DNA from: Actinomycetospora straminea
GTDB taxonomy: Bacteria; Actinomycetota; Actinomycetes; Mycobacteriales; Pseudonocardiaceae
DNA: 64,000 nucleotides
Direction of reading: 5' to 3'
Assembly: GCF_028737255.1 (NCBI RefSeq)
Contig: NZ_JAQZAN010000002.1
Location: 372,001-436,000 of the forward strand
Shown: in pieces, positions 1 through 64,000 of the stretch
Layout: each line of letters opens with the position of its first letter
Numbering within the stretch: the first letter of the stretch is position 1
Notes under the pieces: generated by a model
The model's input: the letters and a program-made list of their open reading frames with translations, nothing else
Databases searched by the model: none
What the model was told of the DNA's origin: nothing
Position numbers and translations under genes: made by a program

Positions 1-2
1 AG

Positions 3-1145
3 TCGTGGTCGCGCGTCTCGGACATGGAGTTCCACCGCTGGTACGCGACGCTGACACCGATGTCCGACGGCCGGGTGCTGACGACCGCCGGGCTCGACGG
101 GGTCGGTGAGGTCCTCGCCGGGCAGACCGAGGTCTTCGACCCGACGACGAACGCCTTCACCGAGCGCCAGGACCTGCAGCACTACTTCCCGACCTACCCG
201 GCGATCTTCGAGACGGCGCGGGCGGGGCGGATGGTCTACACGGGCGCCAACGCCGGCTACGGGCCGGCCGACCAGGGCCGCGAGCCCGGCTTCTGGGACC
301 TCGACACCGGCGCCTTCACCGCGATCCCGGGCCTGCGCGACCCCGACCTGCTCGAGACGGCGGGCTCGGCGTTCATCGGCCCCGTCAACGATCAGGAGAT
401 GGCCGTCGTGGGCGGCGGCGGGGTCGGCGAGAGCCCCCGCTCCACCGGACGGATCGACTACCTCGACCTCACCGACCCGGCGCCCCACTTCACGCCGGGC
501 CCGGTGCTGCCCGAGGGCGTGCGGTACCCGAACCTCGTCGACCTGCCCGACGACACCCTGCTGATCTCGGGCGGCTCGCGGGACTACCGCGGCAAGGGCG
601 GCACCAACAACCACATCGCCCGCCTGCTCCACCCCGACACCGGTGCGCTGACCCCTGCCGCCGACCCGGCCGTCGGGCGCGACTACCACACCGAAGCGCT
701 GCTGCTGCCCGACGGCCGCGTGCTCACGGCCGGCTCGGATCCGCTGTTCGACGACGAGCAGAACCTCGTCCCGGGCACCTTCGAGCAGCGCATCGAGATC
801 TACAGCCCGCCGTACCTGTTCCGGGGGGCGCGCCCGACGATCACCGCGGCCCCGCCGACCCTCGCCCGCGACCAGACCGCGACCGTCCCGACCCCCGACG
901 CCGGGCACGTCCGCGCCGCCCGGCTGATCAAGGCGTCGACCGCGACCCACGTGACCACCACCGACATGCGCTCGGTGGCCCTGGACGTCGGCCCCGCCGC
1001 CGGCGGGGTGTCGGTGCACGTGCCCGAGAACCCGGCGCTCACCCCGCCCGGGCCGTACATGCTCTTCCTCGTCGACGACCGGGGCGTGCCGTCGGAGGCA
1101 AGGATGGTGACCGTGGGCCCGGGCCGCCGGGCGCTGCCGGACTGA
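3..1145 (+). CDS. Galactose-oxidase-like mononuclear copper oxidase, C-terminal part (5' end outside window)
   Basis: The reading frame is open to the left edge, and the codons before the first ATG at 24 (reading SWSRVSD) continue the same fold, so the gene starts upstream of the window. What remains is kelch-type propeller sequence with DGRVL repeats, then a DUF1929 immunoglobulin-like C-terminal domain. Copper-site residues of galactose oxidase/GlxA enzymes can be recognised: Tyr-His in GRDYHTEALLLPDGR, a Tyr in NAGYGP, and the C-terminal His in STATHVTTTDMR. The family oxidises primary alcohols or aldehydes to give H2O2, usually outside the cell; in Streptomyces GlxA acts in glycan deposition. 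The Cys partner of the Tyr-Cys cofactor would lie upstream and is not visible, so activity cannot be confirmed. Confidence 0.85.
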   Translation, partial: SWSRVSDMEFHRWYATLTPMSDGRVLTTAGLDGVGEVLAGQTEVFDPTTNAFTERQDLQHYFPTYPAIFETARAGRMVYTGANAGYGPADQGREPGFWDLDTGAFTAIPGLRDPDLLETAGSAFIGPVNDQEMAVVGGGGVGESPRSTGRIDYLDLTDPAPHFTPGPVLPEGVRYPNLVDLPDDTLLISGGSRDYRGKGGTNNHIARLLHPDTGALTPAADPAVGRDYHTEALLLPDGRVLTAGSDPLFDDEQNLVPGTFEQRIEIYSPPYLFRGARPTITAAPPTLARDQTATVPTPDAGHVRAARLIKASTATHVTTTDMRSVALDVGPAAGGVSVHVPENPALTPPGPYMLFLVDDRGVPSEARMVTVGPGRRALPD

Positions 1146-1164
1146 AGTCGTGCGCTTCGCGCTG

Positions 1165-1204
1165 GTGAGCAGAAAGGAGTGCTGGAGCACTCCTTTCTGC
1201 TCAC
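1165..1204. terminator. Bidirectional hairpin between convergent genes
   Basis: A perfect 19-bp inverted repeat (arms 1165-1183 and 1186-1204, two-base centre) fills the gap between the copper oxidase stop and the convergent siderophore-interacting gene. There is no T tract, as is usual for high-GC actinobacterial terminators. Confidence 0.75.
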
Positions 1205-1211
1205 GAGCGCG

Positions 1212-2036
1212 TCAGCGCACCGGGGCCCGCTTCTCCGCCTGGAACGTGTCCTCGTCGACGCCGCGGCGCCAGTAGCCGGAGATCGACAGCCACGCGCGGT
1301 CGAGCCCGCGCTCGTCGAGGAGGTGGCCGCGCAGGGCCTTCACGTCGCCGGTCTCGCCGTGCACGAACGCGTGGACCGTGCCGGCGGGCCAGGCGGCGGC
1401 GCGGACGGTCGCGACGAGGTCCTCGCCGGCGTCGCGGTGCAGCCAGCGCAGGGTGAGGTCGCCGGCCGTCGGGAGCGGGAGCTCGTCGTCGGGGCCGTCG
1501 ACCTGCACGTACGCGTGGACCGGCACCCCGGGCGCCACGCGCTCGAGGGCCGCGGCGATCGCGGGCAGCGCGGCCTCGTCGCCGACGAGCACGTGCGCGT
1601 CGGCCTCCGGCGACGGCGCGTAGGCCCCGCCCGGCCCCATCAGCGTGATCTCGTCGCCCGGCGCCGCCGCGAGCGCCCAGGGGCCGGCGACGCCGGTGTC
1701 GCCGTGGACGACGAAGTCGATCGCCATCTCGCCGGCGGCGTGGTCGAGCGCGCGGATCGTGTAGGTCCGCACGATCGGCCAGTCCTCGCGGGGCATCGCC
1801 TCGCGGATGGCCGCCACGTCGAACGGCGTCGGGTAGGCGACGCCGGGGCGCGGGAAGGCGAGCTTGACGTACTTGTCGGTGAACCCGTTGTCGACGACAC
1901 CGTCGATGCCCGGACCGCCGAGCACCACGCGCACCAGGTGCGGCGTGAGCCGTTCGGTGCGCAGCACGCGCAGCCGGTGGCCCGGCCCGCCCTTGCCGCG
2001 ACGGGGAGCGGGGGCCTGGGTGTCGGGAGCAGCCAT
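1212..2036 (-). CDS. Siderophore-interacting protein (FAD-dependent ferric-siderophore reductase)
   Basis: The 274-residue product has the layout of the ViuB/SIP family. An N-terminal FAD-binding barrel contains the RTYTIR flavin motif near residue 100, and the C-terminal SIP domain ends with SGYWRRGVDEDTFQAEK, the typical GYWR signature. Such enzymes reduce Fe(III)-siderophore in the cytoplasm to release Fe(II), using NAD(P)H or ferredoxin. The ATG at 2036 follows a possible DtxR/IdeR box at 2054-2072, so control by iron is likely. The gene runs in the same direction as leuD, but the 32-bp gap and the iron box suggest its own promoter. It converges on the copper oxidase across a strong hairpin. 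Confidence 0.9.
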   Translation of the reverse strand: MAAPDTQAPAPRRGKGGPGHRLRVLRTERLTPHLVRVVLGGPGIDGVVDNGFTDKYVKLAFPRPGVAYPTPFDVAAIREAMPREDWPIVRTYTIRALDHAAGEMAIDFVVHGDTGVAGPWALAAAPGDEITLMGPGGAYAPSPEADAHVLVGDEAALPAIAAALERVAPGVPVHAYVQVDGPDDELPLPTAGDLTLRWLHRDAGEDLVATVRAAAWPAGTVHAFVHGETGDVKALRGHLLDERGLDRAWLSISGYWRRGVDEDTFQAEKRAPVR

Positions 2037-2053
2037 GCCCCCGACCCTACCCC

Positions 2054-2072
2054 GCGACTTAGGCGACCCTAA
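2054..2072 (-). promoter_or_regulatory. Candidate IdeR/DtxR iron box for the siderophore-interacting gene
   Basis: The sequence TTAGGCGACCCTAA (2059-2072) matches 12 of the last 14 positions of the 19-bp DtxR-family consensus TTAGGTTAGGCTAACCTAA; the outer five bases do not match. It lies 18-36 bases upstream of the ATG at 2036 and overlaps the leuD stop codon. The position suits repression of an iron-uptake gene. Assigned by eye only. Confidence 0.45.
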
Positions 2073-2662
2073 GTAGCGAGGGTCACCGGCTTGTGCGCCG
2101 GCCGCCCGGCCTCGTACGCGTCGATGTCCTCGGCGTGGCGCAGCGTCAGGTCGATGTCGTCGAGGCCCTCCATCAGCCGCCAGCGCGTGTACTCGTCGAT
2201 CGTGAACCGCACCGTCAGGTCGTCGGCGGTGATCGTGCAGGCCTCGAGGTCGACGGTGAGCTCCAGGCCCGGTCGCTGCTCGATCTTCTTCCAGAGCAGC
2301 TCGACGTCGGACTGCTCGACGGTCGCCGCGAGCAGGCCCGCCTTCGACGAGTTGCCCTTGAAGATCTCGCCGAAGCGCGACGAGACGACGACCCGGAAGC
2401 CGTAGTCCAGGAGCGCCCAGACGGCGTGCTCGCGTGACGACCCGGTGCCGAAGTCCGACCCCGCGACCAGCACGGACCCCCGCGAGTAGGGCTCGGTGTT
2501 GAGCACGAACGACGGGTCGGCGCGCCAGGAGGCGAACAGGCCGTCCTCGAACCCCGTGCGCGTCACGCGCTTGAGGTAGACGGCCGGGATGATCTGATCG
2601 GTGTCGACGTTCGACATGCGCAGAGGCGTGCCGATGCCGGTGTGGGTGGTGAAGGCGTCCAT
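2069..2662 (-). CDS. leuD: 3-isopropylmalate dehydratase small subunit
   Basis: The 197-residue product begins [22 protein letters not shown] and carries [14 protein letters not shown] and [17 protein letters not shown], the swivelling aconitase-fold domain of LeuD. Its length is normal. With LeuC it isomerises 2-isopropylmalate to 3-isopropylmalate in leucine biosynthesis in the cytoplasm. It follows leuC by 13 bases, so the two form one operon. The divergent IclR-family regulator upstream of leuC is the likely controller. Confidence 0.97.
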
Positions 2663-2675
2663 CTCGCAGTGCTCC

Positions 2676-4112
2676 TCAGGCGGGCTGCAGCGTGGTGGTG
2701 TCGGCCCGGTCGTCGACCAGGTCCTCGGGCGAGGAGAGCGTGCCGCGCACCGCGGTGGCCGCGGCGACCAGCGGCGAGACGAGGTGCGTGCGCCCGCCCT
2801 TGCCCTGCCGGCCCTGGAAGTTGCGGTTCGAGGTCGACGCGCACCGCTGTCCCGGGGAGAGCTGGTCGGGGTTCATCCCGAGGCACATCGAGCAGCCCGC
2901 GGAGCGCCACTCGGCGCCCGCCTCGGTGAACACGACGTCCAGGCCCTCGGCCTCGGCCTGCGCCTTGACCCGCATCGAGCCGGGGACGACGAGCATCTGC
3001 ACCGAGTCGGCGACCTGGTGGTGGCGCAGGATCTCCGCGGCGGCCCGGAGGTCCTCGATGCGCGCGTTGGTGCACGAGCCGAGGAAGACGACGTCGACGG
3101 CGATGTCGCGCAGCCGCGTGCCGGGCTCCAGGGCCATGTACTCCAGCGCCTTGCGCGTCGCGGCGGCGTCGTCGTCGTCCATCGTCGCCGGGTCCGGGAC
3201 GGACTCGCCCAGCGGCAGGCCCTGGCCGGGGTTGGTGCCCCAGGTGACGAACGGGGTGAGCGCATCGGCGTCGACGTGGACGACCGCGTCGAACTCGGCG
3301 TCGTCGTCGGTGCGCAGCTCGCGCCAGGCCGCGACGGCGGCGTCCCACTGCTCGCCCTTCGGCGCGTGGGGACGGTCGCGCAGGTAGGCGAAGGTGGTCT
3401 CGTCCGGCGCGACCATGCCGGCGCGCCCGCCCGCCTCGATCGACATGTTGCACATGGTCATGCGGGCTTCCATCGACATCTGCCGCACGGCCTCGCCGCG
3501 GTACTCGAGCACGTAGCCCGCGCCGCCGCCGGTGCCGATCTGGGCGATGACCGCGAGGATGACGTCCTTGCTGGTCACGCCCGGGCGCAACGTCCCGGAG
3601 ATCTCGATCGCCATCGTCTTGAACGGCCGCAGCGGCAGCGTCTGGGTGGCGAGGACGTGCTCGACCTCGGACGTGCCGATCCCGAACGCGAGCGCCCCGA
3701 ACGCGCCGTGGGTGGAGGTGTGCGAGTCGCCGCAGACCACCGTCGTGCCCGGCTGCGTCAGGCCCTGCTCCGGGCCGATCATGTGGACGATCCCCTGGTC
3801 CTGCGTGCCCATGGGGAACAGGCGCACCCCGAAGTCCTCGCAGTTGCGCCGCAGCGTCGACACCTGGGTCGCCGAGGTCTCGTCGGCGATCGGCAGGTGG
3901 AGGTCCTTGGTGGGGACGTTGTGGTCCTCGGTGGCGAGCGTCAGGTCGGTGCGGCGCACGCGCCGGCCCGCCAGGCGCAGGCCGTCGAACGCCTGCGGGC
4001 TCGTGACCTCGTGGACGAGGTGGAGGTCGATGTAGAGGAGGTCCGGTTCCTGACCCTCACCGCGCCGGACCACGTGCTGGTCCCAGACCTTCTCCGCGAG
4101 CGTGCGTCCCAC
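2676..4112 (-). CDS. leuC: 3-isopropylmalate dehydratase large subunit
   Basis: I place the start at GTG 4112 because the protein then reads [15 protein letters not shown], the conserved LeuC beginning, and a GAGGAGG site lies just upstream; the frame stays open for 16 more codons that look non-coding. The 478-residue protein shows the three [4Fe-4S] cysteines expected in this family: Cys347 in [11 protein letters not shown], and Cys407 and Cys410 in [10 protein letters not shown]. It is the catalytic subunit paired with LeuD in leucine synthesis. The promoter is shared with the divergent LtbR-like gene at 4228. Confidence 0.97.
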
Positions 4113-4227
4113 TCTTCCGCCTCCTCGATCCCGGTGACGAGGAGACGACACCCAGCGCATCCGTCGCGCTGCCGTGCCGTCCCCGCACCTGGGTCTTTCT
4201 CACATCTTGGGACTACGATGTCGTCCT
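4113..4227. promoter_or_regulatory. Divergent promoter region leuCD / ltbR-like regulator
   Basis: This 115-bp gap separates leuC from the IclR-family gene. In corynebacteria and Streptomyces the LtbR/NdgR protein binds in the equivalent gap. A weak dyad, CATC-N10-GATG (4203-4220), is the only symmetric element I see near the regulator start; I do not assign it firmly. Confidence 0.5.
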
Positions 4228-4923
4228 GTGGGACAGGGTAGCGGTATCGGCGTGCTCGACAAGGCGGTGGTCGTCCTCCGGGCGGCCGCGGCCACGCCGT
4301 GCACCCTCGGCGAGCTCTGCGAGCGCACCGGCCTGCCCCGCGCGACGGCCCACCGGCTCGCCGTCGGCCTCGAGGCGCACCGGCTGCTGGCCCGCGACCC
4401 CGACGGCCGCTGGCGGCCCGGCCCCGCACTCGGCGAGCTCGCCCACGGCCACGGCGACCCGCTGCTCACGGCCGCCGAGGAGGTCCTGCCGCAGCTGCGC
4501 GACCTCACCGGCGAGAGCGTGCAGCTCTACCGGCGCGACGGCCTCGACCCCACCGCGCGTGTCTGCGTCGCCGCCGCCGAGCCGGCGAGCGGCCTGCGCG
4601 ACACGGTGCCGGTCGGCGTGCGTGTGTCGATGACCGCGGGCTCCGGCGCCAAGATCCTGGCGGCGTGGTCGCGGGACCGGACCGCGTTCCCCGACACGGT
4701 GCTCGACGAGGTCCGCCGCCGCGGCTGGGCCCAGAGCGTCGCCGAGCGCGAGGCGGGCGTGGCCAGCGTGTCCGCCCCCGTCCGCGACGCCACCGGCGCG
4801 GTGATCGCCGCCGTGTCGGTGTCGGGCCCGGTCGACCGGATCGGCCGCCGGCCCGGGGCGCGCTGGGCCGACGCGCTGCTCGCGGCGGCCCGGCAGCTCG
4901 AGGGCCTCGTGGCGGCGCGCTGA
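4228..4923 (+). CDS. ltbR: IclR-family regulator of leucine biosynthesis (LtbR/NdgR-like)
   Basis: The start is set at GTG 4228, giving VGQGSGIGVLDKAVVVLRA, the usual first residues of this subfamily; the upstream in-frame ATG at 4174 would add a tail of no known type. The 231-residue protein has an N-terminal winged helix (TLGELCERTGLPRATAHRLAVGLEAHRLL) and an IclR effector domain. LtbR of Corynebacterium and NdgR of Streptomyces repress leuB and leuCD. Position divergent from leuCD is the classic arrangement, which strongly supports this identity. The short effector domain (about 150 residues) is also typical. Confidence 0.9.
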   Translation: MGQGSGIGVLDKAVVVLRAAAATPCTLGELCERTGLPRATAHRLAVGLEAHRLLARDPDGRWRPGPALGELAHGHGDPLLTAAEEVLPQLRDLTGESVQLYRRDGLDPTARVCVAAAEPASGLRDTVPVGVRVSMTAGSGAKILAAWSRDRTAFPDTVLDEVRRRGWAQSVAEREAGVASVSAPVRDATGAVIAAVSVSGPVDRIGRRPGARWADALLAAARQLEGLVAAR

Positions 4924-4941
4924 GGTCGTCAGCATCCGGAC

Positions 4942-4962
4942 TGTTCGGCTGCCTGCCGAACA
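4942..4962 (+). terminator. Hairpin after the LtbR-like gene
   Basis: TGTTCGGC and GCCGAACA form a perfect 8-bp inverted repeat with a five-base loop, 18 bases after the stop codon. It probably ends the regulator transcript. A second short dyad, GGGTTACCC, follows and may belong to the promoter of the next gene. Confidence 0.5.
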
Positions 4963-5020
4963 CGGTAGGGTTACCCCATCCGAGTGAGACCTGCGCCACG
5001 CCGTCGATCAGGGGGTCCGG

Positions 5021-5209
5021 ATGTACCTGGGCGAGCCCGTCCGTGTCCTGCACGTCGAGCCGGTGGTGAGCCCGGTGCCCGACGGCGACTTCCCCGAGGT
5101 CGCCGCCGCCCTGCCGGAGCCGCGGCCCCGCCCGACGCCACGGCGGGGCGCGGGGGTGCCGCCGGCCCGCCGGGGGCGCCCGCGGCCGACACCGATCACC
5201 GGCGCCTGA
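5021..5209 (+). CDS. Small proline-rich protein of unknown function
   Basis: The 62-residue product begins MYLGEPVRVLHVEPVV and then becomes rich in proline and arginine. I do not recognise the family. The folded-looking first 20 residues and the 7-base gap to the next gene, read in the same direction, argue that it is real and co-expressed with the gene at 5217. No signal peptide or membrane segment is visible. Confidence 0.55.
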   Translation: MYLGEPVRVLHVEPVVSPVPDGDFPEVAAALPEPRPRPTPRRGAGVPPARRGRPRPTPITGA

Positions 5210-5216
5210 CGCCGGG

Positions 5217-5897
5217 GTGACCGCTCCGGACCTCGCCACACCCGTCGGCGGTTGGCGGGTCTGGCGCCTGGGCGCCGACGACGACGGCCCGGTCCTCGAG
5301 TCGCCCCTCGCCGCAGCCTCCTGGACCCCGCGCACCGCGGTCACGGCGGTGTGCCACCGCGGCTGTGGCGACGCCCCGGCGTGGGGCTGCTCCTGCGGGC
5401 TCTACGCCGTCGACGACCCGCGCCGGCTCGTGGGCGGGCTCCTGCACCACGGCATCCTCGGGTGCACCGCGCTGTGGGGACGCGTCGTCGAGCACGGCGA
5501 CGGCTGGCGCGGGGAGCACTCGTACCCGCTCGTGCTGTTCGTGCCGTCCCCCGACGACGAGGTCCTGGGCGTGCCGGTCGGGGCGCTCACGGTCGAGCAG
5601 GCCCGCCGGGCGGTGCTGCGGGCCGCCCGCGCGCGCCGCGTGTCGGGGCTCGGCGAGACGCTGGGCGACGCCCTGCGACGTCGCTACGCGGTGCCCGTCC
5701 ACGTGCTGCCCGTGAGCTCACCCGGTGCGTTCGCGGGGCACGCCGTCGGAGCCCTCGCCGGGCGGGTGCGCGACGAGTGCGTGCGGGGCCTCGCCGCCCG
5801 CCGCCTCGGCGACCGCGTGGCGGCGGCCCGGCTGGATCGGGCCGTCGACCGGCTGCTCGAGGGCCTGCGCCCCGACCTCCCGCCGCTCCCGGCGTGA
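5217..5897 (+). CDS. Unknown actinobacterial protein with Cys-rich CSCGLYA motif
   Basis: The 226-residue product starts at GTG 5217. It has CHRGCGDAPAWGCSCGLYAV near residues 43-62, a C-x3-C-x8-C-x-C pattern found in many uncharacterised actinobacterial proteins, followed by an alpha/beta region and a basic helical tail. The cysteines could bind metal, but no function is known to me. It seems to form a two-gene operon with the small protein before it. It converges on the DUF3040 gene with only nine bases between the stops. Confidence 0.75.
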   Translation: MTAPDLATPVGGWRVWRLGADDDGPVLESPLAAASWTPRTAVTAVCHRGCGDAPAWGCSCGLYAVDDPRRLVGGLLHHGILGCTALWGRVVEHGDGWRGEHSYPLVLFVPSPDDEVLGVPVGALTVEQARRAVLRAARARRVSGLGETLGDALRRRYAVPVHVLPVSSPGAFAGHAVGALAGRVRDECVRGLAARRLGDRVAAARLDRAVDRLLEGLRPDLPPLPA

Positions 5898-5906
5898 GAC
5901 CCGCGG

Positions 5907-6194
5907 TCAGACCCGCGGCGGGCGCTCGGAGCCGGGACGGATCGACCCCGGACGGCGCCAGTGCCACAGGGCCAGCGGGACCGCCGAGGTCAGGATGAGC
6001 AGGAGGCCGTGCCCGACCGGGCCCAGCGACGCCAGCCCCAGCCCGAACAGGACGCCGAGCACCAGCACGGCGACCGCCCGCCAGTACGAGCGTCGCTCGT
6101 CCTTGGTCCGGGCCAGGCGGGCCAGCCCGGGATCGCTGGCCTCGATCTGCCGCTCGATGTCGGCCAGGATGCGTTGCTCTCGTTCGTCGAGCAC
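5907..6194 (-). CDS. DUF3040 small membrane protein
   Basis: The 95-residue product begins MLDEREQRILADIERQIEASDPGLA, the conserved start of DUF3040, and has two hydrophobic segments near residues 40-75. The family is widespread in actinobacteria and has no known role. Translation starts at GTG 6194 behind GGGGGTCTCCTG. The 240 bases upstream to 6434 contain no further gene that I can support. Confidence 0.85.
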   Translation of the reverse strand: MLDEREQRILADIERQIEASDPGLARLARTKDERRSYWRAVAVLVLGVLFGLGLASLGPVGHGLLLILTSAVPLALWHWRRPGSIRPGSERPPRV

Positions 6195-6434
6195 CAGGAG
6201 ACCCCCTCGGCGTGCCGCCGGCGACCGGACGCCGACGTGGGTTGACGGGCCGTGGTCGCCGGATCACCCGGCGAATTGCCGGGCGTGGAGCAGGCGAAAC
6301 GGCGGGACGACGACGTCACGTCGAGACGTCGCTCGGTGTCGGCGACCGGGTTCCCGCACGGGGCGGGCGGACCGGAGGGCCGGTCGGCCCGTCGGGTTCC
6401 CGGTCGCGGCGGTCGCGCGCCGCTCGGCGGACGC

Positions 6435-7925
6435 TCACGACCGCCCGCCGTCGGCGGAGCCGGACCCGACCCTGCCTCGCCCGACCCCGCTGTCCTCGTC
6501 GATCCGCGGGATCGGGAAGGACGGGTGGGTCGGGAGCCGGTCGGCCGGCGAGTCCGCGGGCGCGGCGTCGCCCCGGCGGGTCCGGCGGGGTGCGGGGACG
6601 TCGCCGGTGCGGGGCGCCGGTGGGGAGGACGCCACCGGCAGCGCGCCCGTCCACCCGAACTGCTCGCTGTGGATGCGCCCGGGCGGCACGCCGAGCTGGT
6701 CGAGCGCCGCGAGGGTGCCCGAGAGCAGCGACGGCGGCCCGCACACGTAGTACTCGAGGCGGCCGCGGGCGCGCGGGAGCACCTCGGCGAGCAGGTCGGC
6801 GTCGACCCGCCGGCCCGCGGTGCGCAGGATCTCCAGGTCGAGACGGCGCGCCAGCACCTCGAGCTCCGGCCCGAACAGCGGCTGGTCGGGCCGCTCGGCG
6901 AGCACGAGGCGGTGCAGGCGGCGGTCGCCGCGCTCGGCGAGCGTGCGCAACATGCTCATCATCGGCGTGATCCCGACACCGCCCGCGACGAGGACGAGCC
7001 CGTCGACCCGGTCCGGCGTCTCCGGGGTGAAGCTGCCGTGCGGGCCGTCGAGCCAGACCTTGCGGCCGGGCTCCATCCGGGCCAGCGCGCGGGTGAAGTC
7101 GCCGGTCGCGCGGACGGTCAGCTCGAGGCGGTCGGTGAGCTCGGCGCTCGACGCGATGGTGAACGGGTGCTCCTGCACGCCCACGGCGCGCCGGTGCAGG
7201 CGCAGCCACACGAACTGCCCGGGCGCGAAGCGCAGGCCGCGGCGCCGGAACACCGGCGTGAGCGCCAGCGTCGCCACCTCCGGACCCTCGTGGCGCACGC
7301 CGTAGACGACGTACGCGCCGCGCTGGGTGAACAGCGGCCGCCACACCCACCGGCGCGCGAGCACGGCGAGCAGCAGCAGGGCCAGCGCCGACAGCACGAC
7401 CCGCATCACCGGGTCCTCGAGGAGATCGCCCAGCCAGACCACGTGGAGGCCGGCGAGCAGGAGCGCGAGTGCGGCCGCGGCGACGTGCAGCCGCGCCCAC
7501 CACTCGTAGCGCGTGCCCCGCCGGCGGCCCCAGGAGGCCGCGCCCGCGAGCAGCAGCATGCCGGCGAAGGCGGCGTAGCCGAACTGGATGCCCAACGAGG
7601 CCGCGAAGGGGTTCAGGAGCTTCGGGCGCTCGATCACCGCGAGGCCGAGGTGGCCGCCCACCAGCGCCACCGCGGCCACGCCGAGCCACCGGTGCCCGCT
7701 CATCACCCGGTCGATCCCGAGCGCGGTGGTCAGCGACCGCAGGCGCGACGCCCCGACCGTGGTGACGACCACGAGGACGGTCGCGACCAGCCCCGTGAGG
7801 ACCACCCCGAGGTCCACCAGCTCGCCGGCCCCGACCCCGTGCCGGCCGACGAAGACCACCGCCGGTCCCACGAGGGCGACGACCGCGACCGCGGTCCACA
7901 GCGCACGTCTCGCCCGCTTCGACAC
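6435..7925 (-). CDS. Ferric-reductase-like transmembrane flavocytochrome
   Basis: The 496-residue protein has about six membrane segments in its first 210 residues, including His-bearing helices SGHRWLGVAAVALVGGHLGL and WARLHVAAAALALLLAGLHV, which would hold two haems. A cytoplasmic ferredoxin-NADP reductase module follows: the flavin motif HPFTIASS, the pyridine-nucleotide motif GGVGITPMMSML, and the C-terminal YYVCGPPSL. The tail after about residue 440 is low-complexity. The family passes electrons from NAD(P)H across the membrane to ferric iron, oxygen or a partner protein. No iron box is evident upstream, so its acceptor is uncertain. Confidence 0.88.
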   Translation of the reverse strand: MSKRARRALWTAVAVVALVGPAVVFVGRHGVGAGELVDLGVVLTGLVATVLVVVTTVGASRLRSLTTALGIDRVMSGHRWLGVAAVALVGGHLGLAVIERPKLLNPFAASLGIQFGYAAFAGMLLLAGAASWGRRRGTRYEWWARLHVAAAALALLLAGLHVVWLGDLLEDPVMRVVLSALALLLLAVLARRWVWRPLFTQRGAYVVYGVRHEGPEVATLALTPVFRRRGLRFAPGQFVWLRLHRRAVGVQEHPFTIASSAELTDRLELTVRATGDFTRALARMEPGRKVWLDGPHGSFTPETPDRVDGLVLVAGGVGITPMMSMLRTLAERGDRRLHRLVLAERPDQPLFGPELEVLARRLDLEILRTAGRRVDADLLAEVLPRARGRLEYYVCGPPSLLSGTLAALDQLGVPPGRIHSEQFGWTGALPVASSPPAPRTGDVPAPRRTRRGDAAPADSPADRLPTHPSFPIPRIDEDSGVGRGRVGSGSADGGRS

Positions 7926-8140
7926 GATCCGTGACCGTAGGGGCGCGGACGGTCGGCACCCGCCGCTCCTGAGAAGGGCGGATCGACGGGCGGGACGGGC
8001 GGGCGCCCGCGGTCGGTGAGCGCCGGTCGGCCGTGTCCTCGTTGCCCCGTTCGGACCATCAGGGCCCGGCGCCCGCCGGTGCGGCTCTCAGGGACCGCTC
8101 ACCGGCGTCCCGCTCGTCGCGGCCGGGTAGTCCACTCGTC

Positions 8141-9115
8141 GTGACCTCCCTCGTGACCGGATTCCTCCGCGGCACCGCCGCCGGCGCCGCGGGCACCACC
8201 GCGCTCAACGTCACCACCCAGGCCGACATGGCGCTGCGCGCACGGCCGGCGAGCGGCATGCCGACCGCGACGGTCTCGGCGCTCGCCGAGCAGGCCGACG
8301 TGGCGATCCCGGGCGCTCGCCGCGAGCGGCAACACCGCCTCGAGGGGCTCGGCGGTCTCGCCGGGACCGCGACGGGCGTGGCGGTCGGCGGTCTGGCCGG
8401 CGCCCTGCGCAGCGCCGGGGTGCGTCTCCCCGCCGTGATCGGCGCGCCGCTGCTCGGCGCCGCCGCGATGGTCGCCTCGGACCTGCCGACCGCACGCCTC
8501 GGCCTCACCGACCCCCGCCGCTGGGGCTCCGCGGACTGGGCCGCCGACGTCGTCCCCCACCTCGCCTACGGCGTCGCCACCCACGCCACGCTCGCCGCCA
8601 CCTTCCGCGCCGACGAGCGCGAGCGCGCCGAGCACCCCGAGGGCGCGCCGCGCTCGGCGACGGCGGGCTCGCTCCTGCGCGCGGCCGCGCTCGGCGCCGC
8701 GAACGGGGCGCGCAGCACGTTCGGTTCGGCGGCGCTGGCGTGGCGGGCGCGCCCGGGCGACCGCGGCGCGGTTGGCCTGCTCGGGAGCAGGGTCGGGCGG
8801 GGCGGGGCCACGCTCGCCGCCCTGGCCGAGGCGTCGGGTGACAAGCACCCCGCCGTCCCGCCCCGCACCGCCGCACCGGGCCTCGCGCCGCGCCTCGCCC
8901 TCGCGGCGGGTGGCGCGGGGGCGGCGGCGCGGCGCGACGGGCGCGAGGGCGGGCCCGGCGCGCTCGTCGCCACCGCCGCGGCGGTCGGGGCGGCCTTCGG
9001 CGGGCAGCGGCTGCGCGCGATCGCCGCCGACCGCTTCGGCTCCGACCTCCCCGGCGCGTTCGCCGAGGACGCGCTGGCCGCCGGGCTCGCGTGGTGGGGC
9101 GCCGGCCGCAGCTGA
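8141..9115 (+). CDS. DUF4126-like membrane protein
   Basis: I start the gene at GTG 8141 (VTSLVTGFLRGTAAGAAGTTALNVTT), because the open frame before it, from 8033, has no protein-like character. The 324-residue product is alanine- and glycine-rich with several weak membrane helices. Its second half, with ARSTFGSAALAWRARPG, a DKHP motif and an FAEDALAAGLAWWG end, resembles DUF4126. The first half looks like a separate small membrane domain with TTQADMALRARPASGMPTATV. The function is unknown. The 215 bases before it are a divergent promoter region shared with the flavocytochrome. Confidence 0.7.
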   Translation: MTSLVTGFLRGTAAGAAGTTALNVTTQADMALRARPASGMPTATVSALAEQADVAIPGARRERQHRLEGLGGLAGTATGVAVGGLAGALRSAGVRLPAVIGAPLLGAAAMVASDLPTARLGLTDPRRWGSADWAADVVPHLAYGVATHATLAATFRADERERAEHPEGAPRSATAGSLLRAAALGAANGARSTFGSAALAWRARPGDRGAVGLLGSRVGRGGATLAALAEASGDKHPAVPPRTAAPGLAPRLALAAGGAGAAARRDGREGGPGALVATAAAVGAAFGGQRLRAIAADRFGSDLPGAFAEDALAAGLAWWGAGRS

Positions 9116-9173
9116 TCAACAGGACGTGGTGCACCGCGCCGCGCCTCCCGCGGTGCACCACGTCCTGCTGATC
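9114..9173. terminator. Long bidirectional hairpin between convergent genes
   Basis: Two 25-base arms (9114-9138 and 9149-9173) pair with a single mismatch around a 10-base loop. The left arm begins inside the stop codon of the upstream gene, and the right arm ends 9 bases from the convergent gene's stop. Confidence 0.75.
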
Positions 9174-9182
9174 ACGCGCACC

Positions 9183-10277
9183 TCACCCCGGCGACGCCGC
9201 CACCTGCACCCGGCGGTGCGCGCCGCCGGACAGGAAGCCCGCCAGCTCCCGGCCCTCCTCGGCGACCGCGGTCCGGTCGGCGCGGGAGAACCGCCGCAGC
9301 GGCGTCACCTCGACCGTGCCGTCGGCGACGGTCCAGCGCGCCGCCACCCGGCCGTCGACGAGCACGACGCGCTCGCCCGCCACCGACAGGCCGCGGTCGG
9401 CGTCGTCGATGATCCGCGTGCGGTCGTCGTAGCCCAGCACCGCGTTGTCGAAGGCGGGCAGGAAGCGCACCGGCGCCGGGGTGTCGGGGTCGGGCCGGGG
9501 CGCGTCGGGGAGGTCGAGGAGCTCGCGGCCGCGCTCGTCGCGGAAGCTCACCAGGCGGTCGCGGACCGCCGCGACGGCCGCCGGCAGCCCGGCGAGCCCC
9601 GACCAGGCGCGCAGGTCGGCCGACGCCGCCGGCCCGTACGCCGCGAGGTAGCGCAGCACCAGCGCCTCCCCCACCGGGTCGGTGCCGTCGGCGGCGGGCG
9701 GGTCCACCGGCCGCCCGAGCCAGGTCGCGACGAGCAGGCACCGCGCCGGCCCGGCCTGCCCCCACAGCCCGCGCGGCGGCACCTGCACCACCGGCACGAG
9801 CGTGCCCAGCGCCTCCCCGAGCACGCGCGGGGGCACGTCGGGCCAGGTGTCGGCCAGCGCCCGGCCCACGTCGGGCAGGGTGCGGGCCTCGTCGGCGACG
9901 AGCCGCGCCCCCACGGCGGCGAGCTCGTCGAGGTCCACGGCCGCGAGCTCCTGCCGGTACACCCCGAGCATCCGCTGGCGCAGCATCGCGTCGTGGCGCG
10001 ACCGCCAGGTCAGCGCGTCGTCGGCGGTGACGAGGTGCACGGTGCGGCGCATGAGGTGGGTGCGCACCGCCCGGCGCTCGGCCACGTGGTCGGAGAGCTC
10101 GGCGGGGTCGAAGCCCGCGAGCCGCGACCACAGGCCCGTGTAGGGCTCCTGCGGCTCCTGGGCCTGCAGCCCGCCGAGGTGGGCGACGGCGTCGAGCACG
10201 TCGAGCGCCGACCGCTCGAGCAGGAGCTGGCGGGCCAGCGTCGCCCGGTTGAGGGCCCGGCGGGACAGGACGGTCAC
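9183..10277 (-). CDS. Winged-helix DNA-binding domain protein (HTH_42 / YcaQ-like family)
   Basis: The start is set at GTG 10277 (VTVLSRRALNRATLARQLLLER), where the family consensus begins; the frame extends 59 codons further, into the reductase gene, without protein character. The 364-residue product has the LGGLQAQEPQEPYTGLWSRL, RRTVHLVTADDALTW and FLPAFDNAVLGYDDR motifs of the winged-helix DNA-binding domain-containing family. Relatives of YcaQ are linked to DNA-damage handling, including DNA crosslink glycosylases, but many members are uncharacterised. It follows the reductase gene by 22 bases on the same strand. Confidence 0.85.
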   Translation of the reverse strand: MTVLSRRALNRATLARQLLLERSALDVLDAVAHLGGLQAQEPQEPYTGLWSRLAGFDPAELSDHVAERRAVRTHLMRRTVHLVTADDALTWRSRHDAMLRQRMLGVYRQELAAVDLDELAAVGARLVADEARTLPDVGRALADTWPDVPPRVLGEALGTLVPVVQVPPRGLWGQAGPARCLLVATWLGRPVDPPAADGTDPVGEALVLRYLAAYGPAASADLRAWSGLAGLPAAVAAVRDRLVSFRDERGRELLDLPDAPRPDPDTPAPVRFLPAFDNAVLGYDDRTRIIDDADRGLSVAGERVVLVDGRVAARWTVADGTVEVTPLRRFSRADRTAVAEEGRELAGFLSGGAHRRVQVAASPG

Positions 10278-10299
10278 GACGGGGAGCCTGCCGCACCCG

Positions 10300-11220
10300 T
10301 CACCGGGGGTCGGCGACGTCCAGCGTGCCGTCGTCGGTGACCCCGACCCGCCCGTCCCGCAGCGCCGCCGCCCACCGCGCGGTGCGCTCCACCGCGCCGA
10401 ACGGGAAGAGGTGGACGCCGGTGAAGCGGCTGTCCGGGTCCGCGGCGGCCGCACGGGCGATGCCGGCGAGGGTCGCGTCCGGCCGGTAGGTCTGCGTCGC
10501 GAGCCGGAGCACGCTGCCGCTCTGCTTGCGCAGCACCGCCAGCGACGGGCCGACCCCGCACGCGAGCCCGAAGCGCAGCAGCGTCGCGGGCGAGGTCAGG
10601 CCGGGCAGGCCCACGTGCACCGGCAGGGCGTTGCCGGCCTCGCGGGCCCGGCGCTCCCAGGCCACGATCGGCTCGGCGGCGAAGGTGAACTGGGTGACGA
10701 CGTGCAGGGGCAGTCCCGCCTCCGCCGCGATCTTGTTCTTGCGCACCAGGGCGTCGTCGACGGCACGCTCGTCCACGCCCGGGTTGCCCTCCGGGTGCCC
10801 GGCGACGCCGATGCCCGCGAACGCCCGCCGGGCCAGCTCCGCCGACTCCAGGACCTGGAGGGTGTTGTCGATCGACCCCACCGGGTCGATCGAGCCCGCG
10901 ATGAGCAGCAGGTCGCGGACCCCGACGTCGACCAGCTGCCCGAGGGTGCGGTCCAGGGCGTCGAGGTCGGGCACGGCGCGGACCGCCAGGTGCACCACGG
11001 GACGCAGGCCGAGCTCCCGGGCGCGCCCCGCGGTCGCGAGCACCCGGTCGAACCCCACGTTCGCGAGGAAGGTGACGTACACGGGGGTGCCGGGCGGCAG
11101 CAGGCCGGCGACGTCGTCGAGGGCGCCGCGCTCGCGCGGCGTCACCTCGATGCTCACCGCTCGCGCGAGCCGCGCGACCGTCGCGCGCATCCCGTCGACG
11201 TCGACCGGACCGGTGTCCAT
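10300..11220 (-). CDS. metF: Methylenetetrahydrofolate reductase family protein
   Basis: I choose ATG 11220 (MDTGPVDVDGMRATVARLARAVSIEVTPRE), preceded by GGAGG with four-base spacing. The 306-residue TIM-barrel protein contains the family motifs SIEVTPRE, TFLANVGFDRV and QFTFAAEPIVAW. It would reduce 5,10-methylene-THF to 5-methyl-THF with flavin and NAD(P)H. It lies divergent from a methyltransferase and a core MetE gene, so it probably makes the methyl donor for that methionine synthase. Methylene-THF would be plentiful during betaine or methylamine oxidation by genes further along the window. It is a divergent member of the family, so the symbol is provisional. Confidence 0.82.
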   Translation of the reverse strand: MDTGPVDVDGMRATVARLARAVSIEVTPRERGALDDVAGLLPPGTPVYVTFLANVGFDRVLATAGRARELGLRPVVHLAVRAVPDLDALDRTLGQLVDVGVRDLLLIAGSIDPVGSIDNTLQVLESAELARRAFAGIGVAGHPEGNPGVDERAVDDALVRKNKIAAEAGLPLHVVTQFTFAAEPIVAWERRAREAGNALPVHVGLPGLTSPATLLRFGLACGVGPSLAVLRKQSGSVLRLATQTYRPDATLAGIARAAAADPDSRFTGVHLFPFGAVERTARWAAALRDGRVGVTDDGTLDVADPR

Positions 11221-11404
11221 CGGGCCTCCGGGTGCTCGCGGGGACGAGATCGATCCTCCCCGCGCGCCGGGCACGGCGTCCTCGTGCTCGGCCACAGGAA
11301 CGCGGCCCTCTTTCCTGTCGACGACGACGATGACCAGGTGGCGTGACGCGTCTCACGATGCGGGGAGGGACGCGACCGGACGCGGGCCCACCGAGGAGGC
11401 ACGC

Positions 11405-12913
11405 ATGCTCGTGGACTTCCGACCGCACGCCCGGCTGCGCAGCAGCGCGCCGGTGAGCGTCGCCGACTCGATCGGGCCGGTGGTGGACGCGCTGTCGGAG
11501 AGCCCGACGGACCTCGCCCGCGTCCGGGTGGTGTGCGACTGGGTGCAGTACCGCCACAACTTCCGCGGCGTGGTGGAGGTGCGCCCGATCCTGCCGACCG
11601 ACGGCGCCGACCCGGCGGGGACGCCGCCGCACGGCCCGGTGCCCGAGGGCGTCCGCGACGACGACCTCGAGATCGCGGTCGACGTGCGCCGCGGCGGGGA
11701 GACCGCGCTGCGCGACGCGACCCGCGAGGTCCTGCGTGCCCACGCGGAGGGCGCGGAGGCGGGCGACGTCGTCCTCGAGGACTGGGGCCCGACCCGGCGC
11801 AGCGTCATCTGGGACTTCAACGCCCTCTACTGGTCGGCCCTCGACCTGTGGGAGGAGGCGACCGGGACGGCCTACGAGCAGGCGCTGCCGGGCGGCGAGA
11901 GCGACGCCCGCAACCGCGACGCGGTGCGCGCCGTCCTCGCCGAGCTGTTCACGGTGTGGGACGGGCTCGTCGACCGGGGCGCGCTGCCGCCCGAGCTCTA
12001 CGTGGTGGAGATCGGGGTCGGCGACGGGCACCAGGCGCAGGTCTTCCTCGACGAGCTGCGCGAGCTCGACGCCCGCCACGGCCGCGGGTACTACCGGCGC
12101 CTGCACTACCTCATGTGCGACTACTCCCCGCACGTCCTCGCCCGGGCCCGCGCGACCGTCGCCGACCACGCCGAGCACGTCAGCTCGTTCGTCACCGACG
12201 CCACCTCACCGCGCGACGTGCTGGGGTTCCTGCAGTTCAAGGTGTTCCTGATCTACATCTCGAACGTCTACGACAACCTGCCCTCCGACGAGGTCGCCCA
12301 GCTCGGCGGGCGCACCTACCTCGTGGAGTCGCGGGCCTTCCTGCCCGCCGACGCCGCGGCGGAGCTGGCCGCGCTCGTCGGGGTGCGCACCGACGAGCTC
12401 GCGGGCCTGGTGGCGACGCTGCTGCGCCTCGGCCCGGCGCTGCTCGCGGAGGCGCAGCCGGGCCGGTTCCCCGACACGGCGGCCGCCGTCGACTTCTGGC
12501 GCCGCACGTGGGCCGCGGTCCGGCTCGCCGAGCGCTACGTCGGGCTCGCCGGGCTCGACCTCTACGACCTCTCCCCGACGGTCAACGGCGAGGCGCTGCG
12601 CCCGCTGCTCGAGTCGGGCGCCGACCTGCGGATGCACGTCAGCAACGGGGCCGTCGCGAGCTTCACCGAGACCATCGGCCTGCTGCACCCCTACGGCCGG
12701 CTCGTCTGCCACGACCTCTTCGCCCGCGACGTCGGGGCCTACCGCACGGGCTTCCGCGGCCCCGGCAAGTACGACGGCTCGGTGGTGAACTGGGTCAACG
12801 GCCCGCTGCTCGCCCACCTCGGACGCCGGCGGGGCGTCGACGTCACCTACACCCCGTTCGCCCACCGCGCCGGCACCAACATCGTGACGATGACCGCCCA
12901 GGTGCGTGACTGA
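11405..12913 (+). CDS. MidA/NDUFAF7-like SAM-dependent methyltransferase
   Basis: Translation starts at ATG 11405 behind GAGGAGG. The 502-residue product has a class I methyltransferase glycine loop, YVVEIGVGDGHQ, near residue 200, then YLMCDYSPHVLARA and an acidic segment that would hold SAM. The overall pattern resembles SAM-dependent methyltransferases of the MidA type, which modify protein arginine in mitochondria; the bacterial substrate is unknown. Its stop overlaps the start of the core MetE gene by one base (TGATG), so the two are translationally coupled. A link to methionine or SAM metabolism is inferred from that coupling alone. Confidence 0.7.
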   Translation: MLVDFRPHARLRSSAPVSVADSIGPVVDALSESPTDLARVRVVCDWVQYRHNFRGVVEVRPILPTDGADPAGTPPHGPVPEGVRDDDLEIAVDVRRGGETALRDATREVLRAHAEGAEAGDVVLEDWGPTRRSVIWDFNALYWSALDLWEEATGTAYEQALPGGESDARNRDAVRAVLAELFTVWDGLVDRGALPPELYVVEIGVGDGHQAQVFLDELRELDARHGRGYYRRLHYLMCDYSPHVLARARATVADHAEHVSSFVTDATSPRDVLGFLQFKVFLIYISNVYDNLPSDEVAQLGGRTYLVESRAFLPADAAAELAALVGVRTDELAGLVATLLRLGPALLAEAQPGRFPDTAAAVDFWRRTWAAVRLAERYVGLAGLDLYDLSPTVNGEALRPLLESGADLRMHVSNGAVASFTETIGLLHPYGRLVCHDLFARDVGAYRTGFRGPGKYDGSVVNWVNGPLLAHLGRRRGVDVTYTPFAHRAGTNIVTMTAQVRD

Positions 12914-13980
12914 TGCCGACCACCGGACTCCCCCTGCTGCCCACCACCGTCGTCGGCTCCTGGCCGGTCCCCGAGTGGCTCGAGCGGCTCAAGACCGACT
13001 TCTTCCGCGCGCGGATGAGCCGCACCCAGCTCGAGGCGGTCCACGACTGCGCCGTCACGGCCGCGATCAAGGACCAGGAGCTCGCCGAGATCGACATCGT
13101 CTCCGACGGGGAGCTGCGCCGGGACAACGACGTCGACCACCTGCTGGCACGCATTCCCGGGATCCACATCCCCGTGACCAGCAAGGACTTCTACCACGAC
13201 TACTACGACGCCGAGGTCCGCGCGACCCCGGCGCCGCCCCCGACCGGTCGCGGGCTCGGGCTCGACGCCGACTTCGCGTTCACCCGCGCGCGCACCGACC
13301 GGCCCGTCAAGTTCTCCTTCACCGGGCCGTTCTCGCTCTCGCGGCGGGTCACCGACCACGTGCACGCCGACCGGGCCGACCTCGTGCGGTCGCTGGCCCA
13401 CGTACTCGCCGGCGTGGCGCACGCCCTGCGGGAGGCGGGCGCCGAGCTGCTCCAGATCGACGAGCCGTTCCTCGCCGGCTACCCGGACCAGGTGGGACTC
13501 GCGGTGGAGGCGATCAACACCGTCACCCGCGAGGTCGACGTCTCGTGGGCGCTGCACGTCTGTTACGGCAACCGTTACGCGCGCCCGCTCTGGGAGGGGC
13601 ACTACGACTTCCTGTTCCCCGCGGTGCTCGAGGCGCGGGTGGACCAGCTCGTCCTGGAGTTCGCGCGCAAGGGCGACGAGGACCTGCCCGTCATCGAGCG
13701 CTCCGGGTGGGACCGCGACATCGGGCTCGGGGTGATCGACGTGAAGAGCCACGTCGTCGAGACCCCGGAGCTCGTCGCCACCCGCATCCGGCGCGCCCTG
13801 GACCTCGTGCCGCCCGAGCGCCTCCTGGTCAACCCGGACTGCGGGCTGCGGAACCTGCCGCTCGACGTCGCGACGGCGAAGCTGCGGGCGATGGTCGAGG
13901 GCGCCGCCCGCGTCCGCGCCACCCTGCCGGCCGCGGCGCCGGCCCCCGCGCAGGACCCGGCGCCGGCCGCCGCGGGCTGA
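12913..13980 (+). CDS. Core MetE-type cobalamin-independent methionine synthase (catalytic domain only)
   Basis: The 355-residue protein matches only the C-terminal catalytic barrel of MetE (full-length MetE is about 750 residues). Zinc ligands are visible as His-x-Cys in WALHVCYGN and Cys in NPDCGLRNLP, with LLQIDEPFL as the substrate-site Asp-Glu motif. The absence of the N-terminal barrel places it with the core MetE enzymes, which may use simple methyl-THF or another methyl carrier in place of polyglutamylated folate. Operon with a methyltransferase and divergence from a methylene-THF reductase suggest it turns folate one-carbon units into methionine. The methyl donor is not proven. Confidence 0.8.
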   Translation: MPTTGLPLLPTTVVGSWPVPEWLERLKTDFFRARMSRTQLEAVHDCAVTAAIKDQELAEIDIVSDGELRRDNDVDHLLARIPGIHIPVTSKDFYHDYYDAEVRATPAPPPTGRGLGLDADFAFTRARTDRPVKFSFTGPFSLSRRVTDHVHADRADLVRSLAHVLAGVAHALREAGAELLQIDEPFLAGYPDQVGLAVEAINTVTREVDVSWALHVCYGNRYARPLWEGHYDFLFPAVLEARVDQLVLEFARKGDEDLPVIERSGWDRDIGLGVIDVKSHVVETPELVATRIRRALDLVPPERLLVNPDCGLRNLPLDVATAKLRAMVEGAARVRATLPAAAPAPAQDPAPAAAG

Positions 13981-13995
13981 GCCGGGAGCGACCGG

Positions 13996-14370
13996 TCAAC
14001 GACGACCGGCCCGTCCCCGCAGGTGCAGCACGGCCACGAGCCCCAGGGACACCGCGACGATCACCGCCGCCGGCGCGGGGTGCATGTCCTTGGTGAGGCT
14101 CGGCGCGCGGTCGGGCCCGATCGCCCACAGCGCCAGCGGCGTCGCGTAGGCGAGCCCGAGCGCGGCCGCCCACCAGCGCAGAGCCCGCAGGCGGGCGTCG
14201 CGCAGGATGCCGACGACCGCGACGGTCACCGGCACGACCGCGAGCATCGCGAAGCCGCCGACGAGCATGACGGGCACGGCCCACGCCGACACGAGGACGG
14301 AGCGCGGGACGCGGCGGGCGGTGGGGCCGGCTGGGGCGGGGGTCGGGGTGCTGGTCGGGGTGACGGACAC
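13996..14370 (-). CDS. Small unknown membrane protein
   Basis: GTG 14370 with GGAGG five bases upstream is the best start, giving 124 residues. The protein has a short proline/threonine-rich tail and then three hydrophobic segments (about 30-52, 62-80, 95-115). I do not recognise a family. The upstream region carries two palindromes of TetR-operator type, at 14395 and 14441, so expression is probably controlled by a repressor encoded elsewhere. It converges on the core MetE gene, with 15 bases between the stops. Confidence 0.7.
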   Translation of the reverse strand: MSVTPTSTPTPAPAGPTARRVPRSVLVSAWAVPVMLVGGFAMLAVVPVTVAVVGILRDARLRALRWWAAALGLAYATPLALWAIGPDRAPSLTKDMHPAPAAVIVAVSLGLVAVLHLRGRAGRR

Positions 14371-14394
14371 GGGGGCCTCCGGGGAACTCGGATA

Positions 14395-14453
14395 CGAGAG
14401 CAGTGCTCTCGCAGCATGCCCGAGCCGGACGCCGCGGACAAGAGCAGTGCTCT
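14395..14453 (-). promoter_or_regulatory. Paired palindromic operators (AGAGCA-G-TGCTCT)
   Basis: Site 1 (14395-14411) is a perfect 8-1-8 palindrome, CGAGAGCA-G-TGCTCTCG. Site 2 (14441-14453) repeats the AGAGCA-G-TGCTCT core. Their centres are 44 bp apart, about four helical turns, just upstream of the membrane protein start at 14370. The form is typical of TetR-family operators. No TetR gene lies beside them. Confidence 0.6.
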
Positions 14454-14545
14454 CGAAGAGAGGCGACCGGGGTGGACGGCGGCACAGCCGCACCGGCCCC
14501 GCCGTTCATCCGCGACTCCCCGGGGTCCGGCTCAGCCGGCCGGGA

Positions 14546-14881
14546 TCACTCGGCCCGGGCCAGCTCCCGGTCCTCGACGCGCACGGTCTCCTCGACGTAC
14601 ACGAGGCCGTCGTCGACGGTCACCTGGTGGGTGCGCACCGGCTTCTTGGCCGGCGGCCCGCTCGGCTGCCCGGTGCGCAGGTCGAAGCACGCGGCGTGGA
14701 GCGGGCACTCCACCGCGCAGCCCTCGAGCCAGCCGTCGGACAGCGACGCGTCCTGGTGCGTGCAGGTGTCGTCGATGGCGTAGAGCTCGCCGTCCGCGTT
14801 GAAGACGGCGATGGCCACCGAGCCCTGCACCCGCACCGACTCCCCCACCGGGATGTCGGCCAGCTCGCCCACGTAGATCAT
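14546..14881 (-). CDS. Rieske-type ferredoxin of a three-component oxygenase
   Basis: I start at ATG 14881 (MIYVGELADIPVGE); an upstream in-frame ATG at 14929 would run through the operator. The 111-residue protein has both Rieske ligand pairs, Cys40-x-His42 in DTCTHQDASL and Cys59-x2-His62 in ECPLHAACFD. Such ferredoxins carry electrons from a flavin reductase to the oxygenase in the cytoplasm. The reductase (17749) and oxygenase (18109) lie within 4 kb, and all three have the same GTTGCG-N24/25-CGCAAC element upstream, so they probably act together. Confidence 0.93.
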   Translation of the reverse strand: MIYVGELADIPVGESVRVQGSVAIAVFNADGELYAIDDTCTHQDASLSDGWLEGCAVECPLHAACFDLRTGQPSGPPAKKPVRTHQVTVDDGLVYVEETVRVEDRELARAE

Positions 14882-14891
14882 TTCGGCTCCT

Positions 14892-14927
14892 GTTGCGCTT
14901 TGCGCATCGAGTCCTGTCATCCGCAAC
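14892..14927 (-). promoter_or_regulatory. IclR-type operator, copy C (ferredoxin promoter)
   Basis: GTTGCG (14892-14897) and CGCAAC (14922-14927) form an inverted repeat 36 bases long overall, beginning 11 bases upstream of the ferredoxin ATG. The arms and overall length match the two elements between the reductase and the oxygenase, which suggests one shared regulator, most likely the IclR protein at 19509. Confidence 0.6.
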
Positions 14928-15000
14928 ACAAAGCCTGAGGCCCACGAAGTCCGCCGTCAAGCGTTGTGGCCGACGTCGCGAGTGTTTCCAATGCCGAACG

Positions 15001-15019
15001 CGTGTGTTACTGATACACG
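15001..15019 (+). promoter_or_regulatory. Weak dyad upstream of the MHS transporter
   Basis: CGTGT and ACACG are paired across nine bases, about 100 bases before the transporter start at 15119. The surrounding 14928-15118 interval is otherwise featureless and must hold the transporter promoter. The dyad is short and could be chance. Confidence 0.25.
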
Positions 15020-15118
15020 TCTCATATGTCAGCGGCCTGAGGTTTGCGCCGTGGCCGGGCTGTCACACTGCGCGCCGGGCCGAGCCCCTCCGCCGCCGTC
15101 GGTCCGAGGAGCGTCACC

Positions 15119-16552
15119 GTGTCCGAGCACCCGCCACCGCGTCGCCGCGGCGGCGCCGCGCGGGCCGTCGAGGGCGAGTACACGCTGCGCCGGGCCACCG
15201 CCGCGGCGGCCGTCGGCAACGTCGCCGAGTGGTACGACTTCGGGATCTACTCCTACCTGGCGGTCGTGCTCTCCCGGGTGTTCTTCCCCGACGCCGGGCC
15301 CTGGGCCGCCGTGTACACCCTCGGCGCCTTCGCCGCGGCGTTCGTCATGCGTCCCCTCGGCGGGCTGTTCTTCGGGCCGCTGGGCGACCGCATCGGCCGG
15401 ACCCGGGTGCTCTCGGCGACGGTCGTGCTCATGGCGGCCGCCACCGTCCTGCTGGGGCTCATCCCGAGCCACGGCGCGATCGGGGCGGCCGCGCCGGTCC
15501 TCGTCCTCGTCATGCGCATGCTGCAGGGCTTCTCGGCCGGCGGCGAGTACACGGGCGCGCTGACGATGGTCGCCGAGTACTCCCCGGACCGGCGCCGCGG
15601 TCTGTTCGGCAGCTGGCTGGAGTTCGGCACGCTCACCGGCTACACGCTCGGCGCCGGCGTCAGCGCCGCCGTCATCGCTCTGCTGCCCGACGACGACCTG
15701 CTGGCCTGGGGCTGGCGCCTGCCGTTCCTGCTCGCCCTCCCGTTGGGCGTCGTGGGCATCTACCTGCGCCTGCGCCTCGAGGACACCCCGGCGTTCCGGC
15801 AGCTCATGGAGCGCTCCCCCGCCCTCGCGACGATGCCGCTGCGCCGGGCGCTGCAGATCCTGCGCGTGCGCTACCGCCGTGCGCTGCTGGTCGCCGGCGG
15901 CGTCGTCGTGGCCTGGAACATCACCAACTACGTGCTCACCAACTACATCCCGACCTACCTGACGAGCACGCTCGCCGAGTACGGCGAGACCGGCGCGGAG
16001 ACGGCCACCTCGACGGCGCTGCAGGTGGTCGTCATGGTCGCGATGCTGGCCGTCGTCACCTCGCTCGGGCGCCTGTCCGACCGCGTCGGGCGCCGCCCGA
16101 TCCTCATGGCCGGCAGCATCGCGCTCGTCGTCGGCGGCCTGCCCGCGGTGTGGCTGCTGCGCCAGGGCCTGGCGGGGCAGCTCGGCGGCCTGCTGCTCAT
16201 CGGCGCGTGCCTCGTCTGCTTCGCCGCGGTCGCGCCGTCCACGCTGCCCGCCCTCTTCCCCACGCTCGTGCGCTACGGCGGGCTCGCGCTCACCTTCAAC
16301 GTCTCGGTGTCGCTCGTCGCCGGCACCGCGCCGACCGTCATCGCCGCGGCCACGACGGCCACGGGCAACCTCGACTGGCCGGGCTACTACCTCGTGGCGG
16401 CGGGGGTGGTCGGTGTCGTCAGCGTCCTGTTCCTCACCGAGTCCGCGGGCCGGCCGCTGGCCGGCGCCGCGCCGTTGACCTCGAGCGCCGACCTCCCGCC
16501 GCCCGCGCGCGACGAGCACGGCGTGCCCCTGGAGCCGCCGCGCGAGGAGTGA
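15119..16552 (+). CDS. MHS-family MFS transporter, probable quaternary-amine/proline-betaine symporter
   Basis: GTG 15119 with AGGAG eight bases upstream gives a 477-residue protein with 12 predicted membrane helices. The first helix motif NVAEWYDFGIYSYLAVVLSRVFFP and the loop GDRIGRTRVLS are hallmarks of the metabolite:H+ symporter family, which includes ProP-like betaine/proline carriers. The loop RMLQGFSAGGEYTGA is also diagnostic. It lies between the Rieske ferredoxin and reductase genes, so uptake of the oxygenase substrate is the likely role. Family members also carry dicarboxylates and aromatic acids, so the substrate is inferred from context only. Confidence 0.82.
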   Translation: MSEHPPPRRRGGAARAVEGEYTLRRATAAAAVGNVAEWYDFGIYSYLAVVLSRVFFPDAGPWAAVYTLGAFAAAFVMRPLGGLFFGPLGDRIGRTRVLSATVVLMAAATVLLGLIPSHGAIGAAAPVLVLVMRMLQGFSAGGEYTGALTMVAEYSPDRRRGLFGSWLEFGTLTGYTLGAGVSAAVIALLPDDDLLAWGWRLPFLLALPLGVVGIYLRLRLEDTPAFRQLMERSPALATMPLRRALQILRVRYRRALLVAGGVVVAWNITNYVLTNYIPTYLTSTLAEYGETGAETATSTALQVVVMVAMLAVVTSLGRLSDRVGRRPILMAGSIALVVGGLPAVWLLRQGLAGQLGGLLLIGACLVCFAAVAPSTLPALFPTLVRYGGLALTFNVSVSLVAGTAPTVIAAATTATGNLDWPGYYLVAAGVVGVVSVLFLTESAGRPLAGAAPLTSSADLPPPARDEHGVPLEPPREE

Positions 16553-16558
16553 CCGCTC

Positions 16559-17749
16559 CTACGCCGCCGCGGCGCGCCGGCGCAGCTCGCTGCGGCGCAC
16601 CCGGCCGAACGTGCGCGGGTCGTCCATGCCGAACACGCCCGTCGTGACGCCGTCGCCGTCCACGTAGCGCGCGACGAAGCGGCCGGCGTCGGGCTCGCCG
16701 TCGACGACGTCGACCCGGTCCTGCGCCGACGGGTGCCCGGCGAGCTGCAGCATGCGCCCGTACTGCTCGGACCACACGTAGCCCGTCGGCCGGAACGTCG
16801 CCTCGGTGCGGCCCGCGAGCAGGTTGGTCGCCGCGACGGCGGCCTGCTCGCCCGCGCTGGTCCAGTGCTCGTGGCGCCGGCCGGTCCCGTCCGGGGCCCA
16901 CCGCGCGACGTCGCCGACGGCCACCACGTTGGGCCGCCCGGTGACCATGCCGGCGTCGGTGACCACGCCGTCGGCGACGGTCAGGCCCGACCCGTCGAGC
17001 CACGCGGTGTTCGGGGCGATGCCGATGCCCACCACGACGACGTCGGCCGGGACGGTGGTGCCGTCGCCGAGCTCGACACCGACGACGCGAGGGCCGTCGG
17101 CGGTGGGGGCGGTGGCGAAACCGGACACGGCGGCGCCGGGACGCAGGTCGGTGCCGTGCTCGGCGTGCAGGTCGACGCAGTGGCGGGCGATCCGCGGCCC
17201 GAGGACGGGGGCCAGCGGCAGCGGCAGGCCGTCGAGGACGGTGACGTCCAGGCCCATCGCGCGGCACGTCGACGCGACCTCGGCCCCGATGAAGCCGCCG
17301 CCGACGACCACGACGCGCGGCGAGCCGGCGCGCAGCTCCGCGCGCAGGGCGCGGGCGTCGTCGAGGGTCCGCAGCGTGTGCACGCCGGCGATGCCCTCGG
17401 TGCCCGGCAGGCGCCGGGCGCGCCCCCCGGTGGCCACGACGACGCCGTCGGTGGCGATCGCGGTGCCGTCGGCGAGCTCCACGGCGCCGGCGGCCGGGTC
17501 CAGGCGCGTCGCGCGGACCCCGAGCCGCATCTCCAGGGCGAGCTCGGCCACCTCGGCGTCGTCGAGCAGCGCGATCGCGTCCTCGTCGACGCCGCCGGCG
17601 AGGAACGCCTTGGACAGGGGCGGGCGGTCGTAGGGCCGGTGCGGGTCGTCGCCGACGAGCAGCAGGCGCCCGTCGTGTCCGGCGGCGCGCAGGGCCTCCG
17701 CGGAGCGGACCCCCGCCACCGACCCGCCGACGATCGTGATGGTCTGCAT
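16559..17749 (-). CDS. FAD-dependent ferredoxin reductase of the Rieske system
   Basis: ATG 17749 follows GAGGAGG and gives 396 residues, the normal length for this family. It starts MQTITIVGGSVAGVRSAEALR (FAD fold), has VVVVGGGFIGAEVAS near residue 145 (NAD(P)H fold), and GRPNVVAVGDVARW near residue 265, as in BphA4 and rhodocoxin reductase. It would pass electrons from NAD(P)H to the Rieske ferredoxin at 14881. Its promoter faces the oxygenase promoter across 359 bp holding two IclR-type elements. It converges on the transporter gene with six bases between the stops. Confidence 0.92.
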   Translation of the reverse strand: MQTITIVGGSVAGVRSAEALRAAGHDGRLLLVGDDPHRPYDRPPLSKAFLAGGVDEDAIALLDDAEVAELALEMRLGVRATRLDPAAGAVELADGTAIATDGVVVATGGRARRLPGTEGIAGVHTLRTLDDARALRAELRAGSPRVVVVGGGFIGAEVASTCRAMGLDVTVLDGLPLPLAPVLGPRIARHCVDLHAEHGTDLRPGAAVSGFATAPTADGPRVVGVELGDGTTVPADVVVVGIGIAPNTAWLDGSGLTVADGVVTDAGMVTGRPNVVAVGDVARWAPDGTGRRHEHWTSAGEQAAVAATNLLAGRTEATFRPTGYVWSEQYGRMLQLAGHPSAQDRVDVVDGEPDAGRFVARYVDGDGVTTGVFGMDDPRTFGRVRRSELRRRAAAA

Positions 17750-17838
17750 GCGCGGCCTCCTCGTGGGCCTCGACGTCGGGCCGCTCCCCCGCGTCGGGGA
17801 CGGACCGGTGGAAGGGACACCCCACGATCTGGAGTGAA

Positions 17839-17879
17839 GAGTTGCGCATAGCAGAACAGCTCTTCTCCATGCGCAACTC
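17839..17879 (-). promoter_or_regulatory. IclR-type operator, copy A (reductase promoter)
   Basis: GAGTTGCGCAT (17839-17849) and ATGCGCAACTC (17869-17879) are perfect 11-base inverted arms around 19 bases. The GTTGCG-to-CGCAAC span is 37 bases. It lies immediately downstream of the predicted minus-strand -10, where a bound repressor would block reductase transcription. Confidence 0.65.
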
Positions 17880-17882
17880 AAG

Positions 17883-17911
17883 ACCGTGGGAGAGCCGGAG
17901 CCCCTTGTCAA
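17883..17911 (-). promoter_or_regulatory. Predicted reductase promoter
   Basis: On the minus strand a perfect TTGACA -35 (17911-17906) is followed after 17 bases by CACGGT (17888-17883), a weak -10. Operator copy A begins just beyond. The layout mirrors the oxygenase promoter opposite. Confidence 0.4.
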
Positions 17912-17967
17912 GCCCCGATCCACACGGGCCTGCGCGTGTGCGCGCGAGGACTCCCCCGTCCGCACCC

Positions 17968-17996
17968 TTGACAGCCGACCTCGGGATCGCTGACCG
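17968..17996 (+). promoter_or_regulatory. Predicted oxygenase promoter
   Basis: A perfect TTGACA -35 (17968-17973) is followed after 17 bases by TGACCG (17991-17996), a poor -10. Operator copy B starts at 18001. The rest of the 17750-18108 gap holds no gene that I can support. Confidence 0.4.
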
Positions 17997-18000
17997 TGTC

Positions 18001-18036
18001 GTTGCGCATAGCGAACCTTGTTTCTCTATACGCAAC
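18001..18036 (+). promoter_or_regulatory. IclR-type operator, copy B (oxygenase promoter)
   Basis: GTTGCGCATAGCGAAC at the left and the inverted partner GTTGCGTATAGAGAAAC read from the right form a 36-base element. The left half itself has GTT-N4-AT-N4-AAC symmetry, like single IclR-family sites. It sits between the predicted promoter and the oxygenase start. Confidence 0.65.
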
Positions 18037-18108
18037 TCAACGGCGAGTCGGCGTCAGGCCGTCGGCCCGACCCCCATCTGCAGGCGCACCCCGCGAGGAG
18101 CACGACCC

Positions 18109-19254
18109 ATGACGACCGGAGAGATCGCACCGGCGATCGCGTCGCCGGAGCTGCCGGCGAGCCTGCGCGGCACCCTCCCGGGCCGGTACTACACCGACCC
18201 GACGATCTTCGCGGCCGAGCAGGCCCTCGTCTTCGAGACGGGCTGGTTCTGCGCGGTCCTCGCCGCCGACATCCCCACGCCCGGCGCGTTCGAGACGGTG
18301 CAGATCGGGCGCGAGAGCGTCATCGTCGCGCGGGGTCGGGACGGGTCGGTGAACGCCTACCTCAACGTCTGCCGCCACCGCGGCGCCCGCCTCTGCACCG
18401 AGGAGAAGGGCACGGTCCGCCGGTCCTTCCAGTGCCCGTACCACGCGTGGACCTACGGCCTCGACGGCAAGCTCGTCGCCGCCCCCAACCTCGGCGACAT
18501 GCCCGACGTCGACAAGGTGGAGTACGGCCTGCACCGCGTCCACCTGCGCGAGTGGCTCGGCTACGTGTGGCTCTGCCTGGCCGAGGAGCCGCCGTCGTTC
18601 GAGGACACCGTGGTCGGCGACGTGGCCGCCCGGCTGGGCGCGCCCGACGCGATCGTCGGGTACCAGGTGGCGGACCTGAAGCTGGGCCGGCGGATCGAGT
18701 ACGACGTGAAGGCGAACTGGAAGCAGATCGTCGAGAACTTCATGGAGTGCTACCACTGCGCGACGATCCACCCGGAGCTCACCGAGGTGCTGCCGGAGTT
18801 CGCGAACGGGCTCGCCGCCCAGTACTTCGTCGGCCACGGCGCCGAGTTCGGGGAGGACGTCGCGGGCTTCACCGTCGACGGCTCCGCGGGCCTGGAGCGC
18901 ATCCCGGGCGTCGCCGAGGACCAGGACCGGCGCTACTACGCGATCACCGTGCGGCCGCAGGTGTTCATCAACCTCGTGCCCGACCACGTCGTGTTCCACC
19001 GCATGTTCCCGCTGACCGCGGACCGCACGTTGGTGCGCTGCGACTGGCTCTACCTGCCCGAGGTCGTCGACTCCGGGGCGGACATCGACCGGTCGGTGGA
19101 GCTCTTCCACCGCGTCAACCTGCAGGACTTCGACGCCTGCGAGCGCTGCCAGGTCTCCATGGACTCGCGCTCCTACGCCCGGGGCGGCGTCCTCGTCCCC
19201 AGCGAGCACCACATCGCCGAGTTCCACGACTGGGTCGCCCAGCGGGTCGGCTGA
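18109..19254 (+). CDS. Rieske non-haem iron oxygenase, probable glycine betaine (quaternary amine) demethylase
   Basis: ATG 18109 has AGGAG upstream; the product is 381 residues. The Rieske ligands are Cys88-x-His90 (CRHRGA) and Cys109-x2-His112 (CPYHAW). The mononuclear iron site is His216 and His221 in ENFMECYHCATIHPEL, with Asp340 in NLQDFDACE as the likely third ligand. The bridging position three residues before His216 is Glu213 in place of the Asp of aromatic dioxygenases; Glu is the residue reported there in carnitine oxygenase CntA. This and the downstream dimethylglycine and sarcosine oxidase genes point to betaine demethylation, releasing formaldehyde and dimethylglycine. Carnitine, stachydrine or choline-type substrates remain possible. 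Confidence 0.85.
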   Translation: MTTGEIAPAIASPELPASLRGTLPGRYYTDPTIFAAEQALVFETGWFCAVLAADIPTPGAFETVQIGRESVIVARGRDGSVNAYLNVCRHRGARLCTEEKGTVRRSFQCPYHAWTYGLDGKLVAAPNLGDMPDVDKVEYGLHRVHLREWLGYVWLCLAEEPPSFEDTVVGDVAARLGAPDAIVGYQVADLKLGRRIEYDVKANWKQIVENFMECYHCATIHPELTEVLPEFANGLAAQYFVGHGAEFGEDVAGFTVDGSAGLERIPGVAEDQDRRYYAITVRPQVFINLVPDHVVFHRMFPLTADRTLVRCDWLYLPEVVDSGADIDRSVELFHRVNLQDFDACERCQVSMDSRSYARGGVLVPSEHHIAEFHDWVAQRVG

Positions 19255-19291
19255 CCGTCCACACTCGTCCCCACGCACGCAGGAGAGACCG

Positions 19292-19483
19292 ATGTCCATC
19301 ACCCCCGAGGACCGCGACCCGTCCGGGACCGAGGTCGGCGAGACGCGCTACCGCGACGCGTTCGCCGTGGCTGACGAGCTGGCCGTGCACGGCAGCGACT
19401 GCGTCTGCCCGCGCTGCGCGGGGCGCCTGCCCGGCCTGCTGGCCGAGCTCGCGCGCGCCATCGAGAAGGACACCGTGGACTGA
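19292..19483 (+). CDS. Small Cys-cluster protein of unknown function
   Basis: The 63-residue product starts at ATG 19292 behind AGGAGA, 38 bases after the oxygenase stop, and so is probably co-transcribed. It is acidic and ends with a helix, LPGLLAELARAIEKD. In the middle it has DCVCPRCAG, three cysteines in a C-x-C-x2-C pattern suited to metal binding. I do not recognise a family. Possible roles are metal or cluster delivery to the oxygenase or a small redox partner, but this is only inference from position. Confidence 0.65.
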   Translation: MSITPEDRDPSGTEVGETRYRDAFAVADELAVHGSDCVCPRCAGRLPGLLAELARAIEKDTVD

Positions 19484-19508
19484 CCGTCGCGGTCACCACG
19501 GTCGAGTC

Positions 19509-20285
19509 ATGAGCACCTCGGGCACCGGCGCCTCCGCGGTCCAGTCCGTCGACCGCGCGGTCACCATCCTCGAGATGGTGGCCGCGCGGGGCGAGCTCGG
19601 GATCACGGAGATCGCCGAGGGGCTCGACGTGCACAAGTCCACCGCCTCGCGGCTCGTCGCCGCGCTGCAGCACCGCCACCTGCTCGAGCAGCTCTCCGAC
19701 CGCGGCAAGTACGCGCTGAGCTTCGGCATCGTGCGCCTGGCGGCCGCGACGACCGGCCGGCTCGACATGGCCCGCCTCGGCCAGCCGGTCTGCCAGCGCC
19801 TCGCCGAGGTGCTCGGCGAGACGGTCAACCTCGCGATCACCGACGGCGAGGCGGGCATCACCGTCGCGCAGGAATTCGGCACCGCGACGATCGCCTCGCA
19901 GAACTGGGTGGGGCGTCGCAGCCCCCTGCACGCCACGGCCGCGGGCAAGGTCCTGCTGGCCTGGGCGCCCGAGGACGAGCGCCGCGCGGTGCTGCGCCGG
20001 CGTCTCGCGCAGTACACCGACGACACGATCACGGAGGTCGCCGCCCTGCGCACCGAGCTGGCGCGGGTGCTCGACGAGGGCCACGCCCGCTCGTTCGAGG
20101 AGCTCGAGGTCGGCATGCACGCCGTCGCGGTGCCGGTGTTCGCGGCCGACGGCAGCGTCGCCTCGGCGCTCTCGGCCACCGGCCCGGTCTACCGCCTGCC
20201 CCGCCGCCGCGCCCGCGCCATCGTCGCCGACCTGCGCGAGGGCGCGGCGGAGCTGTCGGCGAAGCTCGGCCACCGCGGGGAGTAG
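19509..20285 (+). CDS. IclR-family transcriptional regulator of the Rieske demethylase genes
   Basis: The 258-residue protein starts at ATG 19509, 26 bases after the small Cys protein. Its N-terminal winged helix reads AVQSVDRAVTILEMVAARGELGITEIAEGLDVHKSTASRLVAAL, followed by the IclR effector domain with RSPLHATAAGKVLLAW and RSFEELEVGMHAVAVPV. The effector would be a small organic molecule such as betaine or a demethylated product. Three GTTGCG-N24/25-CGCAAC elements nearby make the ferredoxin, reductase and oxygenase promoters its likely targets. Confidence 0.88.
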   Translation: MSTSGTGASAVQSVDRAVTILEMVAARGELGITEIAEGLDVHKSTASRLVAALQHRHLLEQLSDRGKYALSFGIVRLAAATTGRLDMARLGQPVCQRLAEVLGETVNLAITDGEAGITVAQEFGTATIASQNWVGRRSPLHATAAGKVLLAWAPEDERRAVLRRRLAQYTDDTITEVAALRTELARVLDEGHARSFEELEVGMHAVAVPVFAADGSVASALSATGPVYRLPRRRARAIVADLREGAAELSAKLGHRGE

Positions 20286-20366
20286 GCGCCGCGCCCCTCG
20301 CGGCGCCCGCCCGCCCCCGCGTCCGTCGCGCGCGCCTCCGGGCGACGGGCGCCCCCGCCCGTCGAG

Positions 20367-20390
20367 CCGAGCGACGGGCCCGTCGCTCGG
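20367..20390. terminator. Palindromic bidirectional terminator
   Basis: A perfect 24-bp palindrome, CCGAGCGACGGG-CCCGTCGCTCGG, lies between the IclR gene and the convergent purU, four bases from the purU stop. Confidence 0.65.
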
Positions 20391-20393
20391 GAC

Positions 20394-21260
20394 TCAGCGG
20401 AAGACCACCGTCCGGTGGCCGTCGACCAGCACCCGGCGCTCGCAGTGCCACCGCACCGCGCGCGAGAGCGCCAGGGCCTCGGCGTCGCGGCCCACGGTCT
20501 GCAGGGCCCGCGGGTCGTAGGAGTGGTCGATGCGCACGACCTCCTGCTCGATGATCGGGCCCTCGTCGAGGTCGGCGGTGACGTAGTGGGCGGTGGCGCC
20601 GACGAACTTCACCCCGCGGTCGTAGGCCTGGTGGTAGGGCTTGGCGCCCGCGAAGCCCGGCAGGAACGAGTGGTGGATGTTGATCGCGCGCCCGCGCAGC
20701 GCCGCGCAGGTGCGGTCGGAGAGCACCTGCATGTAGCGGGCGAGCACCACCAGCTCGACGTCGAGCTCGTCGACGATCCGCAGCATCTCCGCCTCGGCGT
20801 CGGGCTTCGTCGCCGGCGTCACCGGGACGTGGACGTAGGGCAGGCCGGCGGACTCGGCCATGGGCCGCAGGGTCTCGTGGTTGCTGACGACACCGACGAG
20901 CTCGGCGCCGAGGCTGCCCGAGCGCCAGCGGAAGAGCAGGTCGTTGAGGCAGTGCCCCGACGTCGACACCATGACGAGGACCCGCGGCGCGGCCAGCCGG
21001 TGGAACGCGTGGTCCATGGCGAACGCCTCGGCCACCGGGGCGAAGTCCGCCGCGACCGCGTCGAGGTCCGTGCCCGCGGGGGCGGCCACGCGCGTGCGCA
21101 GGAAGAGGCGCCCGCTGACGGGGTCGTCGAACTGCTGGTGCTCGACGATGTCGGCGCCGTGCGCGGCGAGGTGACTGCTGACCGCGCGCACGATGCCCGC
21201 GCGGTTGGGGCAGCTCAGGGTGAGGACGACGGAGACGAACGGGTCGGACGGGTCGGGCAC
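20394..21260 (-). CDS. purU: Formyltetrahydrofolate deformylase
   Basis: The 288-residue protein has an N-terminal ACT domain (VLTLSCPNRAGIVRAVSSHLAAHGADI) and a C-terminal formyl-transferase-fold domain with VSNHETLRPMAE, INIHHSFLPGF and YVTADLDEGPIIEQ. It hydrolyses 10-formyl-THF to formate and THF. It follows sdaA by 10 bases in one operon. In methylated-amine catabolism this recovers free THF when many one-carbon units are loaded, a common partner of sarcosine and dimethylglycine oxidase genes. Confidence 0.96.
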   Translation of the reverse strand: MPDPSDPFVSVVLTLSCPNRAGIVRAVSSHLAAHGADIVEHQQFDDPVSGRLFLRTRVAAPAGTDLDAVAADFAPVAEAFAMDHAFHRLAAPRVLVMVSTSGHCLNDLLFRWRSGSLGAELVGVVSNHETLRPMAESAGLPYVHVPVTPATKPDAEAEMLRIVDELDVELVVLARYMQVLSDRTCAALRGRAINIHHSFLPGFAGAKPYHQAYDRGVKFVGATAHYVTADLDEGPIIEQEVVRIDHSYDPRALQTVGRDAEALALSRAVRWHCERRVLVDGHRTVVFR

Positions 21261-21270
21261 GGCGCGCTCC

Positions 21271-22641
21271 TCAGCACTCCACGACGGTGAGAGCGAGCCC
21301 GCCCCGGGCCGTCTCCTTGTACTTGACCTTCATGTCGGCGCCCGTCTCGCGCATCGTGCGGATCGCCTTGTCCAGCGAGACGTGGTGGACGCCGTCCCCG
21401 CGCACGGCCATGCGCGCGGCGGTGATCGCCTTGACCGACGCCACGGCGTTGCGCTCGATGCAGGGGATCTGCACGAGCCCGCCGACGGGGTCGCAGGTCA
21501 GGCCGAGGTTGTGCTCGATGCCGATCTCGGCGGCGTTCTCGACCTGCTCGGGCGTGCCGCCGAGGAGCTCCGCGAAGCCGGCCGCGGCCATCGAGCACGC
21601 CGACCCGACCTCGCCCTGGCACCCGACCTCGGCCCCCGAGATCGACGCGTTCCGCTTGAACAGCAGCCCGACCGCGCCGGCGGTGAGCAGGAAGCGCACG
21701 ACGGCGTCGTCGTCGAACCCCCGCAGCGAGCGGGCCGCGTGGTGCAGCACCGCGGGCACGATCCCGGCCGCGCCGTTGGTCGGCGCCGTGACCACCCGCC
21801 CGCCCGCGGCGTTCTCCTCGTTGACGGCGAGCGCGTCGAGCGTCACGCGGTCCATGTCCGTGCAGCCCGCGCCCTCCTCGTCGAGGCGGCGGCGCAGGTC
21901 GGGCGCGCGCCGGCGCACCCGCAGGCCCCCGGGCAGCACGCCCTCGGTGCGGCAGCCGCGCTCGACGCACTCGCGCATCACCGACCACAGGTGCAGCAGG
22001 CCCGCGCGTGTCTCCGGCTCCGGGCGCCACGACGCCTCGTTGGCCAGGACGACGTCGCTGATGCGCAGGCCGTGCGACCGCGCGATCGCGACGAGCTCGT
22101 CGCCGCTGGTGAAGGGGTGGCGCTCGGGCGTCGCGTCCTCGCGCAGCACGGGCCCGCCGGTCTCGTCCTCGTCGAGGACGAAACCGCCGCCCACCGAGTA
22201 GTACTCGCGGCGCGCGAGCTCGGCGCCGTCGGCGTCGAACGCCGTGAACACCATGCCGTTGCTGTGGAACGGCAGGCGCTTGGTCCGGTGGAGCACGACG
22301 TCGTCGGCGACCGAGAACGCGACCGGGTGCTTCGCGCCGAGCGCGATCCGGCCCTCCGCCCGCGCCGTGGCGACGAGCGGCTCGGCCTCCACCGGGTCGA
22401 CGAGGTGCGGCTGCTCGCCGCACAGGCCCAGCACGACGGCGCCGACGCTGCCGTGCCCGTGCCCGGTGGCCCCGAGCGAACCGAACAGCTCGGCGCGGAC
22501 ACGCGCGACGCGGTGGAGCCGGTCGGTGTCGTGCAGGCGCGAGACGAAGAGGAACGCCGCCCGCATCGGCCCCACCGTGTGCGAGCTGGACGGGCCGATC
22601 CCCACCTTGAACAGGTCGAACACCGAGATGGCCACGGTCAC
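21271..22641 (-). CDS. sdaA: L-serine ammonia-lyase, iron-sulfur type
   Basis: The product (456 residues from GTG 22641; GTG 22635 gives the more typical MAISVFDLF start) is a single-chain bacterial serine dehydratase. It has [22 protein letters not shown] at the N-terminus and cluster cysteines in [16 protein letters not shown] and [19 protein letters not shown]. It converts L-serine to pyruvate and ammonia with a [4Fe-4S] cluster. With glyA at the far end of the sox operon it completes glycine to serine to pyruvate. It is divergent from a GntR regulator across an AT-rich promoter. Confidence 0.96.
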
Positions 22642-22674
22642 CCCCGGGGCGCTGAGAGAGCAATTGATGTTGAA

Positions 22675-22686
22675 CTAGTATATCAA
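22675..22686. promoter_or_regulatory. Candidate GntR operator in the sdaA-gntR gap
   Basis: CTAGTATATCAA lies in the only clearly AT-rich stretch here. It shares eight of 12 positions with the palindromic CTGATATATCTG upstream of glyA (32785-32796). The minus strand also reads TATACT, which could be the sdaA -10, so promoter and operator may overlap. Confidence 0.4.
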
Positions 22687-22735
22687 TATGGCACGGATAG
22701 GAGAAGAGCTGCTCCATCTGTTGTAGGCTCCGGCC

Positions 22736-23404
22736 GTGACGGTTCTCCCGGACGAGCAGGAGTCGAGCCCCCCGCTGTCGCTGTCCGAGCGCGCCTACCA
22801 GGCGATCCAGGACAAGCTGATCATGCTGGACATCCCCCCGATGGCCCCGATCGACGAGGTCGCGCTGGTGGAGTCCCTGGGGGTCGGCCGCACCCCGGTC
22901 CGCGAGGCGCTCAAGCGGCTCGAGGTCGACCGGCTGGTCATCTCGTACTCGCGCCGCGGGACGTTCGCCACCGCCGTCGACATCACCGACCTGGCCTACA
23001 TCTCCGACATCCGCGTGCAGCTCGAGCCCCTGGCCGCGCGCCGGGCGGCCGAGAACGCGAGCGAGGCGGTGCGGGCGGACCTGCGCGACCTCGCCGACGC
23101 CACCGAGGCGCTCGACGTGCCGGCGCTCACCCGCGACGAGCTGATGCGCTGGGACATGCGGGTGCACCGCGCGATCTACAGCGCCGCGGGCAACCCGCAC
23201 CTCGAGGACACCCTCGTGCGCTACGACAACCTCGCGACGCGCATCTTCTGCCTGTTCCTCGACCGCATGCACGACTTCGTCTCGCACGTCGAGGAGCACG
23301 CCGGCCTGCTGCGCACCATCGCCGACGGCGAGGCCGACGTCGCCGCCCGCCGCGCCCGCCAGCACGTGCTGGGCTTCGAGAAGGCGATCCGGGCGGTCAT
23401 CTGA
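22736..23404 (+). CDS. GntR-family regulator with FCD effector domain
   Basis: GTG 22736 opens a 222-residue protein. The N-terminal winged helix (LSERAYQAIQDKLIMLDIPPMAPIDEVALVESLGVGRTPVREALKRLE) is GntR/FadR type, and the all-helical FCD domain follows with its metal-site pattern MRVHRAIYSAAGNPHL and HVEEHAGLLRTI. The ligand is unknown. Its position between sdaA and the dimethylglycine/sarcosine operon suggests control of glycine/serine or one-carbon catabolism. A shared TATATC-centred element at its own promoter and that of glyA supports this. Confidence 0.88.
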   Translation: MTVLPDEQESSPPLSLSERAYQAIQDKLIMLDIPPMAPIDEVALVESLGVGRTPVREALKRLEVDRLVISYSRRGTFATAVDITDLAYISDIRVQLEPLAARRAAENASEAVRADLRDLADATEALDVPALTRDELMRWDMRVHRAIYSAAGNPHLEDTLVRYDNLATRIFCLFLDRMHDFVSHVEEHAGLLRTIADGEADVAARRARQHVLGFEKAIRAVI

Positions 23405-23407
23405 CGC

Positions 23408-23451
23408 ACGTGCGTGATCTTCTGAGCTATGGCTCAGAAGATCACGCACGT
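23408..23451. terminator. Bidirectional hairpin between convergent genes
   Basis: Perfect 20-base arms (23408-23427 and 23432-23451) surround a four-base loop, TATG, between the GntR gene and the convergent cyclodeaminase-like gene. Confidence 0.8.
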
Positions 23452-23456
23452 AGGTC

Positions 23457-23978
23457 TCAGCGGTGGATCTGCTCCCGGACCACGGCGGTGAGCTTCGCGG
23501 CGCGCAGGACGACGTCGTCGACGGGGTCGATCGCGAGGAGCAGCTCCTCGCGATCGGCCGGCTCGGTCACCGCGACCAGGTGCACCTCGACCTCGACGCG
23601 CGCCGTGCCCACCGCCGCGCGCAGCGCCTCGGCGGCGGCGGCGACGTCGGCGGCCGCGGCCCGGTCGCCGACGGGACGCACGGTCTCGGCGAGGGTCAGG
23701 GCGCGTTCGGCGACCTCGATGACGCGCACCGCCGCACGCGCGGCCTTGGCGGGTGCGGCATCCGCCTCCCCCGCGGCGAGCGCCAGCGCCGCCTCCCGCA
23801 GCCGATCGGCCGTCTCCCCCGCGCGCCCGCCGACCGACGCCGCGGCCCGGGCGACGAACGCGGCCCCGAGCGCGGCGTGGAGGGCGGCGCCCGCCCGAGC
23901 GCCGGCCCGGCCGCCCGGGCCGGCGCTCGGGGTCGCGAACGACTCCAGGACCTGTTCGACCGACCGGCCGCGCACCAT
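23457..23978 (-). CDS. Cyclodeaminase/cyclohydrolase-family protein (methenyl-THF cyclohydrolase-like)
   Basis: The best start is ATG 23978 (MVRGRSVEQVLESFATPSAGPGGRAGARAGAALHAALGAAF); GTG 23984 or 23975 are alternatives among repeated GGGAG sites. The 173-residue helical protein fits the FTCD_C family, whose members deaminate formimino-THF or hydrolyse 5,10-methenyl-THF to 10-formyl-THF. It is shorter and more alanine-rich than most members, and the usual PGGGSVAA loop is changed to AGPGGRAGA. It is the last gene after dimethylglycine oxidase, so a role in one-carbon folate traffic is plausible. Confidence in the exact reaction is low. Confidence 0.65.
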   Translation of the reverse strand: MVRGRSVEQVLESFATPSAGPGGRAGARAGAALHAALGAAFVARAAASVGGRAGETADRLREAALALAAGEADAAPAKAARAAVRVIEVAERALTLAETVRPVGDRAAAADVAAAAEALRAAVGTARVEVEVHLVAVTEPADREELLLAIDPVDDVVLRAAKLTAVVREQIHR

Positions 23979-24037
23979 GTCTCCCACGGGGCCTCCCACG
24001 GGGTCGTCCGCCGGCGCGTCTCCGTCCACCGACGTCT

Positions 24038-27169
<3,132 letters not shown>

Positions 27170-27180
<11 letters not shown>

Positions 27181-29920
27181 GGCGGGCTCCTTCGGGGTCG
27201 ACGAGCACCGACTCGCCGATGCGGGCGGCCACGAGCTCGTCGCCGACGGGCACGTGCACGACCTCGCCGAGGCGCTCCCGCCCACCCTTGACCAGGGCGA
27301 GCGCGAACGGCCGGGCGAGCGCGGCGCTGTGGTAGCTGGACGTGACGTGCCCGAGCATCGGCACGGGCGCGGGGGGCAGCCGGCCGTCGTCGCAGTGCGC
27401 CACGATCTGCGAGCCCTCGGGCAGCTTGGTGGCACCGTCGGTGGGCAGCAGGGAGACGAGCTGCTTGCGCAGCGGGTTGCGGTTCTCCGCGCGGGCGTAC
27501 GACCGCTTGCCGACGAAGTCGTCCTTCTTCGTCGACACCGCCCAGGCCATGCCGAGGTCGTGGGGCGAGACGGTGCCGTCGGTGTCCTGGCCGATGATCG
27601 GGTAGCCCTTCTCGGCCCGCAGGACGTGCATGGTCTCGGTGCCGTAGGGCGTGATGCCGTACGGCGCCCCGGCCTCGACGAGCCGCTCCCACAGCGCCGG
27701 CGCGTACGGGGAGCTGACGGTGACCTCGAAGGCCAGCTCGCCGGAGAACGAGATGCGCGCCAGGCGCACCGGGACCCCGTCGAGCGAGGTGTCCTGCCAG
27801 GTCGTGAAGCCGAACGCCTCGGCGCTGACGTCCACGCCGGGGAACACCGCGCCGATCACGTCGCGCGAGCGCGGGCCCGCGACGGCGGCGATCGACCACT
27901 GCTCGGTGACCGAGGTCAGCCGCACGCGCAGGTCCGGCCACTCGGTCTGGAGCCACTCCTCCATCCGGTCGAGGACGGCGGCGGCGTTGCCGGTGGTGGT
28001 CGTGACGAGGTAGCGGTCCTCGGCGAGGCGCAGCACCGTGCCGTCGTCGAAGACCATGCCGTCGTTGCCGCACATGACGCCGTAGCGGACGCGCCCGACC
28101 TTCAGGCTCGACATCAGGTTCGTGTAGAGCCGGTCGAGCAGCACCGGCGCGTCGGGACCCCGGACGTCGATCTTGCCCAGCGTCGAGGCGTCCATGATCC
28201 CGACCGACGTGCGCACCGCGGCGCACTCGCGCAGCACGGCGGCGGTCATGTCCTCGCCGGCCCGCGGGTAGTGGCGGGCGCGCTGCCACTGCCCGACGTC
28301 CTCGAACTCCGCGCCCGCCGCCACGTGCCAGGCGTGCAGCGCGGTGGTGCGCACCGGGTCGAACAGGTCGCCGCGCTCCCGGCCCGCGAGGGCGGCGAAC
28401 GCGACCGGGGTGTAGGGCGGCCGGGCGGTCGTGGTGCCGACCTCCTGGATCGGCCGGCCGGTGAGCTCGGCGATGATCCCGAGCGCGATGATCCCGGACG
28501 TCTTGCCCTGGTCGTGCGCGGTGCCGATGGTCGTGTAGCGCTTGACGTGCTCGGGGTGGGACATGCCGGCCCCGACCGCCCGCTCGACGTCGGCCACGGT
28601 GGCGTCGCGGGCGATGTCGACGAACTGCCGCGCCGGGTCGCCGGGGGTGCGCCAGAGCACGAGCGTCGGCTCCGGCCACTCCTGCGCCGGCGCGACGGGC
28701 GCCTCGGGACCGCCGGCCTCGCGCAGCACGTCGGCCAGGGCGAACGTGCCGTTCGCGGCGCCGACGACCGTGACGCCCGGCGGCAGCTCGGCGGGCCGGA
28801 ACGCGCCGATGACCGGGTCGTAAACCAGCGAGCCGCCGACGTGGCTGGCCAGGTGCGCGGCCGGGTTCCAGCCGCCGCTGACCAACAGCAGGTCGCAGGG
28901 GACCTCGCGACGGTCCGGACCGACGACCGCGGCGGTGACGCGGTCCTCGCCGCGGGTGCCGTGCACGAGCGTGCCGGTCTCGACCGGGACGCCGCGCTCC
29001 TCACAGCGTCGCCGCCCGGCCTGGGGCGCCCGCTCGCGGGCGTCGAGGACCCGGACGCTCGCGCCCGCGTCGGCGAGGTCGGCCGCGGCCGCGTAGGCGG
29101 CGTCGTCGCTGGTGAACACGACGACCTCGCGGCCGGCGAGCACGCCGTGGCGGTGCAGGAGGTCCCGCGCGCTCGCGGCCAGCACCACGCCGGGGCGGTC
29201 GTTGTCCTCGAACGCGATGGGCCGCTCGATCGCGCCGGCGGCGACCACCACGCGCCCCGCGCGGATCCGGTGGACGCGCTGGCGGGTGCGCGCCGACTCG
29301 CCGCGGCGCTCGAGGGCGAGGACGAAGCCGTCGTCGTAGTGCCCGAACGCGGTGGTCCGCTGCAGGTGGACGACGCCCAGGGCGGCGAGCTCGGCGACGG
29401 TGTCGGCGACGAACTCCAGGGACGGCCGGCCGTCGATCGTCTCGGTGCCGGTGAGCGTGCCGCCGGCGGCGGAGCGGTCGTCGACGAGGACGACGCTCCG
29501 CCCGGCGCGGGCGGCGGCGCGGGCGGCGACGAGCCCTGCGGGCCCGGCGCCGACGACGAGCACGTCGCAGTGGGTGTGCTTGCGGTCGTACCGGGCGGTG
29601 TCGGGCACCTCGGCGAGCCGGCCCTGCCCGGCGACCCCGCGCACGACGAGCCCGTCGGTGGCCTCGACCGTCGCGGCCAGCAGCATCGGCTCGGGGAACG
29701 GCTCCTCGACCTGGACCAGCCCGACCGGGTCCTCGGTCCACGCCGCACCGATCCCGCGGGGCCGGCCGTACTTGACGCTGCTGTTCTGCGGCCGCGCGCC
29801 GTGGGCGAGCAGCACCGACGCGACGGTGTCGCCGGGGTGCCCGGTGTACGCGGTGCCGTCGACCGTCACGGTGACCGTGCGGCTGCGGTCGATGCGGCCG
29901 TATCCGTCGACGCGGCTCAT
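27170..29920 (-). CDS. soxA: Sarcosine oxidase alpha subunit
   Basis: The 916-residue protein starts at ATG 29920, overlapping the soxD stop (ATGA). An N-terminal 2Fe-2S-like domain (YTGHPGDTVASVLLAHGARPQNSSVKYGRPRG) leads into a dinucleotide domain (DVLVVGAGPAGLVAARAAA), then a NAD-binding region. The C-terminal aminomethyltransferase fold (GIMDASTLGKIDVRGPDAP, ISFSGELAFEV) binds THF. The heterotetramer oxidises sarcosine to glycine and methylene-THF. It lacks about 50 residues between the N-terminal domain and the GAGPAG motif that are present in the paralogue at 50805. Confidence 0.95.
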
Positions 29921-30189
29921 GAGGTCAGCTCCGGGTTGCTCGTCGGGCTGGACAGGAAGCGGTACGTGCGGGTGTCGCGGACGGCGGTGAACCAGCGGCG
30001 GCAGCCCGCGTTGTGGCTCCACCGCTCCGCGAACGGGCCCTTGGGGTTGTCGCGGAAGAAGACGAAGTGCGCCCACTGCTCGTCGGTCAGCGAGGCGGGG
30101 TGCTCGGGGTAGGCCACGCCGGCCTGGCCGCCGTAGGAGAACTCGATCTCCTCGCGGGGGCCGCACCAGGGGCAGGTGATGAGTTGCAC
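29917..30189 (-). CDS. soxD: Sarcosine oxidase delta subunit
   Basis: The 90-residue product has the zinc-site pattern CPWCGPREEIEFSYGG and WSHNAGCRRWFTAVRDT, invariant in SoxD. It is a small structural subunit that binds zinc. It lies 21 bases after soxB and overlaps soxA by four bases. Confidence 0.95.
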   Translation of the reverse strand: MQLITCPWCGPREEIEFSYGGQAGVAYPEHPASLTDEQWAHFVFFRDNPKGPFAERWSHNAGCRRWFTAVRDTRTYRFLSSPTSNPELTS

Positions 30190-30210
30190 GAGGACTCCCG
30201 GAGATCCGAT

Positions 30211-31476
30211 TCAGTGGGCCACGGCGGCGGCGCCGTGTTCGTCGACGAGGGCGCCGCTGACGAAGCGGTCGAGGCCGAACGGCGCGACGAGGGGGTGGGG
30301 GCGGCCGTGGGCGAGGGTGTCGGCGAACGCCCAGCCCAGTCCCGGGGTGGCCTTGAAGCCGCCGGTGCCCCAGCCGCAGTTGAGGAAGACGTTCTCGTAC
30401 GGCGTGTGCCCGATGATCGGGCTCGCGTCCGGCGTGACGTCGACGATCCCGGCCCAGCTGCGCAGCAGGTGCGCGCGGGCGAAGACCGGGAAGAGCTCGA
30501 CGGCCGCGGCCATCTGGCGCTCGATGACGTGGAACGCGCCGCGCTGGCCGTAGCCGTTGTAGCTGTCGACGCCGGCGCCCATGACCAGCTCGCCCTTGTG
30601 GGCCTGCGAGACGTACACGTGCACCGCGTTCGACATGACGATCGTCGGGTGCACGGGCTCGAGGAGCTCGGAGACCAGGGCCTGCAGCGGGTGCGACTGC
30701 AGCGGCGCGCGCACGCCGAGCATGTCCAGCAGCGTCGACGTGTGCCCGGCGGCGCAGAGGGCGACGGTGCCGGCGGCGATGGTGCCGCGGGTGGTGCGCA
30801 CGCCGGTGACGCGGTCGGCGCCCGACCCTCCCGTGACGAACCCGGTGACCTCGCAGTCCTGGATGATGTCGATCCCGGCCTCGCTGGCGCGGCGGGCGAA
30901 GCCCCAGGCGACGTAGTCGTGCTTGGCGATGCCCGCCCGCGGCTGGAACGTCGCGCCCTGGACCGGGTAGCGGATGTCCGAGGAGACGTTGACGATCGGG
31001 CAGACCTTCGCCACCTCGTCGGGCCCGAGCCACTCGGCGTCGATGCCGTTGAGCTTGTTGGCCTCGACGCGGCGCACCGAGTCGCGGACGTCCTGCTCCG
31101 TGTGCGCGAGGTTGAGCACGCCGCGCTGGCTGAACAGGATCGGGTAGTCGAGGTCCTCCTCGAGCCCCTCCCAGAGCTCGAGCGCCCGCTCGTAGATGCC
31201 GGCGGACTCGTCCCAGAGGTAGTTCGAGCGGATGAGGGTGGTGTTGCGGGCCATGTTGCCGCCCGCGAGCCAGCCCTTCTCGAGCACCGCGACGTTCGTG
31301 ATGCCGAGCTTGGCGAGGTAGTGCGCGGTGGCCAGGCCGTGGCCCCCGCCGCCGACGATGACGACGTCGTAGGCCTTCTTCGGCTCGGCGTCGCGCCAGA
31401 GGTGGTCGGGGTGCTCGGGCAGGTCGGCGCCCGGGGGCTTCGGTGCGGTGTTCGGTGCGCTGGTGCCTGCGGTCAT
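30211..31476 (-). CDS. soxB: Sarcosine oxidase beta subunit
   Basis: The 421-residue flavoprotein starts at ATG 31476, overlapping the glyA stop (ATGA). It has [21 protein letters not shown] (residues 36-56) and the SoxB motifs [27 protein letters not shown] and [17 protein letters not shown]. This subunit holds the FAD and FMN sites and oxidises sarcosine. It is close in pattern to the mgdA product at 49184, but operon context with glyA and dimethylglycine oxidase supports sarcosine as substrate. Confidence 0.95.
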
Positions 31477-32762
31477 GCCGGCGTCTCCGTCTCGAGGGGG
31501 TGGCGGGCGGCGAGGGCGGCGACCCGCTGCGCGAGCGCGTCGATCTCGGTCTCGGTGACCTGCGGGCGCAGGGCGAGGGCGACGACGTCGGCGGCCTCGC
31601 GGAAGTCGTCGGCGTCGAACCCGCGGGCGGCGAGCGCGGCGGTGCCGATGCGGACGCCGGAGCTGACCATCGGCGGGCGCGGGTCGAAGGGGACCGCGTT
31701 GCGGTTGACCGTGATCCCGACGCGGCGCAGGCGCTCCTCGGCCTGCCGGCCGTCGAGCTCGGCCTCGCGCAGGTCGACCAGCACGAGGTGGACGTCGGTG
31801 CCGCCGGAGACGACGCCGAGCCCGGGCTCGGCGAGGAGGCGCTCGGCGAGGAGGCGGGCACCGGTGAGCGTGCGCTCCTGGCGCTGTGCGAACTCCGGCT
31901 CGCCGGCGAGCTTGAAGGCGACCGCTTTGGCCGCGATGACGTGCTCGAGCGGGCCGCCCTGCTGACCGGGGAAGACGCTGGAGTTCAGCTTCTTCGCGAG
32001 CTCGCGGTCGCCGGCGAGGATGATGCCGCCGCGGGGGCCGCCGAGGGTCTTGTGCGTCGTCGAGGTGACGACGTGCGCGTGCGGCACCGGCGACGGGTGC
32101 AGGCCCGCGGCGACGAGGCCGGCGAAGTGGGCCATGTCGACCATGAGGTAGGCGCCGACCTCGTCGGCGATCGCGCGGAACGCCGCGAAGTCGAGCCGGC
32201 GCGGGTACGCCGACCAGCCGGCGACGATGAGCTTCGGGCGGCGCTCGTGGGCGAGCCGGCGGACCTCGTCCATGTCGACGCGCTGGTCCTCGGCGCGCAC
32301 GTGGTAGGCCGCGACGTCGTAGAGGCGCCCCGAGAAGTTCAGGTGCATGCCGTGGGTGAGGTGGCCGCCGTGGGCGAGCGCGAGGCCGAGGATCGTGTCG
32401 CCCGGCTCGAGCAGCGCCGCCATCACCGCGGCGTTGGCCTGCGCGCCCGAGTGCGGCTGCACGTTGGCGTACTGCGCGCCGAACAGGGCGCAGACCCGGT
32501 CGATCGCGAGCTGCTCGATCACGTCGACGTGCTCGCAGCCGCCGTAGTAGCGCCGGCCGGGGTAGCCCTCGGCGTACTTGTTGGTCAGGACGGAGCCCTG
32601 GGCCTGGCGGACCGCGAGCGGCGCGACGTTCTCGCTCGCGATCATCTCGAGCGTCCGGTCCTGCCGGCGGACCTCGTGCTGCACCTGGGCGTGCACCTCG
32701 GGGTCGGCCTCGGCGAGCGTCCGGTCGAGCGTTCGGGCTGCGGGGGCGACTGTGATCGTCAT
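31473..32762 (-). CDS. glyA: Serine hydroxymethyltransferase
   Basis: The 429-residue PLP enzyme has [39 protein letters not shown] and [16 protein letters not shown], where the Lys in HKTL carries PLP. It joins glycine and methylene-THF to form serine. As first gene of the sox operon it would consume both products of sarcosine oxidation. The chromosome probably also has a housekeeping glyA. A good promoter (TTGACC-18-TACAGT, 32835-32806) and a palindrome lie upstream. Confidence 0.95.
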
Positions 32763-32784
32763 CCGCGATCCTCATCGTAGCCAA

Positions 32785-32796
32785 CTGATATATCTG
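32785..32796 (-). promoter_or_regulatory. Palindromic operator candidate upstream of glyA
   Basis: CTGATATATCTG is centred on the perfect palindrome GATATATC and differs from symmetry only at its second and eleventh positions. It lies between the predicted -10 and the glyA start, 23-34 bases from the ATG, and resembles the element in the sdaA-gntR gap. Confidence 0.45.
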
Positions 32797-32805
32797 ACGC
32801 CGATG

Positions 32806-32835
32806 ACTGTAGACAGGAGCGTTTGGCAGGGTCAA
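32806..32835 (-). promoter_or_regulatory. Predicted promoter of the glyA-soxBDAG-dmg operon
   Basis: On the minus strand TTGACC (32835-32830) and TACAGT (32811-32806) are 18 bases apart, close to the housekeeping consensus. Initiation would fall next to the palindrome at 32785. Confidence 0.55.
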
Positions 32836-32871
32836 CACTTGGGGCGCGCCGGATGTGGAGGAGGTCGCGGG

Positions 32872-33114
32872 ATGCGCGAGGGCACGCGGGAGGGTTCGGT
32901 CGACGCCGAGCAGTGGGCGGCCGGGTTCGAGATGGGCCGGCTGGACCAGGCGCTGGCCGCACGGGTGCTGCGCGACCAGAAGGTCGGGCTGACGATCCGC
33001 AGCGTCAACAGCGACGAGGCCGCGGTGATCGCGCGGCGGTACGGCTACGAGCTGGATGTGCGCCCGGTCGAGGAGCCGGGGCGCGTGTGGGCGGTGTTCT
33101 CGCCGGTGGCGTGA
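32872..33114 (+). CDS. Small conserved-looking hypothetical protein
   Basis: ATG 32872 with GGAGGAGG upstream gives 80 residues, including [50 protein letters not shown]. It reads like a small alpha/beta domain with no signal peptide. I do not recognise it. It is divergent from glyA, so its promoter lies within the same regulated gap. Confidence 0.6.
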
Positions 33115-33124
33115 GCCGGCGGGG

Positions 33125-33307
33125 TCAGTCCCCGGGCGTCACGAACAGCGTGCTCATGGACGTCTGGCCGTCGAGGCCGCCGGAGAGCGGGTGGCCGATG
33201 ACCAGCTCCGTGCCCGTGACGACCAGCAGCGCGAACAGGAAGACGCCCAGGGCCGTGAGGACGTACCGGGTGGGGCCGCCGGACGCCGTGCGCTCTCGTC
33301 TGGTCAC
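33125..33307 (-). CDS. Small single-span membrane protein, unknown
   Basis: GTG 33307 gives a 60-residue product with one strong hydrophobic helix, [24 protein letters not shown], between a basic N-terminus and a polar tail. There is no strong ribosome site, so the start is uncertain. Function unknown. Confidence 0.5.
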
Positions 33308-33360
33308 GGAGAGACAACGACCCGCCCGGTCGGGCGATACGTCGCGCCGTGGAGTCGGCG

Positions 33361-33621
33361 TCAGCCGGCGGCGCCCGCCGCCCTCTCCAGCGCGACGGCC
33401 GCCGCCCACCCCCCGACCGCGGGCACCACGGACAGCGCCGCCGCACGAGAACGCCACCCGGCGCGGGCCACCGTGAGCGCGACGGCCACGAGGTAGGCGC
33501 AACCGTGGACCGGGCCGACGAGCGCGGCGACGCCGTCGAGGTGCACCGTCGCGAGGTTCGCGAGCAGGACCACGAGGCTGACGAGCTCGACGGTGGCGGC
33601 GAGGCGCAGCGGCACGCTCAC
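33361..33621 (-). CDS. DUF3817-like small membrane protein
   Basis: The 86-residue protein has three hydrophobic helices and the VELVSLVVLLANL...GPVHGCAYLV pattern seen in DUF3817 membrane proteins. GTG 33621 overlaps the upstream stop (GTGA), so it is the last gene of a short operon with the DJ-1 and DUF2269-like genes. Function unknown. Confidence 0.65.
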   Translation of the reverse strand: MSVPLRLAATVELVSLVVLLANLATVHLDGVAALVGPVHGCAYLVAVALTVARAGWRSRAAALSVVPAVGGWAAAVALERAAGAAG

Positions 33622-34073
33622 ACCCCCGTGCTCGAGCCGGGCCGCACGATCATCAGCACCGTCACCACCGCCCAGAGCAGGTTGAACACGCCGGTAACGG
33701 CGGCGAGCCGGCCGGTCGTGGCGACCAGGGCCTCGCGCGGACCGGCGCCCTCCAGCAGCGCCCGCTGGCGGGGCAGGACCATCCCCGCGAGCACGCCTGC
33801 CGCCGCCACGGTCAGCACGATCGACACGAGCACCCACGGCTCGGTGAGCACGCCCATCGACGACGCCGTGGCGAGCCCGAACACCGGGACGGCGACGCCG
33901 ACGAGGGCATAGGTGCGGCAGATGCGGGCGAGCACGGGCAGCCTCGCCGCCGCGCCGGGCTCCTCGCCGAGCGCCCGCCGCGCCTCGGGCGGGAACATGC
34001 TCGCGGCCACGCAGACCGGCCCGATCGCCACGATCGCCGCCAGGACGTGGACGGCGAGCAGGACGGCACTCAT
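33618..34073 (-). CDS. DUF2269-like four-helix membrane protein
   Basis: The 151-residue product starts at ATG 34073, overlapping the DJ-1 gene stop (ATGA). It has four hydrophobic segments and begins SAVLLAVHVLAAIVAIGPVCVA, as DUF2269-type proteins do. Function unknown; co-transcription with the DJ-1-like gene is clear from the overlaps. Confidence 0.65.
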   Translation of the reverse strand: MSAVLLAVHVLAAIVAIGPVCVAASMFPPEARRALGEEPGAAARLPVLARICRTYALVGVAVPVFGLATASSMGVLTEPWVLVSIVLTVAAAGVLAGMVLPRQRALLEGAGPREALVATTGRLAAVTGVFNLLWAVVTVLMIVRPGSSTGV

Positions 34074-34702
34074 GCCGCCGACCGCCACACTGTCCCGCGC
34101 CGCTCGAGGCGGATGACCTGCTCGACGGCGTGCGCCACCTGCGGGCCGATCTCGCGTTCGAGCAGGTACAGGGCCAGGTCGAGACCGCAGGTGACGTTGC
34201 CGGCGCTGACGAGGTCGCCGTCGTCGACGACCCGTGCTTCCACCGGACGCGCGGCGGTGCCCTCGAGGTCCCGGCCCCGGTCGTGCGTGACGAGGGGACG
34301 GCCGTCGGCGAGCCCGCCCCACGCGACCAGCAGCGACCCGCCGCACACCGTGGCGACGACGGTGTCCGGGCGCTCGACGGCCTCGCGCAGGGCCGGGCCG
34401 AGCGGCCCGCGGCCCGCGCGGGCGAGCAGCGACGCGACGCTCCCCTCCTCCGTGGGGTCGAGCGACAGCGAGCCCGCGGCACCGGGCACGACGACGAGGT
34501 CGGCGGCCGCCGGGTCGAGCCGAGCCGACGCCGTGAGCGACACCGCGGGCAGCCCGCTCGGCACCGCGCGTGCCCCCTCGGCGCTGACGAGCTCGACGCT
34601 CACCGCGCCACCCGCGAGCCCGCCGCCGAGGTGCAGGACCTCGTAGGGCCCGAGCACGTCGAGGGGGTCGAAGCCGTCGAAGAGCACGATCTGGACGTCC
34701 AC
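34070..34702 (-). CDS. DJ-1/PfpI family protein
   Basis: The 210-residue product from GTG 34702 has the class I amidotransferase-like fold: VQIVLFDGFDPLDVLGPYEVL at the N-terminus and the nucleophile elbow VVATVCGGSLLVAWGGLADGR, whose Cys is the conserved reactive residue. Family members act as isonitrile hydratases, chaperone/glyoxalases or regulators; no AraC-type DNA-binding domain follows here. Its promoter region contains a MarR-type dyad and is shared with the divergent MarR gene, so it is probably induced under a chemical or oxidative stimulus. Confidence 0.8.
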   Translation of the reverse strand: MDVQIVLFDGFDPLDVLGPYEVLHLGGGLAGGAVSVELVSAEGARAVPSGLPAVSLTASARLDPAAADLVVVPGAAGSLSLDPTEEGSVASLLARAGRGPLGPALREAVERPDTVVATVCGGSLLVAWGGLADGRPLVTHDRGRDLEGTAARPVEARVVDDGDLVSAGNVTCGLDLALYLLEREIGPQVAHAVEQVIRLERRGTVWRSAA

Positions 34703-34723
34703 GGGCACCTCTCCCGGTCGCTG

Positions 34724-34744
34724 TGTTCCAGCCTGCCTGAAACA
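34724..34744. promoter_or_regulatory. Probable MarR operator between the DJ-1-like and marR genes
   Basis: TGTTCCA-N7-TGAAACA forms a 7-base inverted repeat with one mismatch, in the 84-bp divergent gap. The size and position suit autoregulation by the MarR protein at 34787. Confidence 0.5.
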
Positions 34745-34786
34745 TGTTACAGTCGGGCTGCACCCGCGGCCAGTAGGGTGCCCGCC

Positions 34787-35212
34787 GTGACGTCCGGGGA
34801 GCCACCGACCAGCCCGGCGTTCCTGCTCATGGCCCTCGGTCGCCGCCTCCGCGAGCAGGTCGAGGAGGGCCTGCGGGCGGAGGGGATCGCGCTGCGGCAC
34901 GTCGCGGCGCTTGGCCACCTCGCGGCTCGCCCGGGGCTGTCCTACAGCGAGCTCGCGCGGCGCGCGGGCGTCACCCCGCAGAGCATGCAGGCCACGCTGA
35001 CCGCCCTGGAGCAGCGCGGCGCCGTCACGCGGGGCACCGATCCCGGGCGCGGGCGCACCGCCGAGCTGCACGTCACCGAGGAGGGCGCCCGCCTGCGAGA
35101 GGTCGGGATGCGGATCGTCGCCGACATCGACGCGCGCCTCGCCGAGCGGTGGGGCGACGAGGAGCTCCGGGTGGTGACGGCGGCGCTCCTCGACGTGCTC
35201 CGGTCGCCGTGA
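34787..35212 (+). CDS. MarR-family regulator
   Basis: GTG 34787 gives 141 residues with a winged helix, LGHLAARPGLSYSELARRAGVTPQSMQATLTALEQRGAVTRGTDPGRGRTAELHVTEEG, of standard MarR type. It overlaps the following membrane protein gene by four bases (GTGA), and it is divergent from the DJ-1-like operon. It probably represses both. Confidence 0.87.
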   Translation: MTSGEPPTSPAFLLMALGRRLREQVEEGLRAEGIALRHVAALGHLAARPGLSYSELARRAGVTPQSMQATLTALEQRGAVTRGTDPGRGRTAELHVTEEGARLREVGMRIVADIDARLAERWGDEELRVVTAALLDVLRSP

Positions 35213-35652
35213 GCACCGCGTCCCGGGTCGGCGCGGTCCTGCGCACCGTCGCCCGCGTCGTGCTCGGTCTCGCGCTGATCGGCGCCGGGACGGCGCACCT
35301 CACCGTCGCCCGGGTCGCGTTCCGGGCGCAGGTGCCGTCGTGGTTCCCCGCCGACGCCGATGTCGTCGTGGTTGTGTCCGGCGTCGTCGAGATCCTCCTC
35401 GGCCTGGCGCTCCTGGTGTTCGCCCGGCGGCGCGTCGTCGTCGGCCTCGTCGTCGCGGCGTTCTTCGTCGTGATCTTCCCGGGCAACGTCGCGCAGTACC
35501 TCGAGGGGCGCTCCGCCTTCGGGCTCGACACCGACCGGGAGCGGGCCGTGCGCCTGCTCTACCAGCCGGTCCTCGTCGCCTGGGCCCTGTGGTGCACCGG
35601 GGCGTGGACGTGGCTGCGCGCGCGGGTGGGGGCGGCTCAGCGCTCGAGGTGA
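35209..35652 (+). CDS. DoxX-like membrane protein
   Basis: The 147-residue product has four hydrophobic segments and RVVLGLALIGAGTAHLTVARVAFRAQVPSWFP, a DoxX-type start. It is co-translated with the MarR gene. Its 3' end overlaps the convergent TetR gene by 16 bases. Such proteins are linked to redox stress in some bacteria, but the role here is unknown. Confidence 0.75.
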   Translation: MSTASRVGAVLRTVARVVLGLALIGAGTAHLTVARVAFRAQVPSWFPADADVVVVVSGVVEILLGLALLVFARRRVVVGLVVAAFFVVIFPGNVAQYLEGRSAFGLDTDRERAVRLLYQPVLVAWALWCTGAWTWLRARVGAAQRSR

Positions 35653-36266
35653 CCGGCCACGCGCAGCGCGAACTCGACGTACTGGTCGGCGACCTGCTCG
35701 GCGGTGAGGGCACCGTGCGGGGAGAACCACCGCGCCACGCTCACGCACATCTCCCGGATCGCGAACGACGCGAGCGCGGGGGATTCGACGCGGAGCTCGC
35801 CCGCCGCGACGCCGGCGGCGATCACCGCGCGCAGCGCGTGCTCGTGCTCGCGACGACGGGCCTGCATCTCGCCGACGGCGGGCTCGGCGAGGCTGCCGGT
35901 GTCCCGGTTGACCACCAGCGCCTCGCGCCGGTGGGTGACGTGGCGGTGGACGTAGACGTGCGTGGCCTTGCGGAGCTGTTCCACGGGCGGGTCGGCCGGA
36001 TCGACCACCCGGTGGAAGTCGGCGAGCACGCCGGCGGTGGCGCGGTCGACGATCGTGAGCAGCAGGTCGTGCTTGGACCCCATGTGGTTGTAGAGGCTGG
36101 GGGTGCGGACCCGGAGGACCTCGGCGATCTGGCTCAGCGCCGTGCCGTGGTAGCCGCGTTGAGCGAAGAGCGTGAGCGCCGCGTCGAGGACGACGTCGGG
36201 CGTCAGCGCCGTGCGGGTGGCGCGCGGCTCCGCGAGGTCGGCCGGGTTCGTGCTCACGGCCGACAT
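35637..36266 (-). CDS. TetR-family repressor of the acyl-CoA/molybdenum hydroxylase operon
   Basis: The 209-residue protein has an N-terminal TetR helix-turn-helix, VVLDAALTLFAQRGYHGTALSQIAEVLRVRTPSLYNHMGSKHDLL, and a longer ligand domain. It is divergent from the acyl-CoA synthetase at 36362, with repeats of AACGAGCG in the 95-bp gap between them. It probably senses an acyl-CoA or related intermediate. Confidence 0.87.
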   Translation of the reverse strand: MSAVSTNPADLAEPRATRTALTPDVVLDAALTLFAQRGYHGTALSQIAEVLRVRTPSLYNHMGSKHDLLLTIVDRATAGVLADFHRVVDPADPPVEQLRKATHVYVHRHVTHRREALVVNRDTGSLAEPAVGEMQARRREHEHALRAVIAAGVAAGELRVESPALASFAIREMCVSVARWFSPHGALTAEQVADQYVEFALRVAGHLER

Positions 36267-36278
36267 GGTGCCACGACG

Positions 36279-36342
36279 AACGAGCGCTAGTGAGCCTTGT
36301 GGAGAAGACGTGACGCTCGCTACCGTCCGACTAACGAGCGTT
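36279..36342. promoter_or_regulatory. Repeated TetR operator half-sites
   Basis: AACGAGCGCT (36279-36288), the inverted GACGCTCGCT (36312-36321) and AACGAGCGTT (36333-36342) share the core ACGAGCG. The last copy is a palindrome, AACG-AG-CGTT. The three lie in the divergent gap between the TetR gene and the acyl-CoA synthetase. Confidence 0.55.
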
Positions 36343-36361
36343 CATCAGCCCGGGAGGCGCG

Positions 36362-37906
36362 ATGCTGCGAACCGAGGTGATCCGGCCCCTCCACGCCCTG
36401 CTGGAGGGCCACGCCGCCGCCCGTCCCGCGGACGTCGCGTTCACCGACGACGTGCGGTCGGTGACGTGGGCGGAGCTCGCCACGTCGACCCGCAGGCTCG
36501 CCGGCCACCTGGTCGCGCTCGGGGTGGCCCCCGGCGACCGCGTCGCGATGGTGATGGGCAACGCGGTCGAGGTCGCGGAGACCTACCTCGCGGTCCCCCG
36601 GGCCGCCGCGATCGCGGTGTGCCTCAACCCGGACGCGGCGGCGGCGGAGCTCGAGTACATGCTCGCCGACTCCGGGGCCCGCGCCGTGGTCACCGACGCC
36701 GCGCACGCCGACCTGGTCGCGGGCCTGGTGGGACCCGACGTCGCGGTGGTGCTCGTCGGCGGCACCCGGCCGGGATGGGCGTCCTACGCCGACCTGCTCG
36801 CCCGCGAGCCCGGGGTCGTCGCCCCCGACCCCGCCGACCTCGACGTCACCGCCTACATGCTCTACACGTCCGGCACCACCGGGCGCCCCAAGGGCGTGGA
36901 GCTCAGCCTGCGCAGCTGCCTCTGGGTGGTCGCCGCGTGCTGGGCCCCGATCGTCGGCCTCGGTCCCGACGACGTCGTGCTCTCGGCGCTGCCGCTGTTC
37001 CACTCCTACGCCCTCGACATGTGTGTGCTGGCCGTGGTCGCGACCGGCGCGAGCGAGCGCATCCTGCCGCGGTTCTCCCCCACCCGGATCCTCGAGATGC
37101 TGGGCGGACCCGACCGCTACACCGTCCTGCCCGGCGTCCCCACCGGCTTCTCCTACCTGCTGCAGGCGGCGGGCGACCGGCCGCCGGCCCACCGCCTGCG
37201 CCTCGCGGTCTCGGCGGGCGCCATCCTGCCCGCGGCGGTCGACGAGGCCTTCGAGCGCGTGTTCGGGGTCCAGCTGCTGGACGGCTACGGCATCACCGAG
37301 ACCTCCACGATGGTCGTCATGAACTGGCCGCACGGCACGCGGCCCTACGGCTCGTGCGGCCTCCCGCTGCCGGGCCTCGCGGTCCGGCTGGTCGACCCCG
37401 CGACCGGCACCGACGCCCCGCCCGGCGGCGAGGGCGAGCTGTGGGTGCGCGGGCCGAGCGTCATGCGCGGCTACTGGAACAAGCCGGAGCAGACCGCGAG
37501 CGTGCTCGTCGACGGCTGGTACCGCACCGGCGACCTCGCCCGCGCCGACGCCGACGGCTACCTGACGATCAGCGGGCGTACCAAGGAGATGATCATCCGC
37601 GGCGGCGAGAACATCTACCCCGCCGAGGTCGAGAACGCACTGCTCGACGCGCCCGGCGTGGCCGACGCGGCGGTCGTCGGCCGGGCCCACCCCGATCTCG
37701 GGGAGGTGCCGGTGGCGTTCGTCGTCCCGGGGAGCGGTGCCGAGATCGATCCCGAGGTCGTCACGGCGCACTGCCGGGAGCGGCTCACCTGGTTCAAGGT
37801 CCCCACCGACGTCCGCACCGTCGACGTCATCCCGCGCACGGGCTCCGGGAAGATCAAGCGCTTCGAGCTGGCGCGGCTGCTCACCGACGCCGAGGTGACG
37901 GCATGA
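36362..37906 (+). CDS. Acyl-CoA synthetase (AMP-forming), substrate unknown
   Basis: ATG 36362 with GGGAGG upstream opens a 514-residue ANL-superfamily ligase. The AMP loop is YTSGTTGRPKGVELS, the adenine motif DGYGITETSTM, the hinge YRTGDLARADADGYLTISGRTKEMIIRGGENIYPAEVE, and the C-terminal lysine lies in RTGSGKIKR. It would activate a carboxylic acid as its CoA thioester. The operon continues with an MBL-fold hydrolase, an SDR and a molybdenum hydroxylase, suggesting breakdown of an unusual, perhaps cyclic or heteroaromatic, acid. Confidence 0.9.
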   Translation: MLRTEVIRPLHALLEGHAAARPADVAFTDDVRSVTWAELATSTRRLAGHLVALGVAPGDRVAMVMGNAVEVAETYLAVPRAAAIAVCLNPDAAAAELEYMLADSGARAVVTDAAHADLVAGLVGPDVAVVLVGGTRPGWASYADLLAREPGVVAPDPADLDVTAYMLYTSGTTGRPKGVELSLRSCLWVVAACWAPIVGLGPDDVVLSALPLFHSYALDMCVLAVVATGASERILPRFSPTRILEMLGGPDRYTVLPGVPTGFSYLLQAAGDRPPAHRLRLAVSAGAILPAAVDEAFERVFGVQLLDGYGITETSTMVVMNWPHGTRPYGSCGLPLPGLAVRLVDPATGTDAPPGGEGELWVRGPSVMRGYWNKPEQTASVLVDGWYRTGDLARADADGYLTISGRTKEMIIRGGENIYPAEVENALLDAPGVADAAVVGRAHPDLGEVPVAFVVPGSGAEIDPEVVTAHCRERLTWFKVPTDVRTVDVIPRTGSGKIKRFELARLLTDAEVTA

Positions 37907-38694
37907 GGGTCGGCGACCTCGAGATCGTCCCCGTGATCGACGGGACCGGGCGCGAGCGAGCCCGCGAGGTGCTCACCGCGCCGGGCGGCGACCGGTGGGC
38001 CTGCCACCCCGAGCACCTGGACGCCCACGGCGACCTCGAGCTGACGCTCGGCGGTTTCCTCCTGCGCACCGGTGACCGGCTCGTGCTCGTCGACACGGGC
38101 GTCGGCCGCATCCACAACGACCAGTACGCGGGCGGCGGGTTCCTCGACGCCCTCGCCGCGCTCGGCGTCACCACCGACCAGGTCACCGACGTGGTGTTCA
38201 CCCACCTGCACTTCGACCACGTCGGCTGGGCCACCAGCAAGGGCGAGGTCGTCTTCGACCGGGCCACCTGCCGCGTGCACGAGGCGGACTGGGCGCACTT
38301 CGTCGAGGCCGCCGACGCCGACCCGGGCGCGGTGCGCAAGCTCGCGCCGCTGCGCGAGCGCCTCGCGACCTTCGACGCCGAGCACACGGTCGCCCCCGGG
38401 CTCGACGCCCGCCCGACGCCGGGCCACACCCCTGGCTCGACCAGCTACGTCGTCTCCAGCCGCGGCGAGCGCGCCCTGCTCATCGGCGACGTGGCCCACT
38501 CGGTGGTGGAGCTCGAGGAGCCCGACTGGCAGGCCGTGTTCGACGTCGACCCCGTCGCCGCCCAGGCGGTGCGCCACCGCCTCGCCGACGAGGTCGCCGC
38601 CACCGGCGACCTCGTCGCCGCCGCCCACTTCCCCGGCCTCGCGTTCGGCCGGATCGTCACCGTCGGCGGCCGGCGCCGCTTCACCGTCGTCTAG
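37903..38694 (+). CDS. Metallo-beta-lactamase-fold hydrolase
   Basis: The 263-residue product overlaps the synthetase stop (ATGA). It has the metal motif FTHLHFDHVGW (HxHxDH), PTPGHTPGSTSYVVSS, LLIGDVAHS and AAHFPGLAFGR, so the dinuclear metal site looks intact. The family includes lactonases, thioesterases and other hydrolases. In this operon a lactone- or thioester-cleaving role is plausible. Confidence 0.88.
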   Translation: MRVGDLEIVPVIDGTGRERAREVLTAPGGDRWACHPEHLDAHGDLELTLGGFLLRTGDRLVLVDTGVGRIHNDQYAGGGFLDALAALGVTTDQVTDVVFTHLHFDHVGWATSKGEVVFDRATCRVHEADWAHFVEAADADPGAVRKLAPLRERLATFDAEHTVAPGLDARPTPGHTPGSTSYVVSSRGERALLIGDVAHSVVELEEPDWQAVFDVDPVAAQAVRHRLADEVAATGDLVAAAHFPGLAFGRIVTVGGRRRFTVV

Positions 38695-38701
38695 GAGAGC
38701 C

Positions 38702-39466
38702 ATGGATCTGCAGCTCGCCGGCACCACCGTGCTGGTCACCGGGGCCGGCCAGGGTCTCGGCCGCGCCATCGGCGAGGCCTTCGCCGCCGAGGGCGCCCAG
38801 GTCGCGTTCGGCCACCACACCTCGTCCGGCGGCGCCGAGGAGGCCGCCGCGGCCGCCCGCGCCGCCGGCGTGAAGGCCATCGCGGTCGCCGTCGACACCC
38901 GCGACGACGACGCCGTGGGCCGCGCGGTCGCGACCGTCGAGTCGGAGCTCGGGCCGATCGGCGTGCTCGTCAACAACGCCGCGGTGACCAGTCGCGGCCG
39001 CTTCCTCGAGCGCTCGGCCGACGAGTTCGCCGCCGAGATCGACGTGACCGTCACCGGCACCGTGCGGATCTCGCACGCCGTCGCCCGGCGCATGGCCGAG
39101 CACGGCGGTGGCGCGATCGTCTCGCTGATGGGCGACTCGGGACGCGTCGGCGAGTCGGGGCTCACCGTCACCGCGACCGCCCGGAGCTCGACCCTCGGGC
39201 TGACGAAGTCGCTGGCCAAGGAGCTGGCGCGCCACGGCATCCGCGCGAACGCGGTGTCGATCGGCCTGGTGCAGACCGATCGGTTCGCCGACCACGCCGG
39301 CGGCACCGACGACGAGCGCCTGAAGAAGATCACCGCGCTCTACCCGCTGCGCCGCCTCGGGCGCCCCGAGGACGTGACCCCGACGATCCTGCTGCTCGCC
39401 TCGCCGTGCTCGTCCTGGACCACCGGCCAGGTCGTCTCGGTCAACGGCGGGTTCGCGATGCCGTGA
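38702..39466 (+). CDS. SDR-family protein lacking the YxxxK catalytic pair
   Basis: The 254-residue protein starts at ATG 38702 behind AGGAGAGC. The Rossmann motif TGAGQGLGRAIG and the NNAAVTSRG motif are normal. Where SDRs have YSASK, this protein reads TATAR (in GLTVTATARSSTLGLTKSL), so both the catalytic Tyr and Lys are replaced. The rest (AKELARHGIRANAVSIG, WTTGQVVSVNGGF) is typical. It may be a hydratase-like or non-redox member, or use a different acid/base. It overlaps the next gene by one base (TGATG). Confidence 0.8.
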   Translation: MDLQLAGTTVLVTGAGQGLGRAIGEAFAAEGAQVAFGHHTSSGGAEEAAAAARAAGVKAIAVAVDTRDDDAVGRAVATVESELGPIGVLVNNAAVTSRGRFLERSADEFAAEIDVTVTGTVRISHAVARRMAEHGGGAIVSLMGDSGRVGESGLTVTATARSSTLGLTKSLAKELARHGIRANAVSIGLVQTDRFADHAGGTDDERLKKITALYPLRRLGRPEDVTPTILLLASPCSSWTTGQVVSVNGGFAMP

Positions 39467-41820
39467 TGGCCGCCGCCGACCCCGCGATGACCGCAGACCA
39501 CGGGCCCGCCAGCGGCACCCCGGTGCGCCGCAAGGAGGACGCGCGCCTGCTCACCGGGCGGGGCCGCTTCGTCTCCGACCTCGCGCTGCCGCGGATGCGT
39601 CACGTCGCGTTCGTGCGCAGCCCCGTCGCCCACGGGCGGATCACCGGCGTCGACACCGCCGAGGCGCTCGAGGTCGAGGGCGTGTCCGCGGTGTTCACCG
39701 GCGAGCACCCGGCGATCGGCCCGGTCGCGATGCGCGCGCAGTCGGCGCTGCCGGGCTACGTCGAGACCGACCAGCCACCGCTGGCGCGCGGCAAGGTCCG
39801 CTTCGCCGGAGAGGCCGTCGCCGCCGTCGTCGCCACCGACCGCTACGTCGCCGAGGACGGCGCCGAGGCCGTCGTCGTCGACTACGAGCCGCTGCCCCCG
39901 ACGGTCTGCGCGTGGGCGGAGCCGGCGCACCCCGTCCACGACGAGGCGCCCGACAACCTGCTGCTGTCGCGGACCTTCCGTGCGGGCGACGTCGACGCCG
40001 CGCTCGCGGACGCGCACGTCGTCGTCGACCGGGAGCTCACCACCAACCGCCATGGCGGCAACCCCGTCGAGTGCCGGGCCGGCGTCGCGCGCTACGAGGC
40101 CGCGGACCGGAAGCTGACCTTCTGGTCGGGCACCCAGGTGCCCTGGATCGTGCGGACCCAGCTCGCGGAGCTGCTCGACCTGCCCGAGGGCAACATCCGG
40201 GTCATCGCCCCCGACGTCGGTGGCGGGTTCGGCGTCAAGGCCGTGCTCTACCCCGAGGACGTCGCGCTGTGCCTCATGGCCATGGCGATGCCCGGCACCG
40301 CGCTGAAGTGGGTCGAGGACCGCGTCGAGCACCTGCTCGCGGCCACCCACGCCCGCGACCACCGCTACGTCCTGCGCGCGGGGTTCGCCGCCGACGGTGA
40401 GCTGCTCGCCGTCAAGGCCGACGTCTGGTGCAACGCGGGCGCCTACTCCGTCCACCCGTGGACCGCCGGCATCGAGCCCCTCATGGCCGGCGGCCTGCTC
40501 ACCGGCCCCTACAAGCTCGCGGACTACGAGTGCACCGTGCGCGGGGTCGCCACCAACACCAGCCCGTCCGGCCCGTACCGCGGCGTCGCCCGGCCCTCGA
40601 CGGTGTTCGCGATGGAGGCGCTGATGGACTCCGGCGCCCGGGCCCTGGGGATGGACCCGATCGCCCTGCGCCGCCGCAACCTCATCCTCCCCGCCGACGT
40701 CCCCTACCGGATGCCGTCGCGCCTGGTCGACGACTCCGGCGCCTACGAGGCCTGCCTCGACCGGGCCGTCGCGACGTTCGACCTCCACCGCTGGCGCGGC
40801 GAGCAGGTGCGCCGCCGTCGCGACGGCGGCCGGCCGCTCGGCATCGGCGTCGGGATCTACAACGAGCTCACCGGCCTGGGTCGCGCCGCGTCCGCCGGGC
40901 CCCGCATGGCCTTCCGGACCGGCCACGACGCCTGCACCGTGCGGATCAACCCCGACGGCGCCGTCACCGTGTTCTCCGGCGTGACCTCCCAGGGCCAGGG
41001 TCTCGAGACGACGATGGCGCAGGTCGTCGCGGACGCGCTCGGCGTCGACTACGGCGACGTCGAGGTCCGCATCGGCGACACCGACCAGTCGCTGTGGGGC
41101 TTCGGGGCCTTCTCCTCCCGCCAGGCCGTGATCGGCGGCGGCGCCGCCCACCTCGCGGGCGAGCACGTCCGCGGCAAGGCCCTCGCGCTCGCCGCGGCCC
41201 TCAAGGAGGCGCCGGTCGAGGAGCTGGACCTGCGCGGCGGGCAGGTGTACATGGCCGGCCAGGCGAAGCCGATCATCTCGCTGGCCGAGGTCGCGAAAGT
41301 GGCCTACCTGCAGTCCGACCGCCTGCCCGAGGGCTTCGAGCCCGGCCTGGAGGGCACGAAGTTCTACGACCCGATCCGCGGCGCGTTCGCCGCCGGCGCC
41401 CAGATCGCCGCCCTCGAGTTCGACCCCGCCACCGGCGAGATCGGCATCCTGGACTGGGTCTGCGTCGAGGACGCCGGCCGGATCGTCCACCCCGTGATCG
41501 TCGACGGGCAGATCGCCGGCTCGATCGCGCAGGGCATCGGTGGCGCCATGTACGAGCACCTCGTCTACGACGACGCCGGCAACCTCTCCACCGGCACCCT
41601 GCTCGACTACCTCATGCCCACCGCCGGCGAGATCCCCGAGCTGCGCATCGGCCACGTCAGCACCCCGGCGGCCAACCCGACCGGGGTCCGCGGCGTCGGC
41701 GAGGGCGGCACGCTCGCCCCGAACGCCGTGGTGGCCGGGGCGCTCGCCGACGCCCTCGGCGTGGAGATCGACGACCTGCCCGTCACCCCGGCGCGGGTCT
41801 GGGAGCTGGTGCACCCGTGA
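39466..41820 (+). CDS. Molybdenum hydroxylase large subunit (xanthine dehydrogenase / CoxL-like, not CO dehydrogenase)
   Basis: The 784-residue protein starts at ATG 39466; ATG 39487 is an alternative. It has RRKEDARLLTGRGRFVSDL at the N-terminus, DVGGGFGVKAVLYPEDV, and the C-terminal GVRGVGEGGTLAPNAVV, whose Glu is the catalytic base of molybdenum hydroxylases. The active-site loop near residue 370 is GPYRGVARP, not the AYRCSFR of true CO dehydrogenase, so hydroxylation of an organic substrate is expected. It works with the FAD and iron-sulfur subunits that follow with overlapping starts. The cofactor would be molybdopterin cytosine dinucleotide. Confidence 0.92.
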   Translation: MAAADPAMTADHGPASGTPVRRKEDARLLTGRGRFVSDLALPRMRHVAFVRSPVAHGRITGVDTAEALEVEGVSAVFTGEHPAIGPVAMRAQSALPGYVETDQPPLARGKVRFAGEAVAAVVATDRYVAEDGAEAVVVDYEPLPPTVCAWAEPAHPVHDEAPDNLLLSRTFRAGDVDAALADAHVVVDRELTTNRHGGNPVECRAGVARYEAADRKLTFWSGTQVPWIVRTQLAELLDLPEGNIRVIAPDVGGGFGVKAVLYPEDVALCLMAMAMPGTALKWVEDRVEHLLAATHARDHRYVLRAGFAADGELLAVKADVWCNAGAYSVHPWTAGIEPLMAGGLLTGPYKLADYECTVRGVATNTSPSGPYRGVARPSTVFAMEALMDSGARALGMDPIALRRRNLILPADVPYRMPSRLVDDSGAYEACLDRAVATFDLHRWRGEQVRRRRDGGRPLGIGVGIYNELTGLGRAASAGPRMAFRTGHDACTVRINPDGAVTVFSGVTSQGQGLETTMAQVVADALGVDYGDVEVRIGDTDQSLWGFGAFSSRQAVIGGGAAHLAGEHVRGKALALAAALKEAPVEELDLRGGQVYMAGQAKPIISLAEVAKVAYLQSDRLPEGFEPGLEGTKFYDPIRGAFAAGAQIAALEFDPATGEIGILDWVCVEDAGRIVHPVIVDGQIAGSIAQGIGGAMYEHLVYDDAGNLSTGTLLDYLMPTAGEIPELRIGHVSTPAANPTGVRGVGEGGTLAPNAVVAGALADALGVEIDDLPVTPARVWELVHP

Positions 41821-42662
41821 AGTGCCCCCCGTTCGACTATCACCGCGCGACGAGCGTCGCCGACGCCGTGGACGCCCTGCAGGCCGCCGGCGACGAGGGC
41901 AAGATCCTCGCCGGCGGCCAGAGCCTCGTCCCGGTCCTCGCGCTGCGCCTGGCCCGCCCCGCCGTCCTCGTCGACGTCAACCGCATCCCGGGGCTGGCCG
42001 GCCTCGAGCGGCGCGACGGGGTGCTGCACGCGGGCGCCCTGGTGCGCCACCTCGCGCTCGCCGACCAGCGTCAGCACCCGCTCGCCGCCGAGGCCGCCCG
42101 CTGGATCGGGCACACCGCCATCCGCAGCCGCGGCACGCTGGCCGGCAGCCTCGCGCACGCCGACCCCGCCGCCGAGCTGCCCGCGGTACTGCGCGCCTGC
42201 GACGGCGCGGTGCAGGTGGCCGGGCCGTCCGGCACACGGCGACTGCGGGCCGACGAGCTGTTCGTCGGCGCGCTGCAGAGCGCCCTCGCGGACACCGAGA
42301 TGATCACCGGCGTCGAGCTGCCGGTGCCCGACGCGTGGGGGTTCGCCGAGTTCGCCCGCCGCCACGGCGACTTCGCCGTCGTCTCCGTGGCCGCGGCGCG
42401 CTTCGGCGAGCGGGTGCGGATCGTCGTCGGCGGCGTCGCCGGCGTGCCCCACCTCGTCGACGCCGGCGACCTCGCCACGGTGGACGGGGACGTCTCCGAC
42501 GACCGGGTCACGCTCCTCGCCGCGGCCGCCGCCGACGACGTCGACCCCGCCTCCGACCTGCACGGCAGCGCCGGCTACCGCCGCGCGCTCACCGAGCAGA
42601 TGACCCTCCGGGCGCTCGCGGACCTCGCCGGGCACCTCCGTCCCGTCCGGGAGCCCGCATGA
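41817..42662 (+). CDS. Molybdenum hydroxylase FAD-binding medium subunit
   Basis: GTG 41817 overlaps the large-subunit stop (GTGA) and gives 281 residues. FAD motifs are AGGQSLVPVLALRLARP near the N-terminus and AIRSRGTLAGSLAHADPAAELP in the middle, as in CoxM/XdhB proteins. It transfers electrons from the iron-sulfur subunit to the final acceptor. Confidence 0.93.
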   Translation: MKCPPFDYHRATSVADAVDALQAAGDEGKILAGGQSLVPVLALRLARPAVLVDVNRIPGLAGLERRDGVLHAGALVRHLALADQRQHPLAAEAARWIGHTAIRSRGTLAGSLAHADPAAELPAVLRACDGAVQVAGPSGTRRLRADELFVGALQSALADTEMITGVELPVPDAWGFAEFARRHGDFAVVSVAAARFGERVRIVVGGVAGVPHLVDAGDLATVDGDVSDDRVTLLAAAAADDVDPASDLHGSAGYRRALTEQMTLRALADLAGHLRPVREPA

Positions 42663-43138
42663 AGATCACCGTGACGGTCAACGGCGAGCGCCACCGCCTC
42701 GACGTCGAGCCCCGCCGCACGCTGGTCGACGCGCTGCGCGACGACCTGGGCCTGACCGGCACCCACGTCGGCTGCGAGCACGGCGTGTGCGGTGCCTGCA
42801 CGGTGCTCGTCGACGGCGAGCCGGTGCGCGCGTGCCTGATGCTCGCCGTGCAGGCCGACGGCGCGTCCGTGGCGACCGTCGAGGGCCTCGCGGGCGACGA
42901 CGGCACCCTGCACCCGCTGCAGGAGGCGTTCTCGCGGTGCCACGGCCTGCAGTGCGGCGCCTGCACCCCCGGGATGCTCATGACCGCCGTGCACCTGCTC
43001 GACACCGACCCCGACCCCGGCCGCGAGACGATCCGCGCCGAGATGTCGGGCAACATCTGCCGCTGCACCGGCTACACGGGCATCGTCGACGCCGTCGCCG
43101 AGGCCGCCCGGCGCCGTGTGACGTCGGAGACGTCCTGA
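42659..43138 (+). CDS. Molybdenum hydroxylase iron-sulfur small subunit
   Basis: The 159-residue product overlaps the FAD subunit gene (ATGA). It has the plant-type [2Fe-2S] motif GCEHGVCGACTVLVDG with a distal Cys (VRACLML) and the second cluster motif QCGACTPGM...CRCTGY. This is the standard two-cluster CoxS/XdhC-type subunit and it completes the enzyme. A clear hairpin follows the stop. Confidence 0.95.
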   Translation: MKITVTVNGERHRLDVEPRRTLVDALRDDLGLTGTHVGCEHGVCGACTVLVDGEPVRACLMLAVQADGASVATVEGLAGDDGTLHPLQEAFSRCHGLQCGACTPGMLMTAVHLLDTDPDPGRETIRAEMSGNICRCTGYTGIVDAVAEAARRRVTSETS

Positions 43139-43159
43139 CGCTCACGAGCCCGGCGCCCC

Positions 43160-43186
43160 CGACCCGTGTCCTCCGGACACGGGTCG
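43160..43186. terminator. Bidirectional hairpin after the molybdenum hydroxylase operon
   Basis: Arms CGACCCGTGTCC (43160-43171) and GGACACGGGTCG (43175-43186) are a perfect 12-bp repeat with a three-base loop, between convergent genes. Confidence 0.75.
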
Positions 43187-43211
43187 ACCCACCGGTCCGC
43201 CGGTCCTCTGC

Positions 43212-43652
43212 TCAGCAGCCCTCGGCCAGCGCGGCGAGCCGGTCCAGCGAGGCCGCGAGGCGCTCGGACGTCGTCGCGCGGGCGCGTCGGAAGCGGCCCT
43301 CGTCGGTGAGGTCGGTCCAGTCGTAGGTGTGCGTGACCGCCGTCCGGTCCGCGGCGAGCGGCTCGAGCTCCCAGCGCCACAGGTGCCCCGGCGGCGGCGA
43401 GCCCGGCTCGGCGGGACGCCAGGCGAGCCGGCGGCCCTCCTCGAACTCGACGACGTGGTTCTCCCGCACCTCGCCCATCGTCAGCCGCGTGCGGAAGACG
43501 TCGCCGACGGCCCGGACGCGCTGGTCGTCGGCGGCCTCGGCGAGGTTCTCGTTGCCGTCCCACAGCGGCTGGCGGGCCGGGTCGGCGATCAGCTCGAAGA
43601 TCGTCGCCGCCGAGGCGGCGACCTCGCGGCGCGCGCTCACCACCCGCGACAT
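43212..43652 (-). CDS. SRPBCC-family protein (START/polyketide-cyclase fold)
   Basis: The 146-residue protein begins MSRVVSARREVAASAATIFELIADPARQPLWDGNENL, the usual SRPBCC entry, and has a helical end ATTSERLAASLDRLAALAE. The fold binds hydrophobic ligands; function unknown. Its ATG overlaps by one base the stop of a 24-codon open frame upstream. Confidence 0.82.
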   Translation of the reverse strand: MSRVVSARREVAASAATIFELIADPARQPLWDGNENLAEAADDQRVRAVGDVFRTRLTMGEVRENHVVEFEEGRRLAWRPAEPGSPPPGHLWRWELEPLAADRTAVTHTYDWTDLTDEGRFRRARATTSERLAASLDRLAALAEGC

Positions 43653-43726
43653 CAGGCGCGTCCCGCCGCGTGGGCGGTGGCGGGCGAGCGGCCCTCGGGG
43701 TGCGGGTGCGCCACCACGGACTCCAT
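43652..43726 (-). CDS. Possible 24-residue leader peptide
   Basis: ATG 43726 opens a 24-codon frame (MESVVAHPHPEGRS...) whose TGA overlaps the SRPBCC start as TGATG. The tight coupling is the only support; no strong ribosome site or known family is seen. It could be a translational leader or chance. Confidence 0.25.
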   Translation of the reverse strand: MESVVAHPHPEGRSPATAHAAGRA

Positions 43727-43761
43727 CGGGTCACCCTATCCCCGGTGCCGCACGCCGCCCG

Positions 43762-45084
43762 TCAGCTCCCGGCGCCGGGGATCCACGACGTGCCCGCCAG
43801 CGGCACCCGCGCCATCGCCGCGGCCTCGATGGTGAGCGCGACGAGGTCCTCGGGCTCGAGGTGCTGGACGTGCGCCTTCCCGCAGGCCCGGGCGAGGGTC
43901 TGGGCCTCCATGGTCAGCACGCGCAGGTAGTTCGCGACGCGGCGCCCGCCCTCGACGGGGTCGAGACGGCTCGCGAGCTCCGGGTCCTGCGTGGTGATCC
44001 CGGCGGGGTCGCGGCCGTCCTGGAAGTCGTCGTAGTAGCCCGCCGCGGAGCCGATCGCCTCGTACTCCGCGGCGTACTGCGGGTCGTTGTCGCCCAGCGC
44101 GATGAGCGCCGCGGTCCCGATCGCGACGGCGTCCGCGCCCAGGGCCATCGCCTTCGCGACGTCCGCGCCGGTGCGGATCCCGCCGGAGACGATCAGCTGG
44201 ACCTTCCGGTGCAGCCCGAGCTCCTGCAGGGCCGCCACCGCCTGCGGGATGGCCGCGAGGATCGGGATGCCGACGTGCTCGATGAACACCTCCTGGGTGG
44301 CCGCCGTGCCGCCCTGCATCCCGTCCACCACCACGACGTCCGCGCCCGCGGCCACGGCGAGCTTGACGTCGTAGTACGTGCGGGTCGCGCCGACCTTGAC
44401 GTAGATCGGCTTCTCCCAGTCGGTGATCTCGCGCAGCTCACCGATCTTGATGGTCAGGTCGTCGGGCCCGGTCCAGTCCGGGTGCCGGCACGCCGAGCGC
44501 TGGTCGATCCCCGCCGGCAGGGTGCGCATCTCGGCGACCCGGTCGGAGATCTTCTGCCCGAGCAGCATCCCGCCGCCGCCCGGCTTGGCGCCCTGCCCGA
44601 GGACCACCTCGATGGCGTCGGCGGCCCGCAGGTGGTCGGGGTCCATCCCGTACCGGCTGGGCAGCAGCTGGTAGACCAGCGTCGTCGACTCGCCGCGCTC
44701 CTCGTCGGTCATGCCGCCGTCGCCGGTGGTGGTCGACGTGCCCACCTCGGACGCGCCCCGGCCCAGCGCCTCCTTGGCCTGCGCCGAGAGCGCGCCGAAG
44801 CTCATGCCGGCGATGGTCACGGGGATGTCCAGGTGCAGCGGCCGTGTCGCGTGGCGGTCGCCGAGCACGACGTCGGTGTCGCAGCGCTCGCGGTAGCCCT
44901 CGAGCGGGTAGCGCGACATCGACGCGCCGAGGAAGAGCAGGTCGTCGAAGTGCGGCACCGCGCGCTTGGCGCCCCACCCGCGGATGTCGTAGACGCCGGT
45001 GCGCGCGGCGTGCTGGATCGCGGCGATGGACGCCCGGTCGAACGTCGCCGACTCGCGCAGGCCCCGCTCCGAGGGATCCCTCAT
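43762..45084 (-). CDS. mgsC: N-methylglutamate synthase subunit C (FMN glutamate-synthase domain)
   Basis: The 440-residue protein matches the FMN-binding synthase barrel of glutamate synthase, with VTIAGMSFGALSAQAKEALGRG, GAKPGGGGMLLGQKIS and SGGIRTGADVAKAMALGADAVAIGTAALIALGDND. I see no cysteine run for a [3Fe-4S] cluster of the kind in full glutamate synthase. Together with the amidotransferase and GXGXG subunits upstream it forms N-methylglutamate synthase, which makes N-methylglutamate from methylamine equivalents. The gene begins directly after the mgsB stop. The alternative is a GlxD-type protein of unknown role; gmaS and mgdABCD nearby decide for the methylamine pathway. Confidence 0.88.
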   Translation of the reverse strand: MRDPSERGLRESATFDRASIAAIQHAARTGVYDIRGWGAKRAVPHFDDLLFLGASMSRYPLEGYRERCDTDVVLGDRHATRPLHLDIPVTIAGMSFGALSAQAKEALGRGASEVGTSTTTGDGGMTDEERGESTTLVYQLLPSRYGMDPDHLRAADAIEVVLGQGAKPGGGGMLLGQKISDRVAEMRTLPAGIDQRSACRHPDWTGPDDLTIKIGELREITDWEKPIYVKVGATRTYYDVKLAVAAGADVVVVDGMQGGTAATQEVFIEHVGIPILAAIPQAVAALQELGLHRKVQLIVSGGIRTGADVAKAMALGADAVAIGTAALIALGDNDPQYAAEYEAIGSAAGYYDDFQDGRDPAGITTQDPELASRLDPVEGGRRVANYLRVLTMEAQTLARACGKAHVQHLEPEDLVALTIEAAAMARVPLAGTSWIPGAGS

Positions 45085-45825
45085 CTAGTACGTCCCCGAG
45101 TGCTCGCTGGTGAAGTGGTAGAGGCCGCGGGCCGAGCCGTAGCGGCGGAACTCCCGGAGCTGCTGGTCGCCGTGCTCGAACCCCGCCGCGGCGAGCAGCT
45201 CGGCGAGCTCGGCCCGGTGCTCGTCGCGCATCTCCTTCTCGACGCAGTCGGCACCGAGCGCGCCCACCGACCCGCGCACGTAGAGCCGCGCCTCGTAGAT
45301 CGAGTCGCCGAGCCCGTCGCCGGCGTCGCCGCACACGACCATCCGCCCCGCCTGGGCCATGAACGCACTCATCGGGCCCACCGACCCGCCCACGACGATG
45401 TCGATGCCCTTCATCGAGATGCCGCAGCGCATCGACGCCGAGCCCTCGACGACCAGCAGCCCGCCGCGCCCGGTCGCGCCGGCCGACTGCGACGCGTCCC
45501 CGCGGACCCGCACGGTCCCGGACATCATGTTCTCGGCGACGCCGTTGCCCGCCGAACCGTCGACCACGACGTGCGCCAGCTGGTTCATCCCGGCGCAGAA
45601 GTAGCCGGCGTGCCCGCGGACGTGCACGTCGATCTCGTCGTGGACGCCGGCCGCGATCGAGTGCGCGCCGTGCGGGTGGAGCACCTCGTAGGACGTCGCG
45701 GTGGGCCGGTGGAGCTCGGCGTTGAGCGACCGGACGGTCGCGGTGGCGAGGTCGACCGTCACGGTGTGGGCGGTGCTCGTTGCGGTCTCGCGAGCCTCGG
45801 CCTCGGCGCGGCTCAGCGCTGCCAC
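45085..45825 (-). CDS. mgsB: N-methylglutamate synthase subunit B (GXGXG domain)
   Basis: GTG 45825 lies inside the end of mgsA (13-base overlap), giving 246 residues. The central region is a right-handed beta-helix with repeated glycine motifs: VRGHAGYFCAGM, VVDGSAGNGVAENMMSGTVRVRGDA, GATGRGGLLVVEGSA, VGGSVGPMSAFMAQAGRMVVCGDAGDGLGDS. This is the GXGXG domain of glutamate synthase as a stand-alone subunit. Its role is structural within the N-methylglutamate synthase complex. Confidence 0.88.
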   Translation of the reverse strand: MAALSRAEAEARETATSTAHTVTVDLATATVRSLNAELHRPTATSYEVLHPHGAHSIAAGVHDEIDVHVRGHAGYFCAGMNQLAHVVVDGSAGNGVAENMMSGTVRVRGDASQSAGATGRGGLLVVEGSASMRCGISMKGIDIVVGGSVGPMSAFMAQAGRMVVCGDAGDGLGDSIYEARLYVRGSVGALGADCVEKEMRDEHRAELAELLAAAGFEHGDQQLREFRRYGSARGLYHFTSEHSGTY

Positions 45826-46706
45826 GTGTACACCCGGCCGGGGTCGGGCTCGAAGATCCGGGCCTCGTCGATGCCGGGCAGGTCGGCCAGCGCCCGGAAC
45901 TCCGAGGCCATGGCCACCCAGCGCGGGTGCTCGGCGATCACCGCGGGCTTGCACGCGATCTCGTCGCGGACCACCGCGAACCCGTCGGCGGTGGTGACGA
46001 GCAGCGTGTAGAAGCCGTCGAACGTCTCCCCGAGGCGCAGCAGCGCCTTCTCGAGGTCGTCGCCCTCGGCGAGGCACGCCGCCACGAACCGCGCGCCGAC
46101 CTCGGAGTCGTTCTCCGAGTCGAACGCCGTCCCCCGGCGCTGGAGCTCGCGGCGGACGGTGGCGTGGTTGGAGAACGACCCGTTGTGCACCAGGCACTGG
46201 TCGGCGCCCACCGAGTACGGGTGGCAGCCCTCCGGGTTGATCGCCGACTCCGTCGCCATGCGGGTGTGGGCCAGGCCCTGCCAGCCGGTGACGTCGCGCA
46301 GCCCGTAGGTGCGGGCGAGGTCCCGGGGGTGGCCCGCGCCCTTGTAGACGACGAGGTCGGTGCCGCTGCCGACGACCAGCGCGTCCGGCGCGGCCGCGGA
46401 CACCGCGGCGACCAGCGCGTCGACGGCGACCGGCGCGGTGAGCACCGTCGTGTCCCCCGCCGCCTGCGCGCACACCGCGGGCGCGCCCGGCAGGAGCCCG
46501 CCGACGGTGGCCGCGAGGTCACCGGGGGCACGCAGCACCGACACGGCCGCGTGGCCCGGCGGGGTGCGCTCCTCGTCGCCGTAGACGGCGATGCCCACCG
46601 AGTCGGGCCCGCGCTCCGCGACGCCGCCGAGCATGTCGTCGAGCAGGCGTCCCAGCACCGGGTGCAGCGCGGGGTCGCGGAGGTGGAGACCGATGATGCC
46701 GCACAC
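45813..46706 (-). CDS. mgsA: N-methylglutamate synthase subunit A (class II glutamine amidotransferase)
   Basis: The start must be GTG 46706, because removal of the initiator then exposes Cys2 (V-CGIIGLHL), the N-terminal nucleophile of class II amidotransferases; GGAAGG lies upstream. The 297-residue protein also has GLAHTRMATES and CLVHNGSFSNH, typical of the glutaminase site. In this pathway it would act on gamma-glutamylmethylamide and pass methylamine to the FMN subunit. It is separated from the GntR gene by a hairpin and a dyad operator, so it probably has its own promoter. Confidence 0.88.
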   Translation of the reverse strand: MCGIIGLHLRDPALHPVLGRLLDDMLGGVAERGPDSVGIAVYGDEERTPPGHAAVSVLRAPGDLAATVGGLLPGAPAVCAQAAGDTTVLTAPVAVDALVAAVSAAAPDALVVGSGTDLVVYKGAGHPRDLARTYGLRDVTGWQGLAHTRMATESAINPEGCHPYSVGADQCLVHNGSFSNHATVRRELQRRGTAFDSENDSEVGARFVAACLAEGDDLEKALLRLGETFDGFYTLLVTTADGFAVVRDEIACKPAVIAEHPRWVAMASEFRALADLPGIDEARIFEPDPGRVYTWQR

Positions 46707-46757
46707 GGGGCTCAGCCTTCCTGCGTCGTGAGGGAGCACCGCGACGGCCCGGCGCAT

Positions 46758-46776
46758 TGGTCCGGTGAGAGGACCA
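46758..46776 (-). promoter_or_regulatory. Dyad operator candidate upstream of mgsA
   Basis: TGGTCC-N7-GGACCA is a perfect 6-base inverted repeat, about 52-70 bases upstream of the mgsA start. It is the only symmetric element between the terminator hairpin and mgsA and may be bound by the FadR-type regulator at 46851-47579. Confidence 0.45.
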
Positions 46777-46798
46777 TCGAGGGCCACGATAGGAGACC

Positions 46799-46825
46799 GA
46801 CGCCGCGTCGTGTCAAGGCGGCGTC
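46799..46825 (-). terminator. Hairpin after the FadR-type regulator gene
   Basis: GACGCCGC (46799-46806) and GCGGCGTC (46818-46825) pair perfectly around 11 bases, 26 bases beyond the regulator stop. It would separate the regulator transcript from mgsABC. Confidence 0.5.
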
Positions 46826-46850
46826 ACCGGCCGCGTCGGGCGGGCGGCGG

Positions 46851-47579
46851 TCACACCGGGCTCCACGCCACCTCGTCCGCCCCGTCCTCGGCGCCGAACA
46901 CGATGATCCTCAGTTGCCGCCGCGTCCCCTCCAGGTGCGCGCGCATCGCCGCCGACGCGGCCGCCGCGTCGCCCGCCGCGACCGCCTCGTAGATCGCCTG
47001 GTGGTCGCGCAGCGTCTCCTCGACGGGCTCGCGGAACGGCAGGAGGTCACGGGGGCTGAACAGCTCGCCGCGCGCCGACTCGACCGCCTCCTCCAGGCGC
47101 TCGTTGCCCGCGGCCCGGGCGAGGGCGACGTGGAAGCGGGAGTCGGCCTGGCGGAACGCGGTGCGCCCGATGACGTCGTGCAGCGCGAGCACCGCCTCGC
47201 GGACCGGGGCGAGCCCGACGGCGGTGTGCCGGCGCGCGGCCAGCGCCGCCGTCTCGGTCTCCAGGGCGATCCGGAAGTCGATGATGTCGTCCATCTCGCC
47301 GGCCTGGGCGCGCATCCGGGCCCGCCACGCCTCGGCCGGGCGGTGCAGCTCGGTGACGTAGGTGCCGCCGGTGGAGCCGCGGCGGACCTCGACGTAGCCG
47401 TCCTCGCGGAGCTGGCGGATCGCCTCGCGCAGGCTGATCCGCGCGACGCCGAGCTGCTCGGCGAGCTCGCGCTCGGCGGGCAGGCGCTCGCCGGGGCTGA
47501 CGTCGCCGCGGTGGATGCGCATGCGCAGGTGGTCCGCCACGGCCTGGGCCAGCGTCGTGGAGGAGACCTGCCGGGCCAT
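46851..47579 (-). CDS. FadR-type GntR regulator of the methylamine genes
   Basis: The 242-residue protein has a GntR winged helix (LAQAVADHLRMRIHRGDVSPGERLPAERELAEQLGVARISLREAIRQLREDGYVEVRRGSTGGTYV) and a helical FCD effector domain with DSRFHVALARAAGNERL and ETLRDHQAIYEAV, whose His residues usually bind a metal. It lies between mgsABC and the divergent gmaS-mgdABCD operon, so it is the natural controller of both. The ligand may be methylamine, gamma-glutamylmethylamide or N-methylglutamate. Confidence 0.88.
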   Translation of the reverse strand: MARQVSSTTLAQAVADHLRMRIHRGDVSPGERLPAERELAEQLGVARISLREAIRQLREDGYVEVRRGSTGGTYVTELHRPAEAWRARMRAQAGEMDDIIDFRIALETETAALAARRHTAVGLAPVREAVLALHDVIGRTAFRQADSRFHVALARAAGNERLEEAVESARGELFSPRDLLPFREPVEETLRDHQAIYEAVAAGDAAAASAAMRAHLEGTRRQLRIIVFGAEDGADEVAWSPV

Positions 47580-47666
47580 GGTCGGAGGCTACCCCGCACG
47601 TCACGGTGCGTGTCCGGACGAGGGAGCGCCCCGCGTCCCGCCGTGGCCGTGACGGGAGCGACGGGG

Positions 47667-47710
47667 TTGACACCCTTCGGCGGGGCCGTGAATGGTTCTC
47701 GGTCCAGACC
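47667..47710 (+). promoter_or_regulatory. Predicted gmaS promoter with overlapping dyad
   Basis: TTGACA (47667-47672) is followed after 18 bases by AATGGT (47691-47696), then by the palindrome GGTC-CA-GACC (47701-47710) near the expected start of transcription. This is a good place for repression by the divergent GntR protein. Confidence 0.4.
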
Positions 47711-47802
47711 TTGATCGGGCGGGAGCGTGCCGACGCGACCGTCGCGGGACGGGACACCGGAGGACCGACACGGTCGTCGGCCGTCACGAGCGAGGAGGCG
47801 GC

Positions 47803-49152
47803 GTGGGCGACACGCGCGACGAGCTGCGGGAGCGCGCCGAGGCGGACGGCATCGAGTTCTTCCTGGCGATGTTCGTGGACCTGCACGGCAAGCCGTGCGC
47901 GAAGGCGGTCCCGTCCTCGTCCTTCGACCTGCTCATGGACGGCGGCGCGGGATTCGCCGGATTCGCCGCCGGCGACCTCGGGCAGTCGCCCGCCGACCCG
48001 GACGTGCTCGCCGTCCCGGACCCGGCGTCGTACACGAAGCTGCCGTGGAAGCCGGGCGTCGCGGTGCTGCACTGCGACCCCCACGTCGACGGGCGGCCCT
48101 GGCCCTACGCGCCGCGGGTGATCCTGCGCCGGCAGCTCGACCAGCTCGCCGAGCGCGGGTGGGTGTTCAACACCGGCACCGAGCTGGAGTACAGCCTGCT
48201 GCGCCGGCGCGCGGACGGGGGCCTCGAGCCCGCCGACCCGCACGACACCGCGGACAAGCCCTGCTACGAGGTCAAGGGCCTGACGCGCATGTGGGACCAC
48301 CTCTCCACGGTGTCGCGGCACCTCAACGCCCTCGGGTGGGGCAACTACGCCAACGACCACGAGGACGGCAACGGCCAGTTCGAGAACAACTGGCACTACG
48401 CGGACGCCCTGACCACGGCCGACCGCGCCGTCTTCTTCCGCTACATGATCCACATGCTGGCGCACGACGCCGGCATGGTCGCGACGTTCATGCCCAAGCC
48501 GCTCTCCCACCTCACCGGCAACGGCATGCACATCCACCAGAGCCTCTGGACGCAGGACGGCCAGGCCCTCTTCGCCGACGACACCGACGCGCTCGGCATG
48601 TCCCGCACCGGCTACCACTACCTCGGCGGGCTGATCGAGCACGGCCGCGCGTCGGCCGGGATCATCTGCCCGACCGTCAACTCCTACAAGCGCATCGGCG
48701 TCGGCGCCCCGACCTCGGGCTCCACGTGGGCGCCCGCCTACGTCGCCTACGGGGGCAACAACCGCTCGGTGATGCTGCGCGTGCCCGAGGGCGGTCGCGT
48801 CGAGCACCGCGGGGTCGACGGGTCGGCCAACCCGTACCTCGCCGCCACCGTGCTGCTCGCCGCCGGCCTCGACGGCATCGACCGGGAGATCGACCCCGGC
48901 GCGTGCACCGACGACAACCTCTTCACGCTCGGCGCCGACGAGGTCCGCGCGCGCGGCATCCAGCACCTGCCGAAGACCCTCGACCGCGCGATCGAGGAGC
49001 TCGTCACCGACGACGTCCTGCGCGCGGCGCTGGGCAAGACCTCGGGCGGTGACTTCGTCGACTACTTCGCCGCGGTCAAGCAGCAGGAGTTCGACGACTA
49101 TCACGCCTCGGTGTCCGACTGGGAAGTGCGGCGCTACCTGACCCAGGCGTGA
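47803..49152 (+). CDS. gmaS: Gamma-glutamylmethylamide synthetase (glutamine-synthetase family)
   Basis: GTG 47803 with GAGGAGG five bases upstream gives 449 residues; the frame extends 37 codons further without support. It is a type III-like glutamine synthetase with FFLAMFVDLHGKPCAKAVP, NTGTELEYSLL, NGQFENNWHY, TGNGMHIHQSL and [24 protein letters not shown]. GmaS ligates methylamine to glutamate with ATP to form gamma-glutamylmethylamide, the first step of the N-methylglutamate pathway. The identity rests on its neighbours, mgdABCD downstream and mgsABC upstream; sequence alone would also allow another amine-glutamate ligase. Confidence 0.88.
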   Translation: MGDTRDELRERAEADGIEFFLAMFVDLHGKPCAKAVPSSSFDLLMDGGAGFAGFAAGDLGQSPADPDVLAVPDPASYTKLPWKPGVAVLHCDPHVDGRPWPYAPRVILRRQLDQLAERGWVFNTGTELEYSLLRRRADGGLEPADPHDTADKPCYEVKGLTRMWDHLSTVSRHLNALGWGNYANDHEDGNGQFENNWHYADALTTADRAVFFRYMIHMLAHDAGMVATFMPKPLSHLTGNGMHIHQSLWTQDGQALFADDTDALGMSRTGYHYLGGLIEHGRASAGIICPTVNSYKRIGVGAPTSGSTWAPAYVAYGGNNRSVMLRVPEGGRVEHRGVDGSANPYLAATVLLAAGLDGIDREIDPGACTDDNLFTLGADEVRARGIQHLPKTLDRAIEELVTDDVLRAALGKTSGGDFVDYFAAVKQQEFDDYHASVSDWEVRRYLTQA

Positions 49153-49183
49153 GACGCACCGAACCGTCGAGGAGGACGCCCCG

Positions 49184-50470
49184 GTGACCAGCACGAACGG
49201 CGACGGGCACCGGCCCGGACGCCGGCGCGGCTACTCGGCGTGGAGCCTGCTGCGCCACGGCCTCGGCCGGGAGGAGTGGCCGCGGGCCTGGTACGAGCGG
49301 GAGCTGCGCGGGAGCTACGACGCGGTGATCATCGGCGGCGGGGTGCACGGCCTGGCCACCGCCTACTACCTGGCCCGCGACCACGGCGTGCGCGACGTCG
49401 CGGTGCTCGACCGCGCCTACATCGGCTCGGGCGGGTCGGGGCGCAACACCGCCATCCTGCGGTCGAACTACCTCACCCCCGAGGGCGTGCGGTTCTACGA
49501 CCGGTCGGTGAAGCTCTACGAGCACCTCGCCGCGGACCTGAACTTCAACGTCATGTTCTCCCAGCGCGGGCACCTCACGTTGGCGCACAACGACGCGTCG
49601 CTGCGCACGATGCACTGGCGCACCGAGGTCAACAAGCTCCAGGGCGTCGACTCCGAGGTGATCGGGCCGGACCGCATCTCCGAGCTCGTCCCCTACCTCG
49701 ACACCAGCGGGGAGGCCCGCTACCCGATCCTCGGGGCCCTCTACCACCCGCCGGGCGGGATCGTGCGCCACGACGCCGTGGTGTGGGGCTACGCGCGCGG
49801 CGCGGACGCGCACGGGGTGCACATCCACCAGCAGACCGAGGTCACCGGCATCGACGTCGAGCGCGGCCGGGTCACCGGCGTGCAGACGAACCGCGGGCGG
49901 ATCGCGACCCCGGTGGTGCTCAACGCCACCGCCGGCTGGGCCGGCCTCGTCTCCGACATGGCCGGGGTGTCCCTGCCCATCCAGACCTCGCCGCTGCAGG
50001 CCGCGGTCACCGAGCCGGTGCGCCCGTTCCTCGACACCGTCGTCGTCTCGGGCACCCTGCACGTCTACGTGTCCCAGACCGACCGCGGCGAGCTCGTGTT
50101 CGGCGCCAGCGTCGACCCGTTCGCGTCCTACTCGATGCGCGGGTCGCTGGAGTTCGCCGAGGGCATCGCCGGGCACGTCCTCGAGCTCATGCCCGCCCTG
50201 CACCGGATACGGCTGCTGCGCCAGTGGGCCGGGCTCTGCGACATGACCCCGGACTACTCGCCGATCATGGGCCCGACGCCGGTCGAGGGCTTCTACGTCG
50301 ACGTCGGCTGGGGCACCTACGGCTTCAAGGCCGGCCCGGTGTCGGGCGAGGCGATGGCCGCGTGCCTCGCGCACGGCAAGCCGCCCGAGATCATCTCCGC
50401 CTTCGGCCTCGACCGCTTCGGCGACGGGCGGCTCGTCGGCGAGAAGGGGGCGGCCGCCGTGGGCCACTGA
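49184..50470 (+). CDS. mgdA: N-methylglutamate dehydrogenase subunit A (SoxB-like flavoprotein)
   Basis: GTG 49184 is preceded by GAGGAGG, 31 bases after the gmaS stop. The 428-residue protein has YDAVIIGGGVHGLATAYYLAR (residues 45-65), GSGRNTAILRSNYLTPEG, MFSQRGHLTLAHND and DVGWGTYGFKAGPVSGEA. It is paralogous to SoxB at 30211 but carries a basic N-terminal extension of about 15 residues (SAWSLLRHGL) common in this enzyme group. It would oxidise N-methylglutamate to glutamate, sending the methyl group to THF or as formaldehyde. Confidence 0.88.
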   Translation: MTSTNGDGHRPGRRRGYSAWSLLRHGLGREEWPRAWYERELRGSYDAVIIGGGVHGLATAYYLARDHGVRDVAVLDRAYIGSGGSGRNTAILRSNYLTPEGVRFYDRSVKLYEHLAADLNFNVMFSQRGHLTLAHNDASLRTMHWRTEVNKLQGVDSEVIGPDRISELVPYLDTSGEARYPILGALYHPPGGIVRHDAVVWGYARGADAHGVHIHQQTEVTGIDVERGRVTGVQTNRGRIATPVVLNATAGWAGLVSDMAGVSLPIQTSPLQAAVTEPVRPFLDTVVVSGTLHVYVSQTDRGELVFGASVDPFASYSMRGSLEFAEGIAGHVLELMPALHRIRLLRQWAGLCDMTPDYSPIMGPTPVEGFYVDVGWGTYGFKAGPVSGEAMAACLAHGKPPEIISAFGLDRFGDGRLVGEKGAAAVGH

Positions 50471-50529
50471 GCCCCCAAGAGGCCCGCCCGTCCCGCTCCC
50501 CCGCCAGCCCCTCCCGGAGGTGATCGACG

Positions 50530-50808
50530 ATGATGCTGCTCCCCTGCCCCTGGTGCGGGCCCCGCACCGCGACCGAGTTCCGGTTCGTCGGCGAGGCCCG
50601 GCCGCGCCCGGACCCCGCGACCGCGACGCCCGAGCAGTGGCGCCACTACCTCTACGTCCACGCCAACCCGTGCGGCTGGTCGACCGAGACCTGGTACCAC
50701 CGCGCGGGCTGCCGCCGGTACCTGTCGGTGGAACGGCACACGCTCACCCACGAGATCCGCGCGGTCCGGGACGCGGCGACGGGCACGACGGCGGAGGCCG
50801 CCCCGTGA
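50530..50808 (+). CDS. mgdB: N-methylglutamate dehydrogenase subunit B (SoxD-like)
   Basis: The ribosome site GGAGGTGATC is nearly perfect, ahead of ATG 50530 (or 50533). The 92-residue protein has the zinc motif LPCPWCGPRTATEFRFVGEA and YHRAGCRRYLSVERHT, as in SoxD, and DPATATPEQWRHYLYVHANPCG. It is a structural subunit. It overlaps mgdC by four bases (GTGA). Confidence 0.92.
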   Translation: MMLLPCPWCGPRTATEFRFVGEARPRPDPATATPEQWRHYLYVHANPCGWSTETWYHRAGCRRYLSVERHTLTHEIRAVRDAATGTTAEAAP

Positions 50809-53642
50809 GCCTGCTGCCCACGCCCCGGCGCACCCGGGCGACCGACCGCGCGGACGCCGAGCGCCTCCCGCCGCGGGCCGGCGAGGTCATCGACCGCCGC
50901 CGCACGGTGGGCTTCCGCTGGAACGGCACCCCGTACACCGGCCACCCCGGCGACACGATCGTCTCGGCCCTGGCGGCGGCCGGCGAGCGCGTGTTCTCCC
51001 GCAGCTACAAGTACCACCGCCCGCGCGGCCTGCTGACCGCGAGCTACCTCGACCCCGGCTGCGTGGTCCAGGTCGGCGACGAGCCCAACGTCCGCGGCGC
51101 GCACCGGCTGCTCGCCGAGGGCATGGACGTGCGCTCGCAGAACACGTGGCCGTCGCTGCGCTTCGACGTCCGCGCCGTGAACGGGCTCGCGAGCCGCTTC
51201 CTGGCGACCGGCTTCTACTACAAGACCTTCATCAAGCCCGAGGTGCTCTGGCCGGCCTACGAGAAGGTGCTGCGCACGTTCGTGCACGCCGGCGAGGTGC
51301 CGCCGGACAGCGCGCCCGGGGTCTACGACAAGCGCTACGCCCACCCCGACGTCGTCGTCGCCGGCGGCGGTCCGGCCGGCATGGCCGCCGCCGTCGCCGC
51401 CGCCCGCTCCGGCGCCACCGTGATGCTCGTCGAGGAGGAGCACCAGCTCGGCGGGCACCTGCGCTGGGGCGGCCCGGCCGAGCTCGCGCGCCTCGCCGAG
51501 CTGCGCGCGCAGGTCGCCGCCGAGCCCGCGATCGAGGTGCTCACCGACGCCGTCGTGGGCGCCCGCTTCGACGACAACGGGATCCCGATCGTCGCGCGCG
51601 GCGTCCCCGGGATCGACGAGCGGCTGGTCAAGGCCCGCGCGGGCGTGCTCGTGGTGGCGCCGGGGCTGGTGGAACGGCCCTACGTCTTCGCCGGCAACGA
51701 CCTGCCCGGCGTCGTGCTCTCCACCGCGGTCCGGCGCCTGGTGAACCTCCACGCCGTGCGGCCCGGCCGGCGCGCGGTCGTGCTCTCCGCCAACCCCGAG
51801 GGCGACGCCGCCGTCGGTGACCTCGAGTCCGCGGGCGTCGAGGTGGCCGAGGTCGTCGACGCCCGCCGCGGCGAGTCGGTGCGCGCCGCGCACGGGCGCT
51901 CGGGGCTGCGGGTCGTCGAGCTCGGTGACGGGCGCCGCGTCGAGGCCGACCTGCTCGTCACCGCCGTCGGGTGGACCGCGCCGACGTCGCTGCTCAACCA
52001 GTCCGGGGACCGCCCGGTCTACGAGCCGCGGGCCGCGCGCTTCGTGCCGGACCCGACGCGGATGCCGGAGAACGTGCTGGCCGCCGGCGGGATCGTCGGC
52101 GACGGCGACGTGGACGCGCTGGTCGAGCACGCCGACGCCGTGGGCCGCGAGGCGGCGCGGCGGGCCGGCCGGAGCGCGAGTGCGGCCGTCGCGGTCCCCG
52201 CGCTGCCCGTCGCCGACCACCCCGAGCTGTTCAGCGCCGGCACCGGCGGGTTCGTCGACTTCTCCGAGGACGTGTCGGCGAAGGACATCACCACCGCCGC
52301 GGCCGAGGGATACGACTCCGTCGAGCTGGTCAAGCGCTACACGACGGCGACGATGGGCCCGGCCCAGGGCAAGCTCGAGACCGTCAACACCGTCGCGGTG
52401 CTCGCCGCCGCGACCGGCCGCACGATCGCCGAGACCGGCACGACCACGTGGCGCCCGATGTGGGCGCCGGTGACCCTGGGGGCGCTGGCCGGGCGCAGCC
52501 ACGAGCCGGTGCGGTACTCGCCGATGCAGCCCTGGCACGAGCGCCACGGCGCGGTGCCGCTGATCGCCGGGCAGTGGATCCGCCCCGAGCACTACGGCGA
52601 CCCGGCCGGCGAGGTCACCGCCGTGCGCACCGGCGTCGGGATCATCGACGTCACGCCGCTCGGCAAGCTCGACCTGCGCGGCCCGGACGTCGCGTCGCTG
52701 CTCGACCTGCTCTACGTCAACAGGTGGTCGACGCTCGGGGTCGGGAAGGTGCGCTACGGGGTGATGTGCGCCGAGGACGGGGTCGTCATGGACGACGGCG
52801 TCACCGGGCGGCTCGGCGAGGACCACTACCTCATGTCCACCACGTCGTCGGGCGCGGCGACGGTGTGGGAGTGGGTCGAGAACTGGCTGCAGACCGCCCA
52901 CCCCGAGTGGCGCGTCCACGTCACGCCGGTGACCACGGCCTACGCCAGCACCAACATCGCCGGCCCCCGCTCCCGCGAGCTGCTGGGCCGCCTCACCGAC
53001 GTCGACCTCGACCCCGAGCGGTTCGGCTACATGCAGGTCCGCACCGGGCGCGTCGCCGGCGTCGACGGCTGCGTGCTGTGGCGCATCGGGTTCACCGGCG
53101 AGCTGTCCTACGAGGTCCACGTGCCCGCCGGCTACGGCCTGCACGTCTGGGAGCAGCTGATGGCCGCCGGCGCCGACCTCGGCGTGCGGCCGTTCGGGGT
53201 GGAGGCCCAGCGCGTCCTGCGCCTGGAGAAGGGCCACGCCATCGTCGGGCAGGACACCGACGGGCTCACCCAGGGCTTCAGCGCCGGTCTCGACGGGCTG
53301 ATCAAGCTCGACAAGGACGACTTCGTCGGGCTGCCCGAGCTGCGCTGGCAGCGCGAGCGCGACACCGCCCCGCGCCTGGTCGGGCTGCGCCCGCTCGACG
53401 GGATGGTCGTCCCGCCCGAGGCCAGCCAGATCCTCGACCGCGCCGGGGGCATCGCCGGCCGGGTGACCTCCAGCCGGATGTCGCCCACCCTCGGCCGGTC
53501 GATCGGGCTGGCCCAGCTCGACCGCGAGCTCGCCGAGGTCGGCACGCGCGTCACCATCCGGCTGCCCGACGGCCGCGACGTCACCGCCGAGGTCACCAGC
53601 CCGGTCCACGTCGACCCCGAGGGGGCGAGGCTCCGTGTCTGA
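50805..53642 (+). CDS. mgdC: N-methylglutamate dehydrogenase subunit C (SoxA-like)
   Basis: The 945-residue protein from GTG 50805 has a 2Fe-2S-like N-terminal domain (YTGHPGDTIVSALAAAGERVFSRSYKYHRPRG), then a segment VNGLASRFLATGFYYKTFIKPEVLWPAYEKVLRTFVHAGE absent from the SoxA at 27170, then DVVVAGGGPAGMAAAVAAARSG, and a C-terminal aminomethyltransferase domain (GIIDVTPLGKLDLRGPDVAS, IGFTGELSYEVHVP). The extra segment occurs in N-methylglutamate dehydrogenases and also in some sarcosine oxidases. It overlaps mgdD by eight bases. Confidence 0.9.
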   Translation: MSLLPTPRRTRATDRADAERLPPRAGEVIDRRRTVGFRWNGTPYTGHPGDTIVSALAAAGERVFSRSYKYHRPRGLLTASYLDPGCVVQVGDEPNVRGAHRLLAEGMDVRSQNTWPSLRFDVRAVNGLASRFLATGFYYKTFIKPEVLWPAYEKVLRTFVHAGEVPPDSAPGVYDKRYAHPDVVVAGGGPAGMAAAVAAARSGATVMLVEEEHQLGGHLRWGGPAELARLAELRAQVAAEPAIEVLTDAVVGARFDDNGIPIVARGVPGIDERLVKARAGVLVVAPGLVERPYVFAGNDLPGVVLSTAVRRLVNLHAVRPGRRAVVLSANPEGDAAVGDLESAGVEVAEVVDARRGESVRAAHGRSGLRVVELGDGRRVEADLLVTAVGWTAPTSLLNQSGDRPVYEPRAARFVPDPTRMPENVLAAGGIVGDGDVDALVEHADAVGREAARRAGRSASAAVAVPALPVADHPELFSAGTGGFVDFSEDVSAKDITTAAAEGYDSVELVKRYTTATMGPAQGKLETVNTVAVLAAATGRTIAETGTTTWRPMWAPVTLGALAGRSHEPVRYSPMQPWHERHGAVPLIAGQWIRPEHYGDPAGEVTAVRTGVGIIDVTPLGKLDLRGPDVASLLDLLYVNRWSTLGVGKVRYGVMCAEDGVVMDDGVTGRLGEDHYLMSTTSSGAATVWEWVENWLQTAHPEWRVHVTPVTTAYASTNIAGPRSRELLGRLTDVDLDPERFGYMQVRTGRVAGVDGCVLWRIGFTGELSYEVHVPAGYGLHVWEQLMAAGADLGVRPFGVEAQRVLRLEKGHAIVGQDTDGLTQGFSAGLDGLIKLDKDDFVGLPELRWQRERDTAPRLVGLRPLDGMVVPPEASQILDRAGGIAGRVTSSRMSPTLGRSIGLAQLDRELAEVGTRVTIRLPDGRDVTAEVTSPVHVDPEGARLRV

Positions 53643-54270
53643 GCAGACGGCCGTCGCGCGCAGCCCGATCGCGCCCGCCGCGCCGACCGTCCGGCACGGC
53701 TGGGAGGTCGACGCGACGGTGACCGTCGGGCCGCTGACGCTGTCCGACGAGACGCCGCTGGCCAAGGTGTCCGTCCGCGCGCCCTTCGACGGCGCGGCGC
53801 GGCGGGCCCTCGGGGTGCGGTACGGCCGCACCGGGCGGGTCGACCTCGGCGGCGAGGGCGTGCTGATCGCGGGTGCCGGGCCCGGCGAGTGGCTGGTGCT
53901 CGGCGCGCCGGGCACGGGCGCGGCGCTCGTGGCGTCGCTCGAGGAGCTGCTCGCCGGCACCGGCGAGTTCACCTCGGTCCTCGACCTCACTCACGGCCGC
54001 GCCCTCGTCCGCCTCGAGGGAGCCGCCGCGCCGCGCGTGCTCGCCGGCGTCTGCGCGATCGACCTCGCCGACGCCGTGACGCCCGACGGCACCGCGCTGC
54101 GGACGTCGGTCGCGGCCGTGGTCACCGACGTCGTCCGCGACGACCGGGCCGGCGTGCGCTCCTACCTGCTGCACGGCGAGCGGTCGTCGGGCCAGTACCT
54201 CGCCGACAGCCTGCTCGAGGCGGGCGCCGGGGCGGGGCTCGAGGTCACGGGATTCCGCGGCCTGGGCTGA
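53635..54270 (+). CDS. mgdD: N-methylglutamate dehydrogenase subunit D (SoxG-like)
   Basis: The 211-residue protein from GTG 53635 has DVGGEG-like beta strands, GPGEWLVLGAPGTG and SVLDLTHGRALVRLEGAAAPRVLAGVCAIDL, the SoxG/GcvT-like fold. It is the last gene of gmaS-mgdABCD. It is much diverged from SoxG at 26557. It converges on the cyclase gene with 13 bases between stops and no hairpin. Confidence 0.88.
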   Translation: MSEQTAVARSPIAPAAPTVRHGWEVDATVTVGPLTLSDETPLAKVSVRAPFDGAARRALGVRYGRTGRVDLGGEGVLIAGAGPGEWLVLGAPGTGAALVASLEELLAGTGEFTSVLDLTHGRALVRLEGAAAPRVLAGVCAIDLADAVTPDGTALRTSVAAVVTDVVRDDRAGVRSYLLHGERSSGQYLADSLLEAGAGAGLEVTGFRGLG

Positions 54271-54283
54271 GGTCAGTCAGGGG

Positions 54284-55084
54284 TCAGTCGAGGAACGCCA
54301 CCGCTCGCGCCGGGGCCGCGCTGGTCCCGGGCAGCTTGATCGGGAAGAAGCCCACGGTGAACCCGGTCAGCGGGAGGGCACCGAGGTTGGTCATCTGCTG
54401 CACGATGAACGCCTCCTTGTCGCGGATGGCGAAGTGGCCGTCCCAGATCTGGGCGGGGTCGCCGGTCTCCTCGAACGCCCGGCGCATCACCGGGAACGGG
54501 CGGTCCCACGCCATGGCGTCCGTGCCGAGGATCGTGGCGCCCCGCGAGGTCAGCCAGCGCGTGCTCTCCCCCGTCATCCCGGGGTAGTCGAAGTATTCCG
54601 GGTCCGACACCGTGTACCAGTCCTCCTGGCCGGTGCGCAGCAGCACGGCGTCGCCCTCGGCGATGTCGCGGCCCGTCGCCTTCACCGCCGCCTCGAGGCC
54701 CTCGATCGGGATGGCGGTGCCCGGCGACACCCACTCGCGCAGGTCGAGCACCATCCCGGGCCGGAACAGCTCCGCGAGACCGATGTCGGACAGGGTGCGG
54801 GCCGGACGGCCCTCGACGGTGTTGCCGCTGTGCAGCGGCGCGTCGACGTGCGTGCCGCAGTGCGTGTTCATCTCGGTGAGCAGGTCCTCGCCCCAGCCCT
54901 CGCCGTCGGGCAGGTCGGCGGGCTCGCAGCCGAAGATGGAGGTCATGCGCTCGAGCCCGCCGGCCTCGGGGCGGAGGTACTCGATGCGCGGGGCGATCAC
55001 GGTCTCGAGCGCGCGGAACGATTCGTGCACCTGGGCGCGCCGCTCGGGGTCCATGGTGCGGGTCAGGTCGACGAGGGTAGGCAT
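54284..55084 (-). CDS. Cyclase-family metal hydrolase (kynurenine-formamidase-like)
   Basis: ATG 55084 gives 266 residues. The metal motif EMNTHCGTHVDAPLHSG (HxGTHxDxPxH) and the later GDAVLLRTGQEDWY are hallmarks of the cyclase family, which hydrolyses amides, lactones or isatin-type rings. The operon partner is a fumarylacetoacetate-hydrolase-fold enzyme, so a ring-opening or C-C cleavage pathway is likely. The substrate is unknown. Confidence 0.87.
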   Translation of the reverse strand: MPTLVDLTRTMDPERRAQVHESFRALETVIAPRIEYLRPEAGGLERMTSIFGCEPADLPDGEGWGEDLLTEMNTHCGTHVDAPLHSGNTVEGRPARTLSDIGLAELFRPGMVLDLREWVSPGTAIPIEGLEAAVKATGRDIAEGDAVLLRTGQEDWYTVSDPEYFDYPGMTGESTRWLTSRGATILGTDAMAWDRPFPVMRRAFEETGDPAQIWDGHFAIRDKEAFIVQQMTNLGALPLTGFTVGFFPIKLPGTSAAPARAVAFLD

Positions 55085-55101
55085 GGGGGGGCTCCTCGGG
55101 G

Positions 55102-56043
55102 TCAGTGGCCGGAGTGCAGGCGGTGGACGGGCGGGGCGGGGCGCACGGTCTGGGTGGTCTCGCCCAGCACCGGCGAGCGGAGGGAGACGACGTCCCCGGG
55201 CCGCAACCAGCCGGTGAAGTCGGCGATGTCGGGGGTGTCGACGGCCTCGAGGAGGCAGCCGCCGGGCACCGTCCCCGAGCCGACGACGTCGCCGGGGACG
55301 AGGTCGGTGCCCCGCGAGACGTAGGCCAGGAGCTCGCCGAAGGACCAGTCCGTGCCGGTCAGGGAGCCGCGCGCGACCTCGGTCCCGTTCACCGCGGCGC
55401 TCACGTCCAGGTCGAAGCGGCCGTCCGGGGCGGGCGGGAGCTCGTCGACGGTGACGAGGGCGGGGCCGAGGGTGATCGCGCTGTCCTTGGCCTTGCCCAT
55501 CCCGATGCCCTGGGCCATGTCGCGGACCTGGTGGTCGCGGGCGGTCCAGTCGTTGAAGAACGTCAGCCCGACGATGTGCGCGGCGGCCTCGTCCGGGTGC
55601 AGGTCCCGCCCGCCCCGGCCGACGACCGCGCCGATCTCCAGCTCGAAGTCGAAGAGCGCCGACCCGGGAGCGATCGGCACGTCGTCGTGCGGGCCGACCA
55701 CCGCGGCGGGGTTGCCGAAGTAGAAGGCGGGGGTCTGCGACCAGACCTCGGGGAGATCGGTGGGGCGCCCCAGGGCGCGCCAGCACCCGCGCAGGTGCTC
55801 GAGGAAGCACAGCCCGTCGCGGACCGACGGTGGGCGCGGGATCGGGGCGAGCAGGCGCACGGCGCCGGCGGGCCGGACCTCCGCCGGGTCGTCCCGTGCC
55901 GTGCGCGCGGCGTCCGCGAGCCACTCGCCGTCGTCGCCGAGCAGCGACAGGAGCGTCGTGGGGGCCGGCAGCCCGCGCACCTCACCGCCCTCCAGCAGCC
56001 CGGTCCGCGGGCCGTCGCCCGCGTCGTAGGACACCCATCTCAC
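55102..56043 (-). CDS. Fumarylacetoacetate-hydrolase-family protein
   Basis: GTG 56043 (VRWVSYDAGDG) overlaps the transporter stop by four bases and gives 313 residues. Metal-binding and catalytic motifs are FDFELEIGAVVGRGGRDL, FNDWTARDHQ and GMGKAKDSAITLGPALV. The family hydrolyses acylpyruvates or decarboxylates/hydrates muconate-derived keto acids. With the cyclase it suggests degradation of an aromatic or cyclic compound. Confidence 0.9.
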   Translation of the reverse strand: MRWVSYDAGDGPRTGLLEGGEVRGLPAPTTLLSLLGDDGEWLADAARTARDDPAEVRPAGAVRLLAPIPRPPSVRDGLCFLEHLRGCWRALGRPTDLPEVWSQTPAFYFGNPAAVVGPHDDVPIAPGSALFDFELEIGAVVGRGGRDLHPDEAAAHIVGLTFFNDWTARDHQVRDMAQGIGMGKAKDSAITLGPALVTVDELPPAPDGRFDLDVSAAVNGTEVARGSLTGTDWSFGELLAYVSRGTDLVPGDVVGSGTVPGGCLLEAVDTPDIADFTGWLRPGDVVSLRSPVLGETTQTVRPAPPVHRLHSGH

Positions 56044-57338
56044 GAGGCGCCTCCCGCGGTCGTCGCCGCGGGGACGGGGACGTCCGCGGGGTCGGTGGTC
56101 GCCGGGAAGCGGGGGGCGGTGAGCAACAGGCCGGCCGCGAGCACGAGCAGGCCGATCGCGCCGAGCAGCGGGGCGGTGTAGCTGCCCGTCGATGCCCGCA
56201 GGAACGCCATGAGCAGGGGGCTGGCGCCGACGCCGAGGGTGAAGACGGCGTAGAAGACGCCGAACACGCGGCTGTAGGCGGCCATCCCGTAGTAGCGGGC
56301 GACGAGGTAGCCGACGACGTCGACCTCGGCGCCGAGGGCGAGCCCGACGCCGACGGCGGCGGCGGTCGCGAACGACGGCCCGCCGACGACGAGGGCGACG
56401 TACCCCAGGGCCGCCACCGTCAGGACGCCGACCATGACGCGCGGGGCGAAGAAGCGGTCGACGAGCAGGCCGCTGACGACCCGGCCGACGATCACCGCGA
56501 TCCCGACGAACCCCGCGGTGGCCGCGGCCGACGCCGGCGCGACCCCGGCGTCGCGCAGCAGCGGGACGAGGTGGACCGTCAGCCCGCCGACGGCCAGCGA
56601 GATCGCGAGGAAGGCCACGGCGAGCCGGGCGAAGAGCGGGGTGCGCAGCAGCGGGCCGATGCGGGCGCGTTGCGACCGCGCGGCGGGGGACGACGTGGCG
56701 GGGGACGATGCTGCGGGCGCCCGGTGCCGCGGCATGAGCAGGAGCACGAGGAGCGCGCCGACGAGGATCGCGGTGCCGAGGACGCGGTAGCCCCCGCGCC
56801 AGTCCTCGGCGATCTGCCCGCCGAGGACCTGCGGCACGACGAAGGCGACCAGCCCGGCCCCGCCGAGCGCGATGCCCAGGGCCAGACCCCGCGCCCGGTC
56901 GAAGCGCTCGTTGACCGTGCGGGTGAACGACACCGCGGTCGACGCGGCGGCGAGGACGTACATCCCGACCCAGACGGCGAGGTAGCCCGCGAACGACGGG
57001 CCGCTCGCCGACAGCAGGAAGTAGGCCCCGCCGAGCACGCCCAGCGACACCACGCCCGGGAGCCGCACGCCCCAGCGGTCGACGATCACGCCGACGAGCG
57101 GCGAGGTGAGGATCGTGATGACGGCGCCGACCAGCGCCAGCGAGGACAGCTGCGCGCGCGACCAGCCGAACTCGGCCTCGAGGGCGGGGATGAACAGGCC
57201 GTTCGTGTAGAAGGGCATGACGGCGACGCCGGTGCCGATGCCGACGGTGGCCGCGGTCAGGGCGGCCCAGTGGCGGCGCAGCTCGCCGAGGGGGCCCGGC
57301 GACGGGGCGGGTGGGGACGCGGACAGGGACGAGGTCAT
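56040..57338 (-). CDS. MFS transporter
   Basis: The 432-residue protein has 12 predicted membrane helices. It has the oxalate/formate- or monocarboxylate-type start LTAATVGIGTGVAVMPFYTNGLFIPALEAEFGWSRAQ and the loop GVIVDRWGVRLPG. It overlaps genes on both sides by four bases, so it is part of the four-gene operon and probably imports the operon substrate. Confidence 0.87.
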   Translation of the reverse strand: MTSSLSASPPAPSPGPLGELRRHWAALTAATVGIGTGVAVMPFYTNGLFIPALEAEFGWSRAQLSSLALVGAVITILTSPLVGVIVDRWGVRLPGVVSLGVLGGAYFLLSASGPSFAGYLAVWVGMYVLAAASTAVSFTRTVNERFDRARGLALGIALGGAGLVAFVVPQVLGGQIAEDWRGGYRVLGTAILVGALLVLLLMPRHRAPAASSPATSSPAARSQRARIGPLLRTPLFARLAVAFLAISLAVGGLTVHLVPLLRDAGVAPASAAATAGFVGIAVIVGRVVSGLLVDRFFAPRVMVGVLTVAALGYVALVVGGPSFATAAAVGVGLALGAEVDVVGYLVARYYGMAAYSRVFGVFYAVFTLGVGASPLLMAFLRASTGSYTAPLLGAIGLLVLAAGLLLTAPRFPATTDPADVPVPAATTAGGAS

Positions 57339-58921
57339 GACGGGCTCCGCAGGGACGGGGTCGACGGGGTCTCGGTGGGGGTGAGCGGCGGGGTCTCCGC
57401 GCGGAGCACGTCCTTGCGGATCTTCCCGACGCTCGTCCGGGGCAGGTCGTCACGGACGAGGACGAGGGCGGGCACCTTGAAGCGGGCCAGGCGCTCGCGG
57501 CACCACGCGACGAGGGCGTCGGGGTCGGGGCGGTGGCCCGGCCGCGGCACGACGTGGGCGACGACGGCCTCGTCGGCGATCGGGTCGGGCACGCCGTGCA
57601 CGGCGGCCTCGAGCACGTCGGGGTGGTCGGCCAGGACGCGCTCGACCTCGCTCGCGGCGACGTTCTCCCCGGCTCGCTTGATCATGTCCTTGGCGCGGTC
57701 GACGAACCACGCGCGGCCCTCGGCGTCGCGCACCACGAGGTCGCCGGTGCGCAGCCAGCCGTCCGCGAGCAGCGCGTCGGTCGCGGCCGGCAGCCCGTCG
57801 TAGCCGTCGGTGACGTCGACGCCCGGCGTGCCCCCGACCTGCAGCTCGCCGGGCGCGCCGGCGGGCACGGGGCGGCCCTCGGCGTCGACGACGCGGACCG
57901 GGACGCCGGGCAGCGGCAGGCCGATCGAGCCCCAGCGACGGCGCTCGTCCGGCGGGTTCACGAACGGCGGCAGCACGGTCTCGGTCATCCCGTAGAGCTG
58001 CACGAGCAGGGTCCCGAGGCGCTGCTCGAAGGCGGCGGCCTGCTCGTCGGCGACGTTCTGGGCGAAGAGCACGAGCCGCAGGTCGTTGTCGGCGTCGCGG
58101 TCCTCGGGCGTGGTCCGCGCGAGGATCATCCGGACCGGGGCGGCGAAGAGGCTCGCGAGCGTCGGGCGCAGGGTGCGCGCCTGGCGGATCCACCGGCTCG
58201 CCGAGAAGCGGTCGGCCAGCGCCACCGACGCGCCGGCGACCAGCGCCGACATCACGCAGTAGTACTGCGCGTTGGCGTGGAACAGCGGCAGGGTGACGAG
58301 CCAGCGGTCGGCGGCCGTGACCCCGAGGTGCTCGGCGAGCGCCGTCCCGACCCGCACGTAGTTCGCGTGGCTGACCCGCACGCCCTTCGGCCGGCTGGTC
58401 GTGCCCGAGGTGAACATGATCGCGGCGAGACCCGCCCGGGGGCGGCGCGGCGGGAGGGCGCCGCGCCCGGCGCTCACCTCGGTGATCGGGACGACCGGCA
58501 CCGCGCCCGCCGCGGCCCGCACGGCCGGGACCCGCTCGTCCTCGGCGACCGACAGGATCGCGCGCGACGCCGCGAGCTGGTGGGCCACCTCCTCCGCCGT
58601 CGACGACGGGTTCACCGGCACCAGCACGACGCCGAGCCGGGCCGCGCCGAGCAGCAGGTCGAGGAACTCCGGGCGGTTCGCCGTCAGGAGGTGGACCCGG
58701 TCCCCCTCCCCCACGCCGCGGTCGGAGAGGAACGCCGCGGCGGTCTCGGCGCGCCGGACCTGCTCGGCGTAGGTGGTCGTCGAGACCCGCTCCGCGGCGT
58801 CCTCGAACAGCAGGAACGGCGCGTCCGGGGTCACGGCGGCGTGGGCCGCGAGCAGGCTGAAGGCGTCCGACGACGGCGCCGACGCGGCTGACGGGTCCGT
58901 CGGGGTCAGGGGTGTCGCCAC
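57335..58921 (-). CDS. Acyl-CoA synthetase (AMP-forming)
   Basis: GTG 58921 with GGAGGAGG upstream gives 528 residues; the frame extends further through the repeat-containing promoter and should not be used. The AMP loop is FTSGTTSRPKGVRVSH, with QLYGMTETVLPP, LRTGDLVVRDAEG, RAKDMIKRAGENVAASEVE and RTSVGKIRKD. It is first in an operon with the MFS transporter, FAH-fold and cyclase genes, and divergent from a TetR gene. The acid substrate is unknown. Confidence 0.9.
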   Translation of the reverse strand: MATPLTPTDPSAASAPSSDAFSLLAAHAAVTPDAPFLLFEDAAERVSTTTYAEQVRRAETAAAFLSDRGVGEGDRVHLLTANRPEFLDLLLGAARLGVVLVPVNPSSTAEEVAHQLAASRAILSVAEDERVPAVRAAAGAVPVVPITEVSAGRGALPPRRPRAGLAAIMFTSGTTSRPKGVRVSHANYVRVGTALAEHLGVTAADRWLVTLPLFHANAQYYCVMSALVAGASVALADRFSASRWIRQARTLRPTLASLFAAPVRMILARTTPEDRDADNDLRLVLFAQNVADEQAAAFEQRLGTLLVQLYGMTETVLPPFVNPPDERRRWGSIGLPLPGVPVRVVDAEGRPVPAGAPGELQVGGTPGVDVTDGYDGLPAATDALLADGWLRTGDLVVRDAEGRAWFVDRAKDMIKRAGENVAASEVERVLADHPDVLEAAVHGVPDPIADEAVVAHVVPRPGHRPDPDALVAWCRERLARFKVPALVLVRDDLPRTSVGKIRKDVLRAETPPLTPTETPSTPSLRSPS

Positions 58922-58964
58922 GGTGCGGCCTCCTCCGGGAGCGCACTCGGGGTCACGAAGGCGT

Positions 58965-59040
58965 ACCCGAGTACAAGTTCGTGAGGGAGGACGGTAGAGC
59001 GGGGAGGCGGCTCGAAACAAGACCCGAGTACAAGTTCGTG
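58965..59040. promoter_or_regulatory. Pair of 19-bp direct repeats in the divergent ligase/tetR promoter
   Basis: ACCCGAGTACAAGTTCGTG occurs identically at 58965-58983 and 59022-59040, 57 bases apart. Each has CGA...TCG end symmetry. They flank the probable promoters and are almost certainly the binding sites of the TetR protein at 59065. Confidence 0.75.
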
Positions 59041-59064
59041 GGGTCGCGTGGTCTACTGACCGGG

Positions 59065-59739
59065 ATGAACCTCGACGCCGCACCGAGCTTCCGCGAGCTC
59101 ATGGCCGACACCGGCGACGCCGCGGCGCCCGGCCCGCCGCCCTCGCGGCGCACGCGCGGGCGCACCGAGCGCCGGGACCGCGTCTTCGAGGCCGCGGTGG
59201 CCCTGTTCGGCGAGCGGGGCTTCGAGGAGACCTCGATGGACGACATCGCCGCGCGCGCCGGGCTGGCACGCACGACGGTGTTCAACCACTTCCCGCGCAA
59301 GACCGCGTTCCTCGAGGAGTGGACCCTGCGGCGCCGGGAGCGGGCGGCCCGCTCCTTCCGCGACACGGGGGGCGCCCACACCGTGCGCACGGTGCTCGGC
59401 AGCTACTTCCGCGCGCTGGCCGAGGTCAACGTCGAGACCCGGGCGGAGACGGCGGCGCTGATGCCCCTCGCGGTGAAGCAGACGGACATCCTCGTCGACC
59501 ACCCGCTGGCCCGGGACCTCGCGGAGATCGTCGAGGACGCCGGGGAGCCGCTGGCGGGATCGGCGTCCCCGCAGCGGGTCGGGTGGCTCCTCGCCCTCGG
59601 CTACTTCTCGGCCGTCACCCGCTGGGTCGCGGTCGACCCCGCGCCGTTCGACCTCGCCGTCGAGCTGGCCGCGATCCTCGACACCGTGCTCGGTGGGGCG
59701 CTCGCGGCTGAGGCCGATGCGGCGGGTCCTGCCCGGTGA
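59065..59739 (+). CDS. TetR-family regulator
   Basis: ATG 59065 gives 224 residues. The helix-turn-helix is RRDRVFEAAVALFGERGFEETSMDDIAARAGLARTTVFNHFPRKTAFLEEW. The divergent acyl-CoA synthetase and the 19-bp direct repeats between them make it the likely repressor of the ligase-MFS-FAH-cyclase operon, probably released by an acyl-CoA. Confidence 0.88.
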   Translation: MNLDAAPSFRELMADTGDAAAPGPPPSRRTRGRTERRDRVFEAAVALFGERGFEETSMDDIAARAGLARTTVFNHFPRKTAFLEEWTLRRRERAARSFRDTGGAHTVRTVLGSYFRALAEVNVETRAETAALMPLAVKQTDILVDHPLARDLAEIVEDAGEPLAGSASPQRVGWLLALGYFSAVTRWVAVDPAPFDLAVELAAILDTVLGGALAAEADAAGPAR

Positions 59740-59793
59740 CGGCGGGCACGCGGGCTTGAGTGTGCCGCGACGGCACGGACTGGACTGGTCGTC

Positions 59794-61698
59794 ATGAGCA
59801 CACCCACGCAGTCCCGCCCGCGCCTCATCGACGTCGAGGACTTCTTCGCCGACCCCGAGTTCGCGCACGCGACGGTGTCGCCCGACGGCACGCGGCTCGC
59901 CTACCTCGCCCCGCGCGACGGGCGGCTGCAGGTCTGGGTCCGCGGGATCGACGAGGAGCACGCCGACGCCGTGCCCGTCACGCACGACACCCGGCGCGGC
60001 GTCACGGACTACCACTGGACCGACGACCCCCGCTGGCTGCTGTACCTGCAGGACACCGACGGCAACGAGGACTGGCATCTCCACCGCGTGGACCTCACCG
60101 CGCCCGACCGACCGGCCGTCGACCTGACGCCCCTGCCGGCCGGCTCGCGGGTCGTCGGCGTCGAGCCCCTGCCGTCGTCCCCCGGGCAGGTCCTCGTCTC
60201 GATGAACCGGCGGCCGACGGTGTTCGACGTCTTCCGCGTCGACGTCGCCACCGGCGAGACGACCCTGCACCTCGAGCAGCCCTCGCCGCGCCGGACGTTC
60301 CTCCTCGACCGCGAGGGCCGCCCGGCGTTCCTCTCCGAGCTCACCGACGACGGCGAGTACGAGTTCTCGGCGGTCGACGGCTCCGGAGAGACCCGCCTCC
60401 TGCTCCGGGTGGGCGGCCCCGAGCACCCGCTGGGCGTCTACCCGCAGCTCGTCACCCCGGACGGCACGGGCCTGCTGCTCGGCCTCTACCAGGACGGCGA
60501 CGACCTGCGACTCGTGCGCGTCGACCGCGCGACCGGCCGGCAGACCGTCGTCGCGGCCGTCGAGGGGCAGAGCCTCGACACGATGGGGGCGCACTCGCCG
60601 CTCCTGCCCGCCACCGTGATCGAGAGCGCCCGCACCCACGAGGTCGTCGCCGCCCGGTTCGTCGGCGACCGCCCGCGCGTCGAGGTGCTCGACCTCGCGT
60701 ACGCCGACGTGTTCGCCGCGCTCGCGGCGCTCTCCGACGGCGTGCTGGGTCCGGTCTCGTCCGACGACGCGGAGCGGTGGTGGACCGCGAGCTTCGTCCA
60801 CGACCGCGCGCCCGGCGCGACCTGGCTGTTCGATCGGACGACGGGCGAGAGCCGGCTGCTGTTCCGGTCGTTCACCCACATCGCGCCCGAGGAGCTCGCC
60901 CCGGTGACGCCGGTCCGGTTCCCGGCCCGCGACGGTCTGGAGCTGCCGGGCTTCCTGACGCTGCCGGTGGGCGTGCCGCTCGAGGACCTGCCGCTGGTGC
61001 TGATCGTGCACGGCGGGCCGTGGGCGCACGACTCGTGGCGCTACGACCCCGAGGCAAAGTTCCTCGCCAACCGCGGCTACGCCGTCCTGCACGTCAACTT
61101 CCGCGGCTCCACCGGCTACGGGCGCCGCCACCTCACCGCGGCGGTCGGCGAGCTCGCCGGCGCCATGCACGACGACCTGATCGACGCCGCGCGCTGGGCC
61201 GTCACCGAGGGCTACGCCGACCCCGAGCGCATCGGCATCTACGGCGGGTCCTACGGGGGCTACGCCGCGCTGGTCGGCGTCACCGTCACCCCCGACGTCT
61301 TCGCCGCGGCGGTCGACTACGTGGGCATCTCCGACCTCGCGAACTTCATGCGCACGCTGCCGGAGTTCGCGCGGCCCAGCCTGATCAACAACTGGTACCG
61401 CTACGTCGGCGACCCGGCGGTCCCGGAGCAGGAGGCCGACATGCTGACCCGCTCGCCGATCACGATGGTCGACCGGATCCGCACCCCGCTGCTCGTCGCC
61501 CAGGGCGCCAACGACGCCCGCGTGGTGCAGGCCGAGTCCGACAACATCGTGTCCTCGCTGCGGGCCCGCGGCATACCGGTGGAGTACCTGGTCGCGCAGG
61601 ACGAGGGCCACGGCTTCGCCAACCCGGAGAACCGGTTCCGGCTCTACCGCGCGATGGAGGCGCACTTCGCCGAGCACCTCGGCGGCCGAGCCGGCTGA
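59794..61698 (+). CDS. S9-family prolyl oligopeptidase / acylaminoacyl peptidase
   Basis: The 634-residue protein has an N-terminal propeller ([35 protein letters not shown]) and a C-terminal alpha/beta hydrolase. The catalytic Ser lies in [12 protein letters not shown], the Asp in QGANDARV and the His in [12 protein letters not shown]. There is no signal peptide, so it is cytoplasmic. It probably cleaves small peptides or acyl-peptides. A 9-bp near-tandem repeat sits at its stop codon. Confidence 0.92.
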
Positions 61699-61750
61699 GC
61701 CGGCTGAGCCGCTTGTCCGGCCGACCCGCAGCCTGTTCTGATCACTGTTC

Positions 61751-62710
61751 GTGGGGCACCCGGACGCGCGGCCGACGACCCGCACCGCGTCCGGGCTCGC
61801 GATCGCCCTGCTCTCGGGCTTCTCCTTCGGGCTGGCCGGACCTTTCGCGGCGTCGCTGATCGCGGTCGGGTGGTCGCCGCCGGCGGTGGCGCTGGCCCGG
61901 CTGGCGGGCGCGGCGGTCCTCCTCGCCGTGCCGCTGGCGCTCCTCCTGGCCCGCGGGTGGCGGCCGCGCGCGGGGCACGGGCGGGCGGTGGTGGTCTACG
62001 GGCTGGTCCCGCTGGCCGGCGCGCAGGTCTGCTACTTCAGCGCCGTCGGGCACCTGTCGGTCGGCGTCGCCCTGCTCATCGAGTACACCGCGCCGGTCCT
62101 GCTGCTCGCCTGGACGTGGGCGCGCACCGCCGTCCGCCCCCGGCCCCTGACGCTGGCGGGCGCCGCGCTGGCCGTGGCGGGCCTCGTGCTCGTCCTCGAC
62201 GTCGCGCGCGGGGCGCAGGTCGACGTCGTCGGCGTGCTGTGGGGCCTGGGCGCGGCGGTGTGCCTGGCGGCGTACTTCCGGCTCTCGGCCGACGCCGGCG
62301 GCGCCGAGGGCCTGCCCGCCCTGGTGCTCACCGCGGGCGGGGCGGTCGTCGGCAGCGTGGTCGTCGCGCTGCTGGGGCTCGTCGGCCTGCTCCCGCTGAC
62401 CGCGACGACCGCGCCCATCGACCTCGGCGGACGGGGCGCCCCGTGGTGGGTCGGCGTCCTGCTCGTCGCGGCCCTGTCGACGGCGCTGGCGTACCTCACC
62501 CGGATCGCGGCGGTCGGGCGGCTCGGCTCGCGGCTGGCGTCGTTCGTCGGGCTGAGCGAGGTGCTCTTCGCCGTGCTCGGCGCCTGGTGGCTGGTGGCCC
62601 AGGAGCCGACGGCCACGCAGGTCGCGGGCGGGGTGCTCGTGGTCGGCGCGGTCGCGCTGATCCGCCGGGCCGAGCCGCCCGAGCGCCGGTCTACGGCGAC
62701 AGCCCCGTGA
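61751..62710 (+). CDS. EamA/DMT-family transporter
   Basis: GTG 61751 opens a 319-residue protein with about 10 membrane helices in two EamA repeats, including GLAIALLSGFSFGLAGPFAASLIAVGWSPPAVALARL and YFSAVGHLSVGVALLIEYTAPVLLLAW. Such proteins export amino acids or metabolites. Its 3' end overlaps the convergent hydrolase gene by 20 bases. Confidence 0.88.
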   Translation: MGHPDARPTTRTASGLAIALLSGFSFGLAGPFAASLIAVGWSPPAVALARLAGAAVLLAVPLALLLARGWRPRAGHGRAVVVYGLVPLAGAQVCYFSAVGHLSVGVALLIEYTAPVLLLAWTWARTAVRPRPLTLAGAALAVAGLVLVLDVARGAQVDVVGVLWGLGAAVCLAAYFRLSADAGGAEGLPALVLTAGGAVVGSVVVALLGLVGLLPLTATTAPIDLGGRGAPWWVGVLLVAALSTALAYLTRIAAVGRLGSRLASFVGLSEVLFAVLGAWWLVAQEPTATQVAGGVLVVGAVALIRRAEPPERRSTATAP

Positions 62711-63482
62711 GCACCCCCACCAGCCGCGCGGGGTGCAGCTGGATCCCGACGTGCGACGTGGGCACGTCGACGACGGCGAACGGCACCGGCAGGGCCGCGT
62801 CGGCCTCGCGGACGAACCGGTCCTGCAGCGCCGGCGACAGCGCGCGGTCCTCGGACAGGCGCACGTAGGTGTGCGGGAGCGGGCCCCAGCGCTCCGGGTC
62901 GACGCGCACGAGGTCCTCGTCGATCGCGAGGGCCTCGCGCACGTCCATCGCCGCGAGCAGCGCGAGCAGCTCGGCCCGCGTGCCGTCGGCGAGCAGCGCG
63001 TCCTGGAGGGCGTCGAGGGCCGTCGGGTCCTGGGTGTGCAGGTCGACCCGCAGCTCGCCCACCTCGGCGGGGTCGGCGGTCATGAGGCTCGGGGCGAGCC
63101 GGTCGAGGGCCGACGGCCCGGTGTCGGTGAGGTAGGTCGACGGGCCGGTGTCGACGCAGCACCACGCCGAGACGTAGACGACGTGGTCGAGCAGCTCCGG
63201 CACGGCGTTGGCCACGGCCGTCACCGTCATCCCGCCGCGGCTGTGGCCGACGAGCACGACCGGCCCGTGCTCGCGGGCGGCGCGGACGACGCCGACGACG
63301 GCCGCGACGTCGTCGGGGGTCGACAGGCCGGCCATGCCGTCGGGCCGGGCGTCGAGCCCGTGCCCGGGCAGGTCGACGGCCACGGCCCGGTGGCCGGCGA
63401 GCGCCAGGGCGCGGGCCACCGGTCCCCAGTGCGAGGCGTTGGCGAACGCGCCGTGGACGAGGACGTGGGTGGTCGGGGGCAC
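62691..63482 (-). CDS. Alpha/beta hydrolase
   Basis: The 263-residue protein has the oxyanion motif VLVHGAFANASHWGPVARAL, the nucleophile elbow VLVGHSRGGMTVTAVANAV, and a late His in VPTSHVGIQLHPARL. It resembles plant-type esterase/hydroxynitrile-lyase-like hydrolases common in actinobacteria. The substrate is unknown. Confidence 0.88.
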   Translation of the reverse strand: MPPTTHVLVHGAFANASHWGPVARALALAGHRAVAVDLPGHGLDARPDGMAGLSTPDDVAAVVGVVRAAREHGPVVLVGHSRGGMTVTAVANAVPELLDHVVYVSAWCCVDTGPSTYLTDTGPSALDRLAPSLMTADPAEVGELRVDLHTQDPTALDALQDALLADGTRAELLALLAAMDVREALAIDEDLVRVDPERWGPLPHTYVRLSEDRALSPALQDRFVREADAALPVPFAVVDVPTSHVGIQLHPARLVGVLTGLSP

Positions 63483-63556
63483 GGCGCTCCTCGGTCGGGT
63501 GCTGATCGGTCGGGGACGCTACGACCGATCACCGGACGCCGTCGACGGGGATCGGC

Positions 63557-63988
63557 TCAGCCCGCGGCCGGCGCGATCCGGCGCCGGTCGAGGCTCAGCG
63601 AGCCGGGGCCGAGCACGACCAGCAGCAGGAAGACCCAGCTGTAGAGGGCCGCGGGCTCGCCGCCGTTCTCGAGCCAGTTCCAGCCCGACGGCAGGTGCAC
63701 GACGAAGAAGGCGAACGCCATCATCCCGGACAGGACGAACGCCGCCACCCGCGCGTACAGCCCGACCGCGACGAGCAGCACGGCGACGATCTCGACGGCG
63801 GAGATCGCGATCATGGGCGCGGCGGGCGTGGAGCCGTCGAGCACCCCGAACGCGCCGACGGGGTGCAGGAGGAAGAGCGCGGTCACGACGCACCGGAACG
63901 CGAGCAGGGCCCACGGGCGCAGGAGGGTGACGCCGGGGCGGCGTCCGCGTGCCAGGCGAACCTGCCGAGCAGCGGCGCGGACCGACAA
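63557..63988 (-). CDS. DoxX-family membrane protein (start uncertain, near window edge)
   Basis: The protein shows four hydrophobic segments and the DoxX pattern WALLAFRCVVTALFLLHPVGAFGVL and LYARVAAFVLSGMMAFAFFVVHLPSGWNWLENGGEPAALYSW. The only start I can place inside the window is a TTG at 63988, and the frame stays open to the edge, so the true start may lie outside. DoxX proteins are associated with redox stress complexes in mycobacteria. Confidence 0.8.
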   Translation of the reverse strand: MSVRAAARQVRLARGRRPGVTLLRPWALLAFRCVVTALFLLHPVGAFGVLDGSTPAAPMIAISAVEIVAVLLVAVGLYARVAAFVLSGMMAFAFFVVHLPSGWNWLENGGEPAALYSWVFLLLVVLGPGSLSLDRRRIAPAAG

Positions 63989-64000
63989 CGCGTCGCGGAC

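Follow-up and report, generated by a model that had tools for sequence, protein, structure and literature searches.

Gene Content of the Locus

The 64,000-nucleotide stretch of Actinomycetospora straminea DNA analyzed here (the window) carries, at positions 43762–54270, the mgsABC, gmaS and mgdABCD genes together with a gene for an FCD-domain regulator of the GntR family. Profile searches recovered all of them as intact open reading frames, and a preliminary description of this DNA, which had proposed a complete eight-gene N-methylglutamate set with a regulator, stands with respect to both content and gene order. The three subunits expected of an N-methylglutamate synthase are encoded on the reverse strand. 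MgsC (43762–45084), the FMN-barrel subunit, matches Glu_synthase PF01645 with 304.9 bits and is devoid of the three cysteines that would match a [3Fe-4S] site; MgsB (45085–45825), the GXGXG subunit, reaches 33.3 bits with PF01493, marginally above the cut-off of 32.5; MgsA (45813–46706), the class II amidotransferase subunit, reaches 55.6 bits with GATase_6. The GTG start of mgsA is followed by Cys2 (start-C-G-I-I-G), which bears out the earlier claim of an intact Cys2. The GXGXG and FMN subunits are present as well, MgsB marginally so.

The regulator gene (46851–47579, PF07729 91.2 bits, PF00392 74.2 bits) lies on the same strand. On the forward strand, gmaS (47803–49152) is followed in a single run by all four subunits of a presumed N-methylglutamate dehydrogenase: the beta-type MgdA (49184–50470, DAO 246.1 bits), the delta-type MgdB (50530–50808, SoxD PF04267 96.8 bits), the alpha-type MgdC with a folate-binding GCV_T domain (50805–53642, SO_alpha_A3, GCV_T and Fer2_4) and the gamma-type MgdD (53635–54270), whose 56.2 bits with TIGR01375 remain under the NCBIfam cut-off of 143.95. 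MgdD and MgsB are the weak profile matches. A separate cluster of the glycine-betaine/sarcosine type (20394–32762, reverse strand; purU, sdaA, a DMGDH-like gene, soxG, soxA, soxB and SHMT) served as a control and includes a second FCD regulator gene at 22736–23404 on the forward strand. The N-methylglutamate cluster lies 11 kb from this genuine set of sarcosine oxidase genes.

Distribution and Closest Known Systems

The mgsABC genes occur together with mgdA and mgdC in 26 of the 80 loci fetched, including that of Pseudonocardia dioxanivorans CB1190, and the recurrence of the set in relatives argues against a chance assembly. The newness for actinobacteria advanced in the preliminary description is upheld only in part, in view of these 26 loci and of McTaggart et al. 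(2015), who, in the part of the article available, put the pathway forward for two strains of Mycobacterium, sp. 141 and 155 (PMC5023230). A limited literature search found no published mention of the FCD layout. The mgsABC-gmaS-mgd synteny was compared in 26 loci with a strong FCD match. Nine of them (eight Actinomycetospora and P. endophytica) display the divergent layout; 13 carry mgsABC-gmaS, mostly followed by mgdABCD, as a single run transcribed away from the FCD gene; the mgd genes lie on the far side of the FCD gene in three, and the FCD gene stands apart in one.

The gmaS-mgsABC-mgdABCD clusters of Methylobacterium and Rhodobacterales comprise the same eight gene families as the window, but their neighbors are of the GlxA and cupin/HTH types (two records) instead of an FCD regulator. 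In Mycobacterium sp. 141 and 155, an actinobacterial gmaS and mgsABC are present as in the window, whereas mgdA-D, adjoining in the window, are far from gma-mgsABC by locus number in the part of the source available (PMC5023230). Two closer systems are found within the family. The type I operon of Pseudonocardia (e.g., P. nigra and P. bannensis) has an FCD gene with the same DNA motif as the window, and its GmaS and MgdA are 77–78% and 82–84% identical to those of the window; however, it forms a single run, mgsABC-gmaS-mgdABCD followed by purU, in place of the divergent arrangement. The type II operon of Actinomycetospora (gmaS-mgsABC-flavin oxidase-XRE/cupin) encodes an MgsC 89–90% identical to that of the window, but its GmaS is just 53–55% identical, and a lone flavoprotein replaces MgdABCD in all six genomes.

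GmaS and Its Predicted Substrate

GmaS scores 602.3 bits against TIGR03105 (cut-off 469.6), a model entitled type III glutamate--ammonia ligase, and its best PDB matches are 9qur, named glutamate--methylamine ligase, and 7cql, the Rhodovulum enzyme RhGmaS according to the part of PMC7948447 available. Grouping with ordinary glutamine synthetases, which the preliminary description had regarded as fatal to the assignment, is not observed: in a tree containing 7cql and 9qur and rooted on the three other synthetases of the genome, the window GmaS falls with crystallized GmaS, as the sister of alphaproteobacterial GmaS, that of Methylobacterium and Rhodobacterales and 7cql included (support 99/98). 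Two loci labeled type I despite having no FCD or mgd gene nearby (L079 and L084) both lie outside the type I clade. The product is thus predicted to be a gamma-glutamylmethylamide synthetase. Its start is likely the GTG at 47803, which is preferred because the longest gmaS reading frame begins exactly where the operator motif discussed below does.

Thirteen of the 14 RhGmaS active-site residues checked are kept in the window GmaS. The positions of Lys30, Tyr147, Tyr174 and Asn188 are conserved, as is that of Asp177, the methylamine base proposed in the available part of PMC7948447, which is a His in the genome's own synthetases. The exception is Gln175 of the methylamine pocket; the window enzyme has Ala here, as do 33 of 34 actinobacterial GmaS rows. 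With Ala at this position another small primary amine, e.g., ethylamine or isopropylamine, becomes possible; the eight genes would then convert a gamma-glutamylalkylamide into an N-alkylglutamate to be oxidized by Mgd. A permease gene present in 18 of the 26 FCD loci could point in the same direction, the single member scanned being nearest to an ethanolamine permease, at 196.5 bits and under the cut-off of 381.75. On the other hand, the preservation of all five positions listed above disfavors such a substrate, and the folate domain of MgdC, together with the purU gene that adjoins mgdD in several relatives, suggests a one-carbon product. A different amine is therefore considered unlikely, and methylamine is retained as the predicted substrate.

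MgdABCD and Sarcosine Oxidase

MgdABCD belongs to the same subunit family as sarcosine oxidase, and MgdA shares 47% sequence identity with the SoxB encoded in the window. In the beta-subunit tree, SoxB, which matches the crystallized sarcosine oxidase, groups with it, and MgdA falls outside that clade. The gmaS-linked MgdA of alphaproteobacteria is joined to sarcosine oxidase by a 100/100 branch and the window MgdA lies on the other side, the outgroup being one very long row; MgdA of Methylobacterium and Rhodobacterales accordingly sits on another branch of the sarcosine-oxidase family than that of the window. Because of this separation, N-methylglutamate as the substrate of the window Mgd is assigned from gene linkage. 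A topology in which all 28 Mgd and Mgd-like beta-subunit rows form one clade, apart from the 6 rows of sarcosine oxidase plus outgroup, was also tried and rejected (p = 0.008, with a single very long outgroup).

Of 11 type I Actinomycetospora genomes, 10 have mgdA behind gmaS. The mgd genes are absent from the 7 kb seen behind the type I gmaS of one metagenome-assembled genome (G007/L031), and likewise from the neighborhood in L060, L066 and L067. All three type I genomes tested encode a second beta subunit, whereas sarcosine oxidase is the sole beta subunit in eight of eight genomes of the family that are of type II or lack gmaS (both at E ≤ 1e-40). These data bear on the reading in which the product of mgdABCD oxidizes sarcosine or a compound of the betaine series and its genes only happen to adjoin gmaS, N-methylglutamate being oxidized by another enzyme. 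The shared subunit family and the related sets of Ruegeria, Paracoccus and Neorhizobium, which have no gmaS in the fetched stretch, are compatible with it; against it stand the restriction of the second beta subunit, the position of mgdA behind gmaS and the sarcosine oxidase set already available nearby, which together make this reading very unlikely and leave an N-methylglutamate dehydrogenase as the preferred assignment. Six genomes of the order encode a GmaS 53–55% like that of the window, of which five have no such beta subunit and the sixth has a sarcosine oxidase; by extrapolation from these other genomes, the mgdA-D genes of Mycobacterium sp. 141 and 155 may likewise encode sarcosine oxidase.

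Probable Hybrid Origin of the Cluster

The large chain of glutamate synthase (GOGAT) contains a three-cysteine [3Fe-4S] site, aligned here to MgsC by eye. At these three columns the window MgsC reads D-Y-D. The cysteines are all-or-none, with all three in 25 of 87 MgsC rows and none in 62, although the rows are not all distinct, since loci and genome sets overlap (L049 and L032, for example, are one A. lemnae contig), and in this as in every count given here they are kin and not independent. One-operon type I clusters mostly encode an MgsC with all three cysteines, as in Pseudonocardia, where it is 68–70% identical to that of the window, which has none. The four proteobacterial rows examined have none either, the three of Methylobacterium and Rhodobacterales resembling the window in this respect. 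L087 is labeled type II, yet its MgsC has the cysteines and is placed among the type I one-operon rows in the MgsC tree.

The trees separate the two halves of the cluster. GmaS and MgdA fall within type I, while MgsA nests among type II Actinomycetospora rows (8 rows, support 99/97), and a constraint uniting all type I MgsA was rejected (p = 0.001). The mgsABC genes of the window belong with the type II operon, a compact one made up of gmaS, mgsABC and a single flavin oxidase. In four of the eight type I Actinomycetospora relatives where the place behind mgsC is visible, it is still occupied by a type II-like XRE-cupin gene. Translated matches that were too short or contained a stop were left out of the row set. 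The first MgsA tree was built without seven rows; the second, at a lower length limit, regained L071, L065, L072 and L067 and added L073, was still without L058, L066 and L070 and by choice omitted L087 and the Acidimicrobiales-type rows. The MgsC tree, which is without L115 and L145, has weak inner support, and the tree roots are uncertain.

The cluster thus looks assembled, as judged from these sequences, from two versions of the N-methylglutamate pathway, and the combination of type II mgsABC with type I gmaS and mgdA explains the divergent layout. Alternatively, the divergent layout could be ancestral in actinobacteria and the other arrangements derived, with no fusion at all. The uncertain roots, the poorly supported interior of the MgsC tree and the cysteine-free proteobacterial MgsC would accommodate this, but the conflicting placements of MgsA and of GmaS and MgdA argue otherwise, as do five Pseudonocardia that combine a type I MgsA (read over residues 98–297 only) with a type II MgsB and so present a mosaic of another kind. 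The ancestral layout is accordingly the least probable of the alternatives weighed here, and a fusion is preferred. An empty-site comparison was dropped, as matches to the flanking polyketide-cyclase-like and S9-peptidase genes are not together in type II genomes.

FCD Regulator and Presumed Operator Motif

Between the regulator gene and gmaS, at 47692–47712 on the forward strand, lies ATGGTTCTCGGTCCAGACCTT, a member of the AAGGT-N11-ACCTT class with one mismatch and the presumed site of the FCD regulator. The motif, picked by eye after the sequences had been viewed, occurs beside the FCD gene with at most one mismatch in 20 of 27 FCD-side regions, and with two to four mismatches in the remaining seven. 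Among the other spacer lengths from 5 to 17, none gave a single region except 17, with three of 27; the control shuffles single bases. A longer operator pattern has one match within the window, and its zero expectation is not independent because the pattern was built post hoc. A TTGACA box (47667–47672, forward strand), recognized by eye as resembling the -35 element of a presumed gmaS promoter, precedes the motif in the window. Of 13 FCD-side regions inspected, 12 have TTGACA ahead of the motif, the exception being L058.

A weak imperfect palindrome upstream of mgsA (46757–46777) is a candidate second operator; its motif forms were equaled in 0.5% (7+7), 8% (5+11) and 3% (core) of shuffles. 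Such a site is found in two of ten genomes tested, the window and A. cinnamomea, weak in both and matching the core alone in the latter. It was not found before mgsA in the eight other relatives; in seven of these a permease gene intervenes, and in the remaining one purU.

Proposed Pathway and Its Significance

Taking into account gene content, family membership, tree positions and the conserved motif, which are shown directly, we assign a probability of about 0.78 to the reading of this cluster as an FCD-repressed N-methylglutamate pathway for methylamine, formed by fusion of type I and type II versions; from the same data we infer the substrates, reaction steps, repression, nitrogen-source use and direction of replacement. 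GmaS would join methylamine to glutamate at the expense of ATP, MgsABC would convert gamma-glutamylmethylamide into N-methylglutamate on FMN, and MgdABCD would oxidize the latter to glutamate, the methyl carbon passing to tetrahydrofolate or leaving as formaldehyde. The chief benefit is likely nitrogen. No hexulose-phosphate synthase of the RuMP pathway scores above the cut-off in the organism's own genome, a result that weakly favors a nitrogen over a carbon role and does not enter into the assignment. The FCD regulator would repress gmaS-mgdABCD through the motif directly behind the promoter, and perhaps also mgsABC from the second site. The gmaS-mgdABCD-FCD part would descend from a type I cluster resembling that of Pseudonocardia, and mgsABC would have been acquired from a compact cluster of type II within the same family, a synthase lacking the iron-sulfur cysteines thereby taking the place of one that has them. 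The pathway itself was already known in actinobacteria; the assembly from two versions, the two MgsC classes together with the separate branch of MgdA, and the FCD regulator with an apparent site of its own look to go further.

It is about an even call whether the actinobacterial pathway is, more generally, a kit of exchangeable parts. Synthase classes with and without iron-sulfur cysteines would be swapped in working clusters, at least three different flavoenzymes would serve in the oxidation slot (one of four subunits, recruited separately from its alphaproteobacterial counterpart, and two single-subunit oxidases of different kinds), the regulator would change along with them, and the window would be a natural fusion displaying such a swap. 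Methylamine is a widespread nitrogen compound, and in the parts of the sources available gmaS serves as a marker for its users (PMC7948447) and the M. extorquens PA1 genes gmaS, mgsC and mgdC have been employed to detect the pathway (PMC5023228). The occurrence of both MgsC classes beside the same kinds of GmaS and Mgd makes the need of N-methylglutamate synthase for outside electrons directly testable. If the N-methylglutamate-oxidizing enzyme varies by lineage, sarcosine oxidase may have been taken for Mgd, and marker surveys may overlook or misname actinobacterial methylamine users.

Gene Content and the GmaS Protein

The eight structural genes and the regulator of the N-methylglutamate cluster for methylamine (43762-54270) are real and form a complete set, as judged from open reading frames and profile matches. 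The mgsB profile match is weak (33.3 bits against a cut-off of 32.5) and mgdD, also weak by profile, falls under its NCBIfam cut-off; both genes lie in their conserved places. After refinement by eye, mgsA starts at GTG 46706 on the minus strand, directly followed by the amidotransferase Cys2 claimed in the preliminary description, and gmaS was placed by eye at GTG 47803 on the plus strand, because its longest reading frame would start right on the first base (47692) of the presumed site of the FCD regulator. The window covers bases 372001-436000 of contig 22 in a 6.29 Mb genome listed as 98.96% complete with 3.28% contamination; its closest named relatives are Actinomycetospora, the GmaS of A. 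lemnae matching that of the window at 97%.

Among PDB entries the window GmaS best matches 9qur, which is named glutamate--methylamine ligase, and 7cql, the Rhodovulum enzyme (RhGmaS) described in PMC7948447. A 49-row tree, rooted on the three other synthetases of the host genome, places it inside an actinobacterial group (90/98) that is sister to alphaproteobacterial GmaS including 7cql (99/98). A grouping with ordinary glutamine synthetases, raised beforehand as an objection, was checked in this tree, and the protein groups with 7cql-type GmaS instead. Regarding the active site, 13 of the 14 RhGmaS residues checked are kept (the methylamine-site list and Arg312 of PMC7948447, and others). 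Asp177, proposed there as the methylamine base, is Asp in all GmaS rows and in a third paralogue, and His in the host's own synthetases. At the Gln175 position, the window and 33/34 actinobacterial rows of the three groups have Ala, and 8/8 reference rows (9qur and seven from Proteobacteria) have Gln. A third paralogous pair of glutamine-synthetase-like and MgsA-like genes, with 30-33% identity, lies close to several of the type I clusters (L042 17453-19771, L063 165-2491, L064 11-2223 and L070 155-3225, the L042 and L070 loci being apparently one and the same contig).

Distribution in Actinomycetota

A GmaS-family match above the cut-off occurs in 22/61 genomes (own plus 60 relatives), including 17/18 within the genus, one apiece; phylum-wide, 20/396 genomes (own included) match the window GmaS at E ≤ 1e-110. 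In the collection scan, among the best 80 of 563 relatives, taken as named loci, mgsABC is found in 61/80, mgdA with mgdC in 29/80, both sets together in 26/80, the FCD gene in 26/80 and the XRE-cupin regulator in 36/80; contig ends cut many of these best 80 of 563, and both sets are present in 21 of the 42/80 that are at least 18 kb long. The pathway is therefore widespread in Actinomycetota, and the mgs/gmaS synteny search, run across actinobacteria, shows the gene set to be common there. Thus, while the cluster described beforehand is real and complete, the novelty claimed for actinobacteria is wrong, the pathway having been proposed for Mycobacterium 141 and 155 by McTaggart et al. 2015 (PMC5023230). 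Nayak and Marx 2015 (PMC5023228) deals with Proteobacteria, and another paper lists the pathway in the phylum Binatota (PMC8262859). Among the literature matches listed, none was seen to deal with the FCD layout or with Actinomycetospora using methylamine; the paper mentioning both methylamine and this genus is a groundwater survey (PMC9858702).

Two Cluster Types

Type I clusters, with a window-like gmaS (GmaS 82-97% to the window), occur in 11/18 Actinomycetospora genomes, compact type II clusters (53-55%) in 6/18, and neither in one (G016). In 10/11 type I genomes gmaS is followed by mgdA. The exception is the Actinomycetospora MAG G007 (L031/L051), where type I gmaS, FCD and mgsABC are present and mgd genes are absent from the 7 kb seen behind gmaS. 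The type II order in six genomes is gmaS-mgsABC-flavin oxidase-XRE/cupin regulator, the last two being detected in 6/6. The oxidase belongs to the DAO family and is 28-29% like MgdA or like SoxB, the beta subunit of the window's separate sarcosine oxidase set. A different protein, N-methyltryptophan/monomeric-sarcosine-oxidase-like, takes the oxidase slot in L044, in L046 and on the Streptomyces NBC_01320 plasmid (L046 216.3 and L142 249 bits, cut-off 257; L044 by eye). Behind it, the plasmid has a gene for mycothiol-dependent formaldehyde dehydrogenase (665.5 bits against a cut-off of 512.9).

A beta-subunit search with the window MgdA (E ≤ 1e-40) gave one match in each of 8/8 type II or gmaS-less family genomes (G001, G003, G006, G009, G014, G015, G016, G021), placed by the tree with sarcosine oxidase, and both a sarcosine oxidase match and MgdA in 3/3 type I genomes searched. 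The search also covered six more genomes from the order, whose GmaS is at 53-55% to the window's (G043, G132, G418, G355, G055, G052; cluster layout viewed in G043, G055 and G052 only): five gave no match and G355 one with sarcosine oxidase. Since the MgdA matches there are only of the sarcosine oxidase kind, the single flavoprotein is likely the N-methylglutamate oxidase of type II.

Mgd and Sarcosine Oxidase

The host genome carries two four-subunit sets, Mgd and Sox. SoxB (30214-31443) scores 704 bits to crystallised sarcosine oxidase and groups with it (100/100); the window MgdA falls outside that group. Alphaproteobacterial gmaS-linked MgdA (SC52, R. leguminosarum, M. bullatum) groups with sarcosine oxidase (10 rows, 100/100), and a 97/99 branch separates actinobacterial MgdA from every other row, so that the tree places the window Mgd on a branch apart from the alphaproteobacterial one. 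Proteobacterial and cyanobacterial sets fall between actinobacterial MgdA and the sarcosine oxidase group, some with gmaS linkage (P. caribensis MBA4, A. caldus) and others where the part seen holds no gmaS (Ruegeria, Paracoccus, Neorhizobium). A constraint holding all 28 Mgd-type rows as one clade was rejected (p=0.008); because the sole outgroup, 1y56_B, is very long-branched, this is taken as suggesting that they are not one clade. In the alignment, the window MgdA keeps the Lys of the GFK motif and a His aligned to position 173 of 2gag_B, the residue said to carry FMN.

On the Acidithiobacillus caldus megaplasmid (L153), purU, an Mgd-type set, gmaS, mgsABC and folD stand in a row, and a related MgdA lies on a plasmid of the cyanobacterium Kovacikia minuta (L157). 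At a distance of 11 kb from the methylamine genes, the window has a second one-carbon cluster of the glycine betaine/sarcosine kind (20394-32762), which comprises purU, the sox genes and genes for SHMT, serine dehydratase, a dimethylglycine-dehydrogenase-like protein and an FCD regulator. In A. lemnae (G008) and A. chibensis (G002), soxB and mgdA likewise share a contig, about 14 kb and about 19 kb apart respectively.

Probable Hybrid Origin and MgsC Classes

In the trees, the window GmaS and MgdA are nested among type I rows and MgsA among type II Actinomycetospora rows (8 rows, 99/97); a tree constrained to hold all type I MgsA as one group was rejected (p=0.001). The MgsB tree agrees, with the window and type II family rows in one 14-row group (100/99) and the type I one-operon rows in a separate group (100/100). 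In the MgsC tree, the type I one-operon group (100/100) does not include the window, the remainder being poorly resolved. On this phylogenetic reading, the window cluster is of fused origin. Five Pseudonocardia (dioxanivorans, sulfidoxydans, spinosispora, eucalypti, SCN 73-27) have MgsA with type I (97/96, over residues 98-297), MgsB with type II, and MgsC 90-91% like the window's.

The type II-kind XRE-cupin gene still lies behind mgsC in 4/8 type I Actinomycetospora relatives with the place visible (present in G004, G005, G007, G008; absent from G002, G010, G012, G017). Two stretches of A. lemnae (contig L049) are missing from the window: 592 bases carrying almost the whole XRE-cupin gene (L049 1739-2330), and 3.6 kb encoding a permease and a small membrane protein (L049 5339-8958). 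The window junctions are 43721-43723 and 46741-46754. The permease is inside the cluster in 8/9 type I relatives with the place visible and absent in A. cinnamomea; a search of the rest of the host genome gave no close homologue of it (best 31%), and one at 1e-10, run without a positive control, gave none of the XRE-cupin regulator.

As matched by eye, three MgsC positions (LGC, C and CPVG) correspond to the [3Fe-4S] cysteines of glutamate synthase. All three cysteines occur in 25 of 87 MgsC rows (some contigs included twice) and none in 62, with zero intermediates. They are absent from the window, from the type II rows other than L087, from Acidimicrobiales-type rows (MgsC 72-80%) and from the four proteobacterial rows, and present in type I one-operon clusters (MgsC about 70%), acI-type loci and L087. 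Given this distribution, the fusion seems to have swapped one MgsC class for the other. In early enzymology, N-methylglutamate synthase is reported to have been active with no reductant added, as might be expected of the cysteine-free class.

Regulation

The FCD gene is the sole regulator seen in the window cluster, the XRE-cupin regulator being absent. The motif AAGGT-N11-ACCTT (47692-47712), picked by eye, occurs beside the FCD gene with at most one mismatch in 20/27 regions from related genomes (window plus 26 loci), with two mismatches in three further regions, and with three or four in L051, L068, L069 and L074. At the limit of one mismatch, other spacers (range 5 to 17) gave the motif in no region, save 3/27 at 17. 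It lies upstream of gmaS in Actinomycetospora and of mgsA in most Pseudonocardia, that is, in front of whichever gene is transcribed away from the regulator. A TTGACA box stands upstream of the motif in 12/13 regions printed. This position suggests that the FCD protein acts as a repressor. Both the window and A. cinnamomea also carry a palindrome upstream of mgsA that ranks as a weak candidate for a further FCD site.

Collectively, the sequence comparisons indicate a new version of a known pathway, marked by a fused origin, a separate Mgd branch, a conserved motif beside the regulator and a synthase that lacks the Fe-S cysteines, in contrast to its type I kin, whose synthase carries them.
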